Source: Bacillota bacterium (lineage in GTDB: Bacteria > Bacillota > Clostridia > Lachnospirales > Lachnospiraceae). From it: a DNA stretch of 64,000 bases. Both the position numbers and the translations under genes were made by a program. This document shows positions 1 through 64,000 of the stretch, piece after piece. Each line of letters opens with the position of its first letter. The stretch's first letter is position 1. The notes below the pieces were generated by a model. That model was not told the origin of the DNA. It was given only the letters and a program-made list of their open reading frames with translations, and made no database searches. The DNA lies in assembly GCA_023386315.1 (NCBI GenBank), contig JAEWJZ010000004.1, positions 68,250-132,249 of the forward strand, written 5' to 3'.

Positions 1-115
1 TATAATCGATAACGCCATTCTTCTCGCCGCAGAATACGCATACTTTTTTTCTTCTGCGCATGCCGCCTCTTCTCATCTTAGCGCCATCAGCTTTATCATT
101 CCTGTTAAATGCCAT
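1..115 (-). CDS. rpsR: 30S ribosomal protein S18 (partial)
   Basis: This is the N-terminal 38 codons of ribosomal protein S18, a small-subunit protein that binds next to S6; the rest lies beyond the window edge. The protein begins MAFNRND and continues through a basic stretch (MRRGGMRRRKK) to VCVFCGEKN, the Cys-containing start of the S18 fold in Firmicutes. The ATG is preceded by a strong AGGAGG at 121-126. It is the third gene of the rpsF-ssb-rpsR unit, 20 bases after ssb, the normal bacterial order. Identification is firm; only length is unknown. Confidence 0.95.
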   Translation of the reverse strand, partial: MAFNRNDKADGAKMRRGGMRRRKKVCVFCGEKNGVIDY

Positions 116-135
116 TGGTATACCTCCTGTTAGAT

Positions 136-588
136 TTAGTTGAATGGAAGTCCTTCGTCTTCGACTCCATCCGGGATATTCATAAATCCATCGCCGATTG
201 CACTGGAGGGAGCTGGTCTGGAGGTTGGCTGATAGCCGCCGCCTTCGCCTGGAGCGCCGCCCTTGCTGTCTGCGAATTCCTGATCTTCTACAACAATATC
301 GGTTGTATATACTTTAACGCCGTCTTTATTCGTATAACTTCCAGTCTGGATCCTTCCGGAAATCAGTACTCTCATACCCTGACGGAAATACTTCTCCGCA
401 AACTCACCTGCTCTGTCAAATGCAACGCAGTTGATAAAATCAGCGGTCTGCTCATTGCCGTCCTGACTTCTGCGGCTTCTGCGATCAACAGCAAGGGTAT
501 ACCTTGCAATGGCCATAGCACGCTCGCCCTGGGAATATCTTACTTCTGGATCACGGGTCAATCTGCCCATAAGGATTACTCTGTTCAT
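136..588 (-). CDS. ssb: Single-stranded DNA-binding protein
   Basis: SSB coats single-stranded DNA in replication, recombination and repair and recruits partners through its C-terminal tail. The 150-residue product starts MNRVILMGRLTRDPEVRYS, the classic SSB beta-1 strand, followed by an OB fold to about residue 110, a Gly/Pro-rich linker, and an acidic tip ending DEGLPFN. That tip is the partner-docking motif, here with one extra Asn after the usual terminal Phe. It lies between rpsF and rpsR in one operon, 22 bases after the rpsF stop. Length is normal for the family. Confidence 0.97.
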   Translation of the reverse strand: MNRVILMGRLTRDPEVRYSQGERAMAIARYTLAVDRRSRRSQDGNEQTADFINCVAFDRAGEFAEKYFRQGMRVLISGRIQTGSYTNKDGVKVYTTDIVVEDQEFADSKGGAPGEGGGYQPTSRPAPSSAIGDGFMNIPDGVEDEGLPFN

Positions 589-610
589 ACGATCACGCTT
601 TCTTTATCTA

Positions 611-898
611 TTATGCTTCTTGTTTCACGCATAAGTATCTGATAACCGGCTCCATAATACGAACGTTTTCTTCTAATTCGTTCGGTGTTGTGGACGCGCC
701 ATCAAATTTGATGAAGTAGTAGAATCCTTCTTTCATTTTCTGAATTTCGTAAGCTAATCTCTTCTTACCCCATTCATCAACGCCTGTTACAGTGCCGCCG
801 AAACGAGTAATGTAACCATTAATTTTTTCCATGGCAGCTGCTCTCTCTTCATCTTCGAGCTTTGCGTTCAGAACAACGGTTAATTCATATTTGTTCAT
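611..898 (-). CDS. rpsF: 30S ribosomal protein S6
   Basis: S6 is a small-subunit ribosomal protein that forms a heterodimer with S18. The 95-residue product has the family start MNKYELTVVLNAKLEDEE and the motifs WGKKRLAYEIQKMKEGFYY and VIRYLCVK. It is the first gene of the rpsF-ssb-rpsR operon, with an AGGAGG site about 8 bases upstream of the ATG. A close-to-consensus sigma-A promoter lies at 976-1004. The roughly 75-base leader can fold into a hairpin (926-931 with 942-947) inside an outer CCTTG/CAAGG pairing. That could be an S6:S18 autoregulatory leader, but I do not see the diagnostic motif clearly. Confidence 0.97.
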   Translation of the reverse strand: MNKYELTVVLNAKLEDEERAAAMEKINGYITRFGGTVTGVDEWGKKRLAYEIQKMKEGFYYFIKFDGASTTPNELEENVRIMEPVIRYLCVKQEA

Positions 899-975
899 GC
901 TTGTTTACCTCCTTGTGGTCTCTGGCCCCTGCCTTCAGTTACAGGAGCAAGGATTAATATATGTCACGGTACAAT

Positions 976-1004
976 ATTATACCGGAAATCTTTGATAAAA
1001 GCAA
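976..1004 (-). promoter_or_regulatory. Promoter of rpsF-ssb-rpsR
   Basis: On the minus strand TTGCTT (999-1004) is separated by exactly 17 bases from TATAAT (976-981), about 80 bases upstream of rpsF. This is a near-consensus housekeeping promoter and fits a constitutive ribosomal operon. Confidence 0.75.
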
Positions 1005-1049
1005 GTCCTTTTCCCACTTTCAGCACATTTTTCTTTTTTTATAAGGTTT

Positions 1050-1247
1050 TTATGACTTTGGCTGTCCATCTTTCCCCTTTAATCCCCTGGTATTCTTCTC
1101 TACCAGCTTCCTGGGTACCATAATCATATGACCGCAGCCCATGCATTTCAAACGAAAATCAGCCCCAACACGCAGGATTTCCCATTCCTGACTCCCGCAT
1201 GGATGCTGCTTTTTTAATTTTACAACATCTCCAACTTCATAAATCAT
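1050..1247 (-). CDS. DUF951 family protein
   Basis: This is a small conserved protein of Firmicutes with no established function. The chosen ATG gives 65 residues (MIYEVGDVVKLKKQHPCGSQ) and has an AGGTG site 6 bases upstream; a GTG three codons earlier overlaps that site and is less likely. Residues 15-50 carry the family signature HPCGS...W.I.R.GAD...C.GCG, where the Cys residues could bind a metal. It is commonly found near rpsF-ssb-rpsR or chromosome partition genes in clostridia, and here it sits directly upstream of rpsF in the same orientation. The function is not known. Confidence 0.88.
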   Translation of the reverse strand: MIYEVGDVVKLKKQHPCGSQEWEILRVGADFRLKCMGCGHMIMVPRKLVEKNTRGLKGKDGQPKS

Positions 1248-1270
1248 ACCATACACCTGTCCCGTACGCG

Positions 1271-2260
1271 CTATTTTAATATAATATCAATTTCCTTCAG
1301 CTCCTGTTCAGTAAATGACAGATTCTCCAGACAGGCTGCATTATCTTCCAGCTGCTTTACGCTGCTGGCTCCTATTAAAACTGATGTCACTGCAGGCTCC
1401 CGAAGAACCCAGGAAAGCGCCATCTGTGCCAATGTCTGACCTCTCTTTCCAGCCAGCGCATCAAGGTTCTTAATCTGATTAAGCCTTTCCTCAGTCAGAT
1501 ATCGTCCGCCGATGGTGGTTCCCTCTCTGGCAGCCCTTGAATCAACCGGAATACCATTTAAATATCTGTTTGTCAATGCGCCCTGGGCAAGAGGACTGTA
1601 GCAGATACAGCCTGTTCCCTGCTCTGACAGAGCTCTGAACAGGCCGTCCTCCGCTCCCCGTTCCAGCATATTATATCTTGGCTGGTCAATGAGGCACGGC
1701 ACTCCCATATCCCTTAACAGGGATATCGCTTTCACCGCTTCCTGCTCACCATAATTAGATATTCCGGCATAAAGCGCCTTTCCCTGCTTTACAATATCTG
1801 CCAAAGCTCCCATGGTCTCCTCGAGAGGAGTCTCTGGGTCTGGTCTGTGATGGTAGAATATGTCCACATATTCCAGCCCCATACGTTTCAGACTCTGATC
1901 CAGGCTGGACATCAGATATTTTCTGGAACCCCAGTTTCCATAGGGACCAGGCCACATATCATATCCTGCTTTTGTAGAAATAATCAGCTCATCCCGGTAT
2001 GGAAGCAGATCACTCTCTAAAATCTTTCCAAAGTTCTCTTCTGCTTTTCCGGGAGCCGGAAAGCCATAGTTGTTTGCCAGGTCAAAATGGGTGATTCCCA
2101 TGTCAAATGCCTTTAAAAGAATCACTCTCTGTTCTGATAACGGCTTCTCCAGTCCAAAATTCTGCCATAACCCCAGAGATACCATGGGAAGCATGACTCC
2201 GCTTCTTCCGCAGCGCTTATATTTCATAGTATTATATCTGTTTTCTGCTGCCTGATACAT
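1271..2260 (-). CDS. Aldo/keto reductase (YghZ/Kv-beta-like)
   Basis: This is an NADPH-dependent oxidoreductase of the aldo/keto reductase superfamily, the group that includes E. coli YghZ (glyceraldehyde 3-phosphate reductase). The 329 residues form a TIM barrel. The catalytic tetrad is visible as D60 and Y65 (FDLANNYG), K97 (STKAGYD) and H137/H138 (FYHHRPD). A C-terminal cofactor region VLIGASSVKQLEDN is present. The ATG at 2260 has GAAGGAGAG upstream. It is followed by DUF951 in the same direction. The physiological substrate cannot be told from the sequence. Confidence 0.9.
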   Translation of the reverse strand: MYQAAENRYNTMKYKRCGRSGVMLPMVSLGLWQNFGLEKPLSEQRVILLKAFDMGITHFDLANNYGFPAPGKAEENFGKILESDLLPYRDELIISTKAGYDMWPGPYGNWGSRKYLMSSLDQSLKRMGLEYVDIFYHHRPDPETPLEETMGALADIVKQGKALYAGISNYGEQEAVKAISLLRDMGVPCLIDQPRYNMLERGAEDGLFRALSEQGTGCICYSPLAQGALTNRYLNGIPVDSRAAREGTTIGGRYLTEERLNQIKNLDALAGKRGQTLAQMALSWVLREPAVTSVLIGASSVKQLEDNAACLENLSFTEQELKEIDIILK

Positions 2261-2292
2261 CGTTTACTCTCCTTCTAATCCTGGACCGTTCT

Positions 2293-3027
2293 TCAGACCC
2301 CGACCGCTTCACGGAGCACTTTACCGATGCTTCCGCTGATCACCAGATCCGCTTTGTCGTCCATCGGGGTAACGGTTTTGTTAATGAGCACCATCTTATT
2401 TCCTCTGTAATAATCAATCAGTCCGGCTGCCGGATAGACTGTCAGTGAAGTTCCACCTACAATCAGCATGTCTGCCTGAGAGATGTAAGCCACAGACCGG
2501 CTGAGCACATCTTCATCCAGACTTTCTTCATATAACACCACATCCGGCTTGATCAGCCCGCTGCAGCTGCACCTTGGAACCCCATCCTCTCCCATGGAAG
2601 AAAGCAGCTCTTCCAATGTGAAAAACTTCATACACCTGGTACAATGGTTTCTCCTGACCGATCCATGAAGTTCCAGCACATTCTTACTTCCTGCTTCTTG
2701 ATGAAGTCCGTCGATATTCTGTGTAATAACTGCCTTTAATTTTCCCATCTCTTCCAGCTTTGCAAGAGCTAAATGAGCCGGATTGGGCTTTGCATCGGGA
2801 AACAGCATCTTATTTTTATAAAAACGGTAAAACTCCCCCGGATTTGACCGGTAAAAGCTGCGGCTGATGATGGTTTCAGGAGGATACCGATACTCCTGAT
2901 GATAGAGTCCATCCACGCCCCTGAAATCAGGAATGCTGCTTTCAGTCGATACCCCTGCGCCGCCAAAAAATACAATATTGCAGCTTTCATTGATCCAGTC
3001 CTTTAACAGACTTTGTTCCTTCATCAT
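2293..3027 (-). CDS. cobB: NAD-dependent protein deacylase, Sir2 family
   Basis: Sirtuins remove acyl groups from protein lysines using NAD. The 244-residue product shows the NAD-binding motif GAGVSTESSIPDFRG (23-37), TQNIDGLH (102-109), the catalytic H121 in LELHGS, and four zinc-ligand cysteines (C129, C132, C153, C155). The C-terminal GGTSLTVYPAAG completes the Rossmann fold. All catalytic elements are intact. The ATG-ATG start follows GGAGGG. It lies between the aldo/keto reductase and a GNAT gene in the same direction, 69 bases after the GNAT stop. cobB is the closest conventional symbol. Confidence 0.93.
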   Translation of the reverse strand: MMKEQSLLKDWINESCNIVFFGGAGVSTESSIPDFRGVDGLYHQEYRYPPETIISRSFYRSNPGEFYRFYKNKMLFPDAKPNPAHLALAKLEEMGKLKAVITQNIDGLHQEAGSKNVLELHGSVRRNHCTRCMKFFTLEELLSSMGEDGVPRCSCSGLIKPDVVLYEESLDEDVLSRSVAYISQADMLIVGGTSLTVYPAAGLIDYYRGNKMVLINKTVTPMDDKADLVISGSIGKVLREAVGV

Positions 3028-3047
3028 CTTAACCCTCCAACTTGCAG

Positions 3048-3071
3048 GGGCGGATTCAGCTGAATCCGCCC
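3048..3071. repeat. Perfect 24-bp palindrome between cobB and a GNAT gene
   Basis: GGGCGGATTCAG is followed directly by its exact reverse complement. A second, shorter hairpin (CTGATTT/AAATCAG, 3076-3100) overlaps the stop of the upstream acetyltransferase. Neither is followed by a T-run on the minus strand, so this is more likely an intercistronic RNA hairpin (stability or processing) than a full terminator. Confidence 0.6.
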
Positions 3072-3096
3072 GGAACTGATTTCCAGCAGCTGAAAA

Positions 3097-4146
3097 TCAG
3101 GTTATTTCATCAAAAAACACTCCATTTAAAGGTCTTATCCGGTCTACCATTGTCTGCCGGTTTTCCGCAACCTCCGGCTTTTCATATCCAAAAAGCCAGG
3201 AAGTCAGTTCACTGATTCCCATAAACAGGTGCGGTTTTATCTTGTTATTGTCTGACACCGGAGTCATAACAGAGCCGTCTTTTTTTAGCTTCCAGAGAAA
3301 TACACCGCTGTTCTGACGTATAAAATCATCTTTTACTTCAATAAACAGTTCCATCTCACTGACAGGGCAATCCTCTTTCAGTCTGATCACTTTAACAAAC
3401 TGCTCGAGATGAATAATACGACCCATTACAGCAGGTCTTAAGTTGCCGACTTCCTTTACATAGTCTCCAAGAACAATGAGTTCTCTCTGATTTTCTGCAA
3501 GCTCTCCGTAATATGCCCAGACTCCGGCAAGCCTCTCTCTTTCATCTCTGGTAAAAAGAAGAATCATATCTCCGCTGTCGCTTCTTACTTCTCTGCATAA
3601 ATTCCGGTAATACTCCTCATCTCTGTGAGCATATACCTCATACTTTTTTTCCAGCTGGCGGCCCACAAATCTTGCAGCCTCCCTGCAGTCATCAGACCGT
3701 TCCATAAAAGCACGGCGGCTTAACCGGGTTCTGCCCTTTTCGTTCAGCACCCGCTTTGGAAGATCACAGATATAAGTAAAATCAAAGGGATGGTAGATGG
3801 CAGGATCAACCGGAACCAAAAAACAAAATTCCATCCGTTCCATATACATATCCAAAAAGCACCGGGCAAGCAGTCTTCTCATATAACCCTGATGGCGGAA
3901 AGCCGGATCAGTAGCCACTCCCGCAATATAATCTACCTTCCATATGCGGTCTTTCACTACCACCTCATATGGATTGCGATGGAGCATTGCAGCTGCCTGA
4001 TCACCGCTCCATGCAGTCAAAATCTTATTCTTCCTGACTCTGTCCGAATAATAATAATCCAGAAAGCTCTTGGTATCCTCAGAAAAAACTTTTTCCCATA
4101 ACGCCCGGCTTTCACTTTTTTCTTCCTGCTTCAAATACCGTACCAT
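3097..4146 (-). CDS. GNAT acetyltransferase, Eis-like
   Basis: This is an acetyl-CoA-dependent N-acetyltransferase of the Eis-like group, a two-domain GNAT arrangement. The acetyl-CoA-binding segment lies around residues 77-95 (VATDPAFRHQGYMRRLL). The 349 residues are long for a simple GNAT and fit a GNAT domain plus a C-terminal sterol-carrier-like domain, as in Eis proteins. It follows the DUF2156 gene by only 3 bases, so the two are probably cotranscribed and translationally coupled. Substrate is unknown; some Eis enzymes acetylate aminoglycosides, but nothing here shows that activity. Confidence 0.8.
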   Translation of the reverse strand: MVRYLKQEEKSESRALWEKVFSEDTKSFLDYYYSDRVRKNKILTAWSGDQAAAMLHRNPYEVVVKDRIWKVDYIAGVATDPAFRHQGYMRRLLARCFLDMYMERMEFCFLVPVDPAIYHPFDFTYICDLPKRVLNEKGRTRLSRRAFMERSDDCREAARFVGRQLEKKYEVYAHRDEEYYRNLCREVRSDSGDMILLFTRDERERLAGVWAYYGELAENQRELIVLGDYVKEVGNLRPAVMGRIIHLEQFVKVIRLKEDCPVSEMELFIEVKDDFIRQNSGVFLWKLKKDGSVMTPVSDNNKIKPHLFMGISELTSWLFGYEKPEVAENRQTMVDRIRPLNGVFFDEIT

Positions 4147-4149
4147 AGT

Positions 4150-5070
4150 TTAGAAACCCTTCTGTACCACTGAGTATTTTCTTGCAAAATCAACTGGATA
4201 ATAAGACATCTTCGCTTTTCTTAAACCTTCCATTCCCACATCATCTTCCCTGTTCACCAGTAATAACTCTTCCGGATAGGCGTGGGTTATGAACTGCTGG
4301 TTAATAAACTGGTAGAGACCTTTTACATTAGGATCGGCTTTTTCAATATGAATGACAGCCATTTTTTCATATGGGTTGTAGCTTCCTATGGTAAATGCCT
4401 TTAATACTCCGTCTATAAAGACGCCTGCCATTCTTACATTTAAAAAAGAGCAGTTCTTTAAGATGCTGTGAATTCCCATAACTTCATAATCCAGCTGACG
4501 GGTAAACTCCGCAGCTTCCACCTTGTTCTCCCACCACATATTTAAGAATTCCACCACACCGTCCCGGTCTGAACAGCAGAGTGTCCGGTACTCGTATCTT
4601 CCCTCATATTCCTTTAAAAAGGAATTCAGATGATTCTTCTTTTTGTGAAGCTTCTTCCCGGCCAGTGTGCGTAATGATTCCGCATCGTAAAGATAATCCT
4701 TTAAGTCCTCAACCTCTTTTACCTCAAACTTATCAGGATCCAGATTCAAATACTGAATAGCAGCCTCATCTGCCAGAGAGATCCTGAGAGGCTTTTTTAA
4801 AACCTCATTAAAATACTCTTTCATCTCATTGAAATAATAAGGAAGGTCTTCCTCCCGGCACATAGGCATAGCTGTAAATGGTTCCCCATCCTTCTCCATT
4901 AAAAACTGCAGCGCTTTATTGTCGCTGATTGCGTACTTTACATGATAGTACTCTCTCCAGATAAAACAATCCAGATATACACTATCACAGGTTTTATTTG
5001 GCCGCAGGGCATAAAATGGAGTTATCTTTTCAACATCGTTTGCCTCAATCGGCTTAAATTGTAAATTCAT
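4150..5070 (-). CDS. DUF2156 / phosphatidylglycerol lysyltransferase C-terminal-like protein
   Basis: The 306-residue protein belongs to the DUF2156 group, the soluble acyltransferase-fold domain that in MprF transfers lysine from Lys-tRNA to phosphatidylglycerol. No membrane segments are present, so it is the stand-alone cytosolic version common in clostridia. Features seen are an N-terminal region (FYALRPNKTCDSVYLDCFIWREYY), a Lys-rich KKLHKKKNHLNSF segment near residue 145, and GSYNPYEKMAVIHIEKADPNVKG near the C-terminus. It forms an operon with the Eis-like gene 3 bases downstream. The acceptor and donor substrates are not known. Confidence 0.8.
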   Translation of the reverse strand: MNLQFKPIEANDVEKITPFYALRPNKTCDSVYLDCFIWREYYHVKYAISDNKALQFLMEKDGEPFTAMPMCREEDLPYYFNEMKEYFNEVLKKPLRISLADEAAIQYLNLDPDKFEVKEVEDLKDYLYDAESLRTLAGKKLHKKKNHLNSFLKEYEGRYEYRTLCCSDRDGVVEFLNMWWENKVEAAEFTRQLDYEVMGIHSILKNCSFLNVRMAGVFIDGVLKAFTIGSYNPYEKMAVIHIEKADPNVKGLYQFINQQFITHAYPEELLLVNREDDVGMEGLRKAKMSYYPVDFARKYSVVQKGF

Positions 5071-5089
5071 AATTATTCCCTTCTATATA

Positions 5090-5494
5090 CTAGCTTTTCT
5101 TAATAAAATCAGTATTACACCTGGGACAATGAATTTTTATTTTCCCCTTACCCCTTGGTACCCTGATTTTTTGTCCGCAGCCGGGGCATTTGTAAATATG
5201 AAACTTCATGCCCTGCTGAAACCGGAAACGCCATCTGCGGAATGTTTCCGTTATTTTAAAACAAAAGCGTTCAAACTTCTGGTTTTCCTCAAAACGTTTC
5301 CTGATATTTTTTGAAAACATACGATAGTAGCTTATTAACAGGACAGCTGCCGCAATGAAATCCACTAAGGGATTCCGTATAAACAGGCCTGCCACAAATA
5401 AAACAAATGCTGCTGCTGTTAAAAACCGTCCAAGCTTATCAGCGCCATATCTTCCTGTCATAAACCTTATAAACTGATCTCTCATTTGATTCAT
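5090..5494 (-). CDS. Small membrane protein with C-terminal zinc ribbon
   Basis: The function is unknown. The 134-residue protein has two predicted membrane segments (about residues 22-40 and 45-57), a basic amphipathic stretch (60-95), and a C-terminal zinc ribbon with two CxxC knuckles: CPGCGQKIRVPRGKGKIKIH, then CPRC. The same short zinc ribbon is found on many small clostridial membrane proteins. It reads in the same direction as the DUF2156 gene 19 bases downstream and is probably first in that operon. The protein may place a nucleic-acid- or protein-binding knuckle at the cytoplasmic face, but that is an inference. Confidence 0.75.
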   Translation of the reverse strand: MNQMRDQFIRFMTGRYGADKLGRFLTAAAFVLFVAGLFIRNPLVDFIAAAVLLISYYRMFSKNIRKRFEENQKFERFCFKITETFRRWRFRFQQGMKFHIYKCPGCGQKIRVPRGKGKIKIHCPRCNTDFIKKS

Positions 5495-5587
5495 GCTATA
5501 GTATCGCCCCTTTTCTTTGACTTAACTATAATAAGCTATCCAGTCAAAGTCAATGTTATGAACGGATATTTCATAATCTTTTCAGAA

Positions 5588-6568
5588 TTAATCCCTGAAT
5601 TTATCCCGGTACTGCTTCGGTGTCAGACCATAACGTTCTTTAAACAGGCGATGAAAATAACTGCTGTTTTCATATCCGATTTCCTGTATAATTTCTTCCA
5701 CAGGTTTACAGGATGCAGTCAGACAGTTAGCAGCCCTGCAAAGCCGGATCAGCTGTAAGCATTCCGTAAAAGTCATCTGATAATACCGCTTAAACAGGCG
5801 GCTTACATAATAGGTCGGCTGCATGACCTTTAAAGAGAATTCCTCCAATGTAGCAGTGGAATAATGACTTTCCAGATACTGGTATGCAGTTAATGCAATC
5901 TGTTCCTCATACTGAATCACGTCATGGGATTCCACCTTATCCGCATCATGAAGCAGTTCCATAATCAGCATGGACATCGTCGCCTGATTAATCTCCTGTC
6001 TGCACTTTTTCTCCACCATGAGAGACCAGATCATATTCTCCAGCAGATTCCTGGCGGGCAGGATGTCCTGCAGCCGGAAATGAAGATAATCCGCTACCGA
6101 ATGATTTTCCGACAACGCACCTGCAATAAAATGTCTCAGAATGCTTCCATCCTCAGTAATTAAAGACGGGTGGGAAAAAAACTCCGGCATGAGGAAAAAA
6201 TGAACCGCTATGTCACCCTCCCCTGCAGGCTCAATTGCATGGCTGGTGCCCTGCCTTAAAAGAAGGAGATCATAAGTCTCCAGTACGATTCGTTTGTTTT
6301 TATTAATCACCTGAGTGGTGGAACCGCTGTACATATAAACCAGTTCCACATAATTGTGACTGTGATCCGGAATCGCTATATGTGGCGGCTGGCAGTAAAG
6401 ATCCATCAGTCTCCCGGATTCAATAACAAGATTCTTATCCACCACACTGCATTTCCCTTCCTTTACACAGTATGATAAAATTGAAGATGCATCTTTGATA
6501 ATACCGTTTTTTTCTTCCGATGTGTTCCTTAAAAATTTCAGAAGTTCTTCATCCATATTAACCTCCAA
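5588..6568 (-). CDS. AraC family transcriptional regulator
   Basis: This 326-residue regulator has an N-terminal cupin sensor (about 55-140, with IAIPDHSHNYVELVYMYSG) and a C-terminal pair of helix-turn-helix motifs (about 225-326). The second helix-turn-helix has the family signature IGYENSSYFHRLFKERYGLTPKQYR, trimmed here to its core. The cupin type suggests sensing of a sugar or a related small molecule. It is divergent from the HPr-like gene at 6743, with a 174-base gap that could hold shared control sites. No catabolic genes lie beside it, so the target is uncertain. Confidence 0.9.
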   Translation of the reverse strand: MEVNMDEELLKFLRNTSEEKNGIIKDASSILSYCVKEGKCSVVDKNLVIESGRLMDLYCQPPHIAIPDHSHNYVELVYMYSGSTTQVINKNKRIVLETYDLLLLRQGTSHAIEPAGEGDIAVHFFLMPEFFSHPSLITEDGSILRHFIAGALSENHSVADYLHFRLQDILPARNLLENMIWSLMVEKKCRQEINQATMSMLIMELLHDADKVESHDVIQYEEQIALTAYQYLESHYSTATLEEFSLKVMQPTYYVSRLFKRYYQMTFTECLQLIRLCRAANCLTASCKPVEEIIQEIGYENSSYFHRLFKERYGLTPKQYRDKFRD

Positions 6569-6742
6569 ACGGCAGACTCACATGCCCTTCCCCCGGTTCA
6601 TTATATCATCTTTTCTACATTATTTGCAAGAAAAGACGGTTTTTATACAAATTTGGACATAGTTTATTTTTCAATCAGCTCCTATAATCTAGTAATGTAT
6701 TAATTTCAATACAATCATTACAATCCGCAAGAGGTACGACAT

Positions 6743-6985
6743 ATGAAAAGATATCAGATACGTTTAACCAGCATCGAAGAAGCAACTGCATTTGTAAAGA
6801 CAGCGAATCAGTTTGATTGTGATATGGACATCTGCAGAGGAAGTATTATCATAGATGCCAAATCCATTATGGGTATTATGACCCTCTGTTCAGACACCGA
6901 TCTGGAATTGATCATTTACAACAACAGCCATGATGAGGTTCTGGAATCGTTATCCGCCTTTCTGGTAAATCAAAAAACCGCCTGA
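6743..6985 (+). CDS. HPr-like protein lacking the active-site histidine
   Basis: The 80-residue product aligns with HPr, the histidine phosphocarrier of the PTS, in its second half: FDCDMDICRGSIIIDAKSIMGIMTL matches the beta strand and the KSIMG motif that carries regulatory Ser46 in true HPr. The N-terminal segment that should read GLHARPA reads SIEEATAFVK instead, so the phosphorylated His15 and neighbouring Arg are absent. It therefore cannot relay phosphate from EI at His15. It could act through the KSIMG surface, as Crh does. It is divergent from the AraC gene and ends at a strong terminator. Confidence 0.8.
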   Translation: MKRYQIRLTSIEEATAFVKTANQFDCDMDICRGSIIIDAKSIMGIMTLCSDTDLELIIYNNSHDEVLESLSAFLVNQKTA

Positions 6986-7005
6986 CCAATACATAAAAAG
7001 CAAAC

Positions 7006-7056
7006 AAGAGGCCGTCAAAAACTAACCTTAATCTGTTAGTTTCCGACAACCTCTTA
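7006..7056. terminator. Bidirectional terminator between HPr-like and chemoreceptor genes
   Basis: Long imperfect stem: AAGAGG, GTC and AAAACTAAC on the left pair with GTTAGTTT, GAC and CCTCTT on the right around a short loop. It is followed by T-rich sequence on the plus strand. It lies between two convergent genes and probably serves both. Confidence 0.8.
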
Positions 7057-7058
7057 TT

Positions 7059-9086
7059 TTAATGCTGATCTAATTGAAATTCGTCTACCAGTTCTTTTAA
7101 TGAGTTCGCCATATCAGACAGCTCTTTGCTTGCAGCTGCACTTTCCTCCGCTGTTGCAGAGTTGGTCTGTACCACTGATGAGATCTGATCGATACCTACA
7201 GTAACCTGACGGATTGCTTCAGATTGTCTCACTGAAGCTTCCGAGATCCGTTCAATCATCTCTGAAACAGAACGGGTGCTCACTACCGCTGTTGACAGGG
7301 ATTCTGCGGCATCCCTCACCAGACTGGAGCCATTCATTACGGACTGAATGGATCCTTCAATAAGGTGTGTGGTATTCTGAGCTGCTTCCGAACTTTTTGA
7401 AGCCAGATTGCGGACTTCATCGGCTACAACAGCAAATCCTTTTCCCGCTTCTCCTGCCCGTGCTGCTTCCACAGCCGCATTCAGTGCCAGAATATTGGTC
7501 TGGAACGCAATATCTTCTATGGTCCTTATAATGTTGCTGATCTCCCTGGAATTTTCAGAGATTTCCTCCATGGCAGTAACCAGAGCTTCCATATGTCTGC
7601 TGCTGTTTTCCAGCTCACAGGTAGCGGCCGCCGCCTGCGCATTGGCGCTGGTGGAGTCCTGAGCATTCTTATCAATATTATGGGAAATATCATTGATGGT
7701 GGCAGCCAGCTCTTCTACCGCACTGGCCTGCTCTGTTGCCCCCTGGGCAAGAGCCTGCGAGCTGGCAGATATGTTCTGCGATCCATAAGCGACCTGATCC
7801 GAAGCAGATACAATCCTTTCCATCGTAACGGTCAGTGTACTGCGGATTTTAAGCAGGGCATTCTTCACCTTTTCAAAATTCCCTTTGTAATCGTATTCCA
7901 GCTGGAACGCCAGATTCTTGTCTGCAATCTGATTGAGAACAGAAGTAATTTCATCAATATAGTTTACGTAATCTCTCAGCTGCAATACTGTATTGCCCAG
8001 GGAATCAGCAACCATACCGATCTCATCATTATCAAAGTTCTCCATGGCTAGATCCAGCTTGCCTTCTGCAATCTGTTCTGCAACATAAGACAGTTTTCTA
8101 AGCGGTTTCGTCATCCCCTTGGAAATGAGAATAATTAATAATACAAGTAATGCTGATCCCAGCAGGAAGACAGTTATGATTGTTGCAGTCACAGCCATAC
8201 GGGAAGCAAGCACTTCTGACTTTGGAATACTGGAGAGTACAAGCCAGCCAGAGTCCCCAACCCGGTTTACAGCCCCAAAATACTCTTTCTTATTCATCGT
8301 GTACTTATAGCTGCCTGCTGCCTGTCCGGTTATCGCCTGCTTTATATTATCAGACATATCCGCTTCCGTAACATTTTTCTGAATCATATCATTGTCCGGG
8401 TGATATACAATCTGTCCTCCCTCTGTAGCCAGAACCACAAATCCATCTGTTCCGATCTTGTAATCACTCATGATTGTGACAAGCTGGGACAGCTTAATAT
8501 CCAGTCCCATCACACCAAGAGGTTTTCCGGTACTGCTGTCAAAAACTCCGCAGACTGCACTGACAATGACTCCTCCTGTACTGGCATCCACATACGGCTC
8601 CGTCAATATGGGGTGATCCAGCTCCATAGCCCGGTACCAGGGCCTGCCTGTGATATCCCAGCCGTCTTCTGATGTGAAGTTGTCCGACTGTGTCACCTGG
8701 CTTAAATCCAGATCTGCAATCCATGCAGCGAGAATGTTATCTTTATCTGTCGCCTGCAGCTTATCCAGCGTTTTCTTAATCTCCGGATATCCCTCACTGT
8801 CCGGCATTCTCACTTTTCCGGTGGCATTCTTTAAATACGATTCTACCTGCTGGCTCGCTGCCGCACTCTTCATCTCTGCCATGTAAAAAGTCAGAAATGA
8901 ATCCACCTGATTTGCTGCAGCCAAGGATGCCGAATTAAGATTTTCCGTAGACTGATGTTCCATGCTCTTTCCAACCTGCATAGTAATAAGAAATCCTGAT
9001 AAGATTAAAATTACTATGACTGGAGCAGAAATCCCGAAGAGCAGTTTTGTAAATATGCGTTTTTTTCTCTTGTTCATCATAGACAT
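7059..9086 (-). CDS. Methyl-accepting chemotaxis protein
   Basis: This is a transmembrane chemoreceptor that controls CheA and so flagellar rotation. The 675 residues show a first membrane helix (about 10-32), an extracytoplasmic double-Cache sensor (about 40-285, with [13 protein letters not shown] typical of dCache), a second helix (about 297-322), a HAMP domain, and a long cytoplasmic coiled coil. The signalling tip is exact: [20 protein letters not shown] followed by [17 protein letters not shown]. The dCache domain points to small ligands such as amino acids, but the ligand is not identifiable. The gene stands alone and supports a motile organism. Confidence 0.96.
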
Positions 9087-9200
9087 CCTTTCTCCCCATA
9101 ATTATACTTTAATATAGCATGGGGTCTTCTGGACCGCAACTGCAAAAAATATCAATTAATAATATAAGTAAATTTGTTAATTTTCTAAGCAAAAATTAAC

Positions 9201-9229
9201 AGGACGGTCTGTTTTATCTCAACCGTCCC
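9201..9229 (-). terminator. Terminator after dapA
   Basis: GGGACGGT pairs with ACCGTCCT around a short AT-rich loop, just 12 bases beyond the dapA stop on the minus strand, followed by a T-rich stretch. Confidence 0.7.
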
Positions 9230-9240
9230 GCTTTCTTTTA

Positions 9241-10140
9241 TTAAGATTGTATCTGGAAATATGTTTCCATAATCTCCATCAGCTTTTCTTTATCCGTTTC
9301 TTTCAGTGGAACCAGAGGCAGCCTGTATTTCTCCTCACACAGTCCCAGTATGGATAACGCCGCTTTAACAGGGACGGGGTTCACATCCATAAACATGGCA
9401 TTCATGATCCGCAGCAGCTCCAGCTGCATATCTCTGCTCTTTTTTATCTGTCCTTCAAAAAACAGCTCACACATTGTATGCATCTCCTGAGGCATGATAT
9501 TTGCCAGGACTGAGATCACTCCTTTTCCCCCAAGAGACATAATCGGTACAGTCTGATCATCATTTCCTGAATACAGATCCAGACGGTCCCCGCACAGGGC
9601 CGCCACTTTTGCGATATGGGAGATATTCCCCCCTGCCTCCTTGACCGCCCTTATATTGGGGTGCTTTGAAAGCTTTAAATAGGTCTCCGGTTCAATATTA
9701 ACCCCTGTTCGCGTGGGTACGTTGTACAGGATTATGGGAATATCCACGCGGTCCGCTATGGTATTAAAATGCTCCACCAGTCCATGCTGGGATGTCTTGT
9801 TATAGTACGGTGTGACCAGCAAAAGCGCTGATGCTCCCAATGATTGTGCCTTTCTGGAAAGTCTCACGGAATTTGACGTGGAATTGCTTCCCGTTCCCAT
9901 TATTACAGGGGCCCTGTGATTTACATAATGCACCACAAATTCCAGCAGCTCAGTCTTTTCCTTCTCTTCCAGAGTTGAGGATTCTCCTGTCGTTCCGTTT
10001 ACAACAATCGCGTCTGTACCATTTTCCAGCTGAAATTTCAGCAGCCGTTCCATAGCCGTAAGATCCAAATTCCCATGTTGATCCATGGGGGTAACAATGG
10101 CTGCAGCAGAGCCTTTAAAAATCCCATCATTCATAGACAT
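9241..10140 (-). CDS. dapA: 4-hydroxy-tetrahydrodipicolinate synthase
   Basis: DapA condenses pyruvate with aspartate semialdehyde, the branch-point step to lysine, diaminopimelate and dipicolinate. The 299-residue TIM barrel has the Schiff-base lysine K167 (AVKEAGGN), the catalytic Y139 (ILYNVPTRTGV) with R144, and the Thr pair in VVNGTTGESST (T50, T51). Length is typical. It is divergent from dpaA-dpaB, whose product oxidises the DapA product to dipicolinic acid, so this copy may be tied to sporulation. A second dapA for vegetative lysine synthesis may exist elsewhere; that cannot be seen here. Confidence 0.95.
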   Translation of the reverse strand: MSMNDGIFKGSAAAIVTPMDQHGNLDLTAMERLLKFQLENGTDAIVVNGTTGESSTLEEKEKTELLEFVVHYVNHRAPVIMGTGSNSTSNSVRLSRKAQSLGASALLLVTPYYNKTSQHGLVEHFNTIADRVDIPIILYNVPTRTGVNIEPETYLKLSKHPNIRAVKEAGGNISHIAKVAALCGDRLDLYSGNDDQTVPIMSLGGKGVISVLANIMPQEMHTMCELFFEGQIKKSRDMQLELLRIMNAMFMDVNPVPVKAALSILGLCEEKYRLPLVPLKETDKEKLMEIMETYFQIQS

Positions 10141-10253
10141 TCATTCCTAAAAAATAGGTTCATACTAACAAAAATATGACAAACATTCCCGGTTGGTACC
10201 ATACACAAATCATTTTTTTTATCATATAAACCAGTATAAGGAGTGATGACCGT

Positions 10254-11096
10254 ATGCATAAATTTCTTCTATTAGGCGGCGACTCAAGACAGCTTTATTT
10301 AAGCCGCATTTTAACTGAAAACGGCTTTTTTAATGTTCTTCATTCTGACGGAGATGATCCGGACTTCTCACTGAAGGAAGCCATGGAAAGCTGCAATATT
10401 ATTCTCTGTCCCATACCGTTCACCAAGGATAAAATCAGTCTGTTTTCTGACCATGAAATGAACGACCTTGGAATTGGCAATCTCTTAAGCCATCTTACCT
10501 CCAGCCATATCCTGTTTGGAGGCAGCATTCCGGCATACGTGAAAGATTATGCCAGAAAAAATGAAATTAGCTGCTTCGACTATATGGATATGGAAGATGT
10601 CACCATAAAAAACACCATTGCAACTGCAGAAGGCGCTGTCGCGGAGGCCATCCGGTTAAGCCCCATCTGTCTCCACCAGAGCAAATGCCTGATTACCGGA
10701 TTCGGAAGATGTGCCAAAACCCTGGCACTTAAGCTAAAAGGCCTTGACCTTACGATCACCATCGCGGGAAGAAGAGCAAACCAGCTGGCCCTTGCTTCAG
10801 CCATGGGTTTTCAGACTGTTTTACTAAGTGATTTAAAAAAAGAAATAGGCAGCTATGACTATATCTTCAACACCATACCAGCACTGATCATTGATGAGGA
10901 GCTTGTCTCCCTGGCAGCACGGCAGGCAGTCATGATTGATATTGCCTCTGCCCCCGGCGGTGTGGATTTTGAAGCCTGCAGACAGCAGGGAATCCGTGCA
11001 AAGCTCTGCCTTGGCCTCCCTGGAATCTATGCTCCCGAAACCTCAGCGAAAATTCTGTATGAAGCGATTCTCACCTGTTTATCTCAAACTGTTTAG
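10254..11096 (+). CDS. dpaA: Dipicolinate synthase subunit A
   Basis: Together with DpaB this makes dipicolinic acid in the mother cell, which is then loaded into the forespore for heat resistance (B. subtilis SpoVFA). The 280-residue protein has an N-terminal domain starting KFLLLGGDSRQLYLSRIL and a C-terminal Rossmann domain with CLITGFGRCAKTLALKL (145-161). The ending IYAPETSAKILYEAI is the family's substrate-end motif. Start: ATG at 10254 with AAGGAG 10 bases upstream. dpaB follows after 15 bases. The short upstream region carries a CATA-type element (about 10223) compatible with a late sporulation sigma factor, but the match is weak. Confidence 0.95.
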   Translation: MHKFLLLGGDSRQLYLSRILTENGFFNVLHSDGDDPDFSLKEAMESCNIILCPIPFTKDKISLFSDHEMNDLGIGNLLSHLTSSHILFGGSIPAYVKDYARKNEISCFDYMDMEDVTIKNTIATAEGAVAEAIRLSPICLHQSKCLITGFGRCAKTLALKLKGLDLTITIAGRRANQLALASAMGFQTVLLSDLKKEIGSYDYIFNTIPALIIDEELVSLAARQAVMIDIASAPGGVDFEACRQQGIRAKLCLGLPGIYAPETSAKILYEAILTCLSQTV

Positions 11097-11111
11097 GCAA
11101 AGGAGTGCAAT

Positions 11112-11690
11112 ATGAAACTGGAAGGAAAGAAAGTAGGCCTGGCAATTACCGGGTCCTTTTGTACTTTTGACAAAATAGAAGAAGAAATCAAAGTTCTCGC
11201 GGATCAGGGAGCAGACATCTATCCCATTTTTTCTTCCAATGTCCAGACTACAGATTCCCGGTTTGGCAGCACGAAAGAATATATGGACCGGATTACTAAA
11301 ATAGCCGGCAACAAGCCTATACTCCGGCTGGAGGAAGCCGAACCCATTGGCCCCAAAGGATATTTAGATATCCTTCTTATCGCTCCCTGCACCGGCAATA
11401 CACTGGCAAAGCTGGCAAACGGAATCACCGACTCACCGGTTCTCATGGCTGCAAAAGCACATTTAAGAAATGAAAAACCCCTGGTAATCTCCCTTTCCAC
11501 CAATGATGCACTTGGAATGAATTTTAAAAATATTGGTATTCTTTACAATGTAAAAAATATCTATTTTGTACCCTTCGGTCAGGATAATCCTGTAAAGAAA
11601 CCGAATTCCATGATTGCCCACACGGAACTGATCTGTAAAACTCTGGAATATGCGTTAGAGGGAAGGCAGATACAGCCGGTAATTATCTAA
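11112..11690 (+). CDS. dpaB: Dipicolinate synthase subunit B
   Basis: This is the flavoprotein-fold partner of DpaA (SpoVFB in B. subtilis). The 192-residue protein starts KKVGLAITGSFCTFDKI, with a flavin-binding-like Rossmann start, and contains LLIAPCTGNTLAKLANGITDSPVLMA (residues about 88-113), typical of the phosphopantothenoylcysteine decarboxylase-like fold. Start ATG at 11112 has AAAGGAG upstream. It directly follows dpaA in a two-gene operon. The family is confined to spore formers, so this pair is good evidence that the organism sporulates. Confidence 0.95.
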   Translation: MKLEGKKVGLAITGSFCTFDKIEEEIKVLADQGADIYPIFSSNVQTTDSRFGSTKEYMDRITKIAGNKPILRLEEAEPIGPKGYLDILLIAPCTGNTLAKLANGITDSPVLMAAKAHLRNEKPLVISLSTNDALGMNFKNIGILYNVKNIYFVPFGQDNPVKKPNSMIAHTELICKTLEYALEGRQIQPVII

Positions 11691-11761
11691 GAAACACAAT
11701 CTATACAATATGCCTTATTATGGGGTAAACAGTACCCACTGACAAGGACAAAAAACACAAG

Positions 11762-11826
11762 TAAACTGTACCCTGATAGTAAAACGCAGAAAAAGAAGCT
11801 GTGTTAAACTGTCAGGGTACAATTTA
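11762..11826. repeat. Inverted repeat with GTACCC ends, possible mobile-element remnant
   Basis: A 19-base arm at 11762-11780 (TAAACTGTACCCTGATAGT) is matched in inverse by 11808-11826 with two mismatches, around a 27-base spacer. A third, partial copy of the outer motif (TAAACAGTACCC) lies at 11726-11737. The 280-base gap between dpaB and the two-component system holds no gene. The arrangement looks like the ends of a small insertion element or a deletion scar, but no transposase is present. Confidence 0.45.
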
Positions 11827-11906
11827 TGGCGTGACACTAATCCATCTTCTCCTTTCATTTCTATATCTAGAAAAATCAAATCAAATTTATATCATATTTA
11901 AATCTC

Positions 11907-11935
11907 TTGAATTTATTTGTTTCTGCGTTTACACT
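11907..11935 (+). promoter_or_regulatory. Probable promoter of the lan two-component operon
   Basis: TTGAAT (11907-11912) and TACACT (11930-11935) are separated by exactly 17 bases, 35 bases upstream of the response regulator start. This is a plausible sigma-A promoter. Confidence 0.5.
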
Positions 11936-11970
11936 AAAAATAGAAAACTATTAGATTAGGGGGACCAGAA

Positions 11971-12666
11971 TTGAACTATAAAATTTTAGTAATTGATGAT
12001 GATAAAGAATTGTGTTCTTTAATCAAGCAGAGTGTCGCAAAAGAAGAAATAATTGCTGATTACTGCTACTCCGGCATGGACGGATTGGCTATTCTTGAAA
12101 AAAAGGAGTATCACCTTATTATCCTGGATGTAATGATACCTGGACTGGATGGATTTCAGATTCTTGAGAAAATACGGCACAAAAGCAGTATTCCAATTCT
12201 CATGCTAACGTCAAAAAACGACAGCGCATCAAAAATCTTCGGCCTCCGCTCCGGGGCTGATGACTATTTGACAAAGCCATTTAATATGGAAGAACTAATT
12301 GCCCGGATAATTTCTCTGATCCGCAGATACACCCGTTTTAATGTGACGGGCGACGTATCGCAGCCGCTTACTTACAAAGGTTTGATCATTGATTTTGATA
12401 ACCGAAGTGTTACTACAAAAAACGGCACTTTTGAATTGCCTCCAAAAGAGTTTGATATTTTACTTTTCTGTGCAAAAAACCAAGGGAAAATATTAACTAA
12501 ACAGCAGATATACGAAGAGGTCTGGGGTGAGGATTATGTATACGATGACAGCAATATTATGGCTATTATCAGCCGTCTTCGAAAAAAAATAGAACCAGAC
12601 TCAGGATCGCCGATGTATATTCAAACGGTAAAAGGTATCGGTTACCGATTTAATAAGGAGGTATAA
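11971..12666 (+). CDS. OmpR-family response regulator of the lanthipeptide cluster
   Basis: This is the DNA-binding half of a two-component pair (LanR-type). The 231 residues have a receiver domain with acidic pocket D10-D11, phosphorylated D53 (LIILDVMIPGLDGF), T80 and K102 (DDYLTKPFN). A winged-helix domain (about 130-231) contains EVWGEDYVYDDSNIMAIISR and ends VKGIGYRF. The start is TTG at 11971 with GGGGGA upstream. It overlaps nothing and is followed 2 bases later by its kinase. The context, a kinase then an immunity-type ABC exporter, resembles NisR/SpaR and bacitracin-type sensors. The iterons at 13611 are the best candidate target. Confidence 0.93.
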   Translation: MNYKILVIDDDKELCSLIKQSVAKEEIIADYCYSGMDGLAILEKKEYHLIILDVMIPGLDGFQILEKIRHKSSIPILMLTSKNDSASKIFGLRSGADDYLTKPFNMEELIARIISLIRRYTRFNVTGDVSQPLTYKGLIIDFDNRSVTTKNGTFELPPKEFDILLFCAKNQGKILTKQQIYEEVWGEDYVYDDSNIMAIISRLRKKIEPDSGSPMYIQTVKGIGYRFNKEV

Positions 12667-12668
12667 AG

Positions 12669-13592
12669 TTGACACTGACATATATTTTAGGTTTGCTTCT
12701 ATGCATGTCACTTTTTCTTGGTGGAATTTGTTTTGCAAAATTAATCAGTATCAGGCAAGAGTTGCAGGAAATGGCAGAGGCTTTATCAGATATTGGATCG
12801 GGTAATGGCAATCGAAAAATTCTGGCTGCCAGCAATGAGCTGACTGCAGAACTCTCCTATAAACTAAATGAAATTGTTTATAGTTACGAAGAACAAATTT
12901 ATCAGTTCAGATTAGCAGACGAAGCTAACCGCCAGCTTATGACCAGCCTTTCTCATGATGTAAGAACACCGCTGACTACTCTGATCGGATATTTAGACGC
13001 AATACACAGGGGTATAGCCTCTCCGGAAGATCATGAAAGCTATATTGAAACAGCAAGATTAAAGGCTCATGATCTAAAAAATTATATTGATATATTATTT
13101 GACTGGTTTAAATTGAATTCCAGCGAATTTACTTTATCTCTGGAGCAAATTGAACTTGCTGAGCTGACACGTAATATTTTGAAAAACTGGGTTCCTATTT
13201 TTGAAGAAAAACATATTCATTTTGAAATTAAAATCCCGGAAAAACCTTTTCTTATAATTGTAGATCCTGACTGTTATGAACGAATTATAAACAATCTTAT
13301 TCAAAACGTTATCAGCCACAGTCAAGCTTCTGAAATAACAATACAGATGGAAAAAGAAGATACCAATATCGTAATTCGGGTAAAAGACAATGGAATCGGG
13401 ATTGATGCTGCTGATCTACAGCATATCTTTGAACGACTGTACAAATGTGATAAAGGACGTTCTGATAAGGGCAGTGGGTTAGGTTTGTCAATCGTCAGGC
13501 AGCTGGTAGAAAAAATGAATGGTATGATTGATGCAGAGAGTGAACCAAATCGTTATACTATTTTTATGATCCGTTTTCACACAGAAATTTAA
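12669..13592 (+). CDS. Sensor histidine kinase of the lanthipeptide cluster
   Basis: This is a membrane sensor kinase of the HisKA/HATPase type (LanK-like). In its 307 residues one clear membrane helix (about 3-22) is followed directly by a coiled region. There is no extracellular sensor domain. The phosphorylated H96 lies in SLSHDVRTPLTTL, and the ATPase has N-box NNLIQNVISHS, G1 DNGIGI and G2 GSGLGLSIVR. With so little outside the cell it probably senses within the membrane or through the partner ABC transporter. Start is TTG at 12669 after AAGGAGG. It is cotranscribed with the response regulator. Confidence 0.92.
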   Translation: MTLTYILGLLLCMSLFLGGICFAKLISIRQELQEMAEALSDIGSGNGNRKILAASNELTAELSYKLNEIVYSYEEQIYQFRLADEANRQLMTSLSHDVRTPLTTLIGYLDAIHRGIASPEDHESYIETARLKAHDLKNYIDILFDWFKLNSSEFTLSLEQIELAELTRNILKNWVPIFEEKHIHFEIKIPEKPFLIIVDPDCYERIINNLIQNVISHSQASEITIQMEKEDTNIVIRVKDNGIGIDAADLQHIFERLYKCDKGRSDKGSGLGLSIVRQLVEKMNGMIDAESEPNRYTIFMIRFHTEI

Positions 13593-13610
13593 AGGCATAT
13601 AAACCAAATA

Positions 13611-13666
13611 CAAGGATCTTGCAAGGTTGGGGCAAGGTTAATGCAAGGTTGGGGTGTTAGTATAAT
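13611..13666 (+). promoter_or_regulatory. Four 11-bp iterons overlapping the promoter of the immunity ABC operon
   Basis: CAAGG recurs at 13611, 13622, 13633 and 13644, exactly 11 bases apart; the last three read CAAGGTTGGGG, CAAGGTTAATG, CAAGGTTGGGG. A perfect -10 TATAAT follows at 13661-13666. The expected -35 position (13638-13643) falls inside the array and has no consensus hexamer. Tandem sites on one DNA face, replacing the -35, are typical of an OmpR-type activator, most simply the response regulator encoded at 11971. Confidence 0.75.
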
Positions 13667-13692
13667 CTCAATAAGAAAAGGAGGTTTCCGGT

Positions 13693-14616
13693 TTGAATGA
13701 ATTAATTATTGAAACAAAAAATCTTTCTAAACATTATGGAGAGCAGAAAAGTGTTGATAACCTGAATATCCACGTAAAACAGGGGCGAATCTACGGTTTG
13801 CTTGGCAGAAATGGGGCTGGTAAAACAACAACCATGAAAATGCTCTTGAAGTTATCAAGCCCTACTTCTGGAGAAATCCGGTTATTTGGTGAAAACATAC
13901 ATGGTAATGAAAGAAAAATATTACCACGTATCGGAAGTATAATAGAAGCACCCGGATTTTATCCAAATTTGACAGGAACGGAAAATTTAAAAATTTTTGC
14001 GCTTCTTAGAGGAGTCTCAAAACGCAATGCAATTGAAAGCGCTTTAGAAGTTGTGGGATTACCATATAATGATAAGAAATTATTTTCTCAATATTCACTT
14101 GGTATGAAACAGCGCCTGGCCATTGCTCTCGCTATAATGCATGATCCGGAGCTGCTGATTTTAGACGAACCCATCAATGGGCTTGATCCCATCGGAATCG
14201 CTGAGGTGCGCTCCTTTATCCGCGAACTATGCGAAGTAAAAAAGAAAACAATATTAATATCAAGCCATATTCTTTCTGAAATAGCTTTACTTGCTGATGA
14301 TATTGGAATTATCGATCACGGTATTCTGCTGGAAGAACAAAGTCTTTCTGAATTAGAAGAAAAAAACAGCAAATATATTCACTTTGTAGTATCTGATACC
14401 GCTCAGGCTGCCAGAATCCTTGAAAGAGATTTTAAAACAGTAAACTTTATTGTAGGAGGGAACCACAGCATTCGTTTATACGATGATAATCTATCTGTCT
14501 CCTTATTAAACCGAACTTTTATAGAAAATGGATTAGAGGTCTCAGAAGCGCATACATGTGAAGATACTTTGGAAGATTACTTTAAACATATAACGGGAGG
14601 TGAAGGAATTGCATAA
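13693..14616 (+). CDS. Lantibiotic immunity-type ABC transporter, ATP-binding protein (LanF-like)
   Basis: This is the ATPase of a self-protection exporter of the LanFEG/BcrA group, which removes the lantibiotic from the membrane. The 307 residues show Walker A GRNGAGKTT (38-46), signature YSLGMKQRLAIALA, and Walker B LLILDEPINGLD; YSLGMKQRL is characteristic of this group. Start is TTG at 13693, 8 bases after AGGAGG. It is the first gene of a four-gene unit and its 3' end overlaps the next start. The iteron-controlled promoter lies directly upstream. BcrA-type bacitracin exporters look alike, but the neighbouring lanM and lanT favour lantibiotic immunity. Confidence 0.9.
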   Translation: MNELIIETKNLSKHYGEQKSVDNLNIHVKQGRIYGLLGRNGAGKTTTMKMLLKLSSPTSGEIRLFGENIHGNERKILPRIGSIIEAPGFYPNLTGTENLKIFALLRGVSKRNAIESALEVVGLPYNDKKLFSQYSLGMKQRLAIALAIMHDPELLILDEPINGLDPIGIAEVRSFIRELCEVKKKTILISSHILSEIALLADDIGIIDHGILLEEQSLSELEEKNSKYIHFVVSDTAQAARILERDFKTVNFIVGGNHSIRLYDDNLSVSLLNRTFIENGLEVSEAHTCEDTLEDYFKHITGGEGIA

Positions 14617-15382
14617 TCTTCTTTATGCAGAGTTTATAAAATTTAAAAGAAGAAAAATTTTTTCATTTGGAATACTGGCAGCATTAATTTTTCCTGTTTT
14701 TAATTCTGCCCTGTTATCTGAATCTAATTTTGCAAGCATCCAATCCGGAGTAAGGGAAGACAATGCTTTTTTACTTTTAATGCCTATGCTCATCATTCTG
14801 GCATCAAATCTTTTTTTTGTAGAACAGGATAATAACACTCTTAAAAATCTACTTTGTATTCCTATTCCACCCAAGAAAATAGTGCTCGCAAAACTGCTGG
14901 TCTTATTGTTTTTTTCAATCACATTCCAAATTACCGGTTTTGTTATCAGTACCGTAATTGCCATCATTCAGAATATACCGGTTATTCAGCCTTTTTTTCA
15001 ATTTTTTCTAACTGCATCCACCGGCGTATTGATATGGGCTGCGGCTCTCCCATGCATTGTTCTGGTTGTTTGGTTTAATAAAAGCTATTTACTCTCTATT
15101 ATCATAGTTTTCTTTTACACGCTTATAAACTATGTAATGCATTTCAGCGATGCAATTATGATGCAACCTATTGGATTACATGCTGGTACATTAATGCCTG
15201 TCCCAATGATATTTAGATGGCTATATCAGTTTTATACTCCAGTTGGAGATATACAAACTGCTTTTTACCACCGCTTTAGTCAGTATTTTGCTTCTACACC
15301 TATTTGCTTTTTTGTACTTCTGCTGGAGGCCTTTGTATGTATTTATATAATGTTCTGGATTTACAACAGCAGGGAAAATTAA
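14609..15382 (+). CDS. Immunity-type ABC transporter permease (LanE-like)
   Basis: This is one of two permease subunits of the exporter. I take TTG at 14609 as the start because GGGAGG (14595-14600) lies 8 bases upstream; a GTG at 14600 overlaps that site. This gives 257 residues with six predicted membrane helices, beginning LHNLLYAEFIKFKRRKIFS. The EFIKFKR motif near the N-terminus is typical of LanE/LanG and ABC2-type permeases. The start overlaps the end of the ATPase gene by 8 bases, implying translational coupling. It is similar in architecture but not closely identical to the next permease. Confidence 0.85.
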   Translation: MHNLLYAEFIKFKRRKIFSFGILAALIFPVFNSALLSESNFASIQSGVREDNAFLLLMPMLIILASNLFFVEQDNNTLKNLLCIPIPPKKIVLAKLLVLLFFSITFQITGFVISTVIAIIQNIPVIQPFFQFFLTASTGVLIWAAALPCIVLVVWFNKSYLLSIIIVFFYTLINYVMHFSDAIMMQPIGLHAGTLMPVPMIFRWLYQFYTPVGDIQTAFYHRFSQYFASTPICFFVLLLEAFVCIYIMFWIYNSREN

Positions 15383-15397
15383 GAAAGGAGCTTCTTC

Positions 15398-16204
15398 ATG
15401 ATCTGCATTATAAAAACAGAGTTCATAAAATTGAAACGCTTTCATATTCTGCTTATTGGTATGATTGGAATGACTTTTCCAGCTATTCTATCAGTTTTTA
15501 CGCAAACTGTCTCTACTCCCGAAGCGCAGATACAAAATTTTAACATCTCAGCCATGTTAGATAATACCATCTGGAACAATGCAACTATTTTCATGCCTGT
15601 CACCTTTACACTGATTGGGGGTTACTTAATTAACCGTGAATATACAGATGATACACTTAAAAATATTTTTACAATTCCTATCAGTTTTCAAAATCTTATT
15701 ATGGGAAAGCTGATTACTATGGGTATATTAAGTGTGCTGTTTGGTTTTTATAGTTTTTTAGTAACTATTATCGTGGGATTAGTGACTGGTATAACAGGAT
15801 TCAGCGCAGTTGTTTTGTTGAAAGGTTTTTTGCAGATGCCTGGTATGGCTCTCTGCACATTTATTTCAGTTCTTCCCATTATTACATTCACAAGCCGAAA
15901 ACGTGATGCCTTTATGGGCGGTGTTATTATATCTTTTCTATTTGGATATAGTTCTATGTTTATAAAAAACGTTACTCTTCGCAGTTTATACCCCATATTA
16001 TCTGGTCTAACTGTTATACAGTTTGATACAAGAATATACATGAACACCACTGAACCCGCTAATCTTTTTATGTCTATTTTAACTTTGGCTGCCGTACTTC
16101 TGCTTACAAGCGAAATTATTTTATTATCTGGCCCACCCCAAAAAACAATAAAAAGCAAAAAAAACACTATGTTTCTACGACAAGGTCAAAAAAGAGAGAG
16201 CTGA
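15398..16204 (+). CDS. Immunity-type ABC transporter permease (LanG-like)
   Basis: This is the second permease of the exporter, 268 residues with about six membrane helices. It begins MICIIKTEFIKLKRFHILLI, with the same TEFIKLKR start motif as its partner, and includes NREYTDDTLKNIFTIPIS, a cytoplasmic segment common to these permeases. ATG at 15398 has AAAGGAG upstream, 15 bases after the previous stop. Two different permeases with one ATPase is the classic LanFEG layout. Confidence 0.87.
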   Translation: MICIIKTEFIKLKRFHILLIGMIGMTFPAILSVFTQTVSTPEAQIQNFNISAMLDNTIWNNATIFMPVTFTLIGGYLINREYTDDTLKNIFTIPISFQNLIMGKLITMGILSVLFGFYSFLVTIIVGLVTGITGFSAVVLLKGFLQMPGMALCTFISVLPIITFTSRKRDAFMGGVIISFLFGYSSMFIKNVTLRSLYPILSGLTVIQFDTRIYMNTTEPANLFMSILTLAAVLLLTSEIILLSGPPQKTIKSKKNTMFLRQGQKRES

Positions 16205-16241
16205 TATAGGCCCATAATTAATAATAAGGAGAGTTTTAATT

Positions 16242-16508
16242 ATGAAAGAAAAATTATTGAGCACAATTGCAGTGATTACTATTTTAATTCCTTTCACAGT
16301 CATTTTACTTTGGAACGCTAATAACCCTAATGCAACCGCCATTTTAATTGGATATTGCATTTTTTCCACAATCAGCTTCTTTTATACCCTTTTTCTATTT
16401 GCTGTAAAGCGATTCAGGAATACTAATATAAAGGTCGCGCTAGGTGTTAACAGCCTATATCTCTTATGTATTTTGTCATTTGTAGTATTACCTCATCTTA
16501 TGAATTAG
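16242..16508 (+). CDS. Small membrane protein at the end of the immunity operon
   Basis: I do not recognise the family. The 88-residue product has three predicted membrane helices (about 5-24, 30-54 and 64-85), separated by short loops (WNANNPNA and KRFRNTNIK), and little else. ATG at 16242 follows AAGGAG. It lies 37 bases after the second permease and before the shared terminator, so it is probably cotranscribed with the exporter. Its position matches that of LanI/LanH accessory immunity proteins in other clusters. That role is an inference from location only, as it has no lipoprotein signal. Confidence 0.65.
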   Translation: MKEKLLSTIAVITILIPFTVILLWNANNPNATAILIGYCIFSTISFFYTLFLFAVKRFRNTNIKVALGVNSLYLLCILSFVVLPHLMN

Positions 16509-16512
16509 CAAA

Positions 16513-16561
16513 TTAATACCCTCATATAGGATTGAAATAGCGTCCTATATGAGGGTATTAA
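16513..16561. terminator. Shared bidirectional terminator of the two lanthipeptide half-operons
   Basis: A perfect 19-bp stem (TTAATACCCTCATATAGGA at 16513-16531 and its exact complement at 16543-16561) with an 11-base loop lies between convergent genes. It is flanked by A/T runs on both sides and should stop transcription from both directions. Confidence 0.88.
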
Positions 16562-16588
16562 ACTACTAAATATAATTCCCGACCAATC

Positions 16589-18703
16589 CTAGAGTTTAGA
16601 GTGAATTAATCTATAATACAATGATTTGTTGTTCAATAATTCTTCATGTTTTCCTGATTCAATTATTTTTCCTGATTCGATCACATATATCCTGTCAAAA
16701 TCCTGAATTGTATTTAAACGATGGGTAACTACAATCTGGCTGACACCTTCTTTTTTTATATTTTCATAAATCTTTTTTTCTGTAATTGGATCTAAATTAC
16801 TTGTTGCCTCATCAAATACTATAACTTCTGGGTCAAGTGCTACTGCCCTTGCAATTGCAATTCTTTGCTTTTGTCCTCCAGAAATATTCTGACCATTTTC
16901 GCCAATAAATGTGTTAATCCCCATTGGACAACTTTGAATAAAGTCCTGCATTTCTGAAACCCTGGCAGCTTTATTAAGTTTTTCATCAGACAGGGATTTC
17001 AAGATATCAATATTATCTTTAATTGAACCACTAAAAGCAACCGGAGTCTGCGTAACTATTGTGAATATCCTATCAATATCATCTCTATTAATTTCTGTTA
17101 TGTCAATGCCATTTAAAGTTATTTTACCCGTGTAACTAAATAAAACATTCATTATTATTTTTAATAATGTTGATTTTCCGCTTCCAGATGTACCAACTAT
17201 AGCAATCCGCTCTCCAGTTTTTAAATCAAAGTTAATATCAGATAATTCTTTTTTATTACTGTTCCCATATGAAAAACTGAGTCCTTCCAGCTTTAGATGT
17301 TCAAAATGCTCAATTGATAACTGACCATTCTCAGCATTTTCATTATACGTAAGGAATTCTTCCAATCTTAACAATGTTTCTTTTAAATTACCAAGCTGCG
17401 GAATTACAATTGATACGGTGTTAAACGGTGCCATAAAATAAGATGATAATGTGACAAAGGCAATAAGCCCCCCTATCGTCATTTCTGTTATGGAGACAAA
17501 GTACGATCCACAGATATAAATTAATAGTGGGGTTATGATGCCAATTGAATTAATACCTGATTCAAGAAAATTTCCAGCAATGCTCTTTTTCCGCAATAAA
17601 TTTAACACCTTATCGTAATCATGCTTAAGACCCGTATTTAAAATCATACTTAATCTCATACATCTGATCTGCTGGATATTTACTAAAGTATCAACCATTT
17701 TTCCCTCTAACTTACTTCTCTCCGCAATATAATTCTTAACTAACTCATCTAACTTTTTTTTAATCAGGCTGATATATATTAACTGAAGAAAAATTATTAT
17801 TAAAGTCATTAAAAATAAAACAAATGATTGTCCTATCATAAAAACAGCACAAATAATTGCTGTTATTATTTCTACAAAGGTTGATATAAGTAACGCTGAC
17901 ACAAAATCATAGATGTCATTTACACTGTTAAATCTATATTGCAAATCTCCAGATGAGTGACTTTCATAAAATTTTAAATTAATGCGAAATAGTTTTTCAA
18001 TCATATGGTGAATTGTTTCTTTATAAAGATTGTTTTGTACCAGAAGTATTATGTTTTGTTTCAGCAGATTCGCACAAAAAAAAGCAATCATTATAGATAA
18101 TGCAATTCCCAAATATATAAGGGTATTGTATCCAACAGAACTTTTTCCCATTGTATCTACAATTTTTTGAATTGTAAGTGATGGTAACAAAACAATACAC
18201 TGAGTCAATAGTGTCAATATAAATGCAGATACAATAGAAGAAAATTTAACCTTAATAGATGAACTTCTAATATTCTTATTCTTTTTTTTGATGTTCTTTG
18301 TTGGAACAATTTTAATAATATATCGTTCACATTCATTAAGCAAATCCTGAAATGACATATGCCTTAAACCATTAACCGGATCATTAATAAAATATTTATT
18401 TCCCACTTTTTGTGTTACTACAAAATAATGGTTACTTTTTGTACACATAATAAGCGGTAAATTAGCGCTTATATTTTCTTCCACTAAAAAATCTTCATAG
18501 GCCGTAAATTGAAATCCATACTCTTCAGCAATATATTTCATATCAGAGAAAGATAATCCATCACGGCCAATGTTTAAATTAGCTCTTATATCATTTTGAT
18601 TAAATTTACATCCATAATACTGAAAAACCATAGTCAGACATGAAATTCCGCAATCAGTTGTTCCTAATTGTCTGATCATAGGAACCTTTTTCTTTTTAGG
18701 CAT
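16589..18703 (-). CDS. lanT: Bifunctional lanthipeptide protease/exporter, C39 ABC transporter (LanT)
   Basis: LanT removes the leader peptide after a double-Gly-type site and exports the mature lanthipeptide. The 704 residues contain an N-terminal C39 peptidase domain with catalytic C18 (TTDCGISCL), H92 (NHYFVV) and D108 (NDPVNG). Six membrane helices (about 155-430) follow, then an ATPase with Walker A GTSGSGKST, signature ISGGQKQR and Walker B VIVFDEATS. All three peptidase residues are present, so it should be active. It begins 4 bases after lanM and ends at the shared terminator. Confidence 0.95.
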   Translation of the reverse strand: MPKKKKVPMIRQLGTTDCGISCLTMVFQYYGCKFNQNDIRANLNIGRDGLSFSDMKYIAEEYGFQFTAYEDFLVEENISANLPLIMCTKSNHYFVVTQKVGNKYFINDPVNGLRHMSFQDLLNECERYIIKIVPTKNIKKKNKNIRSSSIKVKFSSIVSAFILTLLTQCIVLLPSLTIQKIVDTMGKSSVGYNTLIYLGIALSIMIAFFCANLLKQNIILLVQNNLYKETIHHMIEKLFRINLKFYESHSSGDLQYRFNSVNDIYDFVSALLISTFVEIITAIICAVFMIGQSFVLFLMTLIIIFLQLIYISLIKKKLDELVKNYIAERSKLEGKMVDTLVNIQQIRCMRLSMILNTGLKHDYDKVLNLLRKKSIAGNFLESGINSIGIITPLLIYICGSYFVSITEMTIGGLIAFVTLSSYFMAPFNTVSIVIPQLGNLKETLLRLEEFLTYNENAENGQLSIEHFEHLKLEGLSFSYGNSNKKELSDINFDLKTGERIAIVGTSGSGKSTLLKIIMNVLFSYTGKITLNGIDITEINRDDIDRIFTIVTQTPVAFSGSIKDNIDILKSLSDEKLNKAARVSEMQDFIQSCPMGINTFIGENGQNISGGQKQRIAIARAVALDPEVIVFDEATSNLDPITEKKIYENIKKEGVSQIVVTHRLNTIQDFDRIYVIESGKIIESGKHEELLNNKSLYYRLIHSKL

Positions 18704-18707
18704 ATTA

Positions 18708-21700
18708 TCACCTCATATTAACTGCTAAGACACAGGGTAAATCTTCTGATAAATCTCTAAGAAGCGAGTACCCAATTCCAGACATACCATTCATAAAACC
18801 TAATGAATAATAACCATACAGAGAACTTACCCCCAGGCATTCGTCTTTGGCTATACCCGCTACTATTTCTTTTCTAATTTTTTTAATATCCATCTCAAAT
18901 TTTTTATCACCGGATTTTTTACAATATTCTTGTATAATCTCTGTGTTTCCAATATTACCATGACATAAGCAGTTATTATTACTGATACCATTATGATAAA
19001 CAGTTTCAATAGCATTCCGAATATCCTGTAAGATAATTGTTTTGCATTTATCATCACAAATACTTAACATGCCTATTCTTCCCAATAGAATACCTGGTGC
19101 ACCATGGCACCATGCAACTGTATAGATATTTTTATCAGATATTTTTTCGCCTTTAAAGTGCCGCTCATCTCTCCAGTTTTTATACGCCTGGTCATAGAGA
19201 GTTTGTTCAAACTCCAACCCTTTTTTTATCGCATTTAAAGTATATTCATTTAGTGTATATTCCCATAATCTTGTCAAAGCATAAATAATTCCCGCCGTTC
19301 CATGAGACATTCCCGCAAGCGCAGACATTTTAGGATTGCCTGTCCAGCCTCCATTGTGGTCTTGAGATACTATCAAAGTATCACCAGCCTGCTGAGCCAA
19401 TAATAAATAAGACTTATTATTTGTAATCTCATACATTTCAATTAGTGCAATTATGGCTCCGGAATTTCCATATACCAAATCAAACTTTTTATCATTCGGA
19501 ATCGCTGCTGACAAAATATCTACGTGACGAACCGCATATTCTAAATATGTTTTTTTGTTTGTGATCTTATACAGCAGGCAATATGTATAAACAAGACCAG
19601 CCTCTCCATTAAAAATGCCACTATCTTCCTCTATAAGACTCTGTTTATCTTCCAGCAAATTGTCTGTATATTGATACAATGATTCTGCTACTGCATTTAA
19701 AACTTGTTCATATTTTTTACATTGAAAAACTTTATTAATCGCAGCAAAAAATATAGCAATACCAGCCAAACCTTCATATAGATAAACGGATATAGGCCGT
19801 ATATCCCATGAAAAATTATCATCATCACCAAGAGGCAGTACATCAATCCAGCTAATATCTTTTTTATTCTTTCCCCACACGGCTTTACTAATAAGATAAT
19901 CAGCAATTTTTTTAACTGTTTCTTCGCATTCAGACTCATATGACAAAACAGATTTATTTGGAATAATATGTTTTATCTTTGAGTTCCTTTCATTCGTTTT
20001 ATCCACATCATCCAATGCAATGTTTATAAACATCACCTGTTTCTCCAAATCAGCATCACTTAACTCCATTACTTTATGACATACACGTTCAATACTTGTA
20101 TGGGAAAAGTAATTTTCAATACATTCCCCCCTGCCATTTCTTAGCATAGTCTCATTTGCCATAACTGTAAAATACGGGATATCCATATGAAGCATATCAT
20201 CCACTTCATGTTTAATTATGTCTTTAGATTTATTAGTAGCTGTACTGTCTTTGTATAAAGAACATAAAAACAATTCTCTATCTTTACAATCCTGAAGGAA
20301 ATCCGGATGATAAGACAGGTGCAGAATCATACTATATTTTTGGGTATCTTGTATTAGGTGTCTCACTTTTAAATCACCAAAACTATTTAATAGATCACAC
20401 ATACTATTCTTATTAGCAAAAGCATATATATATGCATGACTAAATCCCTCCACAATATTAGCCGAAAATTCTGCAGCGGGCACAAATAAATCATTAAACC
20501 TGGCCAGATTATCCCGATCCTCTTTCACAGGGTTTTTATACTCAAGATGCATATTGGATGTATACTCATCAACAATATGCGGAATTTTAAATGGAAAAAG
20601 CGTTCCTCCCTGCCCCCCCACTGCACTCATATCAATTCCTTGTCCGTTCTTATCGAACCTTTTCTTAGGCAGAAGACCAGAAGACATAACCGATTCTCTT
20701 AGCATATTATTTATACTATCTCTTGCATACTGCTGGTCAGAAACTTTCCAATTTTCAAGAATAGTTTCTGCATCTATGATTTTGGGGTATTCGCCATTTG
20801 CTATTAAGTTTTCCTCATGAAAATCATTTGCATTAAGGATGTAGCTGATAAATATCAGTGCTCCAAACCTATAATAATATCGTTTTAACTGTTCATAGCT
20901 TCTACAGCAATCACTTTCTATAAACTCTTCCCAACCATAATTTCCACAATCAAGTATATTAAATTCTCCTAAATCATATAAAAGACCGGGTTTTATAAAA
21001 TTAATGGTTTTTTGCAAATACACTTCTGCTTTTAAACTTCTGGATTTATAAACCAATTTATTCTTATTCTTAAGTGCAAGGATAAATACAGTCTCTCCGC
21101 CATTATGAGAATCTGATGTATCTGATTTTAAGGTTTCAATAAATAAGTTTTTATCACTAATATCAAAGTTTTTACATATTTTTTTCCAATCATTGTTCAA
21201 TCGAGTAACAAACGATATATAGCATCTATTAGTAATTAAAATAGATTCAAATACTAACCGCTCTAAACCAGGATATAACTGAAAAAGCTTTGCTATATAA
21301 TTTTTATCTTTTAAATAATCTTCATTAAACTGCGAATATTGCTCAGAGGGAGTTCCCTCTAAAAGTCCAATCTCTTTACTTATATACATCTCAAATATTA
21401 AGGTTCTTAAAGAAACACTTCCAAGTTTATCTAGCAACGCCCTTGTATAGCTTTTTATAATACTTGGCTGTAAATCGGGAAGTGCTTTATTTAATGCGTA
21501 CACTCCGAATTGAAGAAAATGAATATAAAAACTCGAAAAATACATTTTATCAACCGGCATTGTTTCATTTTTTGGTGAATCCAACTGATACTCTCTATAT
21601 AAAATCATTATTTGACTCAATTGATCTATATCCTGTGTAAATATAGGCTCAGTATACTTTGGAAATAAAATAGCTTTAAATGAGTTTCCATATACCGTCG

Positions 21701-21821
21701 GAAAAACATGCATATCTACACCTGATAATATCTTCTTCCAGTAAGCTAAAACCTCCTCTTCTCCCCTTTTTTCATCCAATATTTTTCTCTCTTTTATATA
21801 GTAACTCTTAATTGATATCAT
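18708..21821 (-). CDS. lanM: Type 2 lanthipeptide synthetase (LanM)
   Basis: LanM dehydrates Ser/Thr in the precursor by phosphorylation and elimination, then closes thioether rings. The 1037 residues split into an N-terminal kinase-like dehydratase (DUF4135), with YKSRSLKAEVYL, NDFHEENLIA and PKIIDAETI, and a C-terminal LanC-like cyclase from about residue 680. The cyclase has Gly-rich barrel motifs (LYEGLAGIAIFF, MSHGTAGIIYAL) and zinc ligands in WCHGAPG and CLCHGNIG. The length is normal. Its ribosome site GAGGAG (21830-21835) is partly inside the arm of the long repeat that encloses lanA. The gene is AT-rich compared with the flanking chromosome. Confidence 0.96.
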   Translation of the reverse strand: MISIKSYYIKERKILDEKRGEEEVLAYWKKILSGVDMHVFPTVYGNSFKAILFPKYTEPIFTQDIDQLSQIMILYREYQLDSPKNETMPVDKMYFSSFYIHFLQFGVYALNKALPDLQPSIIKSYTRALLDKLGSVSLRTLIFEMYISKEIGLLEGTPSEQYSQFNEDYLKDKNYIAKLFQLYPGLERLVFESILITNRCYISFVTRLNNDWKKICKNFDISDKNLFIETLKSDTSDSHNGGETVFILALKNKNKLVYKSRSLKAEVYLQKTINFIKPGLLYDLGEFNILDCGNYGWEEFIESDCCRSYEQLKRYYYRFGALIFISYILNANDFHEENLIANGEYPKIIDAETILENWKVSDQQYARDSINNMLRESVMSSGLLPKKRFDKNGQGIDMSAVGGQGGTLFPFKIPHIVDEYTSNMHLEYKNPVKEDRDNLARFNDLFVPAAEFSANIVEGFSHAYIYAFANKNSMCDLLNSFGDLKVRHLIQDTQKYSMILHLSYHPDFLQDCKDRELFLCSLYKDSTATNKSKDIIKHEVDDMLHMDIPYFTVMANETMLRNGRGECIENYFSHTSIERVCHKVMELSDADLEKQVMFINIALDDVDKTNERNSKIKHIIPNKSVLSYESECEETVKKIADYLISKAVWGKNKKDISWIDVLPLGDDDNFSWDIRPISVYLYEGLAGIAIFFAAINKVFQCKKYEQVLNAVAESLYQYTDNLLEDKQSLIEEDSGIFNGEAGLVYTYCLLYKITNKKTYLEYAVRHVDILSAAIPNDKKFDLVYGNSGAIIALIEMYEITNNKSYLLLAQQAGDTLIVSQDHNGGWTGNPKMSALAGMSHGTAGIIYALTRLWEYTLNEYTLNAIKKGLEFEQTLYDQAYKNWRDERHFKGEKISDKNIYTVAWCHGAPGILLGRIGMLSICDDKCKTIILQDIRNAIETVYHNGISNNNCLCHGNIGNTEIIQEYCKKSGDKKFEMDIKKIRKEIVAGIAKDECLGVSSLYGYYSLGFMNGMSGIGYSLLRDLSEDLPCVLAVNMR

Positions 21822-21832
21822 ATTATTTTCTC

Positions 21833-22140
21833 CTCAATTCACAATAAATACCTGCACCATTCTAACCTAATAATTAATATGTACCATTCTATTTAGGACA
21901 ACATTTTTTAAGGTAAGTACCATAATAACATTCTGCTGTTGCTGTACATACAACACCGCCAGACATTCTAAGTTCTCCGGCACCTGCTGAAACTCTGTTT
22001 AATTCTGCCTCTTCCATTTCTTTCATAACATTACCAACTGGATTAATAAAATTAATTCTTGTCACTGCATTTCTCATATTATTCATATTAAATTCCCCTT
22101 TCGCTTATTAGAATAGTGCAGGTACTTATTCTAAATTGAG
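21833..22140 (-). repeat. Long-range 32-bp inverted repeat enclosing lanA
   Basis: The arms are 21833-21864 and 22109-22140, separated by 244 bases that contain all of lanA. They match at 28 of 32 positions. Read as lanA-sense RNA, three of the four differences become G:U pairs, leaving one G:G mismatch. The upstream arm lies in the lanA leader, between the probable -10 box (22167-22172) and the ribosome site. The downstream arm ends inside the lanM ribosome site. The structure could be an RNase III-type processing stem, could limit lanM translation, or could be an invertible DNA segment; the wobble pattern favours RNA. Confidence 0.7.
21889..22086 (-). CDS. lanA: Class II lanthipeptide precursor, mersacidin-type motif (LanA)
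   Basis: The 65-residue precursor has a leader and a Cys-rich core. The leader contains NPVGNVMKEMEEAELNRV (15-32), the type seen in alpha peptides of two-component lantibiotics, then SAGAG (33-37), the likely C39 cleavage region; a second candidate is SGG at 42-44. The core holds CTATAEC (47-53), which fits the CTxTxEC lipid II-binding signature of mersacidin, actagardine and related peptides, then YYGTYLKKCCPK. Ser/Thr available are S42, T48, T50 and T57; Cys are C47, C53, C62 and C63. The ATG has AAGGGG upstream. No beta-type partner peptide is visible. The gene is followed by lanM and lanT. Confidence 0.93.
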   Translation of the reverse strand: MNNMRNAVTRINFINPVGNVMKEMEEAELNRVSAGAGELRMSGGVVCTATAECYYGTYLKKCCPK

Positions 22141-22166
22141 CTTTATTATTCTTTAAATTTGTTTGA

Positions 22167-22237
22167 ATAATACCATATAAACAATTTCTTTTTTTTTTAA
22201 TGTAATTTTTCCTGTTGTTTATGTAATTTTTCCTGTT
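22167..22237 (-). promoter_or_regulatory. lanA promoter region with 21-bp-spaced direct repeats
   Basis: Two identical 17-base repeats (ATGTAATTTTTCCTGTT on the plus strand) lie at 22200-22216 and 22221-22237, with start-to-start spacing of 21 bases, two helical turns. Downstream in the lanA direction is a T/A tract (22187-22198), then a -10-like TATTAT (minus strand, 22167-22172). No -35 consensus stands at the right distance. This looks like an activator-dependent promoter. The repeat does not clearly match the CAAGG iterons at 13611, so a different regulator or a different binding mode may act here. Confidence 0.65.
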
Positions 22238-22266
22238 ACTTATTCCACAGTTATTTATAAAATAAA

Positions 22267-22310
22267 AATAAGTTCATACACTTGTATATCTACAAGAGCA
22301 TGAACTTATT
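22267..22310 (-). terminator. Terminator of the GNAT gene upstream of lanA
   Basis: AATAAGTTCAT (22267-22277) pairs with ATGAACTTATT (22300-22310), with an inner CTTGTA/TACAAG stem. On the minus strand it is followed by a T-rich run, as expected for the end of the 22409-22933 gene. It insulates lanA from the gene before it. Confidence 0.75.
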
Positions 22311-22408
22311 TTGAACTTATTTAAATTAATGCATAAAAACTAAACTGATTTAACTCATTCTTGGCGTCAGTCTTTTAGATCTTTATTTCGTCTATCGTTC
22401 TATAACAT

Positions 22409-22933
22409 TTATCTGGAATAGATCCGATTCTTATAATCTCCCATGCCGCTGGTATCCTCTATGTTATAGCTCATGAGGTAATGGGTCCTTGACGTGCCAT
22501 AAATGGTAAATCCATGTTCCCGGTATAAATCTGCAAAAGGAGCCGACTGATATACCGTTAGCAAAACAGGTTTCTTAGTCCGGTCTGACAACCGGGTTAT
22601 AAAATGAAGAAACTCCCCCAATAGCGCTTTCTCCTTACCGGACTCAGACATTATAACAGAGACATCGGTGATCTGGTCCGGCTGTTCCTTATAAGCTAAG
22701 AATCCTGTGGTCTCCCCACTCCTTAAGATTTTCAAAAAGCTGGCATCTTTCCTTGTTCTATGAAATAAGTCATCAGCAATGATCATCTGTATCTCTTCAA
22801 CCCAGCCGCCGTAATACTGATCTACAAATGGTTTTAAGAAGTCTTTTCTTATTTTCATATACTGGTCAGAGTCACCTTCCTCAACCGGTTCTATTGTATA
22901 TCCCTTACTGATCAGATCATCAGATAATATCAT
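22409..22933 (-). CDS. GNAT-like acetyltransferase
   Basis: The 174-residue protein looks like a small GNAT-fold N-acetyltransferase. It starts with a typical first strand, GYTIEPVEEGDSDQYMKIRKDF. It contains SGETTGFLAYKEQPDQITDVSVIMSE around the beta-4 region and ends with FADLYREHGFTIYGTSRTHYLM, the usual strand-helix-strand. The acetyl-CoA loop (QxxGxG) is poorly conserved (ESGKEKALLGEFL), so activity is less certain. The ATG follows AAGGGGGAAG. It is a single-gene unit between the PTS operon and the lanthipeptide cluster. The substrate is unknown. Confidence 0.7.
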   Translation of the reverse strand: MILSDDLISKGYTIEPVEEGDSDQYMKIRKDFLKPFVDQYYGGWVEEIQMIIADDLFHRTRKDASFLKILRSGETTGFLAYKEQPDQITDVSVIMSESGKEKALLGEFLHFITRLSDRTKKPVLLTVYQSAPFADLYREHGFTIYGTSRTHYLMSYNIEDTSGMGDYKNRIYSR

Positions 22934-23036
22934 GCTTCCCCCTTACCAGCAATGGTCTGGATTCCTTCTATTTCTACCATTATATAGACAGTCCCCGTAA
23001 TTATTCTTTCTGGTTCTCTTTTTCCAGCTCTGCTGT

Positions 23037-23888
23037 TCAAAACCCTCTTCCACTGCTTTTACAAACCCAGATCTTATCCTGCACATAGCGCTTTACCAGC
23101 TCTTTTCCCATTTTTCCGTAAACCTTTGGGTCTATGACTGATTTATCTTCATTAAGAATTCGTTTTACCCCGTCACTGAATGCAATCCTTAAATCTGTGG
23201 CATAATTCACCTTACAGATTCCTTCCTGAATGCAGCTTCTCACTACATCATCCTCTACACCCGATGTTCCGTGAAGCACCAGGGGAATAAATACTCTTTT
23301 TTTAATTTCACTTAAAAGATCCAGACGGATGCGGGGAGTTCCTTTATATACTCCGTGTGCTGTTCCAATTGCAACAGCCAGGTAATCAATACCGGTCTGC
23401 TGGACAAATTCCGCTGCCTGATCCGGCAAAGTGAGTCCCACACAGCTGTTTACCAGATCATCTTCTTTCCCTCCGACACAGCCTAATTCCGCTTCAACCG
23501 GAACTCTGCAGGGGCGGCATGTCTCCACAACCCGTCTGACCAATTTGGTATTCTCGCCCAATGGCAGATGTGAGCCATCAATCATAACTGATGTATACCC
23601 TTCCCTCAGTGCCTGGACGGCCAGTTCAAAACTGTCTCCATGATCCAGATGCAGGGCGACAGGGACAGAAGCTCTCTCAGCCACTGCCTTTACATTGGCA
23701 TAATAGAGATTTAAACCGGCATATTTAACGGTGGAAGGTGTCGTCTGTAAGATGACAGGCGACTGCATCTCCTGCGCAGCCTCCACGACTGCCATGACCA
23801 TTTCCATATTCTCCACATTAAAGGCTCCGACAGCATAATTGCCTTTCTGAGCATCAAGCAGCATTTCTTTCGAAGTAACTAATGGCAT
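23037..23888 (-). CDS. Class II fructose/tagatose-bisphosphate aldolase
   Basis: This zinc-dependent aldolase splits ketose 1,6-bisphosphates into dihydroxyacetone phosphate and glyceraldehyde 3-phosphate. The 283 residues show the class II metal site in VALHLDHGDS (H80, D82, H83), EAELGCVGGKEDD near 135, GTAHGVYKG near 178 and LHGTSGVED near 208. The size and motifs resemble the GatY/KbaY/FbaA group, so fructose- and tagatose-bisphosphate are both possible. It is the last gene after a ketose-type PTS and a PfkB kinase, so it probably cleaves the bisphosphate those two make. Confidence 0.92.
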   Translation of the reverse strand: MPLVTSKEMLLDAQKGNYAVGAFNVENMEMVMAVVEAAQEMQSPVILQTTPSTVKYAGLNLYYANVKAVAERASVPVALHLDHGDSFELAVQALREGYTSVMIDGSHLPLGENTKLVRRVVETCRPCRVPVEAELGCVGGKEDDLVNSCVGLTLPDQAAEFVQQTGIDYLAVAIGTAHGVYKGTPRIRLDLLSEIKKRVFIPLVLHGTSGVEDDVVRSCIQEGICKVNYATDLRIAFSDGVKRILNEDKSVIDPKVYGKMGKELVKRYVQDKIWVCKSSGRGF

Positions 23889-23898
23889 CTTCTTTCTC

Positions 23899-25743
23899 CT
23901 ATTCTTCTGTAATCAGCTGTATAATCTGATCCTTTTGTGTACATTCTTTCAGCCTGGACAGAAATCCGGGTTCCATGAGTTTTTTGGAAAGAGCAGAGAG
24001 CAGTTTTAAATGAACATCGTCTTCTTTCTCTCCCACAGCAATCATAAAAACGGCATATACCGGTTCTCCATCTGAAGAATCAAAAGAAATTCCATTCTTT
24101 GATATCCCGACAGCGACTCTTGGCACTCGAACTGACTGTGATTTTCCATGGGGAATCGCTATGCCGCTGCCAAATGCCGTAGAAGAGATCTCTTCCCGCT
24201 TCATAATCTCTTTTTTAAAAGCCTCTGCATCCTGCAGAACACCATCTGCATAAAGCATTGCCACCATCTCATCGATGATCTCCTCTTTCCCGGTATTTAC
24301 AAGAGAAAGGCATATTGTCTCTTCTTTCAGTAACGAATCCGGTAAGATATCATCATCAGCATTCCATACAGCCGTATCTTTTTTTGCAATCGGAGTCACA
24401 AATATGTAAAGAACTGCCCCAATAAAAGAGCCAAGCAGTATACAAAGTACCCATACAGCCGGTTTATTCACCAGACCAAGAATCAGGAAACCTCCATGAG
24501 GCGCCGGCACTTCAATCTTCATCAGATAAGTGGAAACAGCCGAAATAGATGAGCTTAACATGAGAATTGGAATTACTTTTAACGGATTCTTCGCCGCAAA
24601 GGGAATGGCTCCCTCCGTTATATGAGTGAAACCCAGAACATAATTAACCAGAGCTGCAGTCCGGTCCTCCTCCGAAAACCGGTTTTTCTTAAGGGTGGCT
24701 GCAATGGCCAGAACCAGAGGAGGCGTAATGCAGGCAGCCGAAACACCTGCCATAAAATAGTAATTTCCCTGTCCAAGAAGAACGGTTCCTGTTACATAAG
24801 CGGCTTTATTAACCGGACCTCCCATATCAAATCCACACATGCAGCCAATAACAATTCCCAGGAGAACCGGACTGGTATTCTGAATCTTTGATAATGCCGC
24901 CATCATCCACTGGTTAAGGGCCGCACAGGGCTGGGCAAAGAGCATCATCAGGATGCCTACACCTCCAATGGTGACGATAGGAACAATAAAAATAGACTTC
25001 AGCCCTTCCAGCTGTCTTGGAAGTCTTCTTAAGGAACTGACTACTCCCTGGGAAAGATATCCCGATAAAAATCCGGCGACAATTCCACCAAGAAATCCCG
25101 CATCAGTACCAGCTGCAATGGCACCTCCCACCAGACCGGCCAGGAGTCCCGGGCGCCCGCCGATGGACTGGGCGATAAAACCACTGAGAACTGTGACCAT
25201 CAATCCCATGGAATAACCACCTACTGATTTGATCATCGCAGCAACCGCGTTGTACTGTTCTGACTTCGGATCAAAGGAATAAATGCCCCATAAAAAAGAA
25301 ACAGCAGTCAGAACACCTCCCGCTACGACCAGTGGAAGCATGTGGGAAACACCGTTCATCAGGTGCTTATAGATCTGACGGGCGGTATTTTGATTCTGAC
25401 TGGGGGCCAGATTATGAATTGCGGTCCCTTTTCTGACAGGCACCTTTCCATCCAGGCATGCCTTTACCAGTTCCTCCGCCTTACTGACTCCATCCCCCAC
25501 CGATACCTCCAGAACCGGCTTGCCATTAAAGCGCTCTAAATCCACGCTTTTATCACTGGCAACAATAATTGCATCTGCTGCCCTGATATCTGCCTCAGTT
25601 AATGCATTTTCAATCCCGATTGCCCCGTTGGTTTCCACTTTGATCTGACACCCCAGTTTTCCAGCCGCCTCTTTTAAGGCCTTCTCAGCCATAAACGTAT
25701 GGGCGATTCCCGTAGGGCAGCCTGTAACTCCAAGTAAATTCAT
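23899..25743 (-). CDS. PTS fructose-type transporter, EIIBCA fusion
   Basis: This is a sugar-specific permease of the fructose family that takes up and phosphorylates a ketose. In its 614 residues the order is EIIB (1-98, phosphorylated C9 in LLGVTGCPTGIAHTFMAEKA), EIIC (about 130-450, around nine helices) and EIIA (about 475-614, phosphorylated H532 in GIAIPHGKSQSV). The B-C-A order differs from the A-B-C order of FruA. Both phosphorylation sites are intact. The start overlaps the kinase stop (ATGA-type overlap at 25740-25743). The sugar is fructose or a close relative such as tagatose. Confidence 0.93.
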   Translation of the reverse strand: MNLLGVTGCPTGIAHTFMAEKALKEAAGKLGCQIKVETNGAIGIENALTEADIRAADAIIVASDKSVDLERFNGKPVLEVSVGDGVSKAEELVKACLDGKVPVRKGTAIHNLAPSQNQNTARQIYKHLMNGVSHMLPLVVAGGVLTAVSFLWGIYSFDPKSEQYNAVAAMIKSVGGYSMGLMVTVLSGFIAQSIGGRPGLLAGLVGGAIAAGTDAGFLGGIVAGFLSGYLSQGVVSSLRRLPRQLEGLKSIFIVPIVTIGGVGILMMLFAQPCAALNQWMMAALSKIQNTSPVLLGIVIGCMCGFDMGGPVNKAAYVTGTVLLGQGNYYFMAGVSAACITPPLVLAIAATLKKNRFSEEDRTAALVNYVLGFTHITEGAIPFAAKNPLKVIPILMLSSSISAVSTYLMKIEVPAPHGGFLILGLVNKPAVWVLCILLGSFIGAVLYIFVTPIAKKDTAVWNADDDILPDSLLKEETICLSLVNTGKEEIIDEMVAMLYADGVLQDAEAFKKEIMKREEISSTAFGSGIAIPHGKSQSVRVPRVAVGISKNGISFDSSDGEPVYAVFMIAVGEKEDDVHLKLLSALSKKLMEPGFLSRLKECTQKDQIIQLITEE

Positions 25744-26666
25744 ACTCCCTCCACCTTTCTCACAATAATCTCTTTTGCATAGTTCTCAACTTTATCCATT
25801 AAACCCAGTCCGCTGCTCTCTGCCACATTGGCCCCTACCGCTGCGGACCGCCTTAATGCTCCCTCAATCTCATATGGCTGCTTCAGCCATATACTTAAAA
25901 AACCTGCAAGTGCCGCGTCACCGGCACAGGCTGAGCTTACCAGCTGAATTTTCTTAGTTCCTGCATGGTAAAGCTCACTGCCGTTATAAAAGTAGGACCC
26001 CCGTTCGCCTAAAGTCAGAAGGATATTTCTGGCGCCGCTTTCATGGAGATCCTTAAGAACATCCGTTACATCTGCCTCATCCCTCATTACAATTCCAAAG
26101 ATATCCTTAATCTCTTCGTCGTTGGGTTTAATCAGATACGGGCGGCATCCCATTAAATCTTTTAAATAGGAAGAGCTGATATCCAGAATAACAGCCGCCT
26201 GCTTCTTTCTGCAGATCTCCATCACCTCATCATAAAAGGTATCCTTAAGCCCTTTTGGAAGGCTTCCGCTGATAATTAACGTATCCATATCGTTAAGCGT
26301 CTCCATCAGCCTGCACAAATTCTTCTGCTTCTTTGGGGAAACATAGGAACCTTCATTTACAAACTTATACTCTTCGGTTCCGTCATTTAAAAAAATGTTG
26401 ATTCTGGTGGTATCGTCCACCCAGACCGGATACACTTTAATCCCCCGCTTCCGGGTCTCATCAACAATATACTTCCCGGAAAACCCGCCGAAAAAGCCAA
26501 GAACAGCGGACTGTGTCTGAAACCGCTTCAGACAGTAACTGACATTTAACCCCTTTCCGTTGGGTGTATATACTGCATCAAAAGTACGGTTCACCACCTT
26601 TCCCATAATTCCATAAGACGAGATATTCATATCAATCGCCGGATTTGCTGTCAATGTATAGATCAC
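25740..26666 (-). CDS. 1-phosphofructokinase family hexose kinase (PfkB)
   Basis: This kinase phosphorylates a ketose monophosphate to the bisphosphate using ATP. The 308 residues have the PfkB N-terminal motif NGKGLNVSYCLKRF (38-51) and the C-terminal anion-hole and catalytic motif SACAGDAALAGFL (about 244-256, catalytic Asp in AGD). FruK (fructose 1-phosphate) and LacC (tagatose 6-phosphate) are both close. The fructose-type PTS next to it makes the first more likely. It is first of a three-gene operon kinase-PTS-aldolase controlled from the region at 26711-26754. Confidence 0.9.
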   Translation of the reverse strand: MIYTLTANPAIDMNISSYGIMGKVVNRTFDAVYTPNGKGLNVSYCLKRFQTQSAVLGFFGGFSGKYIVDETRKRGIKVYPVWVDDTTRINIFLNDGTEEYKFVNEGSYVSPKKQKNLCRLMETLNDMDTLIISGSLPKGLKDTFYDEVMEICRKKQAAVILDISSSYLKDLMGCRPYLIKPNDEEIKDIFGIVMRDEADVTDVLKDLHESGARNILLTLGERGSYFYNGSELYHAGTKKIQLVSSACAGDAALAGFLSIWLKQPYEIEGALRRSAAVGANVAESSGLGLMDKVENYAKEIIVRKVEGV

Positions 26667-26710
26667 CTTATTCCACCTCTCTTTTCTATGAAAACCCCTG
26701 CTTGTCTGTT

Positions 26711-26754
26711 ATTATAGAGAAAATATCGGTGAAAATCTTTTCAGTTTCTGAAAA
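26711..26754 (-). promoter_or_regulatory. Promoter and probable RpiR operator of the ketose PTS operon
   Basis: A minus-strand TATAAT lies at 26711-26716, about 45 bases upstream of the kinase gene. A perfect 7-bp inverted repeat, TTTTCAGTTTCTGAAAA (26738-26754), covers its -35 region. GAAA/TTTC palindromes are common operators of RpiR-family regulators, and an RpiR gene is immediately upstream, so I read this as its target. Confidence 0.55.
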
Positions 26755-26817
26755 CTGCTGTATCTGATCCCCTGACCGTTCTGTGCCTGGCCACAGGCTT
26801 GCAATTCCACTAAAATA

Positions 26818-26850
26818 CGCTGGAATACCAGAAAATCAGGTGCTCCAGCG
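26818..26850 (-). terminator. Hairpin after the RpiR gene
   Basis: CGCTGGA pairs with TCCAGCG, with an inner ACC/GGT, 14 bases past the rpiR-type stop codon. The stretch after it on the minus strand is T-rich but short, so it may be a weak terminator. Confidence 0.55.
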
Positions 26851-26863
26851 TCTATGTAACCGG

Positions 26864-27640
26864 TCAGGAATAAGTTGACATATAATCTATGATAATTCTG
26901 CAGATCATATACAGTGGAATCCTCGAAGAGACCTCAAATTCCTTAATGGCCTGATGAGAATGCTTAAACCCTACCAGAGAAATCTTACTGCATGACAGTA
27001 ACCTGGACTTAGGATTGCAGCAGCATGAAATTACGCAGTTCCCCTTCTGGTGGGCTGTGACAGCCGAAGAAACCAGCTCCGGAGTCTGTCCGTTCAAAGA
27101 TAAAATAAACAGAACATCCCGCTCTTTCAGCTTCGAAGCCTTCACCTGCATGATATTGGGATCATCCGTAAAGAAAACATCATAATCCAAAAGCTGTAAT
27201 TTTAATGAAAACTCCTGACCAACATAGGTGGTGAGGCCTCTGGCAAACACTGATATCTGATGTGCCTCCTTTAAACACTGAATGACTGCCAGAATATCCG
27301 TCAGTGAAATCCGTTCATGTACAGCCTGAGCCTCAATGAGTGTTTTATTAAAAAGCTCATTCATGCTCTGAATCTCTTCACTTCTCGCCTTATTCCCGGA
27401 GCGGTACCTTAATTCATTAAATCCATTCAGGCCGCACTTACGAATGGCTCTTGATACCGTAGAGGGTGAAGAGTAAGTATCAAATGCAATATCAACAATG
27501 GACATTGCATGAAGAGTGTTCTCATGGCTGTTGATAAAATTAATAATTTCCAGTTCTGTCTTTGTCAGATTTTCTATTATATCTGAGTCAAGTGAGATAA
27601 TTATGAAAACCTCCCCCTTTCCATACCTTTGCAGTCGCAT
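26864..27640 (-). CDS. RpiR/MurR family transcriptional regulator (start uncertain)
   Basis: This is a sugar-phosphate-responsive regulator with an N-terminal helix-turn-helix (IVDIAFDTYSSPSTVSRAIRKCGLNGF) and a C-terminal SIS domain that binds phosphosugars. The longest frame starts with an ATG at 27640, but no ribosome site precedes that. A strong GGGGGAGG (27611-27618) sits inside the frame, followed by no ATG, GTG or TTG; an ATA or ATT about 5-8 bases after it would start near SLDSDIIENL. The true start may therefore be non-canonical, at about 27603-27606. It probably controls the adjacent PTS operon. Confidence 0.85.
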   Translation of the reverse strand: MRLQRYGKGEVFIIISLDSDIIENLTKTELEIINFINSHENTLHAMSIVDIAFDTYSSPSTVSRAIRKCGLNGFNELRYRSGNKARSEEIQSMNELFNKTLIEAQAVHERISLTDILAVIQCLKEAHQISVFARGLTTYVGQEFSLKLQLLDYDVFFTDDPNIMQVKASKLKERDVLFILSLNGQTPELVSSAVTAHQKGNCVISCCCNPKSRLLSCSKISLVGFKHSHQAIKEFEVSSRIPLYMICRIIIDYMSTYS

Positions 27641-27649
27641 AAATGCAAC
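27634..27649. promoter_or_regulatory. XRE-type operator copy, between small XRE gene and RpiR gene
   Basis: GTCGCATAAATGCAAC is a one-mismatch form of the palindrome GTTGCA-N4-TGCAAC. It begins one base past the stop of the small XRE gene, at the 5' end of the RpiR frame. It is one of four copies near XRE genes in this window. Confidence 0.5.
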
Positions 27650-27865
27650 TTAACGGGCAAAAAAAATTCTTGCAGCCTCTTCTTTCGTCAGCGGGATCAT
27701 CTTCATAATTTTGTTCATCTCTTCTACCGTAAATGTATTGCCTTTCCTCTTCATCTTACGATAAAATGTACATCTGCTTACTCCGATGGCATCTGCAATC
27801 GCTTCCTGAGTCAATGCTGACTCTGCCATCTTCTCCTTTAACATTTGTATATTCAAATAATACAC
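27650..27865 (-). CDS. Small XRE/phage-type helix-turn-helix protein
   Basis: The protein of about 70 residues is almost entirely one helix-turn-helix domain: ESALTQEAIADAIGVSRCTF, then YRKMKRKGNTFTVEEMNKIMKMIPLTKEE. This resembles short phage-derived XRE repressors. The start is a GTG at 27865 or, more likely, a TTG at 27856 that lies 7 bases after AAAGGGG. An operator-like palindrome (27875-27890) lies just upstream and another just after the stop, suggesting autoregulation and control of the RpiR gene downstream. Its relation to the PTS operon is unclear. Confidence 0.75.
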   Translation of the reverse strand: MYYLNIQMLKEKMAESALTQEAIADAIGVSRCTFYRKMKRKGNTFTVEEMNKIMKMIPLTKEEAARIFFAR

Positions 27866-27874
27866 CCCTTTCCA

Positions 27875-27890
27875 GTTGCATTAATGCTAC
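27875..27890. promoter_or_regulatory. XRE-type operator copy upstream of the small XRE gene
   Basis: GTTGCATTAATGCTAC fits GTTGCA-N4-TGCAAC with one mismatch. It lies about 10 bases upstream of the small XRE gene start, overlapping its probable leader or ribosome site. Confidence 0.5.
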
Positions 27891-27961
27891 TATTGTAATA
27901 TAAGAATAGCTCATAGGAATTAAAAAGTCAATATGCAAATCGCAGAAATGCATCTATTGTC

Positions 27962-27991
27962 GTTGCATTTTTGCAACATTGATGATATGAT
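27962..27991 (+). promoter_or_regulatory. Promoter with perfect XRE operator (first copy)
   Basis: The perfect palindrome GTTGCATTTTTGCAAC (27962-27977) contains the -35 hexamer TTGCAT (27963-27968), which is 17 bases from the -10 TATGAT (27986-27991). A protein bound to it would block RNA polymerase. The same arrangement is repeated upstream of the paralogue at 36038. Confidence 0.75.
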
Positions 27992-28021
27992 ACCTATAGG
28001 ATACATTCAGGAGGTATGAAC

Positions 28022-28525
28022 ATGTCAGTTACTGGTCAGAGAATAAAAGAAAGAAGAACTCAATTAGAGATGAGCGCAGACGATGTAGCCGCCCGGTTAG
28101 GCGTTTCAAGGTCTACGATTTTCAGATATGAGAACGGACACATCGGGAAGGTTCCCGCTAATGTTTTAGAAAAACTGGCGGGCATTCTTAAAACTACTCC
28201 AGCTTATTTAATGGGCTGGCAGGATGAGAGCGCTGAATATCAGTATTCAGGCTGGAATGGACCTGCAGATTCAGCCGTCGAAAGCTTATTCAGAGAAGAT
28301 GGCGGCAAGGGTTACCACACAGATGGTGAGTTGGAAACTGTTATTCAAAAAGCTCATCCGGACGACAGGAAAAAGATCACTGCCATGGCGAAGCTATACT
28401 TCACCCTGACAGATTCCGGGAAAAGAAAAGCCTATGATTATCTCATTGATTTGTCCGAACAGCCAAAATACCGGAAGCAGTATCATGACGCCGTTTTTCA
28501 GGTTGTGGAAGAAGAAAAAGAATAA
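28022..28525 (+). CDS. XRE family transcriptional regulator, paralogue 1
   Basis: This repressor-like protein has a Cro/CI helix-turn-helix at the N-terminus: MSADDVAARLGVSRSTIFRY, with KVPANVLEKLAGILKTTPAYLMG after it. A C-terminal region of unknown fold follows (about 75-167) and ends with an Asp/Lys-rich helix. I take the ATG at 28022, 7 bases after AGGAGG, over the ATG at 28016, which is only one base from it. The N-terminal 65 residues are about 80% identical to the protein at 36038. A perfect operator overlaps its own promoter, which implies autorepression. It has no peptidase motif. Confidence 0.88.
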   Translation: MSVTGQRIKERRTQLEMSADDVAARLGVSRSTIFRYENGHIGKVPANVLEKLAGILKTTPAYLMGWQDESAEYQYSGWNGPADSAVESLFREDGGKGYHTDGELETVIQKAHPDDRKKITAMAKLYFTLTDSGKRKAYDYLIDLSEQPKYRKQYHDAVFQVVEEEKE

Positions 28526-28674
28526 ATTAATCCAGCTGTTCCATTTAAATTTTATATCAGTAAAAAATCTTGCTCCTGGTAATAAAATCTTGCTGATTTG
28601 TAATTAATAGTATGATAAAATAAAATGTATTTTCCACACAAACAATACTATAGAAAAGCAGGAACAGTTGAACT

Positions 28675-30027
28675 ATGGAAGCAAAATTAGAAAAAAAATA
28701 TGGTTTATTTACAGCCATCGCGATGGTTGTAGGCATCGTTATTGGGAGCGGTGTATTTTTTAAAGCCGAAAAGATCCTGACTGCAACAGGGGGCAATTTA
28801 AAACAGGGCATTCTTGCGTGGATTATCGGCGGCATCATTATGATTTCCTGTGCATACACGTTTTCAGTCATGGCTACGAAGTACCAGTACATCAATGGTA
28901 TCGTAGATTATGCAGAAGCGACAGTAGGAAAAACTTATGCCTATTATGTGGGCAGTTTTATGGCAATCATCTATTATCCTACGATTACCGCAGTTCTTGC
29001 ATGGGTATCCGCACGGTACACCTGTGTAATCTTCGGTTTTTCCATAACCGGAGGAGAATGTATGACCATTGCCTGTCTTTACCTGATCTCCAGTTTTACA
29101 ATCAACGCTTTATCTCCGGTTTTAGCAGGCAAATTTCAGGTCAGCACTACTGTCATTAAGCTGATTCCTCTCTTTTTAATGGCAATTGTCGGAACGTTTA
29201 CCGGTCTACGCAACGGAATGACCACTTACAATTTTACTCATACCGTATCTGCAAGCACCTCCAACGGACTGTTTACAGCCATTGTAGCTGCCAGCTTTGC
29301 CTATGAGGGCTGGATTATCGCGACCTGTATCAATGCAGAACTTAAAAATGCAAAAAGGAATCTTCCCCTTGCTTTAATTTCCGGCACCTTAATCACCATG
29401 GCGGCGTACATCCTGTATTACATCGGGCTGGCAGGTACTGTTAAAAATGAAGTAATTATGGCAGGCGGGGAAGCCGGAGCCAAGCTGGCTTTTGAGACAG
29501 TTTTTACCTCAATCGGAGGCAACCTGTTATTTGTGTTTGTTATTATCTCCTGCCTGGGCACCTTAAACGGACTGATGCTTGGATGCACACGCGGAATCTA
29601 TTCTCTGGCAGCGAGAGGTCTGGGACCGAAACCTAAGGTTTTCAGCCAGGTAGATCCTATGACGAACATGCCTGTTAACTCTGCAATTTTAGGATTATTC
29701 CTCTGCGGCGTCTGGCTGTTTTATTTCTACGGAGCCAATCTGACTGCCAGCTGGTTTGGATTTTTCACCTTTGATTCTTCCGAACTGCCAATCGTCACTG
29801 TTTATGCATTGTACGTTCCTATTTTTATTAACTTCATGACAAAAGGCAAAGGACTTAACTTCTTTAACCGTATATTAATGCCCTGCTTATCCCTTGCAGG
29901 CTGCGTATTTATGATCATTGCAGCATGGTTTGCACACGGAATGGCTGTAGTTGCTTTTCTTACTGTTTTTTTTGTTGTTATGGTATTTAGCGCTCTGTTT
30001 TTAAAGAGAGCAAAACCCTCGTTTTAA
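28675..30027 (+). CDS. Amino acid permease, APC superfamily
   Basis: This is a membrane transporter for amino acids or related amines. The 450 residues form about 12 helices. It begins KKYGLFTAIAMVVGIVIGSG, the substrate-binding unwound first helix of APC transporters (G-I-V-I-G-S-G), and contains SFAYEGWIIATCINAELKNA, typical of LAT/serine-threonine-exchanger-like members. The substrate cannot be set from sequence. It is a single-gene unit ending at a convergent terminator. The upstream gap (28526-28674) holds an AT-rich promoter with TTGCTG and TATGAT-like boxes. Confidence 0.92.
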   Translation: MEAKLEKKYGLFTAIAMVVGIVIGSGVFFKAEKILTATGGNLKQGILAWIIGGIIMISCAYTFSVMATKYQYINGIVDYAEATVGKTYAYYVGSFMAIIYYPTITAVLAWVSARYTCVIFGFSITGGECMTIACLYLISSFTINALSPVLAGKFQVSTTVIKLIPLFLMAIVGTFTGLRNGMTTYNFTHTVSASTSNGLFTAIVAASFAYEGWIIATCINAELKNAKRNLPLALISGTLITMAAYILYYIGLAGTVKNEVIMAGGEAGAKLAFETVFTSIGGNLLFVFVIISCLGTLNGLMLGCTRGIYSLAARGLGPKPKVFSQVDPMTNMPVNSAILGLFLCGVWLFYFYGANLTASWFGFFTFDSSELPIVTVYALYVPIFINFMTKGKGLNFFNRILMPCLSLAGCVFMIIAAWFAHGMAVVAFLTVFFVVMVFSALFLKRAKPSF

Positions 30028-30092
30028 GATATGCATAACATCTGGGATAAAATCAAGTTGGTGGGAAGTCTTTTCCTGAAGTCATATTACTG

Positions 30093-30128
30093 TTTTGTTT
30101 CTGTGGATTACAATCCACAGAAACAAAA
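30093..30128. terminator. Bidirectional terminator between permease and GH43
   Basis: TTTTGTTTCTGTGGATT and its perfect complement form a 17-bp stem around two bases, with T/A runs at both ends. It lies between convergent genes. Confidence 0.88.
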
Positions 30129-30134
30129 AATAAT

Positions 30135-31991
30135 CTAACAATCACTGATCATAACATTCGTGAAGATTCTCCGCAGCTCTGGATTTAAATCACGTTCTGC
30201 AGACATATCAAAAACCGGTTTTTCATTCATATTAAAATGCACTCTGCGAATCCCGGAGCATCTCAGATGATGTGTAAGCGCATCTTCCGCATGATAAGCA
30301 ATCATCAGATTTCCTTCCGGATCTATGAAAAAAGAATTATGCCCGGAACCATATTCGCCTTCTACAGAATAGAAAGTAAGAACCGGAGTATTGCTCTTTT
30401 TCCAATTAGAAATCTGTAATAGGTCATCACCAGCTTTTGCGGTAAGCAGCCCCAAAGCATATGTATATCCATCTGCCGCACCTCCAGAGTAAGTAACATA
30501 TACGGTATCTCCTGCAACAAATGCATGTGGGCCCTCATTGTTAATAGTCCCCTCAACATTTTCCCACCCAAAAAGCGGTCTGGAAAGCAGCACAGGATCA
30601 CTGGTCAGTATCCACGGAGTCCTTTTATCTGCAGATGCAATATAAAGCATGGAACCACTGTCCAGTTTGGTACCTATATTTTCCCGGTAAGACCAGATCA
30701 TATAACCATTACTCCCGGCTTCCAGATAAGTCATGTCGAGAGAAATGCCATCTGTGGTCAACCAGGTTCCGTCCTTTTTCTGAATTCTCTTCGGTTCTTC
30801 CCAACTATCTGCATCTGGGATATGACCGCCTTTTTTGAGTTTCATTAAATGGCACTGCGGCCCCCATACTTTCCCTCCTACTGCAAACAAAATATAAAGC
30901 TCTCCACCTATCAGATGGAACTCCGGTGCCCAGAACGTCTGGATAAAATTACGTTTCTCGTCATAAGCCAGAATCAGCTGCTGCTTTATCCCTTCATCAA
31001 AAAGCCGATCGGGAACTTCGGCTTCCCTGACATATAGCCCTACATCATTCAAGTTATCATTGGTAGCTATAAAATAGTATTTGCCTTCCCATGGAAAAAT
31101 CATCGGATCGGCGAACCCCGTTGCTAACGGAAATGGATATTTACGGTCCGTAACAGTTCCGTTGATCGTATATTCTCCTGGCTTTTTAGAGTCTGGTCCC
31201 TCCAAATCCCACAATACTTTCTTCTGAACAGTGGAACCGTCCGAATAAACAGCTGTTGCCGTCACTTTGCTTAGTTCATTAAAAGAAGATACAGAGATAT
31301 GGTCCGGCACTATTATTTCAGTATTAAAAATTCGGCTCCATTTCTGAATAATGCGGTCACAGAGGCCGCTCCCAATTTTCACCACATTACCAGCAACTGC
31401 ACCTTTCGGACCATGTACGGCACCCCCTTCAATCAGTCCATTTATGGACTGCACAGCTGAAAAACCGGTCTGGCATATGATATCTTCTTCTGTCGTGATT
31501 TGAAAACATTTCCCATTCCTTGTTTTCCATGTAATATGATATTTTCCTTCAAAATTGTCATAAGTACATGTTACTGTTTTTATTTCTTCATCCGACCCCA
31601 GATCAAGCAGTCCGATATAATTAAACTCCATAAAATCTTCTGTAATCCAGTACAGAACTTTTCCAAAACTTTCTTCATCTGCACTGCCATCCTGATTCAC
31701 ACGAACAGCCATAATTCCATAATTCCCAGCCGCCATCTGAAATACCCATGGGTTTCTGAGTCCTTTGGGGTGAATGACGTTATCCTCTCCAATTGTACCC
31801 TCTGCAAACAGAATTCCATAATTCTGATTCAGTGCCTGAAATGACCGCCCATCTCTGCTCCATGCAAAATGAATGCTGCGTGCAAGTCCTTCCGGATACC
31901 TCTCTTCATCGGGCCGACGCGTATAGCTCAGTAAATCAGCCTCTTTTTGTCTGTAAATCTCCTCCATCTGTCTGACTCTCCCTCCATACAT
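30135..31991 (-). CDS. Glycoside hydrolase family 43 with an Ig-like domain
   Basis: This is probably an arabinosidase or xylosidase/galactosidase-type enzyme that removes pentose or galactose units from plant glycans. The 618 residues comprise an N-terminal GH43-like region (about 1-200), a bacterial Ig-like Big_4 domain (about 230-290, VTATAVYSDGSTVQKKVLWD) and a five-bladed GH43 propeller (about 290-618). The propeller has catalytic Asp in FADPMIFPWEGKYYF, a second Asp region in TTDGISLDMTYLE, and Glu in NNEGPHAFVAG. There is no signal peptide, so it acts inside the cell on imported oligosaccharides. It follows the GH42 gene by 2 bases. Confidence 0.87.
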   Translation of the reverse strand: MYGGRVRQMEEIYRQKEADLLSYTRRPDEERYPEGLARSIHFAWSRDGRSFQALNQNYGILFAEGTIGEDNVIHPKGLRNPWVFQMAAGNYGIMAVRVNQDGSADEESFGKVLYWITEDFMEFNYIGLLDLGSDEEIKTVTCTYDNFEGKYHITWKTRNGKCFQITTEEDIICQTGFSAVQSINGLIEGGAVHGPKGAVAGNVVKIGSGLCDRIIQKWSRIFNTEIIVPDHISVSSFNELSKVTATAVYSDGSTVQKKVLWDLEGPDSKKPGEYTINGTVTDRKYPFPLATGFADPMIFPWEGKYYFIATNDNLNDVGLYVREAEVPDRLFDEGIKQQLILAYDEKRNFIQTFWAPEFHLIGGELYILFAVGGKVWGPQCHLMKLKKGGHIPDADSWEEPKRIQKKDGTWLTTDGISLDMTYLEAGSNGYMIWSYRENIGTKLDSGSMLYIASADKRTPWILTSDPVLLSRPLFGWENVEGTINNEGPHAFVAGDTVYVTYSGGAADGYTYALGLLTAKAGDDLLQISNWKKSNTPVLTFYSVEGEYGSGHNSFFIDPEGNLMIAYHAEDALTHHLRCSGIRRVHFNMNEKPVFDMSAERDLNPELRRIFTNVMISDC

Positions 31992-31993
31992 CT

Positions 31994-34021
31994 TTATCTT
32001 TTTAATATAACAGTTCCAAACCCACCCAGACTACTGCTCTTTACTCCATAAACAAGCTTATAGCCCTGTATTGGTAATTCAAGCCTTACCGGATCTGCAT
32101 TAAAGTTTTGAATAATCAGATAGGTCGTTTCATCAGACTCTCTGGTGGTCACTTCTACTCCATCAGGAATAAAAGGCAGAGGTTTTTCAATATTTTCATC
32201 TTTCTGCACTGCCTCTAAAAAGTCATTGTAAAACTGCTGTTCCATATCCGCACAGATATAATATGCCTTTCCCTTTCCGTATTGATTGCAAGTCAAGACA
32301 GGAAGACCTTTATAAAAGTCTTTCTCATAGGCCATAATCACATCAGCCTCCGTAACTTTCACCAATTCACACAGTTTCTGACAGGTATAGCTCTTTTGCA
32401 GGGAAAGGAGATTATCCCTGACAGGAACCGCTGTATTTTCTTCACCATCATATAATCCGTCAATTTCAGTTCTCCTTAAGCCAAAGACTTCCGTCAGCTT
32501 TCCAGGCGCACCTCCCAGGTAACAGCGATCCGTATCATCTGTGACGCCAGACCAGAAAGTCATTATGGCGATTCCGCCATTTTTCACAAAATCCCTGATT
32601 TTATTCTCAATCCCTGCACGGAACATATATAGCATAGGAATCAGTACAATGTGATATTCCTTCAGGCCATCTTCCATATCAATAACATCCACGTCCAGCC
32701 CAAGTCTCCGCATCCCGGCGTACATCTTTTCTGCAGTTTCTTTATAGGGCAGCCCTGCATTTCTGGGCCCCTGTGCATCCATTAAAGCCCATCGGTTCTC
32801 CGTATCATATATAAGAGCCGCCTTTGGCTTTTGAACCGTTCCCACAAACTCATTCAGACTGGAAAGTGTCTCACCCACCTGGCAGACCTCGTGAAAAACC
32901 CTGGTGTCTTCTCCTCCATAATGATCAATGACTGCGCCATGGAATTTTTCTGAAGCTCCACGGCTTTGCCGCAGCTGGAAGTACAGCACGCTGTCAGAGC
33001 CATGAGCGACTGCCTGCAGCGATGCAGCATGAAGTATTCCGGGCTTTCTTAGTTTGCTGACCTCCTGCCAGTTTGTTGAGGATGGAGAGGATTCCATCAG
33101 AAGAAATGGCTTTTTCAGCAAAGTACGCATAAAATCATGCTGAAATGCCGTTTCTACGGCAGTCTGGGGCTCCGGCTTTTTATGCCATTGCGGATAACTG
33201 TCCCAGGAAGCCACATCAATGATTTCTCTGAATTTTCTGTAATTCAACCCATCATAATCGCCCATAAAATTAGTAGTAACCGGTTTTTGACAGCCTCCAT
33301 CACGAATTGCCTTCTTTTCCTGCGCCGCAAAATCCACAGTTTGCGCAGTTACAAATCTTTTCCAGTCCAGATTCAGGGCATGAAGCATCATTTCCCCTCT
33401 GGACGAAGGGCTTTCTATCTGATCAAAACTTTGATAGGTGTGGCTCCAGAATGCAGTATTCCATTTGCGGTTCAATTCTTCGATTGTATCATAACGTTCT
33501 TTCAGCCAGCTTCTGAATTTTGCCTGGCATAACGGGCAGTGGCAGTCTCCTCCGTATTCATTGGAAAGATGAAAAAGCAGAACGCCGGGGTGATTCCCCA
33601 CTTCCTTTGCCAGAAGCGTATTAATCCCTCTCACCTTTTGGCGGTAAACTGGCGAGGTATAGCAATGGTTCTGCCGTCCGCCAAATAAATTCCGTTCTCT
33701 TTGTTCATTCATCCGAAGCACCTCCGGATATCGCCTGGCCAGCCACTGAGGCCTCGCACCGGAAGGCGTTCCAAGAATTGTATAAATTCCATTCTGATAC
33801 ATCCGGTCTACAATCTCAAGCAGCCAGTCAATGTGATAGTTTCCTTCCTCTGGTTCCAGAAAGGCCCAGGAAAACATCCCCATTGTAACCGTATTAATAC
33901 CTGCCTTTAAAAAAAGTACCAGATCCCGTTCCAGAATATCCGGGCAATCCAGCCATTGCTCCGGATTGTAATCACCTCCGTGCAATATCTTTCCCTGTCT
34001 CATCGTTAAATTTTTATTCAT
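31994..34021 (-). CDS. Beta-galactosidase, glycoside hydrolase family 42
   Basis: The enzyme hydrolyses beta-galactosides or related arabinopyranosides. The 675 residues begin with the GH42 signature ILHGGDYNPEQWLDCPDILE. They include the acid-base Glu in HLSNEYGGDC, a zinc-binding cluster (C.CPLC), the nucleophile Glu in LLMESSPSSTNW, and the trimerisation domain starting about residue 395. There is no signal peptide. It is the first gene of a two-gene unit with GH43, a pair that fits breakdown of imported arabinogalactan-type oligosaccharides. No transporter is adjacent. Confidence 0.94.
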   Translation of the reverse strand: MNKNLTMRQGKILHGGDYNPEQWLDCPDILERDLVLFLKAGINTVTMGMFSWAFLEPEEGNYHIDWLLEIVDRMYQNGIYTILGTPSGARPQWLARRYPEVLRMNEQRERNLFGGRQNHCYTSPVYRQKVRGINTLLAKEVGNHPGVLLFHLSNEYGGDCHCPLCQAKFRSWLKERYDTIEELNRKWNTAFWSHTYQSFDQIESPSSRGEMMLHALNLDWKRFVTAQTVDFAAQEKKAIRDGGCQKPVTTNFMGDYDGLNYRKFREIIDVASWDSYPQWHKKPEPQTAVETAFQHDFMRTLLKKPFLLMESSPSSTNWQEVSKLRKPGILHAASLQAVAHGSDSVLYFQLRQSRGASEKFHGAVIDHYGGEDTRVFHEVCQVGETLSSLNEFVGTVQKPKAALIYDTENRWALMDAQGPRNAGLPYKETAEKMYAGMRRLGLDVDVIDMEDGLKEYHIVLIPMLYMFRAGIENKIRDFVKNGGIAIMTFWSGVTDDTDRCYLGGAPGKLTEVFGLRRTEIDGLYDGEENTAVPVRDNLLSLQKSYTCQKLCELVKVTEADVIMAYEKDFYKGLPVLTCNQYGKGKAYYICADMEQQFYNDFLEAVQKDENIEKPLPFIPDGVEVTTRESDETTYLIIQNFNADPVRLELPIQGYKLVYGVKSSSLGGFGTVILKR

Positions 34022-34278
34022 ATCGTTTCATCTCCATAATCCCCGCTCTATTACCCTACATGGTAGAATCTTTAATCAAAACATTATAGCTCAGAACCAA
34101 CTTGTTACAGTCTGCATTTTTATTGATGGCAACAGCGCCATCTCCTTTACATTAAACTCAGACAAGTGACCGCAGGGTAACGGTGCTGGTTATATTATAC
34201 ACTATTTTGTTAACAAAAAATAATGCGCAATTTTTTATATTACGCAATCTTTTGATTTCTTGACTGACTGGCTTATTT
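34022..34278. other. Intergenic region upstream of the GH42-GH43 unit
   Basis: No gene is seen here. A minus-strand TATAAT (34194-34199) is the likely -10 for the GH42-GH43 unit, without a clear -35. Just upstream of it two direct repeats on the minus strand (TTGCGTAATAT and TTGCGCATTAT, 17 bases apart) could be an activator site. Confidence 0.4.
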
Positions 34279-34308
34279 GTGCTAACATAACAGTTGTTAT
34301 GCCAGCAC
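34279..34308. promoter_or_regulatory. Probable TetR operator
   Basis: A long symmetric palindrome, GTGCT-aa-CATAAC-agtt-GTTATG-cc-AGCAC, lies 22 bases upstream of the TetR start. Size and symmetry are typical of a TetR-dimer site. It could also affect the divergent GH42 promoter. Confidence 0.7.
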
Positions 34309-34330
34309 AGTAAGATTGGAGAAAACAAGC

Positions 34331-34951
34331 ATGAAGCAGAATTGGGAGAATCCAGCTTCACAGGAGTCCGATGCCGGAACAACCCGTGAACGGCTGATAA
34401 AAGCAGGTAAAGAAGAATTTTATGAAAAAGGTTACAGGCAGGCCAGCCTCCGTAAAATTTGTGCTGCCTGCGGCGTTACCACCGGGGCCTTTTATTTTCA
34501 TTTTTCCGGAAAACAGCAGCTGTTTTCAGCCATTGTGGAACCAGTCATTGAACAATGGACCAGTCTGGGTAACACACTTGCAGACCGGGAGCTTAAAGAC
34601 CAGTCCACCGCACTGGATAACGACCGGGCTATGATGGACCTGGAACTAAGGCACCGCAGGGAAATACTCATTTTGCTGGAAAAATCCTCCGGCAGCGGAA
34701 AAGAAAACTTTCTGGATAATCTGAAGCAGGAGCTTAAAAAGCATTTCATGACTCATTTTACCAAAACCATCGGCCATGTTCCCAATGGGGAGTTCATACA
34801 GCTTCTGGTAGATATGCGCATCTATGGAAACATTCAGCTGCTAAAAGGAAATTACGACAGGACACAGACATTATTTTTCAATGATCTTCTGGCTCATTAT
34901 GCAGAAGGCGGATTTACATATCTAATTCAAAACTGCAAAGACCGGTTATAG
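34331..34951 (+). CDS. TetR family transcriptional regulator
   Basis: The 206-residue repressor has an N-terminal TetR helix-turn-helix (ERLIKAGKEEFYEKGYRQ...LRKICAACGVTTGAFYFHFSGK) and a divergent C-terminal ligand-binding domain. I take the ATG at 34331, 9 bases after GGAG, over a TTG at 34316. A large palindrome upstream is its likely operator. The SAM-dependent methyltransferase gene follows after a terminator, so it is probably its target by partial read-through. The ligand is unknown. Confidence 0.88.
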   Translation: MKQNWENPASQESDAGTTRERLIKAGKEEFYEKGYRQASLRKICAACGVTTGAFYFHFSGKQQLFSAIVEPVIEQWTSLGNTLADRELKDQSTALDNDRAMMDLELRHRREILILLEKSSGSGKENFLDNLKQELKKHFMTHFTKTIGHVPNGEFIQLLVDMRIYGNIQLLKGNYDRTQTLFFNDLLAHYAEGGFTYLIQNCKDRL

Positions 34952-34980
34952 AATCCAGGGCAAGGTGCCCTGGATTTTTT
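34952..34980 (+). terminator. Terminator after the TetR gene
   Basis: AATCCAGGGC and GCCCTGGATT form a perfect 10-bp stem with a 5-base loop, followed by TTTTT. It lies immediately after the stop codon. Confidence 0.88.
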
Positions 34981-35037
34981 ATATAACAAAAACAGGCAGC
35001 CGTTATGCTGCCCCCATTAAAAGGAGGTATCTTAATT

Positions 35038-35817
35038 ATGAAACAACCAAACTACGGAAACTGGATTTCCAAATCCATGATGCATTTTCTATGGGCCGCA
35101 ACCGCCATCTTCCTGGCGATCACCCTGTTTTTCACCTATCTGTTCCAGGTGAAGATTCTGGCTGCTGCCACTCTGATGCTCACCATACTGTCAGCCATTT
35201 TGTCCGTATATCATCAGATTTGCCGCCATGCGTTTTCCTTCTCAGGAAAAGGAGTGATGAGCGGAATCCATAAGGAATTGCTGACTCATCTTAGCTGGAA
35301 CGGAAACGGTACCCTTCTGGATATCGGCTGTGGCTCCGGCGCACTCACCATTCGCTGCGCCAAAGCATTTCCCAAAGCAGAAATAACAGGAATTGACTAT
35401 TGGGGAGCGCAATGGAACTATGCCAAAGAACAATGCGAAGAAAACAGGTGGATTGAACAGGTTCCGCCCATTACCTTCTTAAAAGGGGATGCCGCCGTAC
35501 TTCCGTTCCAGGATGAAAGCTTTGACGCCGCTATCAGCAATTTTGTCTTCCACGAGGTTATGACTCAGCCGGATAAACGCAAAGTCGTCCGGGAGGCACT
35601 CCGGGTAGTAAAAAAAGGCGGTGTTTTCGCCTTTCACGATTTATTTGAGCAAAAGAAACTATATGGTGATATGGAAGAATTGGTGGAAGAACTAAAAAAA
35701 GAGGGGATCACAGAAATCCATTATCTGGCTCATACAGAACATATGGATTGTATACCGTCCTATGTGAAAGCACCATGGCTGCTGTCAGGCCTTGGGATGC
35801 TTTATGGGGTGAAATGA
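35038..35817 (+). CDS. Membrane-anchored class I SAM-dependent methyltransferase
   Basis: The 259-residue protein has two N-terminal membrane helices (about 14-34 and 38-57), then a Rossmann methyltransferase with motif I LLDIGCGSGALTIRCA, motif II AEITGIDYWG and motif IV FDAAISNFVFHEV. I take the ATG at 35038 because AAGGAGGT lies 9 bases before it. A membrane anchor is unusual for this ubiE-like group and suggests a lipid or membrane-bound substrate, which is an inference. It is probably controlled by the TetR encoded just upstream. Confidence 0.85.
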   Translation: MKQPNYGNWISKSMMHFLWAATAIFLAITLFFTYLFQVKILAAATLMLTILSAILSVYHQICRHAFSFSGKGVMSGIHKELLTHLSWNGNGTLLDIGCGSGALTIRCAKAFPKAEITGIDYWGAQWNYAKEQCEENRWIEQVPPITFLKGDAAVLPFQDESFDAAISNFVFHEVMTQPDKRKVVREALRVVKKGGVFAFHDLFEQKKLYGDMEELVEELKKEGITEIHYLAHTEHMDCIPSYVKAPWLLSGLGMLYGVK

Positions 35818-35863
35818 GTTCTTACAAAGAAAAATGAATCCTGTAGTATCCTACCGGTGAGTT

Positions 35864-35915
35864 AAAAGCAGCAGCCTCATTATTCCAGTAAAACAAATAT
35901 GAGGCTGCTGCTTTT
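35864..35915 (+). terminator. Terminator after the methyltransferase
   Basis: AAAAGCAGCAGCCTCAT and ATGAGGCTGCTGCTTTT form a 17-bp perfect stem with an 18-base loop, followed by a T-run. Confidence 0.88.
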
Positions 35916-35988
35916 TTACAGTAATCGCATTTAAGAATATCTCTTTACTAAATAAATACCCCACAATAGCAAATCTGCGCCTATATAT

Positions 35989-36018
35989 GTTGCATTTTTG
36001 CAACATCAGTGGTATGAT
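35989..36018 (+). promoter_or_regulatory. Promoter with perfect XRE operator (second copy)
   Basis: GTTGCATTTTTGCAAC (35989-36004) holds the -35 TTGCAT (35990-35995), 17 bases from the -10 TATGAT (36013-36018). The layout is the same base for base as at 27962-27991. Confidence 0.75.
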
Positions 36019-36037
36019 ACATCCAGGAGGTGGTAAG

Positions 36038-36520
36038 ATGTCAATAACCGGTCAAAGAATTAAAAAAAGAAGAAAACAATTACAGATGAGCGCCGACGAT
36101 GTAGCGAATCTTTTAGGGGTTTCAAGATCTACTATTTTCAGATATGAAAACGGCTATATCGAAAAAGTCCCTGCTAATATTTTAGAAAAACTGGCTGAGA
36201 TTTTGAAAACGACTCCGGCGTATTTAATAGGCCGGAAGGATTATTACACTGATACCAGAGATCTGAATATTGACCCTGTTACCTGGCACAACAGTACTGT
36301 TAAGTTTGAAGACGAAATATTACTCAAAGACACAGCTGATAACACCTACCGCACAGATAAAGGATTCAGATCCGTTGAGCCAGGAACATTCCATGACGAC
36401 AGTGACAAAATCGCCACCATGACTGCAATTTATTTGACGCTGACTGATGCAGAAAAGAAGAAAGCCTACGATTATTTTATAAACTTATCAAAGCAGACAG
36501 AATCCGGAAAACAGCGGTGA
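36038..36520 (+). CDS. XRE family transcriptional regulator, paralogue 2
   Basis: This paralogue of the gene at 28022 has the same helix-turn-helix, MSADDVANLLGVSRSTIFRY, with nearly the same flanks (MSITGQRIKKRRKQLQ and KVPANILEKLAEILKTTPAYLIG). It has a similar Asp/Lys-rich end but a different middle. I take the ATG at 36038, 8 bases after AGGAGG. An upstream ATG at 35987 falls inside the operator and is not used. Both operator and -35/-10 geometry are shared with paralogue 1, so the two proteins likely cross-regulate. Confidence 0.87.
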   Translation: MSITGQRIKKRRKQLQMSADDVANLLGVSRSTIFRYENGYIEKVPANILEKLAEILKTTPAYLIGRKDYYTDTRDLNIDPVTWHNSTVKFEDEILLKDTADNTYRTDKGFRSVEPGTFHDDSDKIATMTAIYLTLTDAEKKKAYDYFINLSKQTESGKQR

Positions 36521-36583
36521 ACTACTGGAGCCTGTTCCAAAATATATCATTATAAAGTTCCTAACAATTATTTGGCATAACCC

Positions 36584-37138
36584 TCAAAGTGTTTTTATTT
36601 TAATTTTATAAATATCCGCTGTTTTCCCATCATACTCAAAACTTCTTTCATATACTCCACCATTCTTTTTTATGGTTTTTATGGAAGGTATATTGTCTTG
36701 TTCTACTGATAAGTGTAATACTAATAAGCCAGCCTCGTTTGCAATAACCAGCAGCTGTTTAAGCATTTCTGTTGCAATTCCTTTACGTCTGAAAGTAGGT
36801 CTTACGCTGTATCCGCAATTTCCAAAATTGATTAAAAAATCATTAAGTGTATGTCTCAAATCAATAATACCTACGATATTTTTTGTTTTATTATCGATTG
36901 CAAAAAAAGTATCTGTAACCACCCAATTCGGATTGACGGTATTAGGGTCAGAGTTATCGGTCACAGATTTTAACCAGTCCTCATAAGAATCTGTTTTATC
37001 AAATAATTCACTGCCATTAATAATTTGCTCTCCACAATCAAAATGTTCTTTTCTATAATCTATGGCTTTTTCTTTTAGCGCAGTTGTTGGTCTCACTAAT
37101 AGTATATCAGGCTTTTCATCTGGCTCTCTCAACTCCAT
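36584..37138 (-). CDS. GNAT family N-acetyltransferase
   Basis: The 184-residue protein is a clear GNAT enzyme. The acetyl-CoA loop is GYSVRPTFRRKGIATEMLKQ (about residues 111-130), and the beta-5 and beta-6 strands end VLHLSVEQDNIPSIKTIKKN with GGVYE. It resembles uncharacterised Firmicutes acetyltransferases that act on small molecules. It is downstream of, and in the same direction as, the TetR gene at 37174, with a 35-base gap, and so may be its target. The substrate is not known. Confidence 0.88.
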   Translation of the reverse strand: MELREPDEKPDILLVRPTTALKEKAIDYRKEHFDCGEQIINGSELFDKTDSYEDWLKSVTDNSDPNTVNPNWVVTDTFFAIDNKTKNIVGIIDLRHTLNDFLINFGNCGYSVRPTFRRKGIATEMLKQLLVIANEAGLLVLHLSVEQDNIPSIKTIKKNGGVYERSFEYDGKTADIYKIKIKTL

Positions 37139-37173
37139 TGTTTCTTTCTCCTATTCAAAATATTTATATTCTT

Positions 37174-37740
37174 CTATCTCAACATTTCCTTTATTTTCTG
37201 TAACATTTCACTTATCTGACTCCTGCTAATATCAGTAACGTTACTCCACATTCGTACACCCTGATAACTATATAAGAGCAGGTCTATGATTGGTTCAGGA
37301 TTTGTTTTTATAAATTCCCCTCGTTCCATTCCATATTTCAATAGCCGTTTCCATTTTTTTCTTCCCGTATCATTTATTTTTTCAAATAAATCAGACTTTC
37401 TTTTAACTGCGTATTCATAGATAGCTAAACTTAAGGAATCTTTTTTATTAAGCATTTCTTCTTCTAAGACAGAAAATATTTCTTCTAAAATAATATCTGC
37501 CTTAATACCACGACTCATCTTTTCGTTTATATTATCAATACCACCTTCTGAAAAACCTTTAATAATCTCTTCAAATATATGATCTGTATTTTCATAATGC
37601 CGATACAGTCCACCCCTGCTTAATCCCGTCTTATCACAAATATCTTTCATAGTAACTTGAGTAAATCCCTTTACTGCAAATAATTCATATGCCTTTTCCA
37701 ATATTAACTGTTTCGTCAGTTCACCCTTACTTCCCATCAT
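37174..37740 (-). CDS. TetR family transcriptional regulator
   Basis: This 188-residue repressor has an N-terminal helix-turn-helix: TKQLILEKAYELFAVKGFTQ, then VTMKDICDKTGLSRGGLYRHYEN. The chosen ATG-ATG start (37740) has AGGTG a few bases upstream; the longer reading from 37821 lacks any site. The C-terminal part has few distinct features. It lies between the nucleotidyltransferase operon (upstream, 127 bases away) and the GNAT gene (downstream). It may regulate the GNAT gene. Confidence 0.85.
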   Translation of the reverse strand: MMGSKGELTKQLILEKAYELFAVKGFTQVTMKDICDKTGLSRGGLYRHYENTDHIFEEIIKGFSEGGIDNINEKMSRGIKADIILEEIFSVLEEEMLNKKDSLSLAIYEYAVKRKSDLFEKINDTGRKKWKRLLKYGMERGEFIKTNPEPIIDLLLYSYQGVRMWSNVTDISRSQISEMLQKIKEMLR

Positions 37741-37867
37741 TGCACCTACTATAATATTAACAAAATAAAATATTTGAATGCGACACCCGTGTCTCTTTGT
37801 CAAGACTTTGCTGCCTTTCAATAAAAATATTTATAACTAAACTTACCAATAGATAATAATACCCTTC

Positions 37868-38674
37868 TTAATTATAGTTACCTGCCATTTCAACTTCTCT
37901 CGCCAGGCACTCCAGCTCTCTTACTGACTCCTCTACGGTATCACTTAAAACCGACAATTTAAGAATCCTCAAAAGTCTTTCATAACAATTGTCCGGTTTG
38001 TTTTCAAACCGCCGTATATACTCTTCAATTCTTTTACGGCTTGGAAAATACGTATGATTCAGCGCATACAGAGCCTGGAACAGATGATCTAACGAGCTTT
38101 CCAGCACCTGATGATAAAATAGAACTTCTTTTCTCAAGATTACTCTTCCCAGGTCCTCTTCATTAAGTACCCTGGAGATATGAAATTGAAACAGCTTATG
38201 AAACAATTCAACCGGAGGTCTCTTTACCATTGCTTTCATATCTGACCAGACAGAATCCTCTTCATATAATATATTAATAGTTTCAACACTGGACAATCTT
38301 CCGGTTGGATAAAAGCCGCCTGTCATTCCCAGATGTTTTCCCTGCAAAGTTTCTTCCAGATACGACATCATCTCTTTCACAGTAAAATACATAGGCATAA
38401 CCTCAATTCCATCAATTACCAGTATATCTCCATACCCCCACATGCCACCGTTGCATACATTCATGGAGCAATCTGAGTATTGCCCCGCAAAGACAGAATA
38501 TATCCGCTCTCGCTCTATCTTTTCCGGAATATCCGTGCAAAGAACAAACAAATCAATGTCACTCTGCCCCGGCACCAGTATTGCATTTATATCACCTGTC
38601 TGCGCTATTCCTTTCACCTCTTTACATTTTGATATTTCACACACCAGATTATCTTTTATCTGAAGAACATTCAT
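37868..38674 (-). CDS. Nucleotidyltransferase-fold protein
   Basis: The 268-residue protein has an N-terminal nucleotidyltransferase motif, with GQSDIDLFV (about residues 36-44) holding the paired metal-binding Asp residues. A third possible acid lies in VIDGIEVMPMYFT. The C-terminal half is helical. The fold is shared with aminoglycoside nucleotidyltransferases and with DUF4037 proteins, but no substrate is evident. The usual leading Gly-Ser (GSxxxGxxSDxD) is changed to TGDINAILVPGQSDID. It is the last gene of an operon with padR, DUF2812 and a kinase. Confidence 0.75.
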   Translation of the reverse strand: MNVLQIKDNLVCEISKCKEVKGIAQTGDINAILVPGQSDIDLFVLCTDIPEKIERERIYSVFAGQYSDCSMNVCNGGMWGYGDILVIDGIEVMPMYFTVKEMMSYLEETLQGKHLGMTGGFYPTGRLSSVETINILYEEDSVWSDMKAMVKRPPVELFHKLFQFHISRVLNEEDLGRVILRKEVLFYHQVLESSLDHLFQALYALNHTYFPSRKRIEEYIRRFENKPDNCYERLLRILKLSVLSDTVEESVRELECLAREVEMAGNYN

Positions 38675-38716
38675 GTCTGTTTCCTTTCTATAGTTAAAAT
38701 TACTAATGCTGCTTAA

Positions 38717-39682
38717 TCACCGGCCTGCTGCCCCCAATACCGTTCTGAGCAATCCTTTAAAATACCCTATCATTCCATTTACATCGTCCAAATCATAATA
38801 ACCTTTCTGCTTTAGCTGAATGGCCCCTGACAAATTGTTCAGGCAATGACCAACATGGTAGAACTCCATCCTTTTGGGATCTAAACCATTATCCAAATTA
38901 TCAAAAAATTTGCCGAACCGGATCTTTAAGAAACTTGCCTCTTCTTCCAAATCACAATATTTCCCCCCTTCAATATCAATTAAGTAAGCATTGTCATATT
39001 TATCAACCATAACATGGTTTGGTCCCAGCTCACCATGTATAAATGTATACTCCTGCCTTTTCTGTAAGCCCTGTGTCAGCTCAACCAATTTCTCTGATAT
39101 TTTAACGTACAATTTACTGTTGCTGTCATCCGCCTCCTTTAGATATATTATATTTTTCAATGCCAGTTTTAACGAATAACCTATGATATCAAATTCCTCC
39201 GTTTGCATCCGATTCAGCTGTCCGGCAAATTCACTCTTTTCTTTGTGCAGGTTTGTGATGCTGGCCTTTAAAGAATCCAATACCGTGGGCAAACATTCTG
39301 ATTGCCGTGAAATAATTTCATCCATATCAGTTCCATTTATGTATTCTGCAAAAGCATATTCATATTTCTGATCTCCTTTGCTTCTATCCATAAAATATAA
39401 CTTTGGCGTAAGTACGTTATGCTGTATCATAAGTTTGTTATTTAATTCAAACAATTCTGCACTGCTGCAAGAAAATATATCCTCATTCTCATTATAAGTA
39501 AAATACGATGTGCTTTTATCCCATATGTAGATAATAAAGCAGAATCCGTTATCGGTCTCTGCTAAATATGTATGCTTTTGCGCGCCACCCAAAATTCTTG
39601 TCATTCGATTCAGGACAAATGAATTTCCAAAAACTTCTTTTGATTTTATACCCATATAATTTTGAACCTTATGAGTATCCAT
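38717..39682 (-). CDS. Aminoglycoside phosphotransferase-fold kinase
   Basis: The 321-residue protein has the APH/choline-kinase fold. The active site reads FIHGELGPNHVMVD, with Glu in place of the catalytic Asp of HGDxxxxN, and then AYLIDIEGGKYCDLEEEASF with the metal-binding Asp. The HGELGP form occurs in a family of clostridial kinase-like proteins, to my recollection. I take the ATG at 39682 (MDTHKVQ) because GAAAGGAA precedes it; longer starts overlap the DUF2812 gene. It lies in an operon with padR-DUF2812 and the nucleotidyltransferase. Confidence 0.78.
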   Translation of the reverse strand: MDTHKVQNYMGIKSKEVFGNSFVLNRMTRILGGAQKHTYLAETDNGFCFIIYIWDKSTSYFTYNENEDIFSCSSAELFELNNKLMIQHNVLTPKLYFMDRSKGDQKYEYAFAEYINGTDMDEIISRQSECLPTVLDSLKASITNLHKEKSEFAGQLNRMQTEEFDIIGYSLKLALKNIIYLKEADDSNSKLYVKISEKLVELTQGLQKRQEYTFIHGELGPNHVMVDKYDNAYLIDIEGGKYCDLEEEASFLKIRFGKFFDNLDNGLDPKRMEFYHVGHCLNNLSGAIQLKQKGYYDLDDVNGMIGYFKGLLRTVLGAAGR

Positions 39683-39701
39683 ATAGAATTCCTTTCTATA
39701 C

Positions 39702-40331
39702 TTATTCATAGATTTTACCTTCATCTTTGAGACACCTAATCAACGAAGAGTACTTTACCAATGGAATAAAAAGTATCCCGCCGGCAATGAACAGAATCAC
39801 TCTAAATATCAGTAACATTATATCTGATAATGAAGATGTATTGGGAATAAATGTTATGACTTCTAACAGAAATATTAACAGCACAGCCCAGATATAAACC
39901 CGCCTAATACTTCTGTATACGTCCAGCTTATCGGCTAAATCTGTATGCAGTTCAAATGGTTTTCCGTCCCTTTTTTTCTCCAAAATCAAAAGTTCTTTAT
40001 TAAACCCTCCGGGTGATGTAGTAATCTGTCCCAATCCCGCAGCATATGGACGCCATTTTACCTTTCCATAAGAAAATTTGATATTAATACTTTTAGTAAA
40101 AGTCCTAAACCCCACACCTTCAAGATATCTTCGGTAATCTTTTGCCTGAGAATAAGCCTTATGCCCCACAAATTCTACTGCATACTCGTATTCACATAAT
40201 TGGCATTCCTCAAAAACATAAAAAACTCTGCCGCATTTCTTTAGTCGGTAACCGGAATCAGCCATACTGTTCAGCCATTTTTCCTGTCCGTCCACAAAAT
40301 CATAAAAATATCTGAATATTATTTTGCTCAT
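39702..40331 (-). CDS. DUF2812 domain membrane protein
   Basis: This 209-residue protein has the DUF2812 domain in the first 140 residues (EKWLNSMADSGYRLKKCGRV and KVKWRPYAAG), then two membrane helices (about 147-165 and 172-192). DUF2812 genes are almost always directly behind a padR gene, as here, with a 4-base ATGA overlap; they are thought to be regulatory or anti-regulatory partners, but the function is unproven. In this operon two enzyme-like genes follow. Confidence 0.85.
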   Translation of the reverse strand: MSKIIFRYFYDFVDGQEKWLNSMADSGYRLKKCGRVFYVFEECQLCEYEYAVEFVGHKAYSQAKDYRRYLEGVGFRTFTKSINIKFSYGKVKWRPYAAGLGQITTSPGGFNKELLILEKKRDGKPFELHTDLADKLDVYRSIRRVYIWAVLLIFLLEVITFIPNTSSLSDIMLLIFRVILFIAGGILFIPLVKYSSLIRCLKDEGKIYE

Positions 40332-40633
40332 CCGTTCTTACCTCCAAAAATTATTGTTGAGGCCAGCTTCATAACTTCAGCCATTCGCTTTAATTCTTCT
40401 TCTGCTATCTGTCTTCCAACATCAGTTATGACGTATTTCTTTTTCTTGCTGTCAAATTCATCATCATAAGGAACAATCCACTTTTTCTTTACCAATGCAT
40501 TAATAGCTCCATACAAAGTACCTGCACCCAAAGCAACCCGCCCATCTGTTTCTTTGTCTATAAACTGCATAATACCATATCCATGATTCGGATTATACAC
40601 AGCCAACAGGACAAGAAAAGTAGTTTCAGTCAA
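40328..40633 (-). CDS. PadR family transcriptional regulator
   Basis: This is a winged-helix repressor of the PadR family. From the TTG start at 40633 (AAAGGCGG a few bases upstream) it has 101 residues beginning LTETTFLVLLAVYNPNHGYG, the family start, then GRVALGAGTLYGAINALVKKKWI. An ATG at 40675 extends the frame but has no ribosome site and would leave a leader of only about 15 bases. It is the first gene of the padR-DUF2812-kinase-nucleotidyltransferase operon. The palindrome at 40680-40717 is the likely autoregulatory site. Confidence 0.87.
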   Translation of the reverse strand: MTETTFLVLLAVYNPNHGYGIMQFIDKETDGRVALGAGTLYGAINALVKKKWIVPYDDEFDSKKKKYVITDVGRQIAEEELKRMAEVMKLASTIIFGGKNG

Positions 40634-40679
40634 TGCACCGCCTTTTATATTATCCCGAATAATTATCGCTCCCATCTAT

Positions 40680-40726
40680 ATTACGTTTACTGTAATAAAT
40701 ATATCACTAAACGTAATAAAATTCAA
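40680..40726 (-). promoter_or_regulatory. padR promoter with embedded palindrome
   Basis: On the minus strand TTGAAT (40721-40726) and TATATT (40698-40703) are 17 bases apart. The palindrome arms ATTACGTTTA (40680-40689) and TAAACGTAAT (40708-40717) straddle the -10, well placed for repression by PadR. Confidence 0.65.
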
Positions 40727-40823
40727 TATTTTTTAACGGATCTGCCTGTCATACTTACTTCTCCAATGAAACAAGACCATCCTGCATTCAGCAAGACGGC
40801 CCTTTTAATCAACAAACAAATAT

Positions 40824-43388
40824 TTACTTACTTAAGCACAGAAGTTTCACCATTAATGCCACGCTTCCCACATTGTAGCCACTGCATGCGTAGACTGCCT
40901 TCAGACCCGGGTTCGTTATGATTAAAAGCGGAAGCTTTTCGGGGTCTGCATACATATTACGGGCCAACGGCTCTACCCCCTCATCAAAATTAAAGTAGCC
41001 TACTTTTATTCCGGGAATTGCCTTAAGAACCTTATGGACGGTTTGGTTTTCTAATGACCGTTCGCCTTGCAGCAGAAAAATAATCTGAGCATTCAACGCA
41101 TTTAAGGAATCCTTTTGTTCCAGCATTTCGTTAAGAACGTGTTCGGTCGGTTCCTGACCCTCAGATAAGACAGCCAGTATATTGGCTTTCTCAGCCATAA
41201 GTTCTGATGCTAAAATTGTATGCTCCCCAGTATGCTTTTTCATGTTTACTTCAAAATCATTTATCACATAGTCAACCAGCATGTCCTCCATGCTTCCAGC
41301 GCGCATGTGCATGGTGACCGGCTTTGCTTCATCCTTTTTCAACTCAAACAAATACTCACTGGCGTTTTGGTTTCCACTTGGAAGGCGGACAGAAGTAATT
41401 AAACGATAAACACCGGGCGCTAAATCCAGGCTTAAAAAGCCATCACTAAACTTTAAACCAGTATAATCCAAAGTCACAAACTGTCCATCTTTTAGCATAC
41501 CAATGGTCCACGTCTGATAATAAACCGGCGCACTGTCCGCATTTGCGTATAACAACAGCTTTCCCTTTTCCCCAGTCAGATATTTTGTACCTTCTTCCTC
41601 TCCTGTTACGGATGCAAAACTTCCATCCTCGTATATCTCCGCTTCCAGATTCACGGGATTTATTCTGGCGGGTATCCCCAAAGTACGGCAGATGGCTGCA
41701 AATAATATCTTCTGGCTAAGAGGATTTCCCTGCAAAAGCTTAAGACTTCCAACCGGAGTGGAAAAAATTGTCCTGTAATCAAGCTTCGGTTCAAAACTAA
41801 TACTGCGCTTTATGTACTGCCAAATAGCCCGGGGGTTCTTTCGGAATTCTTCTTTTTCTTTCTCACCGAAGAATCCATCGATAAACACCCGGTAATCCGT
41901 CATCTCTTCCAGTAAAATTCTGGGACATAGTATATATTTTACATAAACGTCCAGTTTCCTGTTTTCTTCCCACGTCTTACGGTACGGAGCCGCTCCGATT
42001 AAATGACTTTCCAGAATGTCCGCTCTGGCATCTTTATAGTCCTTTACAGTCAGACTCTTCAGCATACTTTCCCGATCCGGATTATTATCTTTATTCAGGA
42101 ACCTGAAAATTTCATCAAAATTACCTGCGGATAACCGGAGAATATTATTTTTCTCTGAACTTTCAAAGGCATCCTCTTTAAAGTACCCTGCAATCCTGCA
42201 TTCCCTCATCTGATTGGCTTTGTTAATTCTGTCTCTGTTTCTTTCTTTTTGCTCCTTTGTGAGTTTAAATGCATGCATAGGATAATCCTTTGGAGCTCTG
42301 ACATCCGTATCAACCCATACATCCTTTATGGATTTTTTATTTTCATCCCTTAGAAACAGCACCGCATGATCTACATCTTCTGGTGAAATCCATGTTTCGC
42401 AGCTGAGTTTCCCTTTCCTTGCCCGTACATGTACATCGCCAAGACCAATGGTGATTTTCACTTTTCCCTGATTGTCTGTATATAAGGTCGCCACACTGCA
42501 GTATTCTGCCATATTAAGAATTTCTATAGAAACCGAAGCGTTCTCTGCAGGATTGCTTTCCTCATCAAGCACCTGTATTTCATAAAGCCTGGTCCGGGCA
42601 TAGGCGGCCGTTTCATTATAATAAACCAATAAATCATCCTGTCCCAGACACTCCTTTAACGATTCACCCGAATAATCGGAAAAGGTTCTGGTGTGTACCA
42701 GCAGTGCCCTGGAGGATGCATTGGTAAACCAACCCTTATCCAGCACTTCCTCCGGCTCACAGGCCCCCAGGAAATGCCACCTTCCATCCACAAACACCTC
42801 AACCCATGCATGATTATCATCACAATGAGCCCATCTGGGTGTATATACCTGTCTGGCCGGTATACCTACGCTCCGAAATGCCGTTACTGCAAACGTCGAT
42901 TCTTCACCGCATCTTCCTTTTCCCGATTTATATACGGTTACAGGAGATATAGTCCTGTTATCCGAGGCCTCATAAGTCCCGTTTTCCGCACACCAGTAAT
43001 TGATTTCCAGCACCGCATCTCTTACAGAAAGTCCTCTGACCCGGTCAATCAGTTTATCATAAAAAAACTGGCGGCAGTCTTCAATATTTTCCGTATTTAC
43101 CCGGTAATATAAAATGTGATGTAAAAAAATGTCCTCCGGAATATTCTTACACCATTCCATATGTTCATAAACCATAAGAGAATGCCTGACAAACCCCAGG
43201 AATACGGAGAAATCATATTCTCCGGCATCCCTCAGCGGCATAGTACCATACAGAAATTTCATAAGTACCTGTTCTTCAAAACTACAGCCTTTCATGGCTT
43301 TCTCAATCTCCCCCTTAATATCTTTCAAATAGGAGAGCCTGAGCTCATATTTTTCCTGGGCATACCTCTGCAAATGTTCTGTAAACAT
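40824..43388 (-). CDS. Large transglutaminase-like protein
   Basis: The 854-residue protein has a transglutaminase-type cysteine catalytic core at about 95-215: C160 in SGKGRCGEES, H193 in DDNHAWVEV and D201 in VDGRW, all in the right order. It is followed by a CarboxypepD-like beta domain (about 270-335, with NPAENASVSIEIL) and a long region of unknown type with a second transglutaminase-like repeat (about 460-600, FAAICRTLGIPARINP). There is no signal peptide, so it probably acts inside the cell. The function is not known. It is downstream of the DeoR gene in the same direction, 62 bases away. Confidence 0.8.
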   Translation of the reverse strand: MFTEHLQRYAQEKYELRLSYLKDIKGEIEKAMKGCSFEEQVLMKFLYGTMPLRDAGEYDFSVFLGFVRHSLMVYEHMEWCKNIPEDIFLHHILYYRVNTENIEDCRQFFYDKLIDRVRGLSVRDAVLEINYWCAENGTYEASDNRTISPVTVYKSGKGRCGEESTFAVTAFRSVGIPARQVYTPRWAHCDDNHAWVEVFVDGRWHFLGACEPEEVLDKGWFTNASSRALLVHTRTFSDYSGESLKECLGQDDLLVYYNETAAYARTRLYEIQVLDEESNPAENASVSIEILNMAEYCSVATLYTDNQGKVKITIGLGDVHVRARKGKLSCETWISPEDVDHAVLFLRDENKKSIKDVWVDTDVRAPKDYPMHAFKLTKEQKERNRDRINKANQMRECRIAGYFKEDAFESSEKNNILRLSAGNFDEIFRFLNKDNNPDRESMLKSLTVKDYKDARADILESHLIGAAPYRKTWEENRKLDVYVKYILCPRILLEEMTDYRVFIDGFFGEKEKEEFRKNPRAIWQYIKRSISFEPKLDYRTIFSTPVGSLKLLQGNPLSQKILFAAICRTLGIPARINPVNLEAEIYEDGSFASVTGEEEGTKYLTGEKGKLLLYANADSAPVYYQTWTIGMLKDGQFVTLDYTGLKFSDGFLSLDLAPGVYRLITSVRLPSGNQNASEYLFELKKDEAKPVTMHMRAGSMEDMLVDYVINDFEVNMKKHTGEHTILASELMAEKANILAVLSEGQEPTEHVLNEMLEQKDSLNALNAQIIFLLQGERSLENQTVHKVLKAIPGIKVGYFNFDEGVEPLARNMYADPEKLPLLIITNPGLKAVYACSGYNVGSVALMVKLLCLSK

Positions 43389-43450
43389 TACAAAATTCTC
43401 CTCTGCGTAATCAATTCATTATATTATTTCATTAAGCCTGTCTTGAAAGA

Positions 43451-44212
43451 TTAAAGGATGGTGACCCCGGCTGAATAAAGCCTGTTGCACGTAGCTTCAT
43501 CTGGATTGGAATCAGTAATGATTCCATCTATATCATCAAAATGGGCAAATTTATAGGAATCATTAAAATAGAATTTATCCTTTTCCATTACCAGATACTT
43601 ATGCCTGCTGCTGGCAATGGCCGCTTTCTTTGTCAGCCCATCCTCTACCCCCAGAGTAGTAATGGAATTATCGGTAAGGTCCAGGCCGCAGGTCCCGATA
43701 AAAGCCCGGTCGAAACTATACTGCTTAATGATTTCAATGGCAGCCGCCCCCATAAATCCATTCACCGTATGGTACATAATTCCTCCGGTTCCGATGGCGA
43801 CAATGCTGGGATTCACTGCCAGCGTCTGCATAATATCAATCATATTTGTCACTACAGTCACCCGCTTATGGGACTTGGCAAGCAGATCCGCAACCATGAT
43901 ATTAGTCGTGGAAATATCCAGAAAAATAGTTTCATTCCCGCATATAAGATCGAACGCTTTTTGGGCAATTAACATTTTTTTCTCAATATTCGTATCTCTT
44001 CGGTCAATTACATCCCTTTTCAATGGATAATCCTGTGACAACAAAGCTCCCCCATAGGTTCGTTTCAGCTTTCCAGCATTTTCCAGGCTCTTTAAATCCT
44101 TTCGTATACAATCCTCTGTCACCTGAAAAAGGGCACTTAAATCCTTTACCTTCACCATGCCCTCAGCCTGAAGAATCTGTAATATCCTGTCTAAACGTTC
44201 TTCCGTAAACAT
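43451..44212 (-). CDS. DeoR/GlpR family transcriptional regulator
   Basis: This 253-residue repressor has an N-terminal DeoR helix-turn-helix (VKDLSALFQVTEDCIRKDLKSLENAGKLKRTYGG) and a C-terminal sugar-phosphate-sensing domain (DISTTNIMVADLL, TGTCGLDL). Its start (44212) overlaps the end of cutC by 22 bases, so the two are coupled. It may control the opp-cutC unit, but no operator was identified. Confidence 0.9.
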   Translation of the reverse strand: MFTEERLDRILQILQAEGMVKVKDLSALFQVTEDCIRKDLKSLENAGKLKRTYGGALLSQDYPLKRDVIDRRDTNIEKKMLIAQKAFDLICGNETIFLDISTTNIMVADLLAKSHKRVTVVTNMIDIMQTLAVNPSIVAIGTGGIMYHTVNGFMGAAAIEIIKQYSFDRAFIGTCGLDLTDNSITTLGVEDGLTKKAAIASSRHKYLVMEKDKFYFNDSYKFAHFDDIDGIITDSNPDEATCNRLYSAGVTIL

Positions 44213-44961
44213 GCTTTTTCCTCCATTAATTTTTTCGCCTGGCGGATATCTTCCTCCCTCGTGCGGAAGATATCGTATTCTCCGATTCCCGGAATTCCCA
44301 TGCTTACATTCTCTTTCCGGTAAATCATGCCGCTGTCCACGATCTCCTTGCCTGACATATGAAAAATCCTGGCGCCTATCTCATCCATCAGACAGGCCAT
44401 TGTACTCACATTCACCCCGCTGCCTGCCATAATATCAATTTTTCCTTCTGCCTTACGGATCAATTCCCCCAATAGCTTCCTCCCCTCAAAGCAGGTATTC
44501 TGCTGTCCCGAGGTCAGTATGGTATCTGCTCCCACTTCTATGGCTTCCTCAAGGCTTTTATAAGGATCCCGGCACACATCGAAAGCACGGTGAAGAGTCA
44601 AGCAGCCTCTCCCCACCTTTTCTTTCAGCACCTTCAACCGTTCCACATCAAGATTTCCATCCGGTTTTAAAAAGCCTGCCACAATACCATCTGCACCAAG
44701 CTCCCGAAACATCTGGGCATCCTCGGCAATCATCCGGAACTCATAATCTGTATACAAAAAGTCGCCATACCGGGGCCGTATCAGCACATTTATGGGAATA
44801 TCACAGGCTTTGCGTATTTGCTTAAACTGGCTTACTCCAGGAGTGGTTCCTCCAATCACCAGATTCGCACAGAGCTCCAGCCTCTGGGCTCCTCCCCGTA
44901 CTGCCGCTATTGCAGACTCCACAGAATCCACACAGACCTCCAAGATATAGTCTTTCATCAT
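44191..44961 (-). CDS. cutC: CutC family protein
   Basis: CutC proteins are TIM-barrel proteins once linked to copper homeostasis; the real activity is uncertain. The 256 residues start LEVCVDSVESAIAAVRGGAQ and continue RLELCANLVIGGTTP, the family signature, followed by VLIRPRYGDFLYTDYE, ADGIVAGFL and TLHRAFD. This is not the choline TMA-lyase that shares the CutC name. It lies 35 bases after oppF and overlaps the DeoR gene, so it looks like part of the opp transcript. Confidence 0.9.
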   Translation of the reverse strand: MMKDYILEVCVDSVESAIAAVRGGAQRLELCANLVIGGTTPGVSQFKQIRKACDIPINVLIRPRYGDFLYTDYEFRMIAEDAQMFRELGADGIVAGFLKPDGNLDVERLKVLKEKVGRGCLTLHRAFDVCRDPYKSLEEAIEVGADTILTSGQQNTCFEGRKLLGELIRKAEGKIDIMAGSGVNVSTMACLMDEIGARIFHMSGKEIVDSGMIYRKENVSMGIPGIGEYDIFRTREEDIRQAKKLMEEKACLRKNV

Positions 44962-44996
44962 TTTCTCCTAACAATATATTTTTCATTGCCATCCTG

Positions 44997-45965
44997 TTAT
45001 TTCGCTTTATGGCAGGCTGCAAAATGTCCCGGTCTTACTTCTTTCATCTCCGGTGTATTTTTGCTGCAAACCTCTTCCGCATAAGGGCATCGTCCGGCAA
45101 AGAGGCACCCCTGCGTCAAACGAATGGGATCAGGAAGGCTTCCTTCCAGCATAATTCTGATCCGGTTCTTCTCTACATCCGGATCAGGAATTGGAATTGC
45201 AGATAGCAATGCCTGTGTATAGGGATGCACCGGATCATCAAACAAAGTCTCACTATCCGCCAGTTCCACCATACTTCCCAGATACATAACACCAATCCGG
45301 TCACTGATGTGCTTCACCATGGAAAGATCGTGAGCAATAAAGAGGTACGTAAGATTTCTCTTCTTCTGCAGCTCCTTCAGCAGATTAATTACCTGAGCCT
45401 GAATGGAAACATCAAGAGCGGATATCGGTTCATCGCAGATCACAAACTCCGGATCAACAGCCAGGGCTCTGGCGATCCCGACTCTCTGACGCTGTCCGCC
45501 TGAAAATTCATGGGGAAAACGATTTGCATGTTCTTCCGAAAGCCCTACCGTTTCTAAAAGCTCAATCACTTTCTTTTTTCGTTCCTGTCCCTTATAAATT
45601 CCATGAGCGTCCATTCCCTCTGCAATAATATCCATGACCTTCATACGCGGATTTAACGAAGCATAAGGGTCCTGAAAAATCATCTGCATTTTCCTTGTAA
45701 ACTCATGACGATCCGCCTGCGAAAGGCTGTTATTAATTTCCCGACCGTCATAAACTACCGTTCCTTCAGTCGGCTCATACAGCTGAATTACAGTCCGTCC
45801 AAACGTAGACTTTCCGCATCCGCTCTCCCCCACCAGTCCAAGCGTCTCTCCTTTATAGATATTCAGGCTGATATCTCTCACCGCTTTTAAAGTCTGGTTT
45901 TTCCCCACATTAAAATACTTCTTCAAATGTTTTACTTCTAACAAAGGTTTCTTTTCTGCCGACAT
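44997..45965 (-). CDS. oppF: Oligopeptide ABC transporter, ATP-binding protein OppF
   Basis: This is one of the two ATPases of a dipeptide/oligopeptide importer. The 322 residues contain Walker A VGESGCGKST, signature FSGGQRQRVGIARAL, Walker B FVICDEPISALDVS, and the C-terminal oligopeptide extension with a CLFAGRCPYAEEVC cluster. It follows oppD by 12 bases. The last opp gene is followed by cutC. Confidence 0.95.
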   Translation of the reverse strand: MSAEKKPLLEVKHLKKYFNVGKNQTLKAVRDISLNIYKGETLGLVGESGCGKSTFGRTVIQLYEPTEGTVVYDGREINNSLSQADRHEFTRKMQMIFQDPYASLNPRMKVMDIIAEGMDAHGIYKGQERKKKVIELLETVGLSEEHANRFPHEFSGGQRQRVGIARALAVDPEFVICDEPISALDVSIQAQVINLLKELQKKRNLTYLFIAHDLSMVKHISDRIGVMYLGSMVELADSETLFDDPVHPYTQALLSAIPIPDPDVEKNRIRIMLEGSLPDPIRLTQGCLFAGRCPYAEEVCSKNTPEMKEVRPGHFAACHKAK

Positions 45966-45977
45966 AATGATTTCCTC

Positions 45978-46967
45978 CTATTCCCTGAAGGCCTTCGCCC
46001 GCTCATCAAGAAGCCAGCAGCGCGCATAATGGGTTCCGCTGCAAAGCATATCCTCAGGAGGATACTGCCTGCAGACCTCCATGGTCTTTGTACATCTGGC
46101 TGTAAACGGACAGCCTTTTGGCGGTTCCATCAAATCCGGAGGTGTTCCCGGAATCGCCGTCAGTTCGCTTCCCTTTTCAGAAGCCTTTGGTATCGAAGCC
46201 AAAAGCCCTTTCGTATACGGGTGGGCAGTTTCATAAAACAAATCCCTCACATCTGCAGTTTCCACCAGCTGTCCTCCATACATAACAGCAACACGGTCTG
46301 CAATATTGGCCACAACACCAAGATTGTGAGTGATAATAATAATAGAAGTTTTGATTTTTTTCTGTAAATCTCTCATCAGGTCCAGGATCTGGGCCTGAAT
46401 CGTTACATCCAGGGCTGTGGTAGGCTCATCAGCAATCAAGATCCTGGGATCGCAGGCCAGAGCCACCGCAATAACAACCCTTTGTCTCATTCCTCCGGAA
46501 AGCTGATGGGGATACTGATCAAACCTTGCCTCCGGATTTGAAATACCAACCAGAGAAATCAGCTCAAAAGCGCGGTCTTTCATCTGGGCCTTTGTCATAT
46601 CCTTCCGATGCTCTTTTAATACCTCCACAATCTGCTTTCCAATGGTCATAGTAGGATTTAAAGAGGTCATCGGATCCTGGAATATCATGGAAATATCAGA
46701 TCCTCTTACTGACTGCATCTGCCGCTCATTGTATTTTGCAAGATCTTTTCCCTCCAAAAGAATACTTCCTTCTACAATTTTCCCATTTTTAGGAAGCAGT
46801 CCCATAATACTTTTTACAGAAATGGACTTGCCGGAACCGGACTCCCCTACAATTGCCAGAGTCTCCTGTTCATCCAGATGAAAACTGACTCCCCGGACCG
46901 CCTGAACCGTACCGTGCTGTGTCTCTATCTGTACCTGTAACTGATTCACTTCTAGTAATCTGCTCAC
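45978..46967 (-). CDS. oppD: Oligopeptide ABC transporter, ATP-binding protein OppD
   Basis: This is the partner ATPase of the importer. The 329 residues contain Walker A VGESGSGKSISVK, signature LSGGMRQRVVIAVAL, Walker B ILIADEPTTALDVT, and the C-terminal CPFTARCTKTMEVC cluster of the Opp/Dpp group. It lies 11 bases after oppC. Confidence 0.95.
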   Translation of the reverse strand: MSRLLEVNQLQVQIETQHGTVQAVRGVSFHLDEQETLAIVGESGSGKSISVKSIMGLLPKNGKIVEGSILLEGKDLAKYNERQMQSVRGSDISMIFQDPMTSLNPTMTIGKQIVEVLKEHRKDMTKAQMKDRAFELISLVGISNPEARFDQYPHQLSGGMRQRVVIAVALACDPRILIADEPTTALDVTIQAQILDLMRDLQKKIKTSIIIITHNLGVVANIADRVAVMYGGQLVETADVRDLFYETAHPYTKGLLASIPKASEKGSELTAIPGTPPDLMEPPKGCPFTARCTKTMEVCRQYPPEDMLCSGTHYARCWLLDERAKAFRE

Positions 46968-46978
46968 TGACTCTTCAC

Positions 46979-47890
46979 CTACTTTCTCATTCTTGGGTCC
47001 AGTGCATCACGCAGACCGTCTCCAAGAATACTGAAACATACCATGATAAGCACAATAACGATGGCAGGGAAAATCAGTACATGGGGAAAATTACGAAGCA
47101 CCTGGTAACCGTTATTGATCAATACTCCCAGAGAAGCTTTTGGCTCCTGCATGCCAATACCAATAAAACTTAAAAAGGCCTCTGTAAATATGGCAGACGG
47201 AATGGTAAACATGGCATTAATGACAATCACCCCAACCGTATTGGGTATGAGATGTTTCCATATAATTCGGGAGGTATTCGTCCCCAAAACACGTGCTGCC
47301 AGCACGAATTCCTGGTTTTTAAGCTTTAGAATCTCTGCCCGGACCAGACGGGCCATATTCACCCACCCGGTAATGGAAAGAGCCACCACAATGGTCCATA
47401 TGCCAGCCGGCATAATCATCATCAAAAGAATCACAATAATCAGGTGTGGAATTCCCACCAGTATTTCAATGATACGCTGCATAACCGCATCCACTTTTCC
47501 GCCTATAAGGGCAGAAACCGCCCCATAAACTACTCCAACAGTCAGATCCAAAAATGCGGCCACAAATGCAATGAGCAGAGATATCCGGGTCCCCATCCAG
47601 GTTCTGACCCACAGATCCCGGCCGAACTGATCCGTCCCAAACAGATGTGTAATGGAAGGAATCTGATAAATAATATCATAATTAGTTTCTTTATAAGAAT
47701 AAGCGGAAAACACCGGAGCCAATACTGCCAGAAGCCCAATTGCTATTAAAGTAAACAAACTGGCAACCGCCGCTTTATTTTTCTTCAAACGAAGCCATCC
47801 CTCCTGAAATGCAGTCAAATTGGGATGGGCGATATGTTCCTTTTCGGATTCATCCACATGAACCCTCACAAATAATTCGTCCATGCTCAC
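46979..47890 (-). CDS. oppC: Oligopeptide ABC transporter, permease OppC
   Basis: This is an inner-membrane permease subunit of the importer. The 303 residues have an N-terminal OppC segment (FQEGWLRLKKNKAAVASLFTL), six helices, GTDQFGRDLWVR, and the EAA loop ARVLGTNTSRIIWKHLIPN that docks on the ATPase. The start overlaps the oppB stop by 4 bases. Confidence 0.95.
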   Translation of the reverse strand: MSMDELFVRVHVDESEKEHIAHPNLTAFQEGWLRLKKNKAAVASLFTLIAIGLLAVLAPVFSAYSYKETNYDIIYQIPSITHLFGTDQFGRDLWVRTWMGTRISLLIAFVAAFLDLTVGVVYGAVSALIGGKVDAVMQRIIEILVGIPHLIIVILLMMIMPAGIWTIVVALSITGWVNMARLVRAEILKLKNQEFVLAARVLGTNTSRIIWKHLIPNTVGVIVINAMFTIPSAIFTEAFLSFIGIGMQEPKASLGVLINNGYQVLRNFPHVLIFPAIVIVLIMVCFSILGDGLRDALDPRMRK

Positions 47891-48825
47891 GCCTCCTTTC
47901 CTGCTGCCAGGCGGATTCTTGGATCAATCAGAGAATACGCGATGTCAACGATCAGCACTACAAAAATGTAGAAAGCGCTGTAAAAAATCGTGATTCCCAT
48001 AATTGTAGAATAATCATTGGCCTTAATGCTGTCCACAAATAAGCTGCCGATTCCGGGAATGGTATAAATATTTTCTACTGCCAGGGATCCCGTCAGTAGA
48101 TTTACAACAATCGGTCCAAGAATCGTTACCACAGGGATAATAGAGTTTCTCACTGCATGCCGCATCAGTACTTTCATAGGGCTGAGTCCCTTTGCCTTAG
48201 CAGTAACAATATAATCCTGCTCCAATACTTCTAACATCTCTGTCCTGATAAACCGGGCAACCATGGCTGTGGCAGAAAAGGACAGGGCAACAGAGGGGAG
48301 GACTGAGCATCTCCAGTCCGTCCAAAATCCAACGGGAAGAATCCCCCATTTCAGAGCCACATAATACTGCAGTAAAGCGGCTGCCACAAAATTCGGAACA
48401 GAAACTCCCAGCACAGCCACAATCATGGTAAAATAGTCAATTCCGCTGTTGTGCTTCCATGCCGCAATAATTCCTAAAATGAGGCCAAAGGCCAAACCAA
48501 TCAATACTGCCTGCAGGCCGATCAGAACAGAAGGACCGATTCTTCCTCCGATTACAGTTGATACCTTTTGTCCCGTGTATGTAAAAGAAGTTCCAAAATC
48601 TCCATGGAGTATATTTCCCATATACTTTATATACTGCCTTGGCAGAGATTCATTTAGACTATACTGCTCTAAAATAACATACTGCTGCTGTGCAGACATC
48701 ATATTAAAACGTTCCGCATCAAAAGGAGAGCCGGGCAGCTTTTTCATCAGAAAAAATGTCGCCGTTACAATGACCCATAATGTCAGCACCAGATAAATCA
48801 GACGCTTGCAGATATATTTTATCAT
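47887..48825 (-). CDS. oppB: Oligopeptide ABC transporter, permease OppB
   Basis: This is the second permease subunit. The 312 residues begin MIKYICKRLIYLVLTLWVIV, typical of OppB, with six helices and the EAA loop TAKAKGLSPMKVLMRHAVRN. It follows oppA after 135 bases that contain a hairpin, an arrangement that often reduces transcription of the downstream genes compared with the binding protein. Confidence 0.95.
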   Translation of the reverse strand: MIKYICKRLIYLVLTLWVIVTATFFLMKKLPGSPFDAERFNMMSAQQQYVILEQYSLNESLPRQYIKYMGNILHGDFGTSFTYTGQKVSTVIGGRIGPSVLIGLQAVLIGLAFGLILGIIAAWKHNSGIDYFTMIVAVLGVSVPNFVAAALLQYYVALKWGILPVGFWTDWRCSVLPSVALSFSATAMVARFIRTEMLEVLEQDYIVTAKAKGLSPMKVLMRHAVRNSIIPVVTILGPIVVNLLTGSLAVENIYTIPGIGSLFVDSIKANDYSTIMGITIFYSAFYIFVVLIVDIAYSLIDPRIRLAAGKEA

Positions 48826-48867
48826 GCCATATCCTCCTTTGCATTCCTATTTTGATAAGATTTCAAA

Positions 48868-48911
48868 AAGAGCCGTCCTTCTCTAATTTTGAAAAAGAAG
48901 GGGCGGCTCTT
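48868..48911 (-). terminator. Intercistronic hairpin between oppA and oppB
   Basis: AAGAGCCGTCCTTCT pairs with AGAAGGGGCGGCTCTT (one mismatch), followed on the minus strand by TTTTT. It is probably a partial terminator that raises oppA expression over oppB-F. Confidence 0.7.
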
Positions 48912-48960
48912 CTCATTTCCCGCATTCTAGCTGCCGGGGCAAACCTCTGCCCGCCGCGGA

Positions 48961-50637
48961 TTACTCAAAGTAAGCGTACTTAAATTCAACATCTGGTCCG
49001 AACGGATGATTAACCAGTCCTTTTACATTTGATTTAGTCAGTGTTGCTGACCCTCTGTGATACAAAGGAGCAACGATCACGTCTTCGTTAACCAGAAGCT
49101 TTTCTGCCTGCAGCAGCATATTCAGACGCTTCGCATCATCAGTCTCAACTTTTGCATCGTTAATCAGCTTATTGTAATTTTCGTTCTGATAGGAACCGCG
49201 GTAAGGAGTTCCATTGGTCCATAAATCCAGATAGGTCATGGCATCGTCATAATCTGCTCCCCATGCAGTGGAAGCAAACATGTAATTATCGTTGTCCATT
49301 AATTCATTTCTAGCCTGAACTGTCTTAGTATCTATTATAATATCAATTCCTAAATTCTTATTTAACTCACTCTGTATGTAAGTTGCAACTGCTTTTGTCA
49401 CAGAATCATCACGCACCAGAAGAGTCAGAGTCGGAACCTCACCCAGCTCTTTACATCCCTCTTCCCAATACTTTTTAGCCTCTTCCGCATTAAATGGGCA
49501 TAAATTTCCGTTAAGTTCACGGAACGTCTTACTTCCATCTCCATACATGCCTTCTGCAACAAGACCGTTGCTGGAAGAAGAACCATCTGCCAGGATCACC
49601 TTAGCCAGAGTATCACGGTCAATAGCTGCGGAAACAGCCTTACGGATGTTTTTGTTTTTCATAACCGGATTGCTTAAGGAAAACTGCAGATATTCCGTTC
49701 TGAACTCGCTTTCCGACTTGAATTCCGGGTCATTCTGGTAAGCCGCAACATTGGAAGAATCAAGTGCCACCTGGCTCAGCTCATTTGCCAGATAAGCATT
49801 TAAAGCTGCGGAGGCATCTTTCATAACTCTTACCTGTGCATTTTCAATCTTTACATTTGCTGCATCCCAGTAATTATCATTCTTTTTTAGGGTAACACCA
49901 ACAGCCGGATCATAACTGGTAATTACGTAAGGTCCGCAGTAAATCATATTATCTGCCCTTAAGCCATACTGGTCTCCTTTTGAGGTAACATATGCTTCAT
50001 TTAACGGGAAGAACTGGCAGAGAACGGTTAAACGTGCAAAATAAGGAGTAGGTGCTTTTATGGTCACCTGGAACGTCTTGTCGTCAACAGCTTTTACACC
50101 GACTTCATCCGCACCGACTTTCCCCTCATTATATTCAATTCCGTTAACAATATAATCTGTCATAATAAAGCTATAGCCGTTTGTGGCATCTGCGCTCATC
50201 TGTTTTAACCAGGAGAATACGAAATCACTGGCTGTTAAAGGAGTTCCGTCACTCCACTGCAGACCGTCTCTTAAGTGAAAGGTGTATGTAAGTTTGTCGT
50301 CTGAAATATCGTAGCTTTTTGCCAGTGCAGGCTGGGCCTCATTTTTTTCATCCAGGCGAAGCAGACCTTCAAATGCGTTGTTATTTACCATGGAAGACTG
50401 GCTGTCAGAAGCTGCCCACTGTACCAGCGTCTTGATTTCTGCGTTCGCATACACGCTAAGTACCTGATCACCAGCGGCCGGAGCCGTAGTATTGTCAGAA
50501 ACAGATTCACTTGCACCTGTACTTTGTGAAGATTCACCAGCAGTTGTGCCGCCGGTACCCCCGGTGAATGCACAACCAGAAAGAGCTCCAATTACCAGAC
50601 ACGCAGCAGTGCCTAAAGCTAATACTCTTTTTTTCAT
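48961..50637 (-). CDS. oppA: Oligopeptide ABC transporter, substrate-binding lipoprotein OppA
   Basis: This is the extracellular receptor of the importer. The 558 residues begin with a lipoprotein signal (MKKRVLALGTAACLVIGALS, then GC with C22 lipidated), a Ser/Thr-rich linker, and an SBP_bac_5 domain (TYTFHLRDGLQWSDGTPLTA typical). The closing segment VNEDVIVAPLYHRG is typical of peptide-binding members. It lies at the head of the opp operon with its own upstream region at 50638-50821. Confidence 0.94.
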   Translation of the reverse strand: MKKRVLALGTAACLVIGALSGCAFTGGTGGTTAGESSQSTGASESVSDNTTAPAAGDQVLSVYANAEIKTLVQWAASDSQSSMVNNNAFEGLLRLDEKNEAQPALAKSYDISDDKLTYTFHLRDGLQWSDGTPLTASDFVFSWLKQMSADATNGYSFIMTDYIVNGIEYNEGKVGADEVGVKAVDDKTFQVTIKAPTPYFARLTVLCQFFPLNEAYVTSKGDQYGLRADNMIYCGPYVITSYDPAVGVTLKKNDNYWDAANVKIENAQVRVMKDASAALNAYLANELSQVALDSSNVAAYQNDPEFKSESEFRTEYLQFSLSNPVMKNKNIRKAVSAAIDRDTLAKVILADGSSSSNGLVAEGMYGDGSKTFRELNGNLCPFNAEEAKKYWEEGCKELGEVPTLTLLVRDDSVTKAVATYIQSELNKNLGIDIIIDTKTVQARNELMDNDNYMFASTAWGADYDDAMTYLDLWTNGTPYRGSYQNENYNKLINDAKVETDDAKRLNMLLQAEKLLVNEDVIVAPLYHRGSATLTKSNVKGLVNHPFGPDVEFKYAYFE

Positions 50638-50821
50638 TTTTCCTCTCCTTTTTTATTACTTTTCTTGTTTCATCTTAATTTATAAGCATTTTACCTATAA
50701 AATTATTTAAATTATATAGATAAATGGTATTTATGTCAATATTTATTTTATTATTTTATCTTGTTTAAAATTGTTTCAATTCTTAACTAAAATACTTCTT
50801 TTAAAAAGTCTGAGCAGAAAA

Positions 50822-50863
50822 AAACCTTTACGGATTGGACTCTATTCCAATCCGTAAAGGTTT
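50822..50863 (-). terminator. Terminator after the fructan operon
   Basis: AAACCTTTACGGATTGGA and its exact complement form an 18-bp stem with a 6-base loop. It lies downstream of the GH32 gene at 50987. Two more inverted repeats sit between it and the stop: ACTATCTATTA/TAATAGATAGT (50874-50901) and AGCAGC/GCTGCT (50914-50936). I see no gene in 50638-50986. Confidence 0.8.
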
Positions 50864-50986
50864 AATAGTTTTTACTATCTATTAAATATCTAATAGATAG
50901 TATGGTATCTTATAGCAGCATCTATTAGAAGCTGCTCTCCGGGTGGTAAAAAAGAAGTGCTAAGAGTAAAACTCACTTTCCCGATA

Positions 50987-52357
50987 TCAGCTGATTTCAA
51001 ATAAAGAAACATTAAGGTGTCCTTTCCATTTGATCATGTCATAAGGGGTGTCCGGGAATACCACCATGGTAATCATATTAAGTCCCCCGTCTGCAAATAC
51101 CTCCAGGACAGACACATCAAAGATCACTTCAAGGTCCCAGTTTCCTTCCTTCAGCCGTTTTGCGACAGCTATGGAATATTCCGGTGTCATAAACTGTTCG
51201 TCAAACTCCCGATATCCGGCAATGGACCGATTCACTGTTATAGTATCTTCGGCCATTTCAATTTCCAGTCTTTGTCCTGCACTGTTTGACAGATAAAGTC
51301 TTCCAGCCCCCTCCCCTTTGATTTTTAAGCCAAAGGTTTCTGTCATCAGATGCACGCCGTTGCTGACCGGATAAGCCATATACCGGAACTTATCAAGACC
51401 TTCCGCATATCCAGCCAGCCTGTATCCATCCTTTGTTTCACAAATAGACAGTCTCCTGGCCAGAGTAGCCTGTCCGCAGAATTCATTGGTTGGAACCTTG
51501 GAAGCATATGCCCAATTCATAGCCCAGCTCATAAACAGCGGAGTATCATAATTCTGAAACGTTACGCCTGCATAATTATCAAAACCGCCATCCAGCCAAA
51601 GCACCTCTTTAGCAGGATACGTACAGATAAACCTGTCCCCGTCAAAGTCTCCAATAAAATACTGAGTCCTGCAGCGTTCTTCGTCCGCCCTGGTCATACT
51701 CACGATCAGAACCCAAAACACTTGATTTTCATGCCTGATCCGAAACAGATCCGGGCATTCCCATACACCTTTCCCATGGTTGCCTTCAGGGCCGAACTCT
51801 CCTGTTTTTTCCCATTTTTTCAGATCCTGTGAACTATAAAAATAAACCCGGTCCTGAGCAGCCAGTACCAAACTCCAGCAGCGGTGGACAGGATTCCAGA
51901 ACACCTTGGGATCTCTGAAATCAGGGATCCCTGGATTTTCAATAACAGGATTCAAATAAGACTTTTCAAAGTGCCCGCCCCCATCCACGCTGTATGCAAT
52001 GCTTTGCTGCTCCAGCCCGGTCTCATTGTTATGGCTGGTATAAACAGCAATGATGGGCGGATTATCCCTGGAACCGTAGCCAGAAGTGTTATACTTATCA
52101 TAAACACTGCTGCCGGAAAAAATATAACCCAGTTCATCAGGATACAGCGCTATAGAAAGATGCTCCCAATGCAGCAGATCCTTTGTTACTGCATGTCCCC
52201 AGTGCATTGGTCCCCAAACAGTATCGCTTGGATATTTCTGATAGCAGAAATGATAAGTCCCATTTATGTATACCATACCGTTAGGATCATTCATCCAGTT
52301 ATCGGTTGGCGTAAAATGAATTCTGGGGCGAAAATCTCTTATTCCTTTTGTGCTCAT
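50987..52357 (-). CDS. Glycoside hydrolase family 32 (sucrose/fructan hydrolase), copy A
   Basis: This enzyme hydrolyses beta-fructosides such as sucrose, sucrose phosphate or fructo-oligosaccharides. The 456 residues have the nucleophile D24 in NWMNDPNGMVY, the transition-state Asp in DFRDPKV (near 149) and the acid-base Glu in VWECPDLF (near 200), plus a C-terminal beta-sandwich. There is no signal peptide, so it is cytosolic. It is the second of two tandem GH32 copies, 35 bases after copy B, and is last in the operon. Confidence 0.93.
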   Translation of the reverse strand: MSTKGIRDFRPRIHFTPTDNWMNDPNGMVYINGTYHFCYQKYPSDTVWGPMHWGHAVTKDLLHWEHLSIALYPDELGYIFSGSSVYDKYNTSGYGSRDNPPIIAVYTSHNNETGLEQQSIAYSVDGGGHFEKSYLNPVIENPGIPDFRDPKVFWNPVHRCWSLVLAAQDRVYFYSSQDLKKWEKTGEFGPEGNHGKGVWECPDLFRIRHENQVFWVLIVSMTRADEERCRTQYFIGDFDGDRFICTYPAKEVLWLDGGFDNYAGVTFQNYDTPLFMSWAMNWAYASKVPTNEFCGQATLARRLSICETKDGYRLAGYAEGLDKFRYMAYPVSNGVHLMTETFGLKIKGEGAGRLYLSNSAGQRLEIEMAEDTITVNRSIAGYREFDEQFMTPEYSIAVAKRLKEGNWDLEVIFDVSVLEVFADGGLNMITMVVFPDTPYDMIKWKGHLNVSLFEIS

Positions 52358-52392
52358 GGCGTTCCTTCCTTTTTCAGTTTATTAACTATTTG

Positions 52393-53763
52393 CTACTTAA
52401 GCTGATAAATCTCCGCAGCCAAATCTCCCTGTATGGAAATTTTTTTATAGGGAACATCCGGGTACACCGTCATAGATGCAGTTTCCAATCCTTTGTCTGC
52501 AAATACTTCCAGATAGGATACATCAAATAAAAGTTCCATATCAACAGTTCCGTCCAAAAGACGTTTTGCTTCTCCTACAGAATGAAGCCTGTCATAAAAA
52601 ATCTCCGAAAAATCACCGGTTCCAGCCCGGGACCGGTCAATTCTGATACTCTCTTGTCCTATTTCCACAACCAGCTCCTGCTTCTTTTCATTGGATAATA
52701 TGATCTTACCGGACTGCCCCTGTACCTTCAATCCAAAGCATTCACTGATCAGCGAATCCCCGTCAGCAATGGGATAAGAAACCGCACGCAGAGGATCCAG
52801 ACCAAAGGGTTTTGCTGCCAGCCGATATCCCCTGTCCGTCCTAATCAGTGAAAGTTCTCTGGCAACAGTCATCAATCCTGCAAATTCTCCGGTAGGCACC
52901 AGGTTTGCATATTCCGGACTGACTCCCCAGCCCAAATAGATGGGTTTGTCATAATTGTGAAATGTAACCCCAGCATAATTATCAAAGCCAAAATCCAGCC
53001 AGAGAGGTTCCTTTTCCTGCCCCGTGACCCGGAATGTATCTCCGTCAAACGCTCCCACAAAATACTGAATGTTAGCACAGCTTTTTCCCGGAAGGGCCGT
53101 CATGCTGACCAACAGCACCCACTTTTCCCCTTCTTCTGTCTGAAGAGGAAACAGATCTGTACATTCCCATGTGCTTCCCACCAGATCCTCTTCTCTTCCG
53201 AACTCACCTGTTTTTTCCCAGCGCTTCAAGTCCCGGGAGGCATAAATATAGGCACAGTCTTTGGCCGCCAGAATCATGCTCCAACAATTTTTCTTTCTGT
53301 TCCAGAATACCTTGGGATCTCTGAAATCTGTGAGACCGGGATTCTCAATAACAGGATTGCCATAATATTTTTCAAAATGAAATCCTCCATCCAGACTGTA
53401 AGCAATGCATTGGCACTCATGTCTGCCTTCGGCACGATGGCTGGTGTACATGGCTACCACAGGAATGTTTCCGTCCTTTCCAAAGCCAGATGTATTTTCT
53501 TTATCGTAAGCCATGCTTCCCGAAAATATATATCCCAGTTCATCCGGATGCAGGGCAGTTGGATGATGCTCCCAATGCAGAAGATCCCTGCTCACAGCAT
53601 GTCCCCAATGCATAGGACCCCAGACGGGCTTTTCCGGATGATACTGGTAATAAAGATGCCAATGTCCATCCATGTATACCATTCCATTGGGATCATTACT
53701 CCAGTTTTTTGGCGGTGTAAAATGTACCTTTGGCCTAAAATTACGTACACCCTTTGTGCTCAT
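52393..53763 (-). CDS. Glycoside hydrolase family 32 (sucrose/fructan hydrolase), copy B
   Basis: This has the same length (456 residues) and start (MSTKGVRNFRPKVHFTPPKN) as copy A and is its tandem paralogue. The nucleophile D24 (NWSNDPNGMVY) and DFRDPKV are intact. Two active-site neighbours differ: the residue before NDPNG is Ser rather than Met, and the acid-base motif is WECTDLF rather than ECP. Such changes in GH32 affect substrate preference, which suggests the two copies divided their substrates. A hairpin at 53791-53824 separates it from the binding-protein gene. Confidence 0.92.
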   Translation of the reverse strand: MSTKGVRNFRPKVHFTPPKNWSNDPNGMVYMDGHWHLYYQYHPEKPVWGPMHWGHAVSRDLLHWEHHPTALHPDELGYIFSGSMAYDKENTSGFGKDGNIPVVAMYTSHRAEGRHECQCIAYSLDGGFHFEKYYGNPVIENPGLTDFRDPKVFWNRKKNCWSMILAAKDCAYIYASRDLKRWEKTGEFGREEDLVGSTWECTDLFPLQTEEGEKWVLLVSMTALPGKSCANIQYFVGAFDGDTFRVTGQEKEPLWLDFGFDNYAGVTFHNYDKPIYLGWGVSPEYANLVPTGEFAGLMTVARELSLIRTDRGYRLAAKPFGLDPLRAVSYPIADGDSLISECFGLKVQGQSGKIILSNEKKQELVVEIGQESIRIDRSRAGTGDFSEIFYDRLHSVGEAKRLLDGTVDMELLFDVSYLEVFADKGLETASMTVYPDVPYKKISIQGDLAAEIYQLK

Positions 53764-53790
53764 ATCTTATCCTCCTGGCAATATAGCAGA

Positions 53791-53824
53791 GGCTGCCGTA
53801 CAGCCTGTTCCGTGTGTGGCAGCC
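53791..53824 (-). repeat. Hairpin between sugar-binding protein and GH32 genes
   Basis: GGCTGCC (53791-53797) pairs with GGCAGCC (53818-53824) around a 20-base loop, directly downstream of the binding-protein stop. With no T-run it is likely an mRNA-stabilising hairpin that favours the binding-protein message. Confidence 0.55.
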
Positions 53825-53835
53825 CAGTTATTTTA

Positions 53836-55614
53836 TTATTTTTTTACAGCATTTTTCGCTCTGTCTACAGCACCCTGGTAAATATCGACAATGTCTTTAA
53901 CTCCCGCCGATTCCAGCTCGTTTTTATAGCTTGACCAGCTCGCATCATCTACGCCTTCAGTCACCCATTTCGCTATGTATCGGTCTACAATGTTGGAAAC
54001 TGTGGGCTGAACCTGTGCCAGCCTTGTGATCTCATCGGTTGTCATCATTACCTTTGGAATTGTCTCATATTCCTTCAGAATGTCCTCTTTGCCATTAACC
54101 AGCTGATATTCATAAAGCTTCACAGCATCAAACGTATATTTTACAACCGAGTCATAATAACTGTCTAATACTGCCATTGGCGTACGGGCAATCGTAGTGT
54201 TGGCACGCTGCTGACCAAAATCTGTCCATGGGTCCTGAGTAATGATATGTCCATTGTCATCCAAAGGTGTTTCCATAATACCCTGGTTATTTTTCACGTA
54301 ATTGTACCCCATGGCTCCCCAGTTGGTCTGGATGGAAATCTCCGGGCTGCCGTAGATGTAGTCATAAAATCTTGCTATCAGGTGCGGAAATTTGCAGTCA
54401 GTTGTAATAGCCCCGATTGAGGAATCCTGCATTTCCGAGTGATTCAGTGCAAAGCCGATCTTTCCTGCTTCTCCCTCTAATCTTGGAAGGGGAACATATT
54501 CATCATGTACATCCAGATTCACGATTTCCTGATCTGCCCAAACACCGAAAGAACCGATTCTCGCTGCATCTTCTTTAATCAGGGAGCTCTTAAATGCTGC
54601 ACTTTCCGCATTTTCAAAAGAACCATTCCATAACAATCCTTCTTTATAAAGCATATTAAAAAATTCAGCCGTCCTCTTAATGGATTCATCCATGGCAGTA
54701 AAGGTCACTTTGCCATCAATAATTCTTAAATGATCCGCATACGGATTACCACCGCAGTAAGAATCTGCATTTCCGAAGGCACCGGTAAATCTATAGAACA
54801 GGTTATAAGAGCCGAACCCGTCCTGGTTGTGCTGTCCAAACCAGCTTGCCATTGGAATCTCATCGGCTTTTCCGTTTCCATTTAAATCACCGCCGTCGCG
54901 GAATGCTTTCAGACAGTCTACCCATTCATCTACGGTTGCAGGAACTTCTTTTCCCACCTTGTCCAGCCAGGTCTTGTTGATCAGAAATGGTCCGGGTGTC
55001 AGGATCAGACCCTTCATCTGCTCGATCCAGGGAAAGCCGTACATATGTCCGTCAGGACTCTGTACCTCCATCATGTACGAAGGGTTGTCATCCAGAATTT
55101 TCTTTAAGTTAGGCATATAATCCTTTACAATGGTTTCTGTTGGAAGGAAAATATTCTGATCTGCATATTGAGCTACCGTAGTACCGGACTGAGAACCTTC
55201 AAAATTCCAGAACACATCAGGCAGTTCATTGCCGGCAGTCAGCATTAAGTTGATTTTTTCTCCTGCATTTTCAGGCGGAATGGTTGTCCACTCAAAGGAT
55301 ACCCCTGTGTCCTCCGCCCACTTTTTAACCATTTCAATTTCTTCAGGCTTTGTAACACGCTGGGCATCTCCAACATTTAATACTTTGATTTTGCCGTACT
55401 TTTCTTCAAATTTGGCTGGGTCCTTAACAATAGGAAGAGATCCATCCAATTGGATAATACCTGCATTCACTGCTTCCTGCTCTTCTGCTGTCAATTCCAC
55501 TGCTCCCTTTCCTGCGTCGGCTATATTGCTGCTGCCTTTGGAGCCGCCGCACCCGGAAAGCAAAGATGCAGCCATTGTCATAGACAGAATGCCAGCCACT
55601 AAATTTTTTCTCAT
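53836..55614 (-). CDS. Sugar ABC transporter, substrate-binding lipoprotein (LplA-type)
   Basis: This is the extracellular receptor for the sugar importer. The 592 residues have a lipoprotein signal (MRKNLVAGILSMTMAASLLS, then GC with C22) and the long SBP architecture of the LplA/YtcQ group (DLNGNGKADEIPM, LYKEGLLWNGSFENA). Such proteins bind complex oligosaccharides. The two GH32 genes behind it suggest fructo-oligosaccharides, an inference. It is the third gene of the operon after two permeases. Confidence 0.9.
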   Translation of the reverse strand: MRKNLVAGILSMTMAASLLSGCGGSKGSSNIADAGKGAVELTAEEQEAVNAGIIQLDGSLPIVKDPAKFEEKYGKIKVLNVGDAQRVTKPEEIEMVKKWAEDTGVSFEWTTIPPENAGEKINLMLTAGNELPDVFWNFEGSQSGTTVAQYADQNIFLPTETIVKDYMPNLKKILDDNPSYMMEVQSPDGHMYGFPWIEQMKGLILTPGPFLINKTWLDKVGKEVPATVDEWVDCLKAFRDGGDLNGNGKADEIPMASWFGQHNQDGFGSYNLFYRFTGAFGNADSYCGGNPYADHLRIIDGKVTFTAMDESIKRTAEFFNMLYKEGLLWNGSFENAESAAFKSSLIKEDAARIGSFGVWADQEIVNLDVHDEYVPLPRLEGEAGKIGFALNHSEMQDSSIGAITTDCKFPHLIARFYDYIYGSPEISIQTNWGAMGYNYVKNNQGIMETPLDDNGHIITQDPWTDFGQQRANTTIARTPMAVLDSYYDSVVKYTFDAVKLYEYQLVNGKEDILKEYETIPKVMMTTDEITRLAQVQPTVSNIVDRYIAKWVTEGVDDASWSSYKNELESAGVKDIVDIYQGAVDRAKNAVKK

Positions 55615-55665
55615 AATGATTCCTCCTTATAAAATAATATTTATCATATTTTATAACGTGTACCA

Positions 55666-56565
55666 TCAGCCTTTTACCGCACCAATGGTAACGCCCTTTG
55701 CAAAATATTTCTGCAGAAATGGGTACACAGCCAGCAATGGAAATGCTGAAACAACAACGATACAATACTTTAGCTGCTCAGCGAGCTTTTGCTTTGCCAC
55801 CAGCTCTGCTGCAGAGGCCCCCACATTTCCAGCCTGGTTCATCAACACCAAATTCCTTAACACAACCTGCAATGGCATCTTATTTTCATCTCCCAAAAAC
55901 ATCAGAGCATTAAAAAACTGATTCCACATGGCAGTTGCATAGAACAGTGTGATAACTGCGATGATCGTCTTGGAAAGAGGAAGGGCTATCCTGAAAAAGA
56001 ATTCAAAATCACTACATCCATCCAGTTTTGCTGCTTCTAAAAGCTCCATTGGAATTCCGCTTTCAAAGAAGGAACGGCATACGATGAGATTATAGGCCGA
56101 CACAGCCATCGGAAGCACCATTGCCCAGATGGTATTGTAGATTTTCAGCTGAGATATTGTCAGATATAATGGAATGATACCTCCGCTGAAGAACATAGTA
56201 AATGTAAACAGGAACATCAGGACCCGGTTTCCTGCCAGGTCCTTTCTGGACAGCGCATATCCAGCAGGAATAGTAGAAATGAGAGATACTGCGGTACCAA
56301 CCACCGTGTATTTAATGGTGTTCCAATATCCGCTCCAGATCGGTGCATAGCTCAATGTTTTCCTGTATCCGTCCAAATACAGAGATTCTGGAAATAGAAG
56401 CAGTTTACCGGAATTGACTATAACCGGATCAGTGAAGGAAGCAAGAAGCACGTAATACAAGGGATAAACAATAGCAGCACATACGATTAGCATCACAGTC
56501 ACATTTATTGCTACAAATAGTCTGTCACCCGCTGTTAACTTCATCTTTTTTCTTTTTTTATTCAT
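55666..56565 (-). CDS. Sugar ABC transporter permease (LplC/YtcP-type)
   Basis: This membrane subunit of the importer has 299 residues from the ATG at 56565, which has GAAGGAGAAGGAAGG upstream; the longer frame to 56643 overlaps the previous gene. It has six helices and the EAA loop MELLEAAKLDGCSDFEFFFRI, and ends LAVYPFLQKYFAKGVTIGAV, the usual C-terminus of this family. Confidence 0.92.
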   Translation of the reverse strand: MNKKRKKMKLTAGDRLFVAINVTVMLIVCAAIVYPLYYVLLASFTDPVIVNSGKLLLFPESLYLDGYRKTLSYAPIWSGYWNTIKYTVVGTAVSLISTIPAGYALSRKDLAGNRVLMFLFTFTMFFSGGIIPLYLTISQLKIYNTIWAMVLPMAVSAYNLIVCRSFFESGIPMELLEAAKLDGCSDFEFFFRIALPLSKTIIAVITLFYATAMWNQFFNALMFLGDENKMPLQVVLRNLVLMNQAGNVGASAAELVAKQKLAEQLKYCIVVVSAFPLLAVYPFLQKYFAKGVTIGAVKG

Positions 56566-56581
56566 CCTTCCTTCTCCTTCC

Positions 56582-57541
56582 TTAGAAAATACTGATATCA
56601 CTGGTTTTCTTGGAAATAAAGTTTGCAACCAACAGGATAGCAAAATTTACTATAGCATTAAACAATCCTACTGCAGTAGCAAAACTGTACTGTGCACTTT
56701 TCAAACCAACCTTGTACACATAGGTCGAAATCAATTCGCTTACCACTGTATTGGTACCATTCTGCATCAGGAACGCCTTTTCATAACCTACATTCATGAT
56801 ATTTCCTACTGTCAGGATCAGCATCAAAATAACCGTGGGCATAATAAGGGGGATATCAATATACAATATCCTTTGAAATTTAGAAGCCCCATCAATAATT
56901 GCTGCCTCATAGTAGTCAGGACTGATTCCAAGCAAAGCTGCAATAAATATGATGGCATTAAACCCCATAGTCTGCCAGATATTTGATCCGATGAACAAAG
57001 TACGAAACCAATCAGCAGAGCTGGTAAACAGAATTTCCTGCCCTCCGGCACCTCTGATCAAGTTATTAACCAGACCATTTGCCGAAAACAGTACGGTAAT
57101 GATACTTACCACAACTACGTTAGACATAAAGTAAGGTGCATAAGAGATTGTCTGAATCGCTTTTCTTGCTCCGCTTTGAGTAATCTGATTCAGTAAAAGC
57201 GCAAATACGATAGGTATGGGAAATGCGATCACCAGGCTTAGCAGGCTGATGACAACCGTATTCTTAATTGCAGTCATGGCAATGCTGGTGCTGAAAAACG
57301 TCTGAAAGTGTTTTAACAGAGGCATCGCCCAAGGGCTATTGAGAATTCCCACTCTAGGCTTAAAATCTTTAAAGGCGATAATCAGCCCATACATGGGATA
57401 GTAAGCAAACACCAGGAGCCAAATTACGGCAGGGATTAAAAGTATGTATAGCTGCCAACAGGCCAACGCTCTCCGCAGGTTCCCTTTAAAATCCTTCTTG
57501 CTTTTCAGCATGAAATTTGTTTCTTTACGATTTTTACTCAT
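56582..57541 (-). CDS. Sugar ABC transporter permease (LplB/YtcO-type)
   Basis: This is the first gene of the sugar importer operon, a 319-residue permease with six helices, starting with a basic cytoplasmic end and then LYILLIPAVIWLLVFAYYPM, as in LplB. The EAA loop reads YEAAIIDGASKFQRILYIDI. AGGAGG lies 12 bases before the ATG. The operon promoter and LacI-type operator are 110-160 bases upstream. No ATPase gene is present, as is common for this group, which shares an MsmK-type ATPase encoded elsewhere. Confidence 0.92.
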   Translation of the reverse strand: MSKNRKETNFMLKSKKDFKGNLRRALACWQLYILLIPAVIWLLVFAYYPMYGLIIAFKDFKPRVGILNSPWAMPLLKHFQTFFSTSIAMTAIKNTVVISLLSLVIAFPIPIVFALLLNQITQSGARKAIQTISYAPYFMSNVVVVSIITVLFSANGLVNNLIRGAGGQEILFTSSADWFRTLFIGSNIWQTMGFNAIIFIAALLGISPDYYEAAIIDGASKFQRILYIDIPLIMPTVILMLILTVGNIMNVGYEKAFLMQNGTNTVVSELISTYVYKVGLKSAQYSFATAVGLFNAIVNFAILLVANFISKKTSDISIF

Positions 57542-57649
57542 AATTAATTTTTCCTCCTTCCCTTTACGGAACTAACAATGAATAGCGGATTTCTTCCTAA
57601 GCAATTTGTACATGTCCTTTATATCGCGCTATTATTTGTGATATATCTT

Positions 57650-57703
57650 ATATGAAACCCGTTCCATATTTTGAATTATAGTTTAATATGCACAAAATAT
57701 CAA
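57650..57703 (-). promoter_or_regulatory. Promoter and LacI operator of the fructan operon
   Basis: On the minus strand TTGATA (57698-57703) and TATAAT (57675-57680) are 17 bases apart. A near-perfect palindrome, ATATGAAACCCGTTCCATAT (57650-57669), lies just after the -10 and overlaps the transcription start. Its central C/G and A/T-rich arms fit a LacI-family operator for the regulator encoded at 58053. Confidence 0.75.
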
Positions 57704-57931
57704 TATATCCATATAATAAAAATTATTTTTATATATTAACCACAATTTTTATCCATACAATTTGTGAACTTTTACAGTTTCTCGTCATATTTTTTTGCAT
57801 TTTAACTTTTTTACCTATCCTTTTTACACCATCTTATTATGCTATAGCTCCGTTTTGTATTCTTACAGCGCGGTTATGTTCCACATTCTTGTTCCACACA
57901 TTCAATTATTAGTTCTAAAATCGCATGACAA

Positions 57932-57977
57932 AACCGCCCCACGAAGAAACTTGATTGTTGATTCTTCATGGGACGGT
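57932..57977 (-). terminator. Terminator after the LacI gene
   Basis: AACCGCCCCACGAAGAA pairs with TTCTTCATGGGACGGT-type sequence (about 13 of 17 pairs) downstream of the LacI stop. The rest of the 57542-58052 gap is the promoter region described and otherwise holds nothing I recognise. Confidence 0.65.
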
Positions 57978-58052
57978 CTCATTATATGAAAACGGTATAC
58001 TTGGCTATCCAGAGTATGCCGCCATACTTTCTATTTTATTTTTCTAGTCAGC

Positions 58053-59030
58053 TTAGACAGTTCCGCCTTCCTGTAGCTTTACATTCACGATCTGATCCAG
58101 TTCTATGTGCTTGGCACCTTCAATTTCCTGCATTATGGTATTTACACACCGTTTCGCTATTTCCGGAAGATTCTGACTTATAGTTGTAACTGTGGGATTT
58201 ATCATTCTGGTCAGGGGGATACCATCATACCCTATGATCTTAAGCCTTCCTGGTACATCTATCTGATACTCCCCGGCAACTTTCAGACAGGTAATGGCCG
58301 CGATGTCATCTGCAAAAATACCATCTGCATATTCAATAAACCTGACGCATTCCCGTCTCACCCACTCGCTGTATTCATAGATCATTCTGTCTCTGGGTGT
58401 ATATACCTCAAGAACATTCAGCCCTTCCTCTTCTATCCTTTCCCGGAACGCTTTGTGTCTTTCTAAAAAACACCAATTATCATATGGCATAGGCATGAAT
58501 TGCACCAGCTTCCGGCACCCCCCTCTTAGCAATGCTTCCGCTGCCAATAGTCCCCCCTGGCGATGGTCTGAATGGATATTAGCAACATCCGGTCCCCAGC
58601 TTCTATCCATACATACAATAGGACGGCGGATGTTGCTTATATCTGTATCCATGACCATATCTGCACAACTGATCAACCCATCCATAACATTTCTTTGCAA
58701 CATCTCCAGGTACTCTTCCTGCTTTAAAAACTTCTCATCAGCGCTGCAGATCATACACTTATAACCATGTTTATACAGTTCAAGTTCTATGTATTTCGTC
58801 AAACCCGCAAAAAAAGGATGTTCCAAGTCCGGGACCAACACTCCCACAAAACCAGAGCGCTTACGATACAGATTTTGGGCCAGTTCATTAGGAACATAGT
58901 CCAGCTCCTTGACTGCATCTAGAATCTTTTTCTTGGTATCTTCTGCTATATAACCAGTTCCATTCAAAGCTCTGGAAACCGTACCTATCCCAACTCCAGC
59001 CTTTAACGCAACATCTCGTATACTGGCCAT
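58053..59030 (-). CDS. LacI family transcriptional regulator
   Basis: This 325-residue repressor has an N-terminal helix-turn-helix (SIRDVALKAGVGIGTVSRAL) with the hinge helix following, and a periplasmic-binding-protein-like sensor (about 60-325). It is the probable regulator of the sugar importer-GH32 operon, transcribed in the same direction, from which it is separated by 510 bases with a terminator. The palindrome at 57650 is a likely operator. The inducer is presumably a fructoside or its phosphate, which is an inference. Confidence 0.93.
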   Translation of the reverse strand: MASIRDVALKAGVGIGTVSRALNGTGYIAEDTKKKILDAVKELDYVPNELAQNLYRKRSGFVGVLVPDLEHPFFAGLTKYIELELYKHGYKCMICSADEKFLKQEEYLEMLQRNVMDGLISCADMVMDTDISNIRRPIVCMDRSWGPDVANIHSDHRQGGLLAAEALLRGGCRKLVQFMPMPYDNWCFLERHKAFRERIEEEGLNVLEVYTPRDRMIYEYSEWVRRECVRFIEYADGIFADDIAAITCLKVAGEYQIDVPGRLKIIGYDGIPLTRMINPTVTTISQNLPEIAKRCVNTIMQEIEGAKHIELDQIVNVKLQEGGTV

Positions 59031-59363
59031 ATTTTATTTGCTCCTTTCATTTTTGCATATTGGTTCTCACAAATTATTTTTATCTTATATTATACTGAAG
59101 AAAAATGCAAGATTACATTTGAAATGCTATTTGTAGGTAAGCGCTAAATAACCCCGTGTCACTGCAATCAATATATGTTGATTATGGAATTTACGGCATC
59201 AGGAGATCCAACATAATATTCGGTTTATCATTCCATAAGAAGAAACTAAAGGCCAAATATTCTACCGGAGTAACAGTTCCATTTTATGCCTAAAAACTAA
59301 GATAGTAAAAAATCAGGGTGAAATCAATGAGGATTTCGACCCCGATCTTATCCAAAGAAGGAA
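59031..59363. other. Gene-free region upstream of LacI
   Basis: This region is AT-rich with no gene. It contains a LacI/cre-like AAGCGCT element (about 59139-59145) and, from 59255, the beginning of the duplicated cassette with its hairpin terminator at 59312-59346. Confidence 0.4.
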
Positions 59364-59428
59364 TTATTTATCTATTGAATTATTAGTATAATCCTCCATA
59401 TTATATAGTGCCGTTTTAAAATCTCCAT
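59255..59428 (-). repeat. Duplicated 3' cassette, copy A
   Basis: This roughly 170-base block matches 60676-60864 over most of its length. It holds the last 21 codons of a reading frame (GDFKTALYNMEDYTNN), a terminator and about 50 bases beyond. The two copies flank the alpha/beta hydrolase gene. Confidence 0.8.
59312..59346 (-). terminator. Terminator in cassette copy A
   Basis: ATCAGGGTGAAATC pairs with GATTTCGACCCCGAT around a short loop, and on the minus strand TTTTTT follows. Confidence 0.7.
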
Positions 59429-59525
59429 CTTTTATGTACGCTACCGTCGAGAAATATATAAAATAGTACAACGAGCAAAGAATTAAAGAAAAACCAGTAT
59501 GGACTGGAACTTTTACTAACTTCAC
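59364..59525 (-). pseudogene. C-terminal gene fragment, relative of the lipoprotein pseudogene
   Basis: A 53-codon frame (GTG at 59525) reads KLVKVPVHTGFSLILCSLYY, then FIYFSTVAYIKDGDFKTALY and NMEDYTNNSIDK, with one hydrophobic stretch. Its last 21 codons match the 3' end of the pseudogene at 60800, mostly with synonymous changes, so that frame was once selected. It has no convincing ribosome site and its front part is unrelated, so I read it as a fragment left by duplication. Confidence 0.5.
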
Positions 59526-59541
59526 ATTATGCTCATAATCT

Positions 59542-60234
59542 TTATAAGTTATCTTTAAGCCATTCAGTTACAATCTTCATATCTTCAGGTTGCATAAAAG
59601 AATGTTCGCTGTTTTCCGATACTGTCAGCTTGCAATAATGTGCATCTGCAAAAGTTTGAATAACTTCAATAGGTTGCAAATTATCTTTTCCACCATAAAG
59701 AATCGATGTTGGAATATCCCAATTTTTAATTGGATGTGCTAACACATATTGAAAGTAGTCCCAACGTAATATATCAAAAGGTGTTGGAATTTCTTTTTCC
59801 AAGCGAAGCCTTTCTTCACTCACATCATACCACTCAAACATTTGTCTAATCATATATTCCATGTTTAACATTGGTGATTGAAAAAGACATTTTGCAAATT
59901 TTCTATCCATATAAATATTTAAACTGAAATACGCACCAAGACTACAAGCAAACAAGGAAACATCACTCCAGTTTGCGAAAGTATAATCAGCAATTATTGT
60001 AAGATCATTTATACCATTCCAGATGTCACAACGATACTTACTATCTTTTCGCTCTCCATGCTCTGGCAAATCAAAGCTTATTGTTTGATAGCCTTTATCT
60101 TCGGCTATTTGTGCGAAATTTTCTGCATATTCCTTACAAGACATTTTCCCATGAACATGAATATATACTTTTTTTGATTCTTTTCCCCATATAATAGCAG
60201 GAATATTATTTAATACTATTTTTTCTGATTTCAT
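59542..60234 (-). CDS. Alpha/beta hydrolase
   Basis: The 230-residue enzyme has the alpha/beta hydrolase layout: IHVHGKMSCKEYAENFAQIA at the first strand (oxyanion hole region), a nucleophile elbow FACSLGAYFSL (Ser in ACSLG), the acid in LYGGKDNLQP, and the catalytic His in SENSEHSF near the C-terminus. The ATG at 60234 is chosen because GGAGG lies 5 bases upstream; a longer frame to 60285 lacks one. It is AT-rich and lies between the two cassette copies, so it may have been acquired. The substrate is unknown. Confidence 0.82.
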   Translation of the reverse strand: MKSEKIVLNNIPAIIWGKESKKVYIHVHGKMSCKEYAENFAQIAEDKGYQTISFDLPEHGERKDSKYRCDIWNGINDLTIIADYTFANWSDVSLFACSLGAYFSLNIYMDRKFAKCLFQSPMLNMEYMIRQMFEWYDVSEERLRLEKEIPTPFDILRWDYFQYVLAHPIKNWDIPTSILYGGKDNLQPIEVIQTFADAHYCKLTVSENSEHSFMQPEDMKIVTEWLKDNL

Positions 60235-60675
60235 TTTTCCTCCATCTATAAAGGTATTACCCTCCATAAGCATTTTAATATACAATTAGTTTTCATTTTA
60301 ACATTCTCCTTTCTCGATTGATTCTATATAAAAAAGTTAATCGCTATATATAAATAATCTTCATTCACTAAATTAGATGGGCCCAAATCTTTCAATATCA
60401 TGCAAATTTAAAGAAGGTACAGTATAAATTAGTCTGATGCATTTTCCGACAGATTGTTTTATACTATAACTTCTTATGTAATCATAACGGTTTTACTCTA
60501 TTAATGCAGCATGAATTGCCCCGACCAAAGTTTAATTCCTGCCTCACACACAAGCGCGGATAAATCCACACTGCATACTTATAATAACGTTAACTGCCGA
60601 TTATTTCAAGCTGTTTTGACACTTTTATAACTAATTAACATGCTGATTTCATTCATGAACTGTTGCAAAAGCAGA
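60235..60675. other. Gene-free AT-rich region
   Basis: I see no gene, repeat or RNA structure here beyond AT-rich sequence that presumably holds the hydrolase promoter. Confidence 0.4.
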
Positions 60676-60864
60676 CGAATAATCTACCGAAGCAACAGTT
60701 CCATTTTGTGTCTAAAAGCAGAATGACCTAAGATAGAAAAAAATCAGGGTGAAATCAATGCATTGGAATTCCGACCCTAATTTTATCCAGAGAAGGAAAT
60801 TATTTACTTATTAAATTATTAGTGTAATCCTCCATATTATAAAGTGCTGTTTTAAAATCTCCAT
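60676..60864 (-). repeat. Duplicated 3' cassette, copy B
   Basis: This is the matching copy of 59255-59428, with a short insertion near 60718-60732. It includes the 3' end of the lipoprotein pseudogene and its terminator. Confidence 0.8.
60743..60781 (-). terminator. Terminator in cassette copy B
   Basis: ATCAGGGT and its partner GACCCTAAT form an outer stem with a partial inner pairing; on the minus strand it is followed by a T-run. Confidence 0.65.
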
Positions 60865-61602
60865 AGTCCATTCTTTAAAAGCTTCAGAATCTGAAGAAAG
60901 CATATTATCTATTACAATTCTGTAAATAATTTCCTTGTCATTCTTTGTTTCGGTAAAGATATAATAATTATATCTTCCATTGGAAACTATATGTTTATTA
61001 AAAACATTATTTGAATTTCTTCTATTTACCATATAAACATTATCATATTTAAAAACATAAATAGAAAAGCCATGTTCGCTGTCCCCTTCCATGAAATTTG
61101 GCGGCAAATATTGTTTATCAAAAACAATATCATTACGATCCATAAATTGTGTAAAAACATAAACTATCTTTTTTTCTTCATCAAAAACCAAGGCATACTC
61201 ATATGACTGGTTATTACCTAAAACAGCAACATAGTACGGACAGATAAATGAATCAGTATCATATCTTATACTATTTGTGCGATTCAAATAAGTTTCTGTT
61301 ATTTTTGAAAGACGCTCTGTTTCTTTTTTATAGTCATTGTCACTATAATTACATTCAAGATATATTTAATAATCATTTCCTAAAATACTATCAACAGAAC
61401 TATAATAATAATTTACACTCTGAGCAGAATCTAATATAGTATCCGGGAATATGGATAATGTGCTTGGTCCCTTAAAATCATTAAACTGACCATATTCAGA
61501 AATATCCTTTACAACCTTTACTACTTTTTTATTCTGCGAACATGCAGAAATAAAGGTAACACACAACAAAAGCATAAAGTAGAATGCAGTTCTTTTTTTC
61601 AT
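60800..61602 (-). pseudogene. Lipoprotein pseudogene with a nonsense codon and a 3' frameshift
   Basis: The frame begins at 61602 with a lipoprotein signal (MKKRTAFYFMLLLCVTFISA then C21) and runs to an in-frame TAA at 61366-61368. The same frame continues directly past it (IYLECNYSDNDYKKETERLS) through about 185 more codons, to a stop at 60811. Near 60864-60880 the reading frame conserved in cassette copy A, GDFKTALYNMEDYTNN, is offset by one base, so the last 20 codons are also shifted. Two lesions make it a pseudogene. The function of the ancestor is not known; a surface lipoprotein is likely. Confidence 0.7.
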
Positions 61603-62150
61603 AGCTTGCTATTATGATGTATTTAAAGCTAATACATATACTTTTCCTCGTATTATATAGTAGTAGTGTTTATAGTCCCTCTCCAAGGACTGTATGCTAT
61701 ACTTTTAGAGATACTGTGGATTGGTTTACTTTTCCTACCACTCGATGGTTTCAGAAATGCTCCAACCACAGTCTCTTTGTATATTTGTTAACAGTTAGAT
61801 ACCGCATGACGCTTTATTTAGAACGAGGTTACTATCGCAAAGAGTACCCGTGGGCATATTGAACAAAGAGCATGCTAAATGGCATCTTCATAATTTTTGC
61901 ATTAATGATTGCGAAAAGTATAGTAAAAAACTTAGGGAATGTGGTTTTTTAGGCGAAATAGACACCTTTAACACGCAATTGCATTTATAGGGTGAGTAGA
62001 AAAAAATTTTACAAGGCTTGAATATAAATTTCATAAATATTTATAAAATAATTAAAAATTACGAAGTGTAAAAGGGTTATTTAGGTATTTTTTTTAAAGC
62101 AAGGTAATTTATAAGCTGAGCAGCTTGCATCTATCTCTAAAAACAAAAAA
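61603..62150. other. AT-rich region without a convincing gene
   Basis: A plus-strand frame of about 80 codons starts at 61614, and a neighbouring frame continues to about 61990 (KEHAKWHLHNFCINDCEKYS). Neither has a ribosome site or a recognisable family. They could be decayed coding sequence. Confidence 0.3.
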
Positions 62151-62180
62151 GCTTCTCCTCTGCTTACGCAGAGGAGAAGC
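62151..62180 (-). terminator. Terminator downstream of the cell-wall-binding protein
   Basis: GCTTCTCCTCTGC and its exact complement form a 13-bp stem with a TTAC loop, followed on the minus strand by TTTTTTGTTTTT. It ends transcripts from the gene at 62333. Confidence 0.85.
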
Positions 62181-62201
62181 CCTAATACCATTTCATTTTC
62201 A

Positions 62202-62340
62202 TCAATGCTCAATTTTATTCACGCCATACCACTTAGGTTTATACTCAAAACAATTAATACATTTAATATTTTTATGTTCCGGATCATGCCTATTGATAGA
62301 AACAATACTCAACCTAGTTTTAAGCTCGGGAATTAATTTA
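62202..62340 (-). pseudogene. Possible 3' gene fragment with a Cys pair
   Basis: A minus-strand frame between the cell-wall-binding gene and the terminator reads IPELKTRLSIVSINRHDPEH, then KNIKCINCFEYKPKWYGVNK and IEH before a TGA. The CINC motif and codon-like composition suggest coding sequence. No start codon with a ribosome site exists, and a stop lies just upstream. It may be the remains of a gene whose 5' part is lost. Confidence 0.3.
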
Positions 62341-63046
62341 TTTCACTATTAAGTTCTTTAAGTTTCTCTGACGATGCATGTAGGACATACTCATTTTGTC
62401 CGACAGCATTACATGTGTATTCACTGTCATTAATTACAGTTCTCAACATAAGAACGCTACTTTTATCTATATAAAATTCTGATTTATTATGATCAATAAA
62501 ATTCATAATAACCTGTTCTTTCGGATTAATGGTTTTTTCCTCATAAAATTCATGTGTATTTGCATCATATAGATATAAGGTATACACATTTCCATTGCTT
62601 ATCATTCGACAATCACTTTTAATGGAAATAGTTTTATCACATAAATTCGTAATGCCTACACTAATAGCTTTACCATTACCAACTTTTACATCAGAAATCC
62701 ACGCAATAAGTATCGTTATTCCATCATTTACATTATCAATTATTTCTCCGTTATAATCTAACGTGCGTCCATCTGGTATTAACCTATTTCTTTGAAGTTC
62801 TCCTGCATCATTAAAATAGTATTCCTTTCCATCCACATTCACAACTCCAGATTGCATATACCCATTTTGATCAAAATGATAACGTTTACCAGACCCAGAA
62901 TCATTAAGCCAACTATTTTTCGCAAAAGTGCCATCACTGTATACATATTGCCAGCCATTAGAGTCCTGCCTCCATTCATCAGCAAGACTTACAATTGAAC
63001 CTAAAATCGAGAACACTAAAGACAATATAACTATAAACTTTTTCAT
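62333..63046 (-). CDS. Secreted protein with cell-wall (choline-type) binding repeats
   Basis: The 237-residue protein has a cleavable signal peptide (MKKFIVILSLVFSILGSIVS, LA at 21-22) and two to three cell-wall-binding repeats at about 24-85 (WRQDSNGWQYVYSDGTFAKN, GKRYHFDQNGYMQSG and GKEYYFNDAGELQRN), which bind teichoic-acid choline or similar wall polymers. The C-terminal domain (about 100-237) is of unknown function and looks like an all-beta domain (VKVGNGKAISVGITNLCDKT). It is a single gene with its own terminator, in an AT-rich island-like region. Confidence 0.85.
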   Translation of the reverse strand: MKKFIVILSLVFSILGSIVSLADEWRQDSNGWQYVYSDGTFAKNSWLNDSGSGKRYHFDQNGYMQSGVVNVDGKEYYFNDAGELQRNRLIPDGRTLDYNGEIIDNVNDGITILIAWISDVKVGNGKAISVGITNLCDKTISIKSDCRMISNGNVYTLYLYDANTHEFYEEKTINPKEQVIMNFIDHNKSEFYIDKSSVLMLRTVINDSEYTCNAVGQNEYVLHASSEKLKELNSEIN

Positions 63047-63196
63047 GCGTATCCCCTTATCTATTAATAATACCTTTATTATAATTTATAAATTAATTAA
63101 ATACAACCAATATCATAATATATGAGAGAATCTATACGATATTTAGAAGCAAACGATACATTTAGTCCTGCTGTTTAATTATATTTCTACTTAATT

Positions 63197-63470
63197 TGTC
63201 AAATTGCTGAACTTCGTACCTTACGTTGGACAGATATAGAGGGCAAATTTATCTTAATAAGAGATGGTGAACAGCTAACCTCTATTATATTTAACAGGTA
63301 TTTAAAGGCTTATTCTGATTCTTATTGGCATTGACCCCAACCAGCCATAAAATCCGCTTTACGGCGGCTCCCTGCTTTATAGAATGGAGTTCCAGCAACT
63401 ACCCTACAGTGCTTGTTAGGACATTCCACCTTGGCTATGACCTTTGTTTAATGATTGCCCAAAATATCTT
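63197..63470 (+). pseudogene. Tyrosine recombinase (integrase) remnant
   Basis: A plus-strand frame from 63197 reads CQIAELRTLRWTDIEGKFIL, which matches the GlRisEL-LrW-Did motif around Arg I of tyrosine recombinases, with the Arg itself changed to Gln. It ends at a TGA (63332-63334). In another frame from about 63325, ALTPTSHKIRFTAAPCFIEW matches the HxxR motif (H-K-I-R), and FHLGYDLCL could be the degraded LGH motif. The pieces fit one integrase gene interrupted by a frameshift. It lies next to the 3' end of tRNA-Cys, a usual place for an integrase. Confidence 0.55.
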
Positions 63471-63506
63471 ATATACATCTGCATATATAAAATTAAAAAC
63501 AAAAAA

Positions 63507-63541
63507 TGCTTCAAACCCTTGTAAAATAAGGATTTGAAGCA
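63507..63541 (-). terminator. Terminator of the rRNA-tRNA operon
   Basis: TGCTTCAAA and TTTGAAGCA, with an inner CTT/AAG, form a hairpin followed on the minus strand by TTTTTTGTTTTT, 12 bases beyond tRNA-Cys. Confidence 0.8.
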
Positions 63542-63552
63542 CTTCTTAGAAG

Positions 63553-63623
63553 AGGCGACAACCAGATTTGAACTGGTGATCAGGGTGTTGCAGACCCACG
63601 CCTTACCACTTGGCTATGTCGCC
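63553..63623 (-). tRNA. tRNA-Cys (GCA)
   Basis: The 71-base gene starts GGCGACATAGCCAAGTGGTA, with acceptor GGCGACA paired to TGTCGCC, anticodon loop CTGCAAC (GCA), and T-arm CCAGTTCAAATCTGG. The CCA end is not encoded. The fifth pair of the anticodon stem (next to the D-arm) is a T:T mismatch. It is the last gene of the operon. Confidence 0.93.
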
Positions 63624-63656
63624 ATTAAATTATAAATCTGAACTACTTGCATTCAG

Positions 63657-63728
63657 TGACCCCAACGAGATTCGAACTCGTGTTACCGCCGTGAAAGGGC
63701 GATGTCTTAACCGCTTGACCATGGGGCC
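63657..63728 (-). tRNA. tRNA-Glu (TTC)
   Basis: The 72-base gene starts GGCCCCATGGTCAAGCGGTT, has anticodon loop CTTTCAC (TTC) and T-arm ACGAGTTCGAATCTCGT. The CCA end is not encoded. It lies between tRNA-Asn and tRNA-Cys. Confidence 0.95.
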
Positions 63729-63776
63729 TTACTTAAATTTCGTTTCCTCATAGTCTATCTAGCTGAGTATCACGAA

Positions 63777-63849
63777 CTCCCCGAGTAGGACTTGAACCTA
63801 CGACCCAACGGTTAACAGCCGTTTGCTCTACCGACTGAGCTATCGAGGA
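63777..63849 (-). tRNA. tRNA-Asn (GTT)
   Basis: The 73-base gene starts TCCTCGATAGCTCAGTCGGT, has anticodon loop CTGTTAA (GTT) and T-arm GTAGGTTCAAGTCCTAC. The CCA end is not encoded. It is the first tRNA after 23S rRNA. Confidence 0.95.
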
Positions 63850-63942
63850 TTACTGCATTGCTGCAATACCTGAGGCATATACCCTCAAAACCACACATTG
63901 TTATATATCTTCATCCGTTCTTTCCTCTTACCTAAACCAACC

Positions 63943-64000
63943 TGGTTAAGCCCTCGACCTATTAGTGACAGTCAGCTACACATGTTACCATGCTTCCACC
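63943..64000 (-). rRNA. 23S ribosomal RNA, 3' end (partial)
   Basis: Read on the minus strand the last 58 bases are GGTGGAAGCATGGTAACATG and so on to GGTCGAGGGCTTAACCA, the conserved 3' end of Firmicutes 23S rRNA. The rest is outside the window. No 5S rRNA is seen between it and the three tRNAs. Confidence 0.93.

Follow-up and report, generated by a model that had tools for sequence, protein, structure and literature searches.

A conserved and covarying RNA helix predicted to clasp the whole lanA gene in plantaricin C type lanthipeptide operons

In RiPP operons, a single promoter has to supply much more precursor peptide than modifying enzyme, and partial terminators are most often invoked to explain this precursor:enzyme ratio; short lanA-lanM hairpins act as partial terminators of this kind and are regarded as setting the lanA:lanM ratio. 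A conserved helix around a whole protein-coding gene within an operon has, to our knowledge, rarely been described in bacteria. Among enclosing helices, those formed by the leader and trailer of pre-rRNA are substrates of RNase III. Such helices arise when complementary flanks of one RNA within a longer co-transcript form a long helix around the sequence between them (PMC10250234). In the icaR mRNA of S. aureus, according to the passages used from PMC3868564, the duplex between the 5'-UTR and the 3'-UTR was demonstrated to serve as a substrate of RNase III and to hinder translation initiation. A published locus for comparison is the plantaricin C operon of L. plantarum LL441, which has the gene order plnC-lanM-transporter; the section of PMC6107846 that deals with this locus reports two terminator-like repeats, one located approximately 600 bp 5' of the plnC start codon, the other near the distal ABC gene, and does not mention the inverted repeat described below.

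Here we describe a long-range stem that encloses lanA in a stretch of 64,000 nt of Lachnospiraceae DNA (the window, i.e., the whole stretch that was analysed). As in icaR, RNA stretches that flank a single coding sequence pair over a long range, here by computation; however, icaR pairs a UCCCCUG motif with its own Shine-Dalgarno region, whereas the lanA Shine-Dalgarno sequence (22100-22095) lies outside the helix, and the lanA helix is much longer than the icaR pairing, with a base located at the following operon gene (compared with the passages used from PMC3868564). While the pre-rRNA helix encloses rRNA, the clasp described here encloses the protein-coding lanA, and unlike partial-terminator hairpins, which are local, it spans the whole of lanA and lacks a T-tract. 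The plantaricin C locus (L072) shares with the window both the gene order and the clasp, with 1473-1500 pairing with 1758-1785 in a helix that can be aligned with, and covaries with, that of the window. No title or abstract with such a stem was found among the matches listed for lanthipeptide, lantibiotic and plantaricin C literature, a search with most subscription journals outside its scope. A sequence-only reading of the window had remarked that no lanthipeptide cluster with such a stem was known to its author; this holds for the literature matches listed, but the stem itself sits in a published locus, that of plantaricin C (PMC6107846, locus section). On the comparisons below, the clasp looks like an unrecognised control element and not a coincidence.

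The lanA operon and its flanking arms

According to the list of open reading frames (ORFs), a class II lanthipeptide operon with the gene order lanA, lanM, lanT lies on the minus strand of the window. The lanA gene (21889..22086) encodes a 65-aa precursor peptide of the plantaricin C family, which scores above the cut-off of NCBIfam model NF000539 (E 1e-8; 35.5 bits against a cut-off of 29), as did all eight other LanA peptides tried, three from loci with the stem (L013, L089, and L072) and five from loci without it. It is followed 3' by lanM (18708..21821), encoding a class II lanthipeptide synthetase (TIGR03897, E 1.6e-251), and by lanT (16589..18703), encoding a C39-peptidase ABC transporter (Pfam PF03412, PF00664, and PF00005), such that the cluster has an NF000539 precursor followed by a LanM and a C39-peptidase transporter. 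The closest relatives are Lacrimispora and a metagenome-assembled genome in the Lacrimispora genus group. Elsewhere in the window, ORFs at 11971-13592 were judged by eye to resemble an OmpR-type regulator and a kinase.

Signals around lanA, all on the minus strand, were assigned by reading the sequence. A putative lanA Shine-Dalgarno sequence, AAGGGG (22095..22100), lies between the arms of the stem and is not part of the long helix, and a putative lanM Shine-Dalgarno sequence, GAGGAG, occupies 21830..21835. The likely -10 box, TATTAT (22167..22172), is located 26 nt 5' of the left arm; supported by alignment, it corresponds to TATAAT in L001, a close relative of the window cluster, and was not among the sites listed by a promoter scan. 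A promoter within the right arm was also considered and rejected, as the only match was weak and the region yielded four matches against 4.5 expected. Upstream of the likely -10 box, a direct repeat TTACAT-N15-TTACAT with a 21-bp period (22200..22226) recurs at equal spacing in L013 (4845-4871) and L058 and is a possible activator site. Further upstream, between an ORF at 22409-22933 and the cluster, a strong local hairpin (22257-22320), also present in L001 and L002, resembles a terminator with a T-rich end, and was not listed by the pattern scan for terminators. A scan of 21400-22700 against Rfam gave no match above a gathering score; two sub-threshold matches to microRNA models both fell on this hairpin and neither on the arms.

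The two arms were delimited by an inverted-repeat search, a stem search, and pair-by-pair comparison. The upstream (left) arm (22107..22140, minus strand) lies in the lanA leader, after the likely -10 box, and ends 5' of the lanA Shine-Dalgarno sequence, and the downstream (right) arm (21833..21866, minus strand) runs from 22 nt past the lanA stop codon to 11 nt short of the lanM start codon, leaving the whole of lanA between them. The inverted-repeat search reported 33-nt arms (21833-21865 and 22108-22140; 88% complementary, 242 nt apart), in which 29 positions form Watson-Crick pairs, positions 8, 16, and 26 are G:U, and position 10 is G:G; an additional U:G pair (22107 with 21866) extends the helix to 34 positions, comprising 29 Watson-Crick pairs, four G:U pairs, and one G:G in lanA-sense RNA. 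The sequence-only reading had placed the arms at 21833-21864 and 22109-22140 and had counted three G:U pairs and a single G:G; the arms proved to be one base longer, and the tally is the same. That reading had also placed one arm in the lanA leader and the other over part of the lanM ribosome site. Both placements are seen in the window, where the 3' end of the right arm contains three of the six bases of GAGGAG, but conservation does not extend to this overlap with the ribosome site.

Since lanA-lanM hairpins are common as partial terminators in lantibiotic operons, the stem might be thought to act as a transcription attenuator or terminator that stops or pauses the polymerase between lanA and lanM, a function that we regard as highly unlikely. 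After the right arm the sequence reads GAGAAAATAAT, with no T-tract, the arms are approximately 240 nt apart and unsuited to a classical terminator, and the lanA stem is not the compact stem plus T-run of an intrinsic terminator. A limited scan listed nothing resembling a terminator in 21700-22500, but it also failed to pick up the evident hairpin at 22257-22320.

Strength of the stem and its occurrence among lanA loci

Folding of the region, a check that the sequence-only reading had proposed, placed the long stem at the core of the minimum-free-energy structure of 381 nt (-86.1 kcal/mol, against a shuffle mean of -66.0; z -4.05, with none of 100 shuffles as good). When stems with loops of approximately 100-600 nt were searched throughout the 64-kb window, the lanA stem ranked first on the lanA strand (score 65, next 48) and also on the opposite strand (54, next 42). 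Maximum scores in 40 simulated 64-kb sequences, 20 with the composition of the window and 20 with the local composition, ranged from 35.5 to 46.5, plus one of 59. The duplex energy of the two flanks was -58.1, compared with -21.7 +/- 3.8 for shuffles (0/300 as good; 9.5 standard deviations below). The next-best long-range stems of the window, at 30114-30329 and 15731-16168 (minus strand), scored 48 and 44, close to or slightly over the usual simulated range.

For comparison, 31 lanA loci were tested by a constrained search, assembled in batches of 18, 7, 4 new, and 2 loci (L086 repeats L029). The left arm was sought up to 160 nt before lanA (200 nt for the last two loci) and the right arm between lanA and the start of lanM (in a fixed 450 nt for the last two), with 40-60 single-base shuffles per locus. 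Many of the lanA genes are short frames rich in Cys that were picked out visually. In L004 and L097, where no lanM start could be placed, the right arm was sought in the 450 nt after lanA; the lanM of L069 is a putative one, the lanA start used for L093 was out of frame, and for L072 the annotated lanA start at 1559 was used instead of a 58-aa reading from 1544. The genome samples from which loci were drawn overlap. LanA matches numbered 2/25 in the genus of G002 (one weak), 0/397 in its family, 2/392 in the order (one weak), 1/236 in the class (weak), 1/10 in the genus of G696, 4/368 in the family of G696 (only G696 strong), 3/68 in the genus of G905 (weak), and 2/68 in the family of G1038 (G1038 itself and one weak), and LanM matches were obtained in 6/25, 53/397 (up to 30 loci taken), and 6/12 genomes. 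LanA and LanM scans of viral contigs returned only L013 and L057, which are one and the same contig, or none; L014-L026 are loci from two pattern scans of viral contigs.

The stem was found in eight of the 31 loci, which fall into four lineages whose LanM proteins are 31-44% identical to one another: the window and L001; L013 and L058; L089; and the plantaricin C operon (L072) with two plasmid relatives (L071 and L075). Shuffle maxima at these loci were 29.5-41, and the helix extends over 26-34 positions, or longer with a bulge in L013 and L058. L001, with a LanM 91% identical to that of the window, has the same left arm over 33 nt and a right arm identical at 32 of 33 positions, the single change losing a pair (U:U at position 31). 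L013, with a LanA 68% and a LanM 44% identical to those of the window, and L058, from a genome of the same order as the window and with a partial LanM 40% identical, have arms identical to each other and flank duplexes of -61.0 (0/300 shuffles each). IMG/VR lists L013, a contig of 68.7 kb, as viral, and L058 is a near copy; their cluster may ride on a mobile element. L089, from the Lacrimispora family and the genus of G287, has a stem score of 60.0 and a LanA 54% identical to plantaricin C. The plantaricin C operon scored 61.5 and its relatives on plasmids of Pediococcus claussenii (L071) and Secundilactobacillus paracollinoides (L075, with lanM annotated in pieces) 62.0 and 57.0, respectively. 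The best folds of L072 (z -4.02, 0/100 shuffles), L013 (z -4.94, 0/100), and L089 (z -3.45, 1/100) all contain the stem. In the lanA-lanM spacer of L089, at 1273-1303, GTTAAGGCAG is present twice, the second copy within the right arm, which may mean that the arm has been duplicated in part.

The stem was not found in the other 23 of the 31 loci, 22 of which scored under their own shuffle maxima and five of which have a LanA that belongs to NF000539 (L064, L042, L074, L073, and L076). Since these 23 loci are without it, the stem is not needed for class II lanthipeptides generally; among the loci compared, it is a mark of a subset of the plantaricin C family and not of class II clusters at large. 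Flank duplexes somewhat better than shuffles were seen in the Priestia locus L064 (3/300 as good), L029 (7/300), and L032 (14/300), all far weaker relative to shuffles than those of the stem loci. A free stem search of 24 loci and the window gave clear stems in the window, L001, and L013. At L031, a long gapped inverted repeat (score 56.5) lies roughly 340-820 nt upstream of lanM, with no lanA recognised beside it. L002 (Lacrimispora amygdalina) matches the window lanM only from about codon 223, with neither lanA nor arms upstream of the match; at about 5980-6020, where approximately the first 222 lanM codons are missing and the promoter-side repeats are kept, it has the look of a decayed cluster.

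Covariation and the level of constraint

The central claim of the sequence-only reading, i.e., that the RNA structure is maintained, is upheld by the comparison that it had itself proposed, as related clusters keep the arms and the arms covary in them. Between the window and L013, seven of 33 pairs are changed on both sides and all seven are still paired; four one-sided changes stay paired, one pair is broken, and the U:G at position 8 and the G:G at position 10 are unchanged. With the L013 left arm held fixed, none of 200,000 random right arms with an equal number of changes kept as many pairs, and five of 200,000 did so when only the bases, and not the positions, were randomized. L089 and L072, aligned without gaps on their left arms only, are identical at 18 of 30 bases; 11 of the 30 pairs are doubly changed and kept, one one-sided change is kept, and two pairs are unpaired in one of the two loci. 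An equal-scoring gapped alignment gives nine kept double changes in 29 pairs.

A MAFFT alignment of the joined arms in seven rows aligned all four lineages. Of its 182 cells (seven rows by 26 pairs), 96.2% are paired, compared with 78.0% in shuffles (0/500), a percentage that is partly by construction as rows were selected for having the stem. Pairs changed on both sides number 15 of 26 (8.0 in shuffles, 0/500), doubly changed cells 31 (11.0 in shuffles, 0/500), and the covariation score is 0.615 (0.274 in shuffles, 0/500), all on four independent lineages only, the three lactic acid bacterial rows being nearly identical. Sliding the partners by 1-3 columns left 30-43% paired. The number of further pair types was not significant (24 vs. 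21.5 in shuffles, 52/500). RNAalifold returned nearly the same helix, with 26 pairs, 15 of them with a double change, omitting the column that is G:G in the window, L001, and L013.

These data bear directly on the reading that the stem is a functionless chance inverted repeat, which we regard as extremely improbable. One of the 40 simulated sequences did reach a score of 59, and the lanA of L029 is enclosed by a borderline stem (37 against a shuffle maximum of 31) that is taken as chance, given that its sister L087, with a LanM 98% identical, lacks it and scores 20.5. Against chance stand the compensatory changes and the conservation across four lineages, and in our view this comparative evidence refutes it.

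A different question is whether the arms are kept alike as DNA, being either crossover sites of an invertible segment or paired protein-binding sites maintained by recombination or by a co-evolving protein. Inverted repeats of approximately 30 bp that flank one gene would suit such an element, and both the Pediococcus and the Secundilactobacillus plasmid have a recombinase-family gene close to lanA. However, lanA has the same orientation in all eight stem loci, which leaves DNA inversion, the alternative that the sequence-only reading had named as refuting its RNA claim, without support, and no recombinase was noticed by eye among the window ORFs at 14000-30000 and 6000-14000. The differences at positions 8 (U:G) and 10 (G:G) are common to the window and L013 while their neighbours covary, and hence the arms have not been homogenised by conversion or inversion. 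Constraint at the DNA level would tolerate differences of the A:C and G:U types alike. The alignment contains seven wobble columns, all G:U in lanA-sense RNA and none A:C, a one-in-128 outcome if polarity were random, with the argument weakened by a search scoring that favoured G:U over A:C when L089 and the plasmid loci were brought in. Because only lanA-sense RNA can use G:U columns, these wobbles favour lanA-sense RNA as the constrained molecule, and we consider a DNA-level element highly unlikely.

Within the RNA, structure of the single arms and a peptide read from the left arm were also considered. In the window, a local hairpin can form from the left arm, and a kissing-hairpin arrangement was dropped as the arms alone were not clearly better than shuffles: the eight arms folded alone gave z values from -1.74 to +0.90, the best being the left arm of the window (12/200 shuffles as good). 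Since the arms alone show no clear structure, pairing between the arms is the likely target of selection. Among 52 of 67 LanA-like proteins surveyed, database frames P0004, P0096, P0101, P0121, and P0122 translate the left arm by eye as QFRIS..., and P0119, P0124, and P0147, by inferred back-translation, seem to use another frame, SLE..TAL; no start codon was seen in that frame close to the arm in the window. An upstream peptide was rejected on these grounds, and as the frames differ among relatives and the window has no nearby start codon, conservation of the left arm looks like that of an RNA and not of a peptide. In all eight of these proteins the LanA frame seems to run through the leader, preserving the left arm, a hint that further lineages may carry the element (P0119 represents 491 contigs). 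LanA relatives also occur, as protein records, in Clostridium boliviensis (P0001), a C. butyricum metagenome-assembled genome (P0104), and Peptoniphilaceae (P0111).

Possible functions of the clasp

Pairing, conservation, covariation, wobble bias, and position of the helix are supported by computation, and the position in particular suggests how it might act. In every lineage, lanA and its own ribosome site lie inside the arms and outside the helix, and the right arm starts 22-62 nt past the lanA stop codon. The distance from the helix base to the lanM start is 11 nt in the window and L001, 15 nt in L089, 14 nt in L072, and 29 nt in L013 (approximately 24 nt if the helix is extended). From this anatomy, with lanA inside and the base near lanM, it follows that lanA should be translatable in the closed form and that the lanM start would be crowded. 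The predicted folds of the window, L072, L013, and L089 also place some local pairing in the loop.

We consider it about an even chance that the RNA clasp would separate the expression of lanA from that of lanM-lanT, most likely via an RNase III cut. The arms would pair in the nascent lanA-lanM-lanT mRNA, forming a long helix that clasps the entire lanA cistron. The ribosome site of lanA, being outside the helix, should remain accessible and lanA translatable, while the lanM start, with the helix base just 5' of it, would be crowded. As the helix is longer than two turns, a length sufficient for RNase III, it might be cut as the leader-trailer helices of pre-rRNA are, which would set free a lanA message with paired ends, apart from a message for lanM-lanT, and would let precursor outnumber enzyme; helix that escaped cutting may also hinder lanM initiation. 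The cut, the effect on stability, lanA translation in the closed state, and the ratio of expression are what we infer from this model. Both functions that the sequence-only reading had proposed, an RNase III split between lanA and lanM-lanT mRNA or repression of lanM translation, would fit the anatomy.

Another possibility is that the helix is not cut, RNase III not being involved, and acts by jamming the lanM initiation region and lowering LanM synthesis. The helix base lies 11-15 nt before the lanM start codon in the window, L001, L089, and L072, which is within the footprint of a ribosome; in the window and L001 the arm also includes part of the lanM Shine-Dalgarno sequence. A short local hairpin would suffice for this purpose, however, without an arm located approximately 300 nt away before lanA, the base in L013 is more distant, and in L072 no Shine-Dalgarno sequence that could be hidden was seen before lanM; we regard purely translational control as unlikely, though it deserves serious consideration. 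Alternatively, the paired flanks may shield lanA from exonucleases and from 5'-end-dependent decay and raise the level of lanA mRNA without a specific cut, as would suit a helix that closes both flanks of lanA and leaves the ribosome site out. If lanA is co-transcribed with lanM, however, it is internal, and cutting or termination would have to create a 3' end beforehand, and 21700-22500 yielded no terminator-like site in the limited scan described above; protection by itself seems improbable.

Starting from the preferred reading, in which the clasp separates lanA from lanM-lanT, we tentatively propose, with somewhat less than even confidence, that it is a deeply conserved, unnamed cis-acting RNA element that excises or insulates one cistron in the manner of pre-rRNA and fixes the precursor:synthetase ratio by way of an end-paired mini-message. 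A covarying RNA element around lanA would be a different, and testable, answer to the question of how precursor comes to outnumber enzyme. The clasp occurs in a food strain, L. plantarum LL441, and it would be lost from plantaricin C type clusters refactored without the leader or without the spacer between lanA and lanM. If the proposal is correct, the clasp would have persisted while LanM diverged to approximately one-third identity, in organisms ranging from Lacrimispora relatives to lactic acid bacteria.
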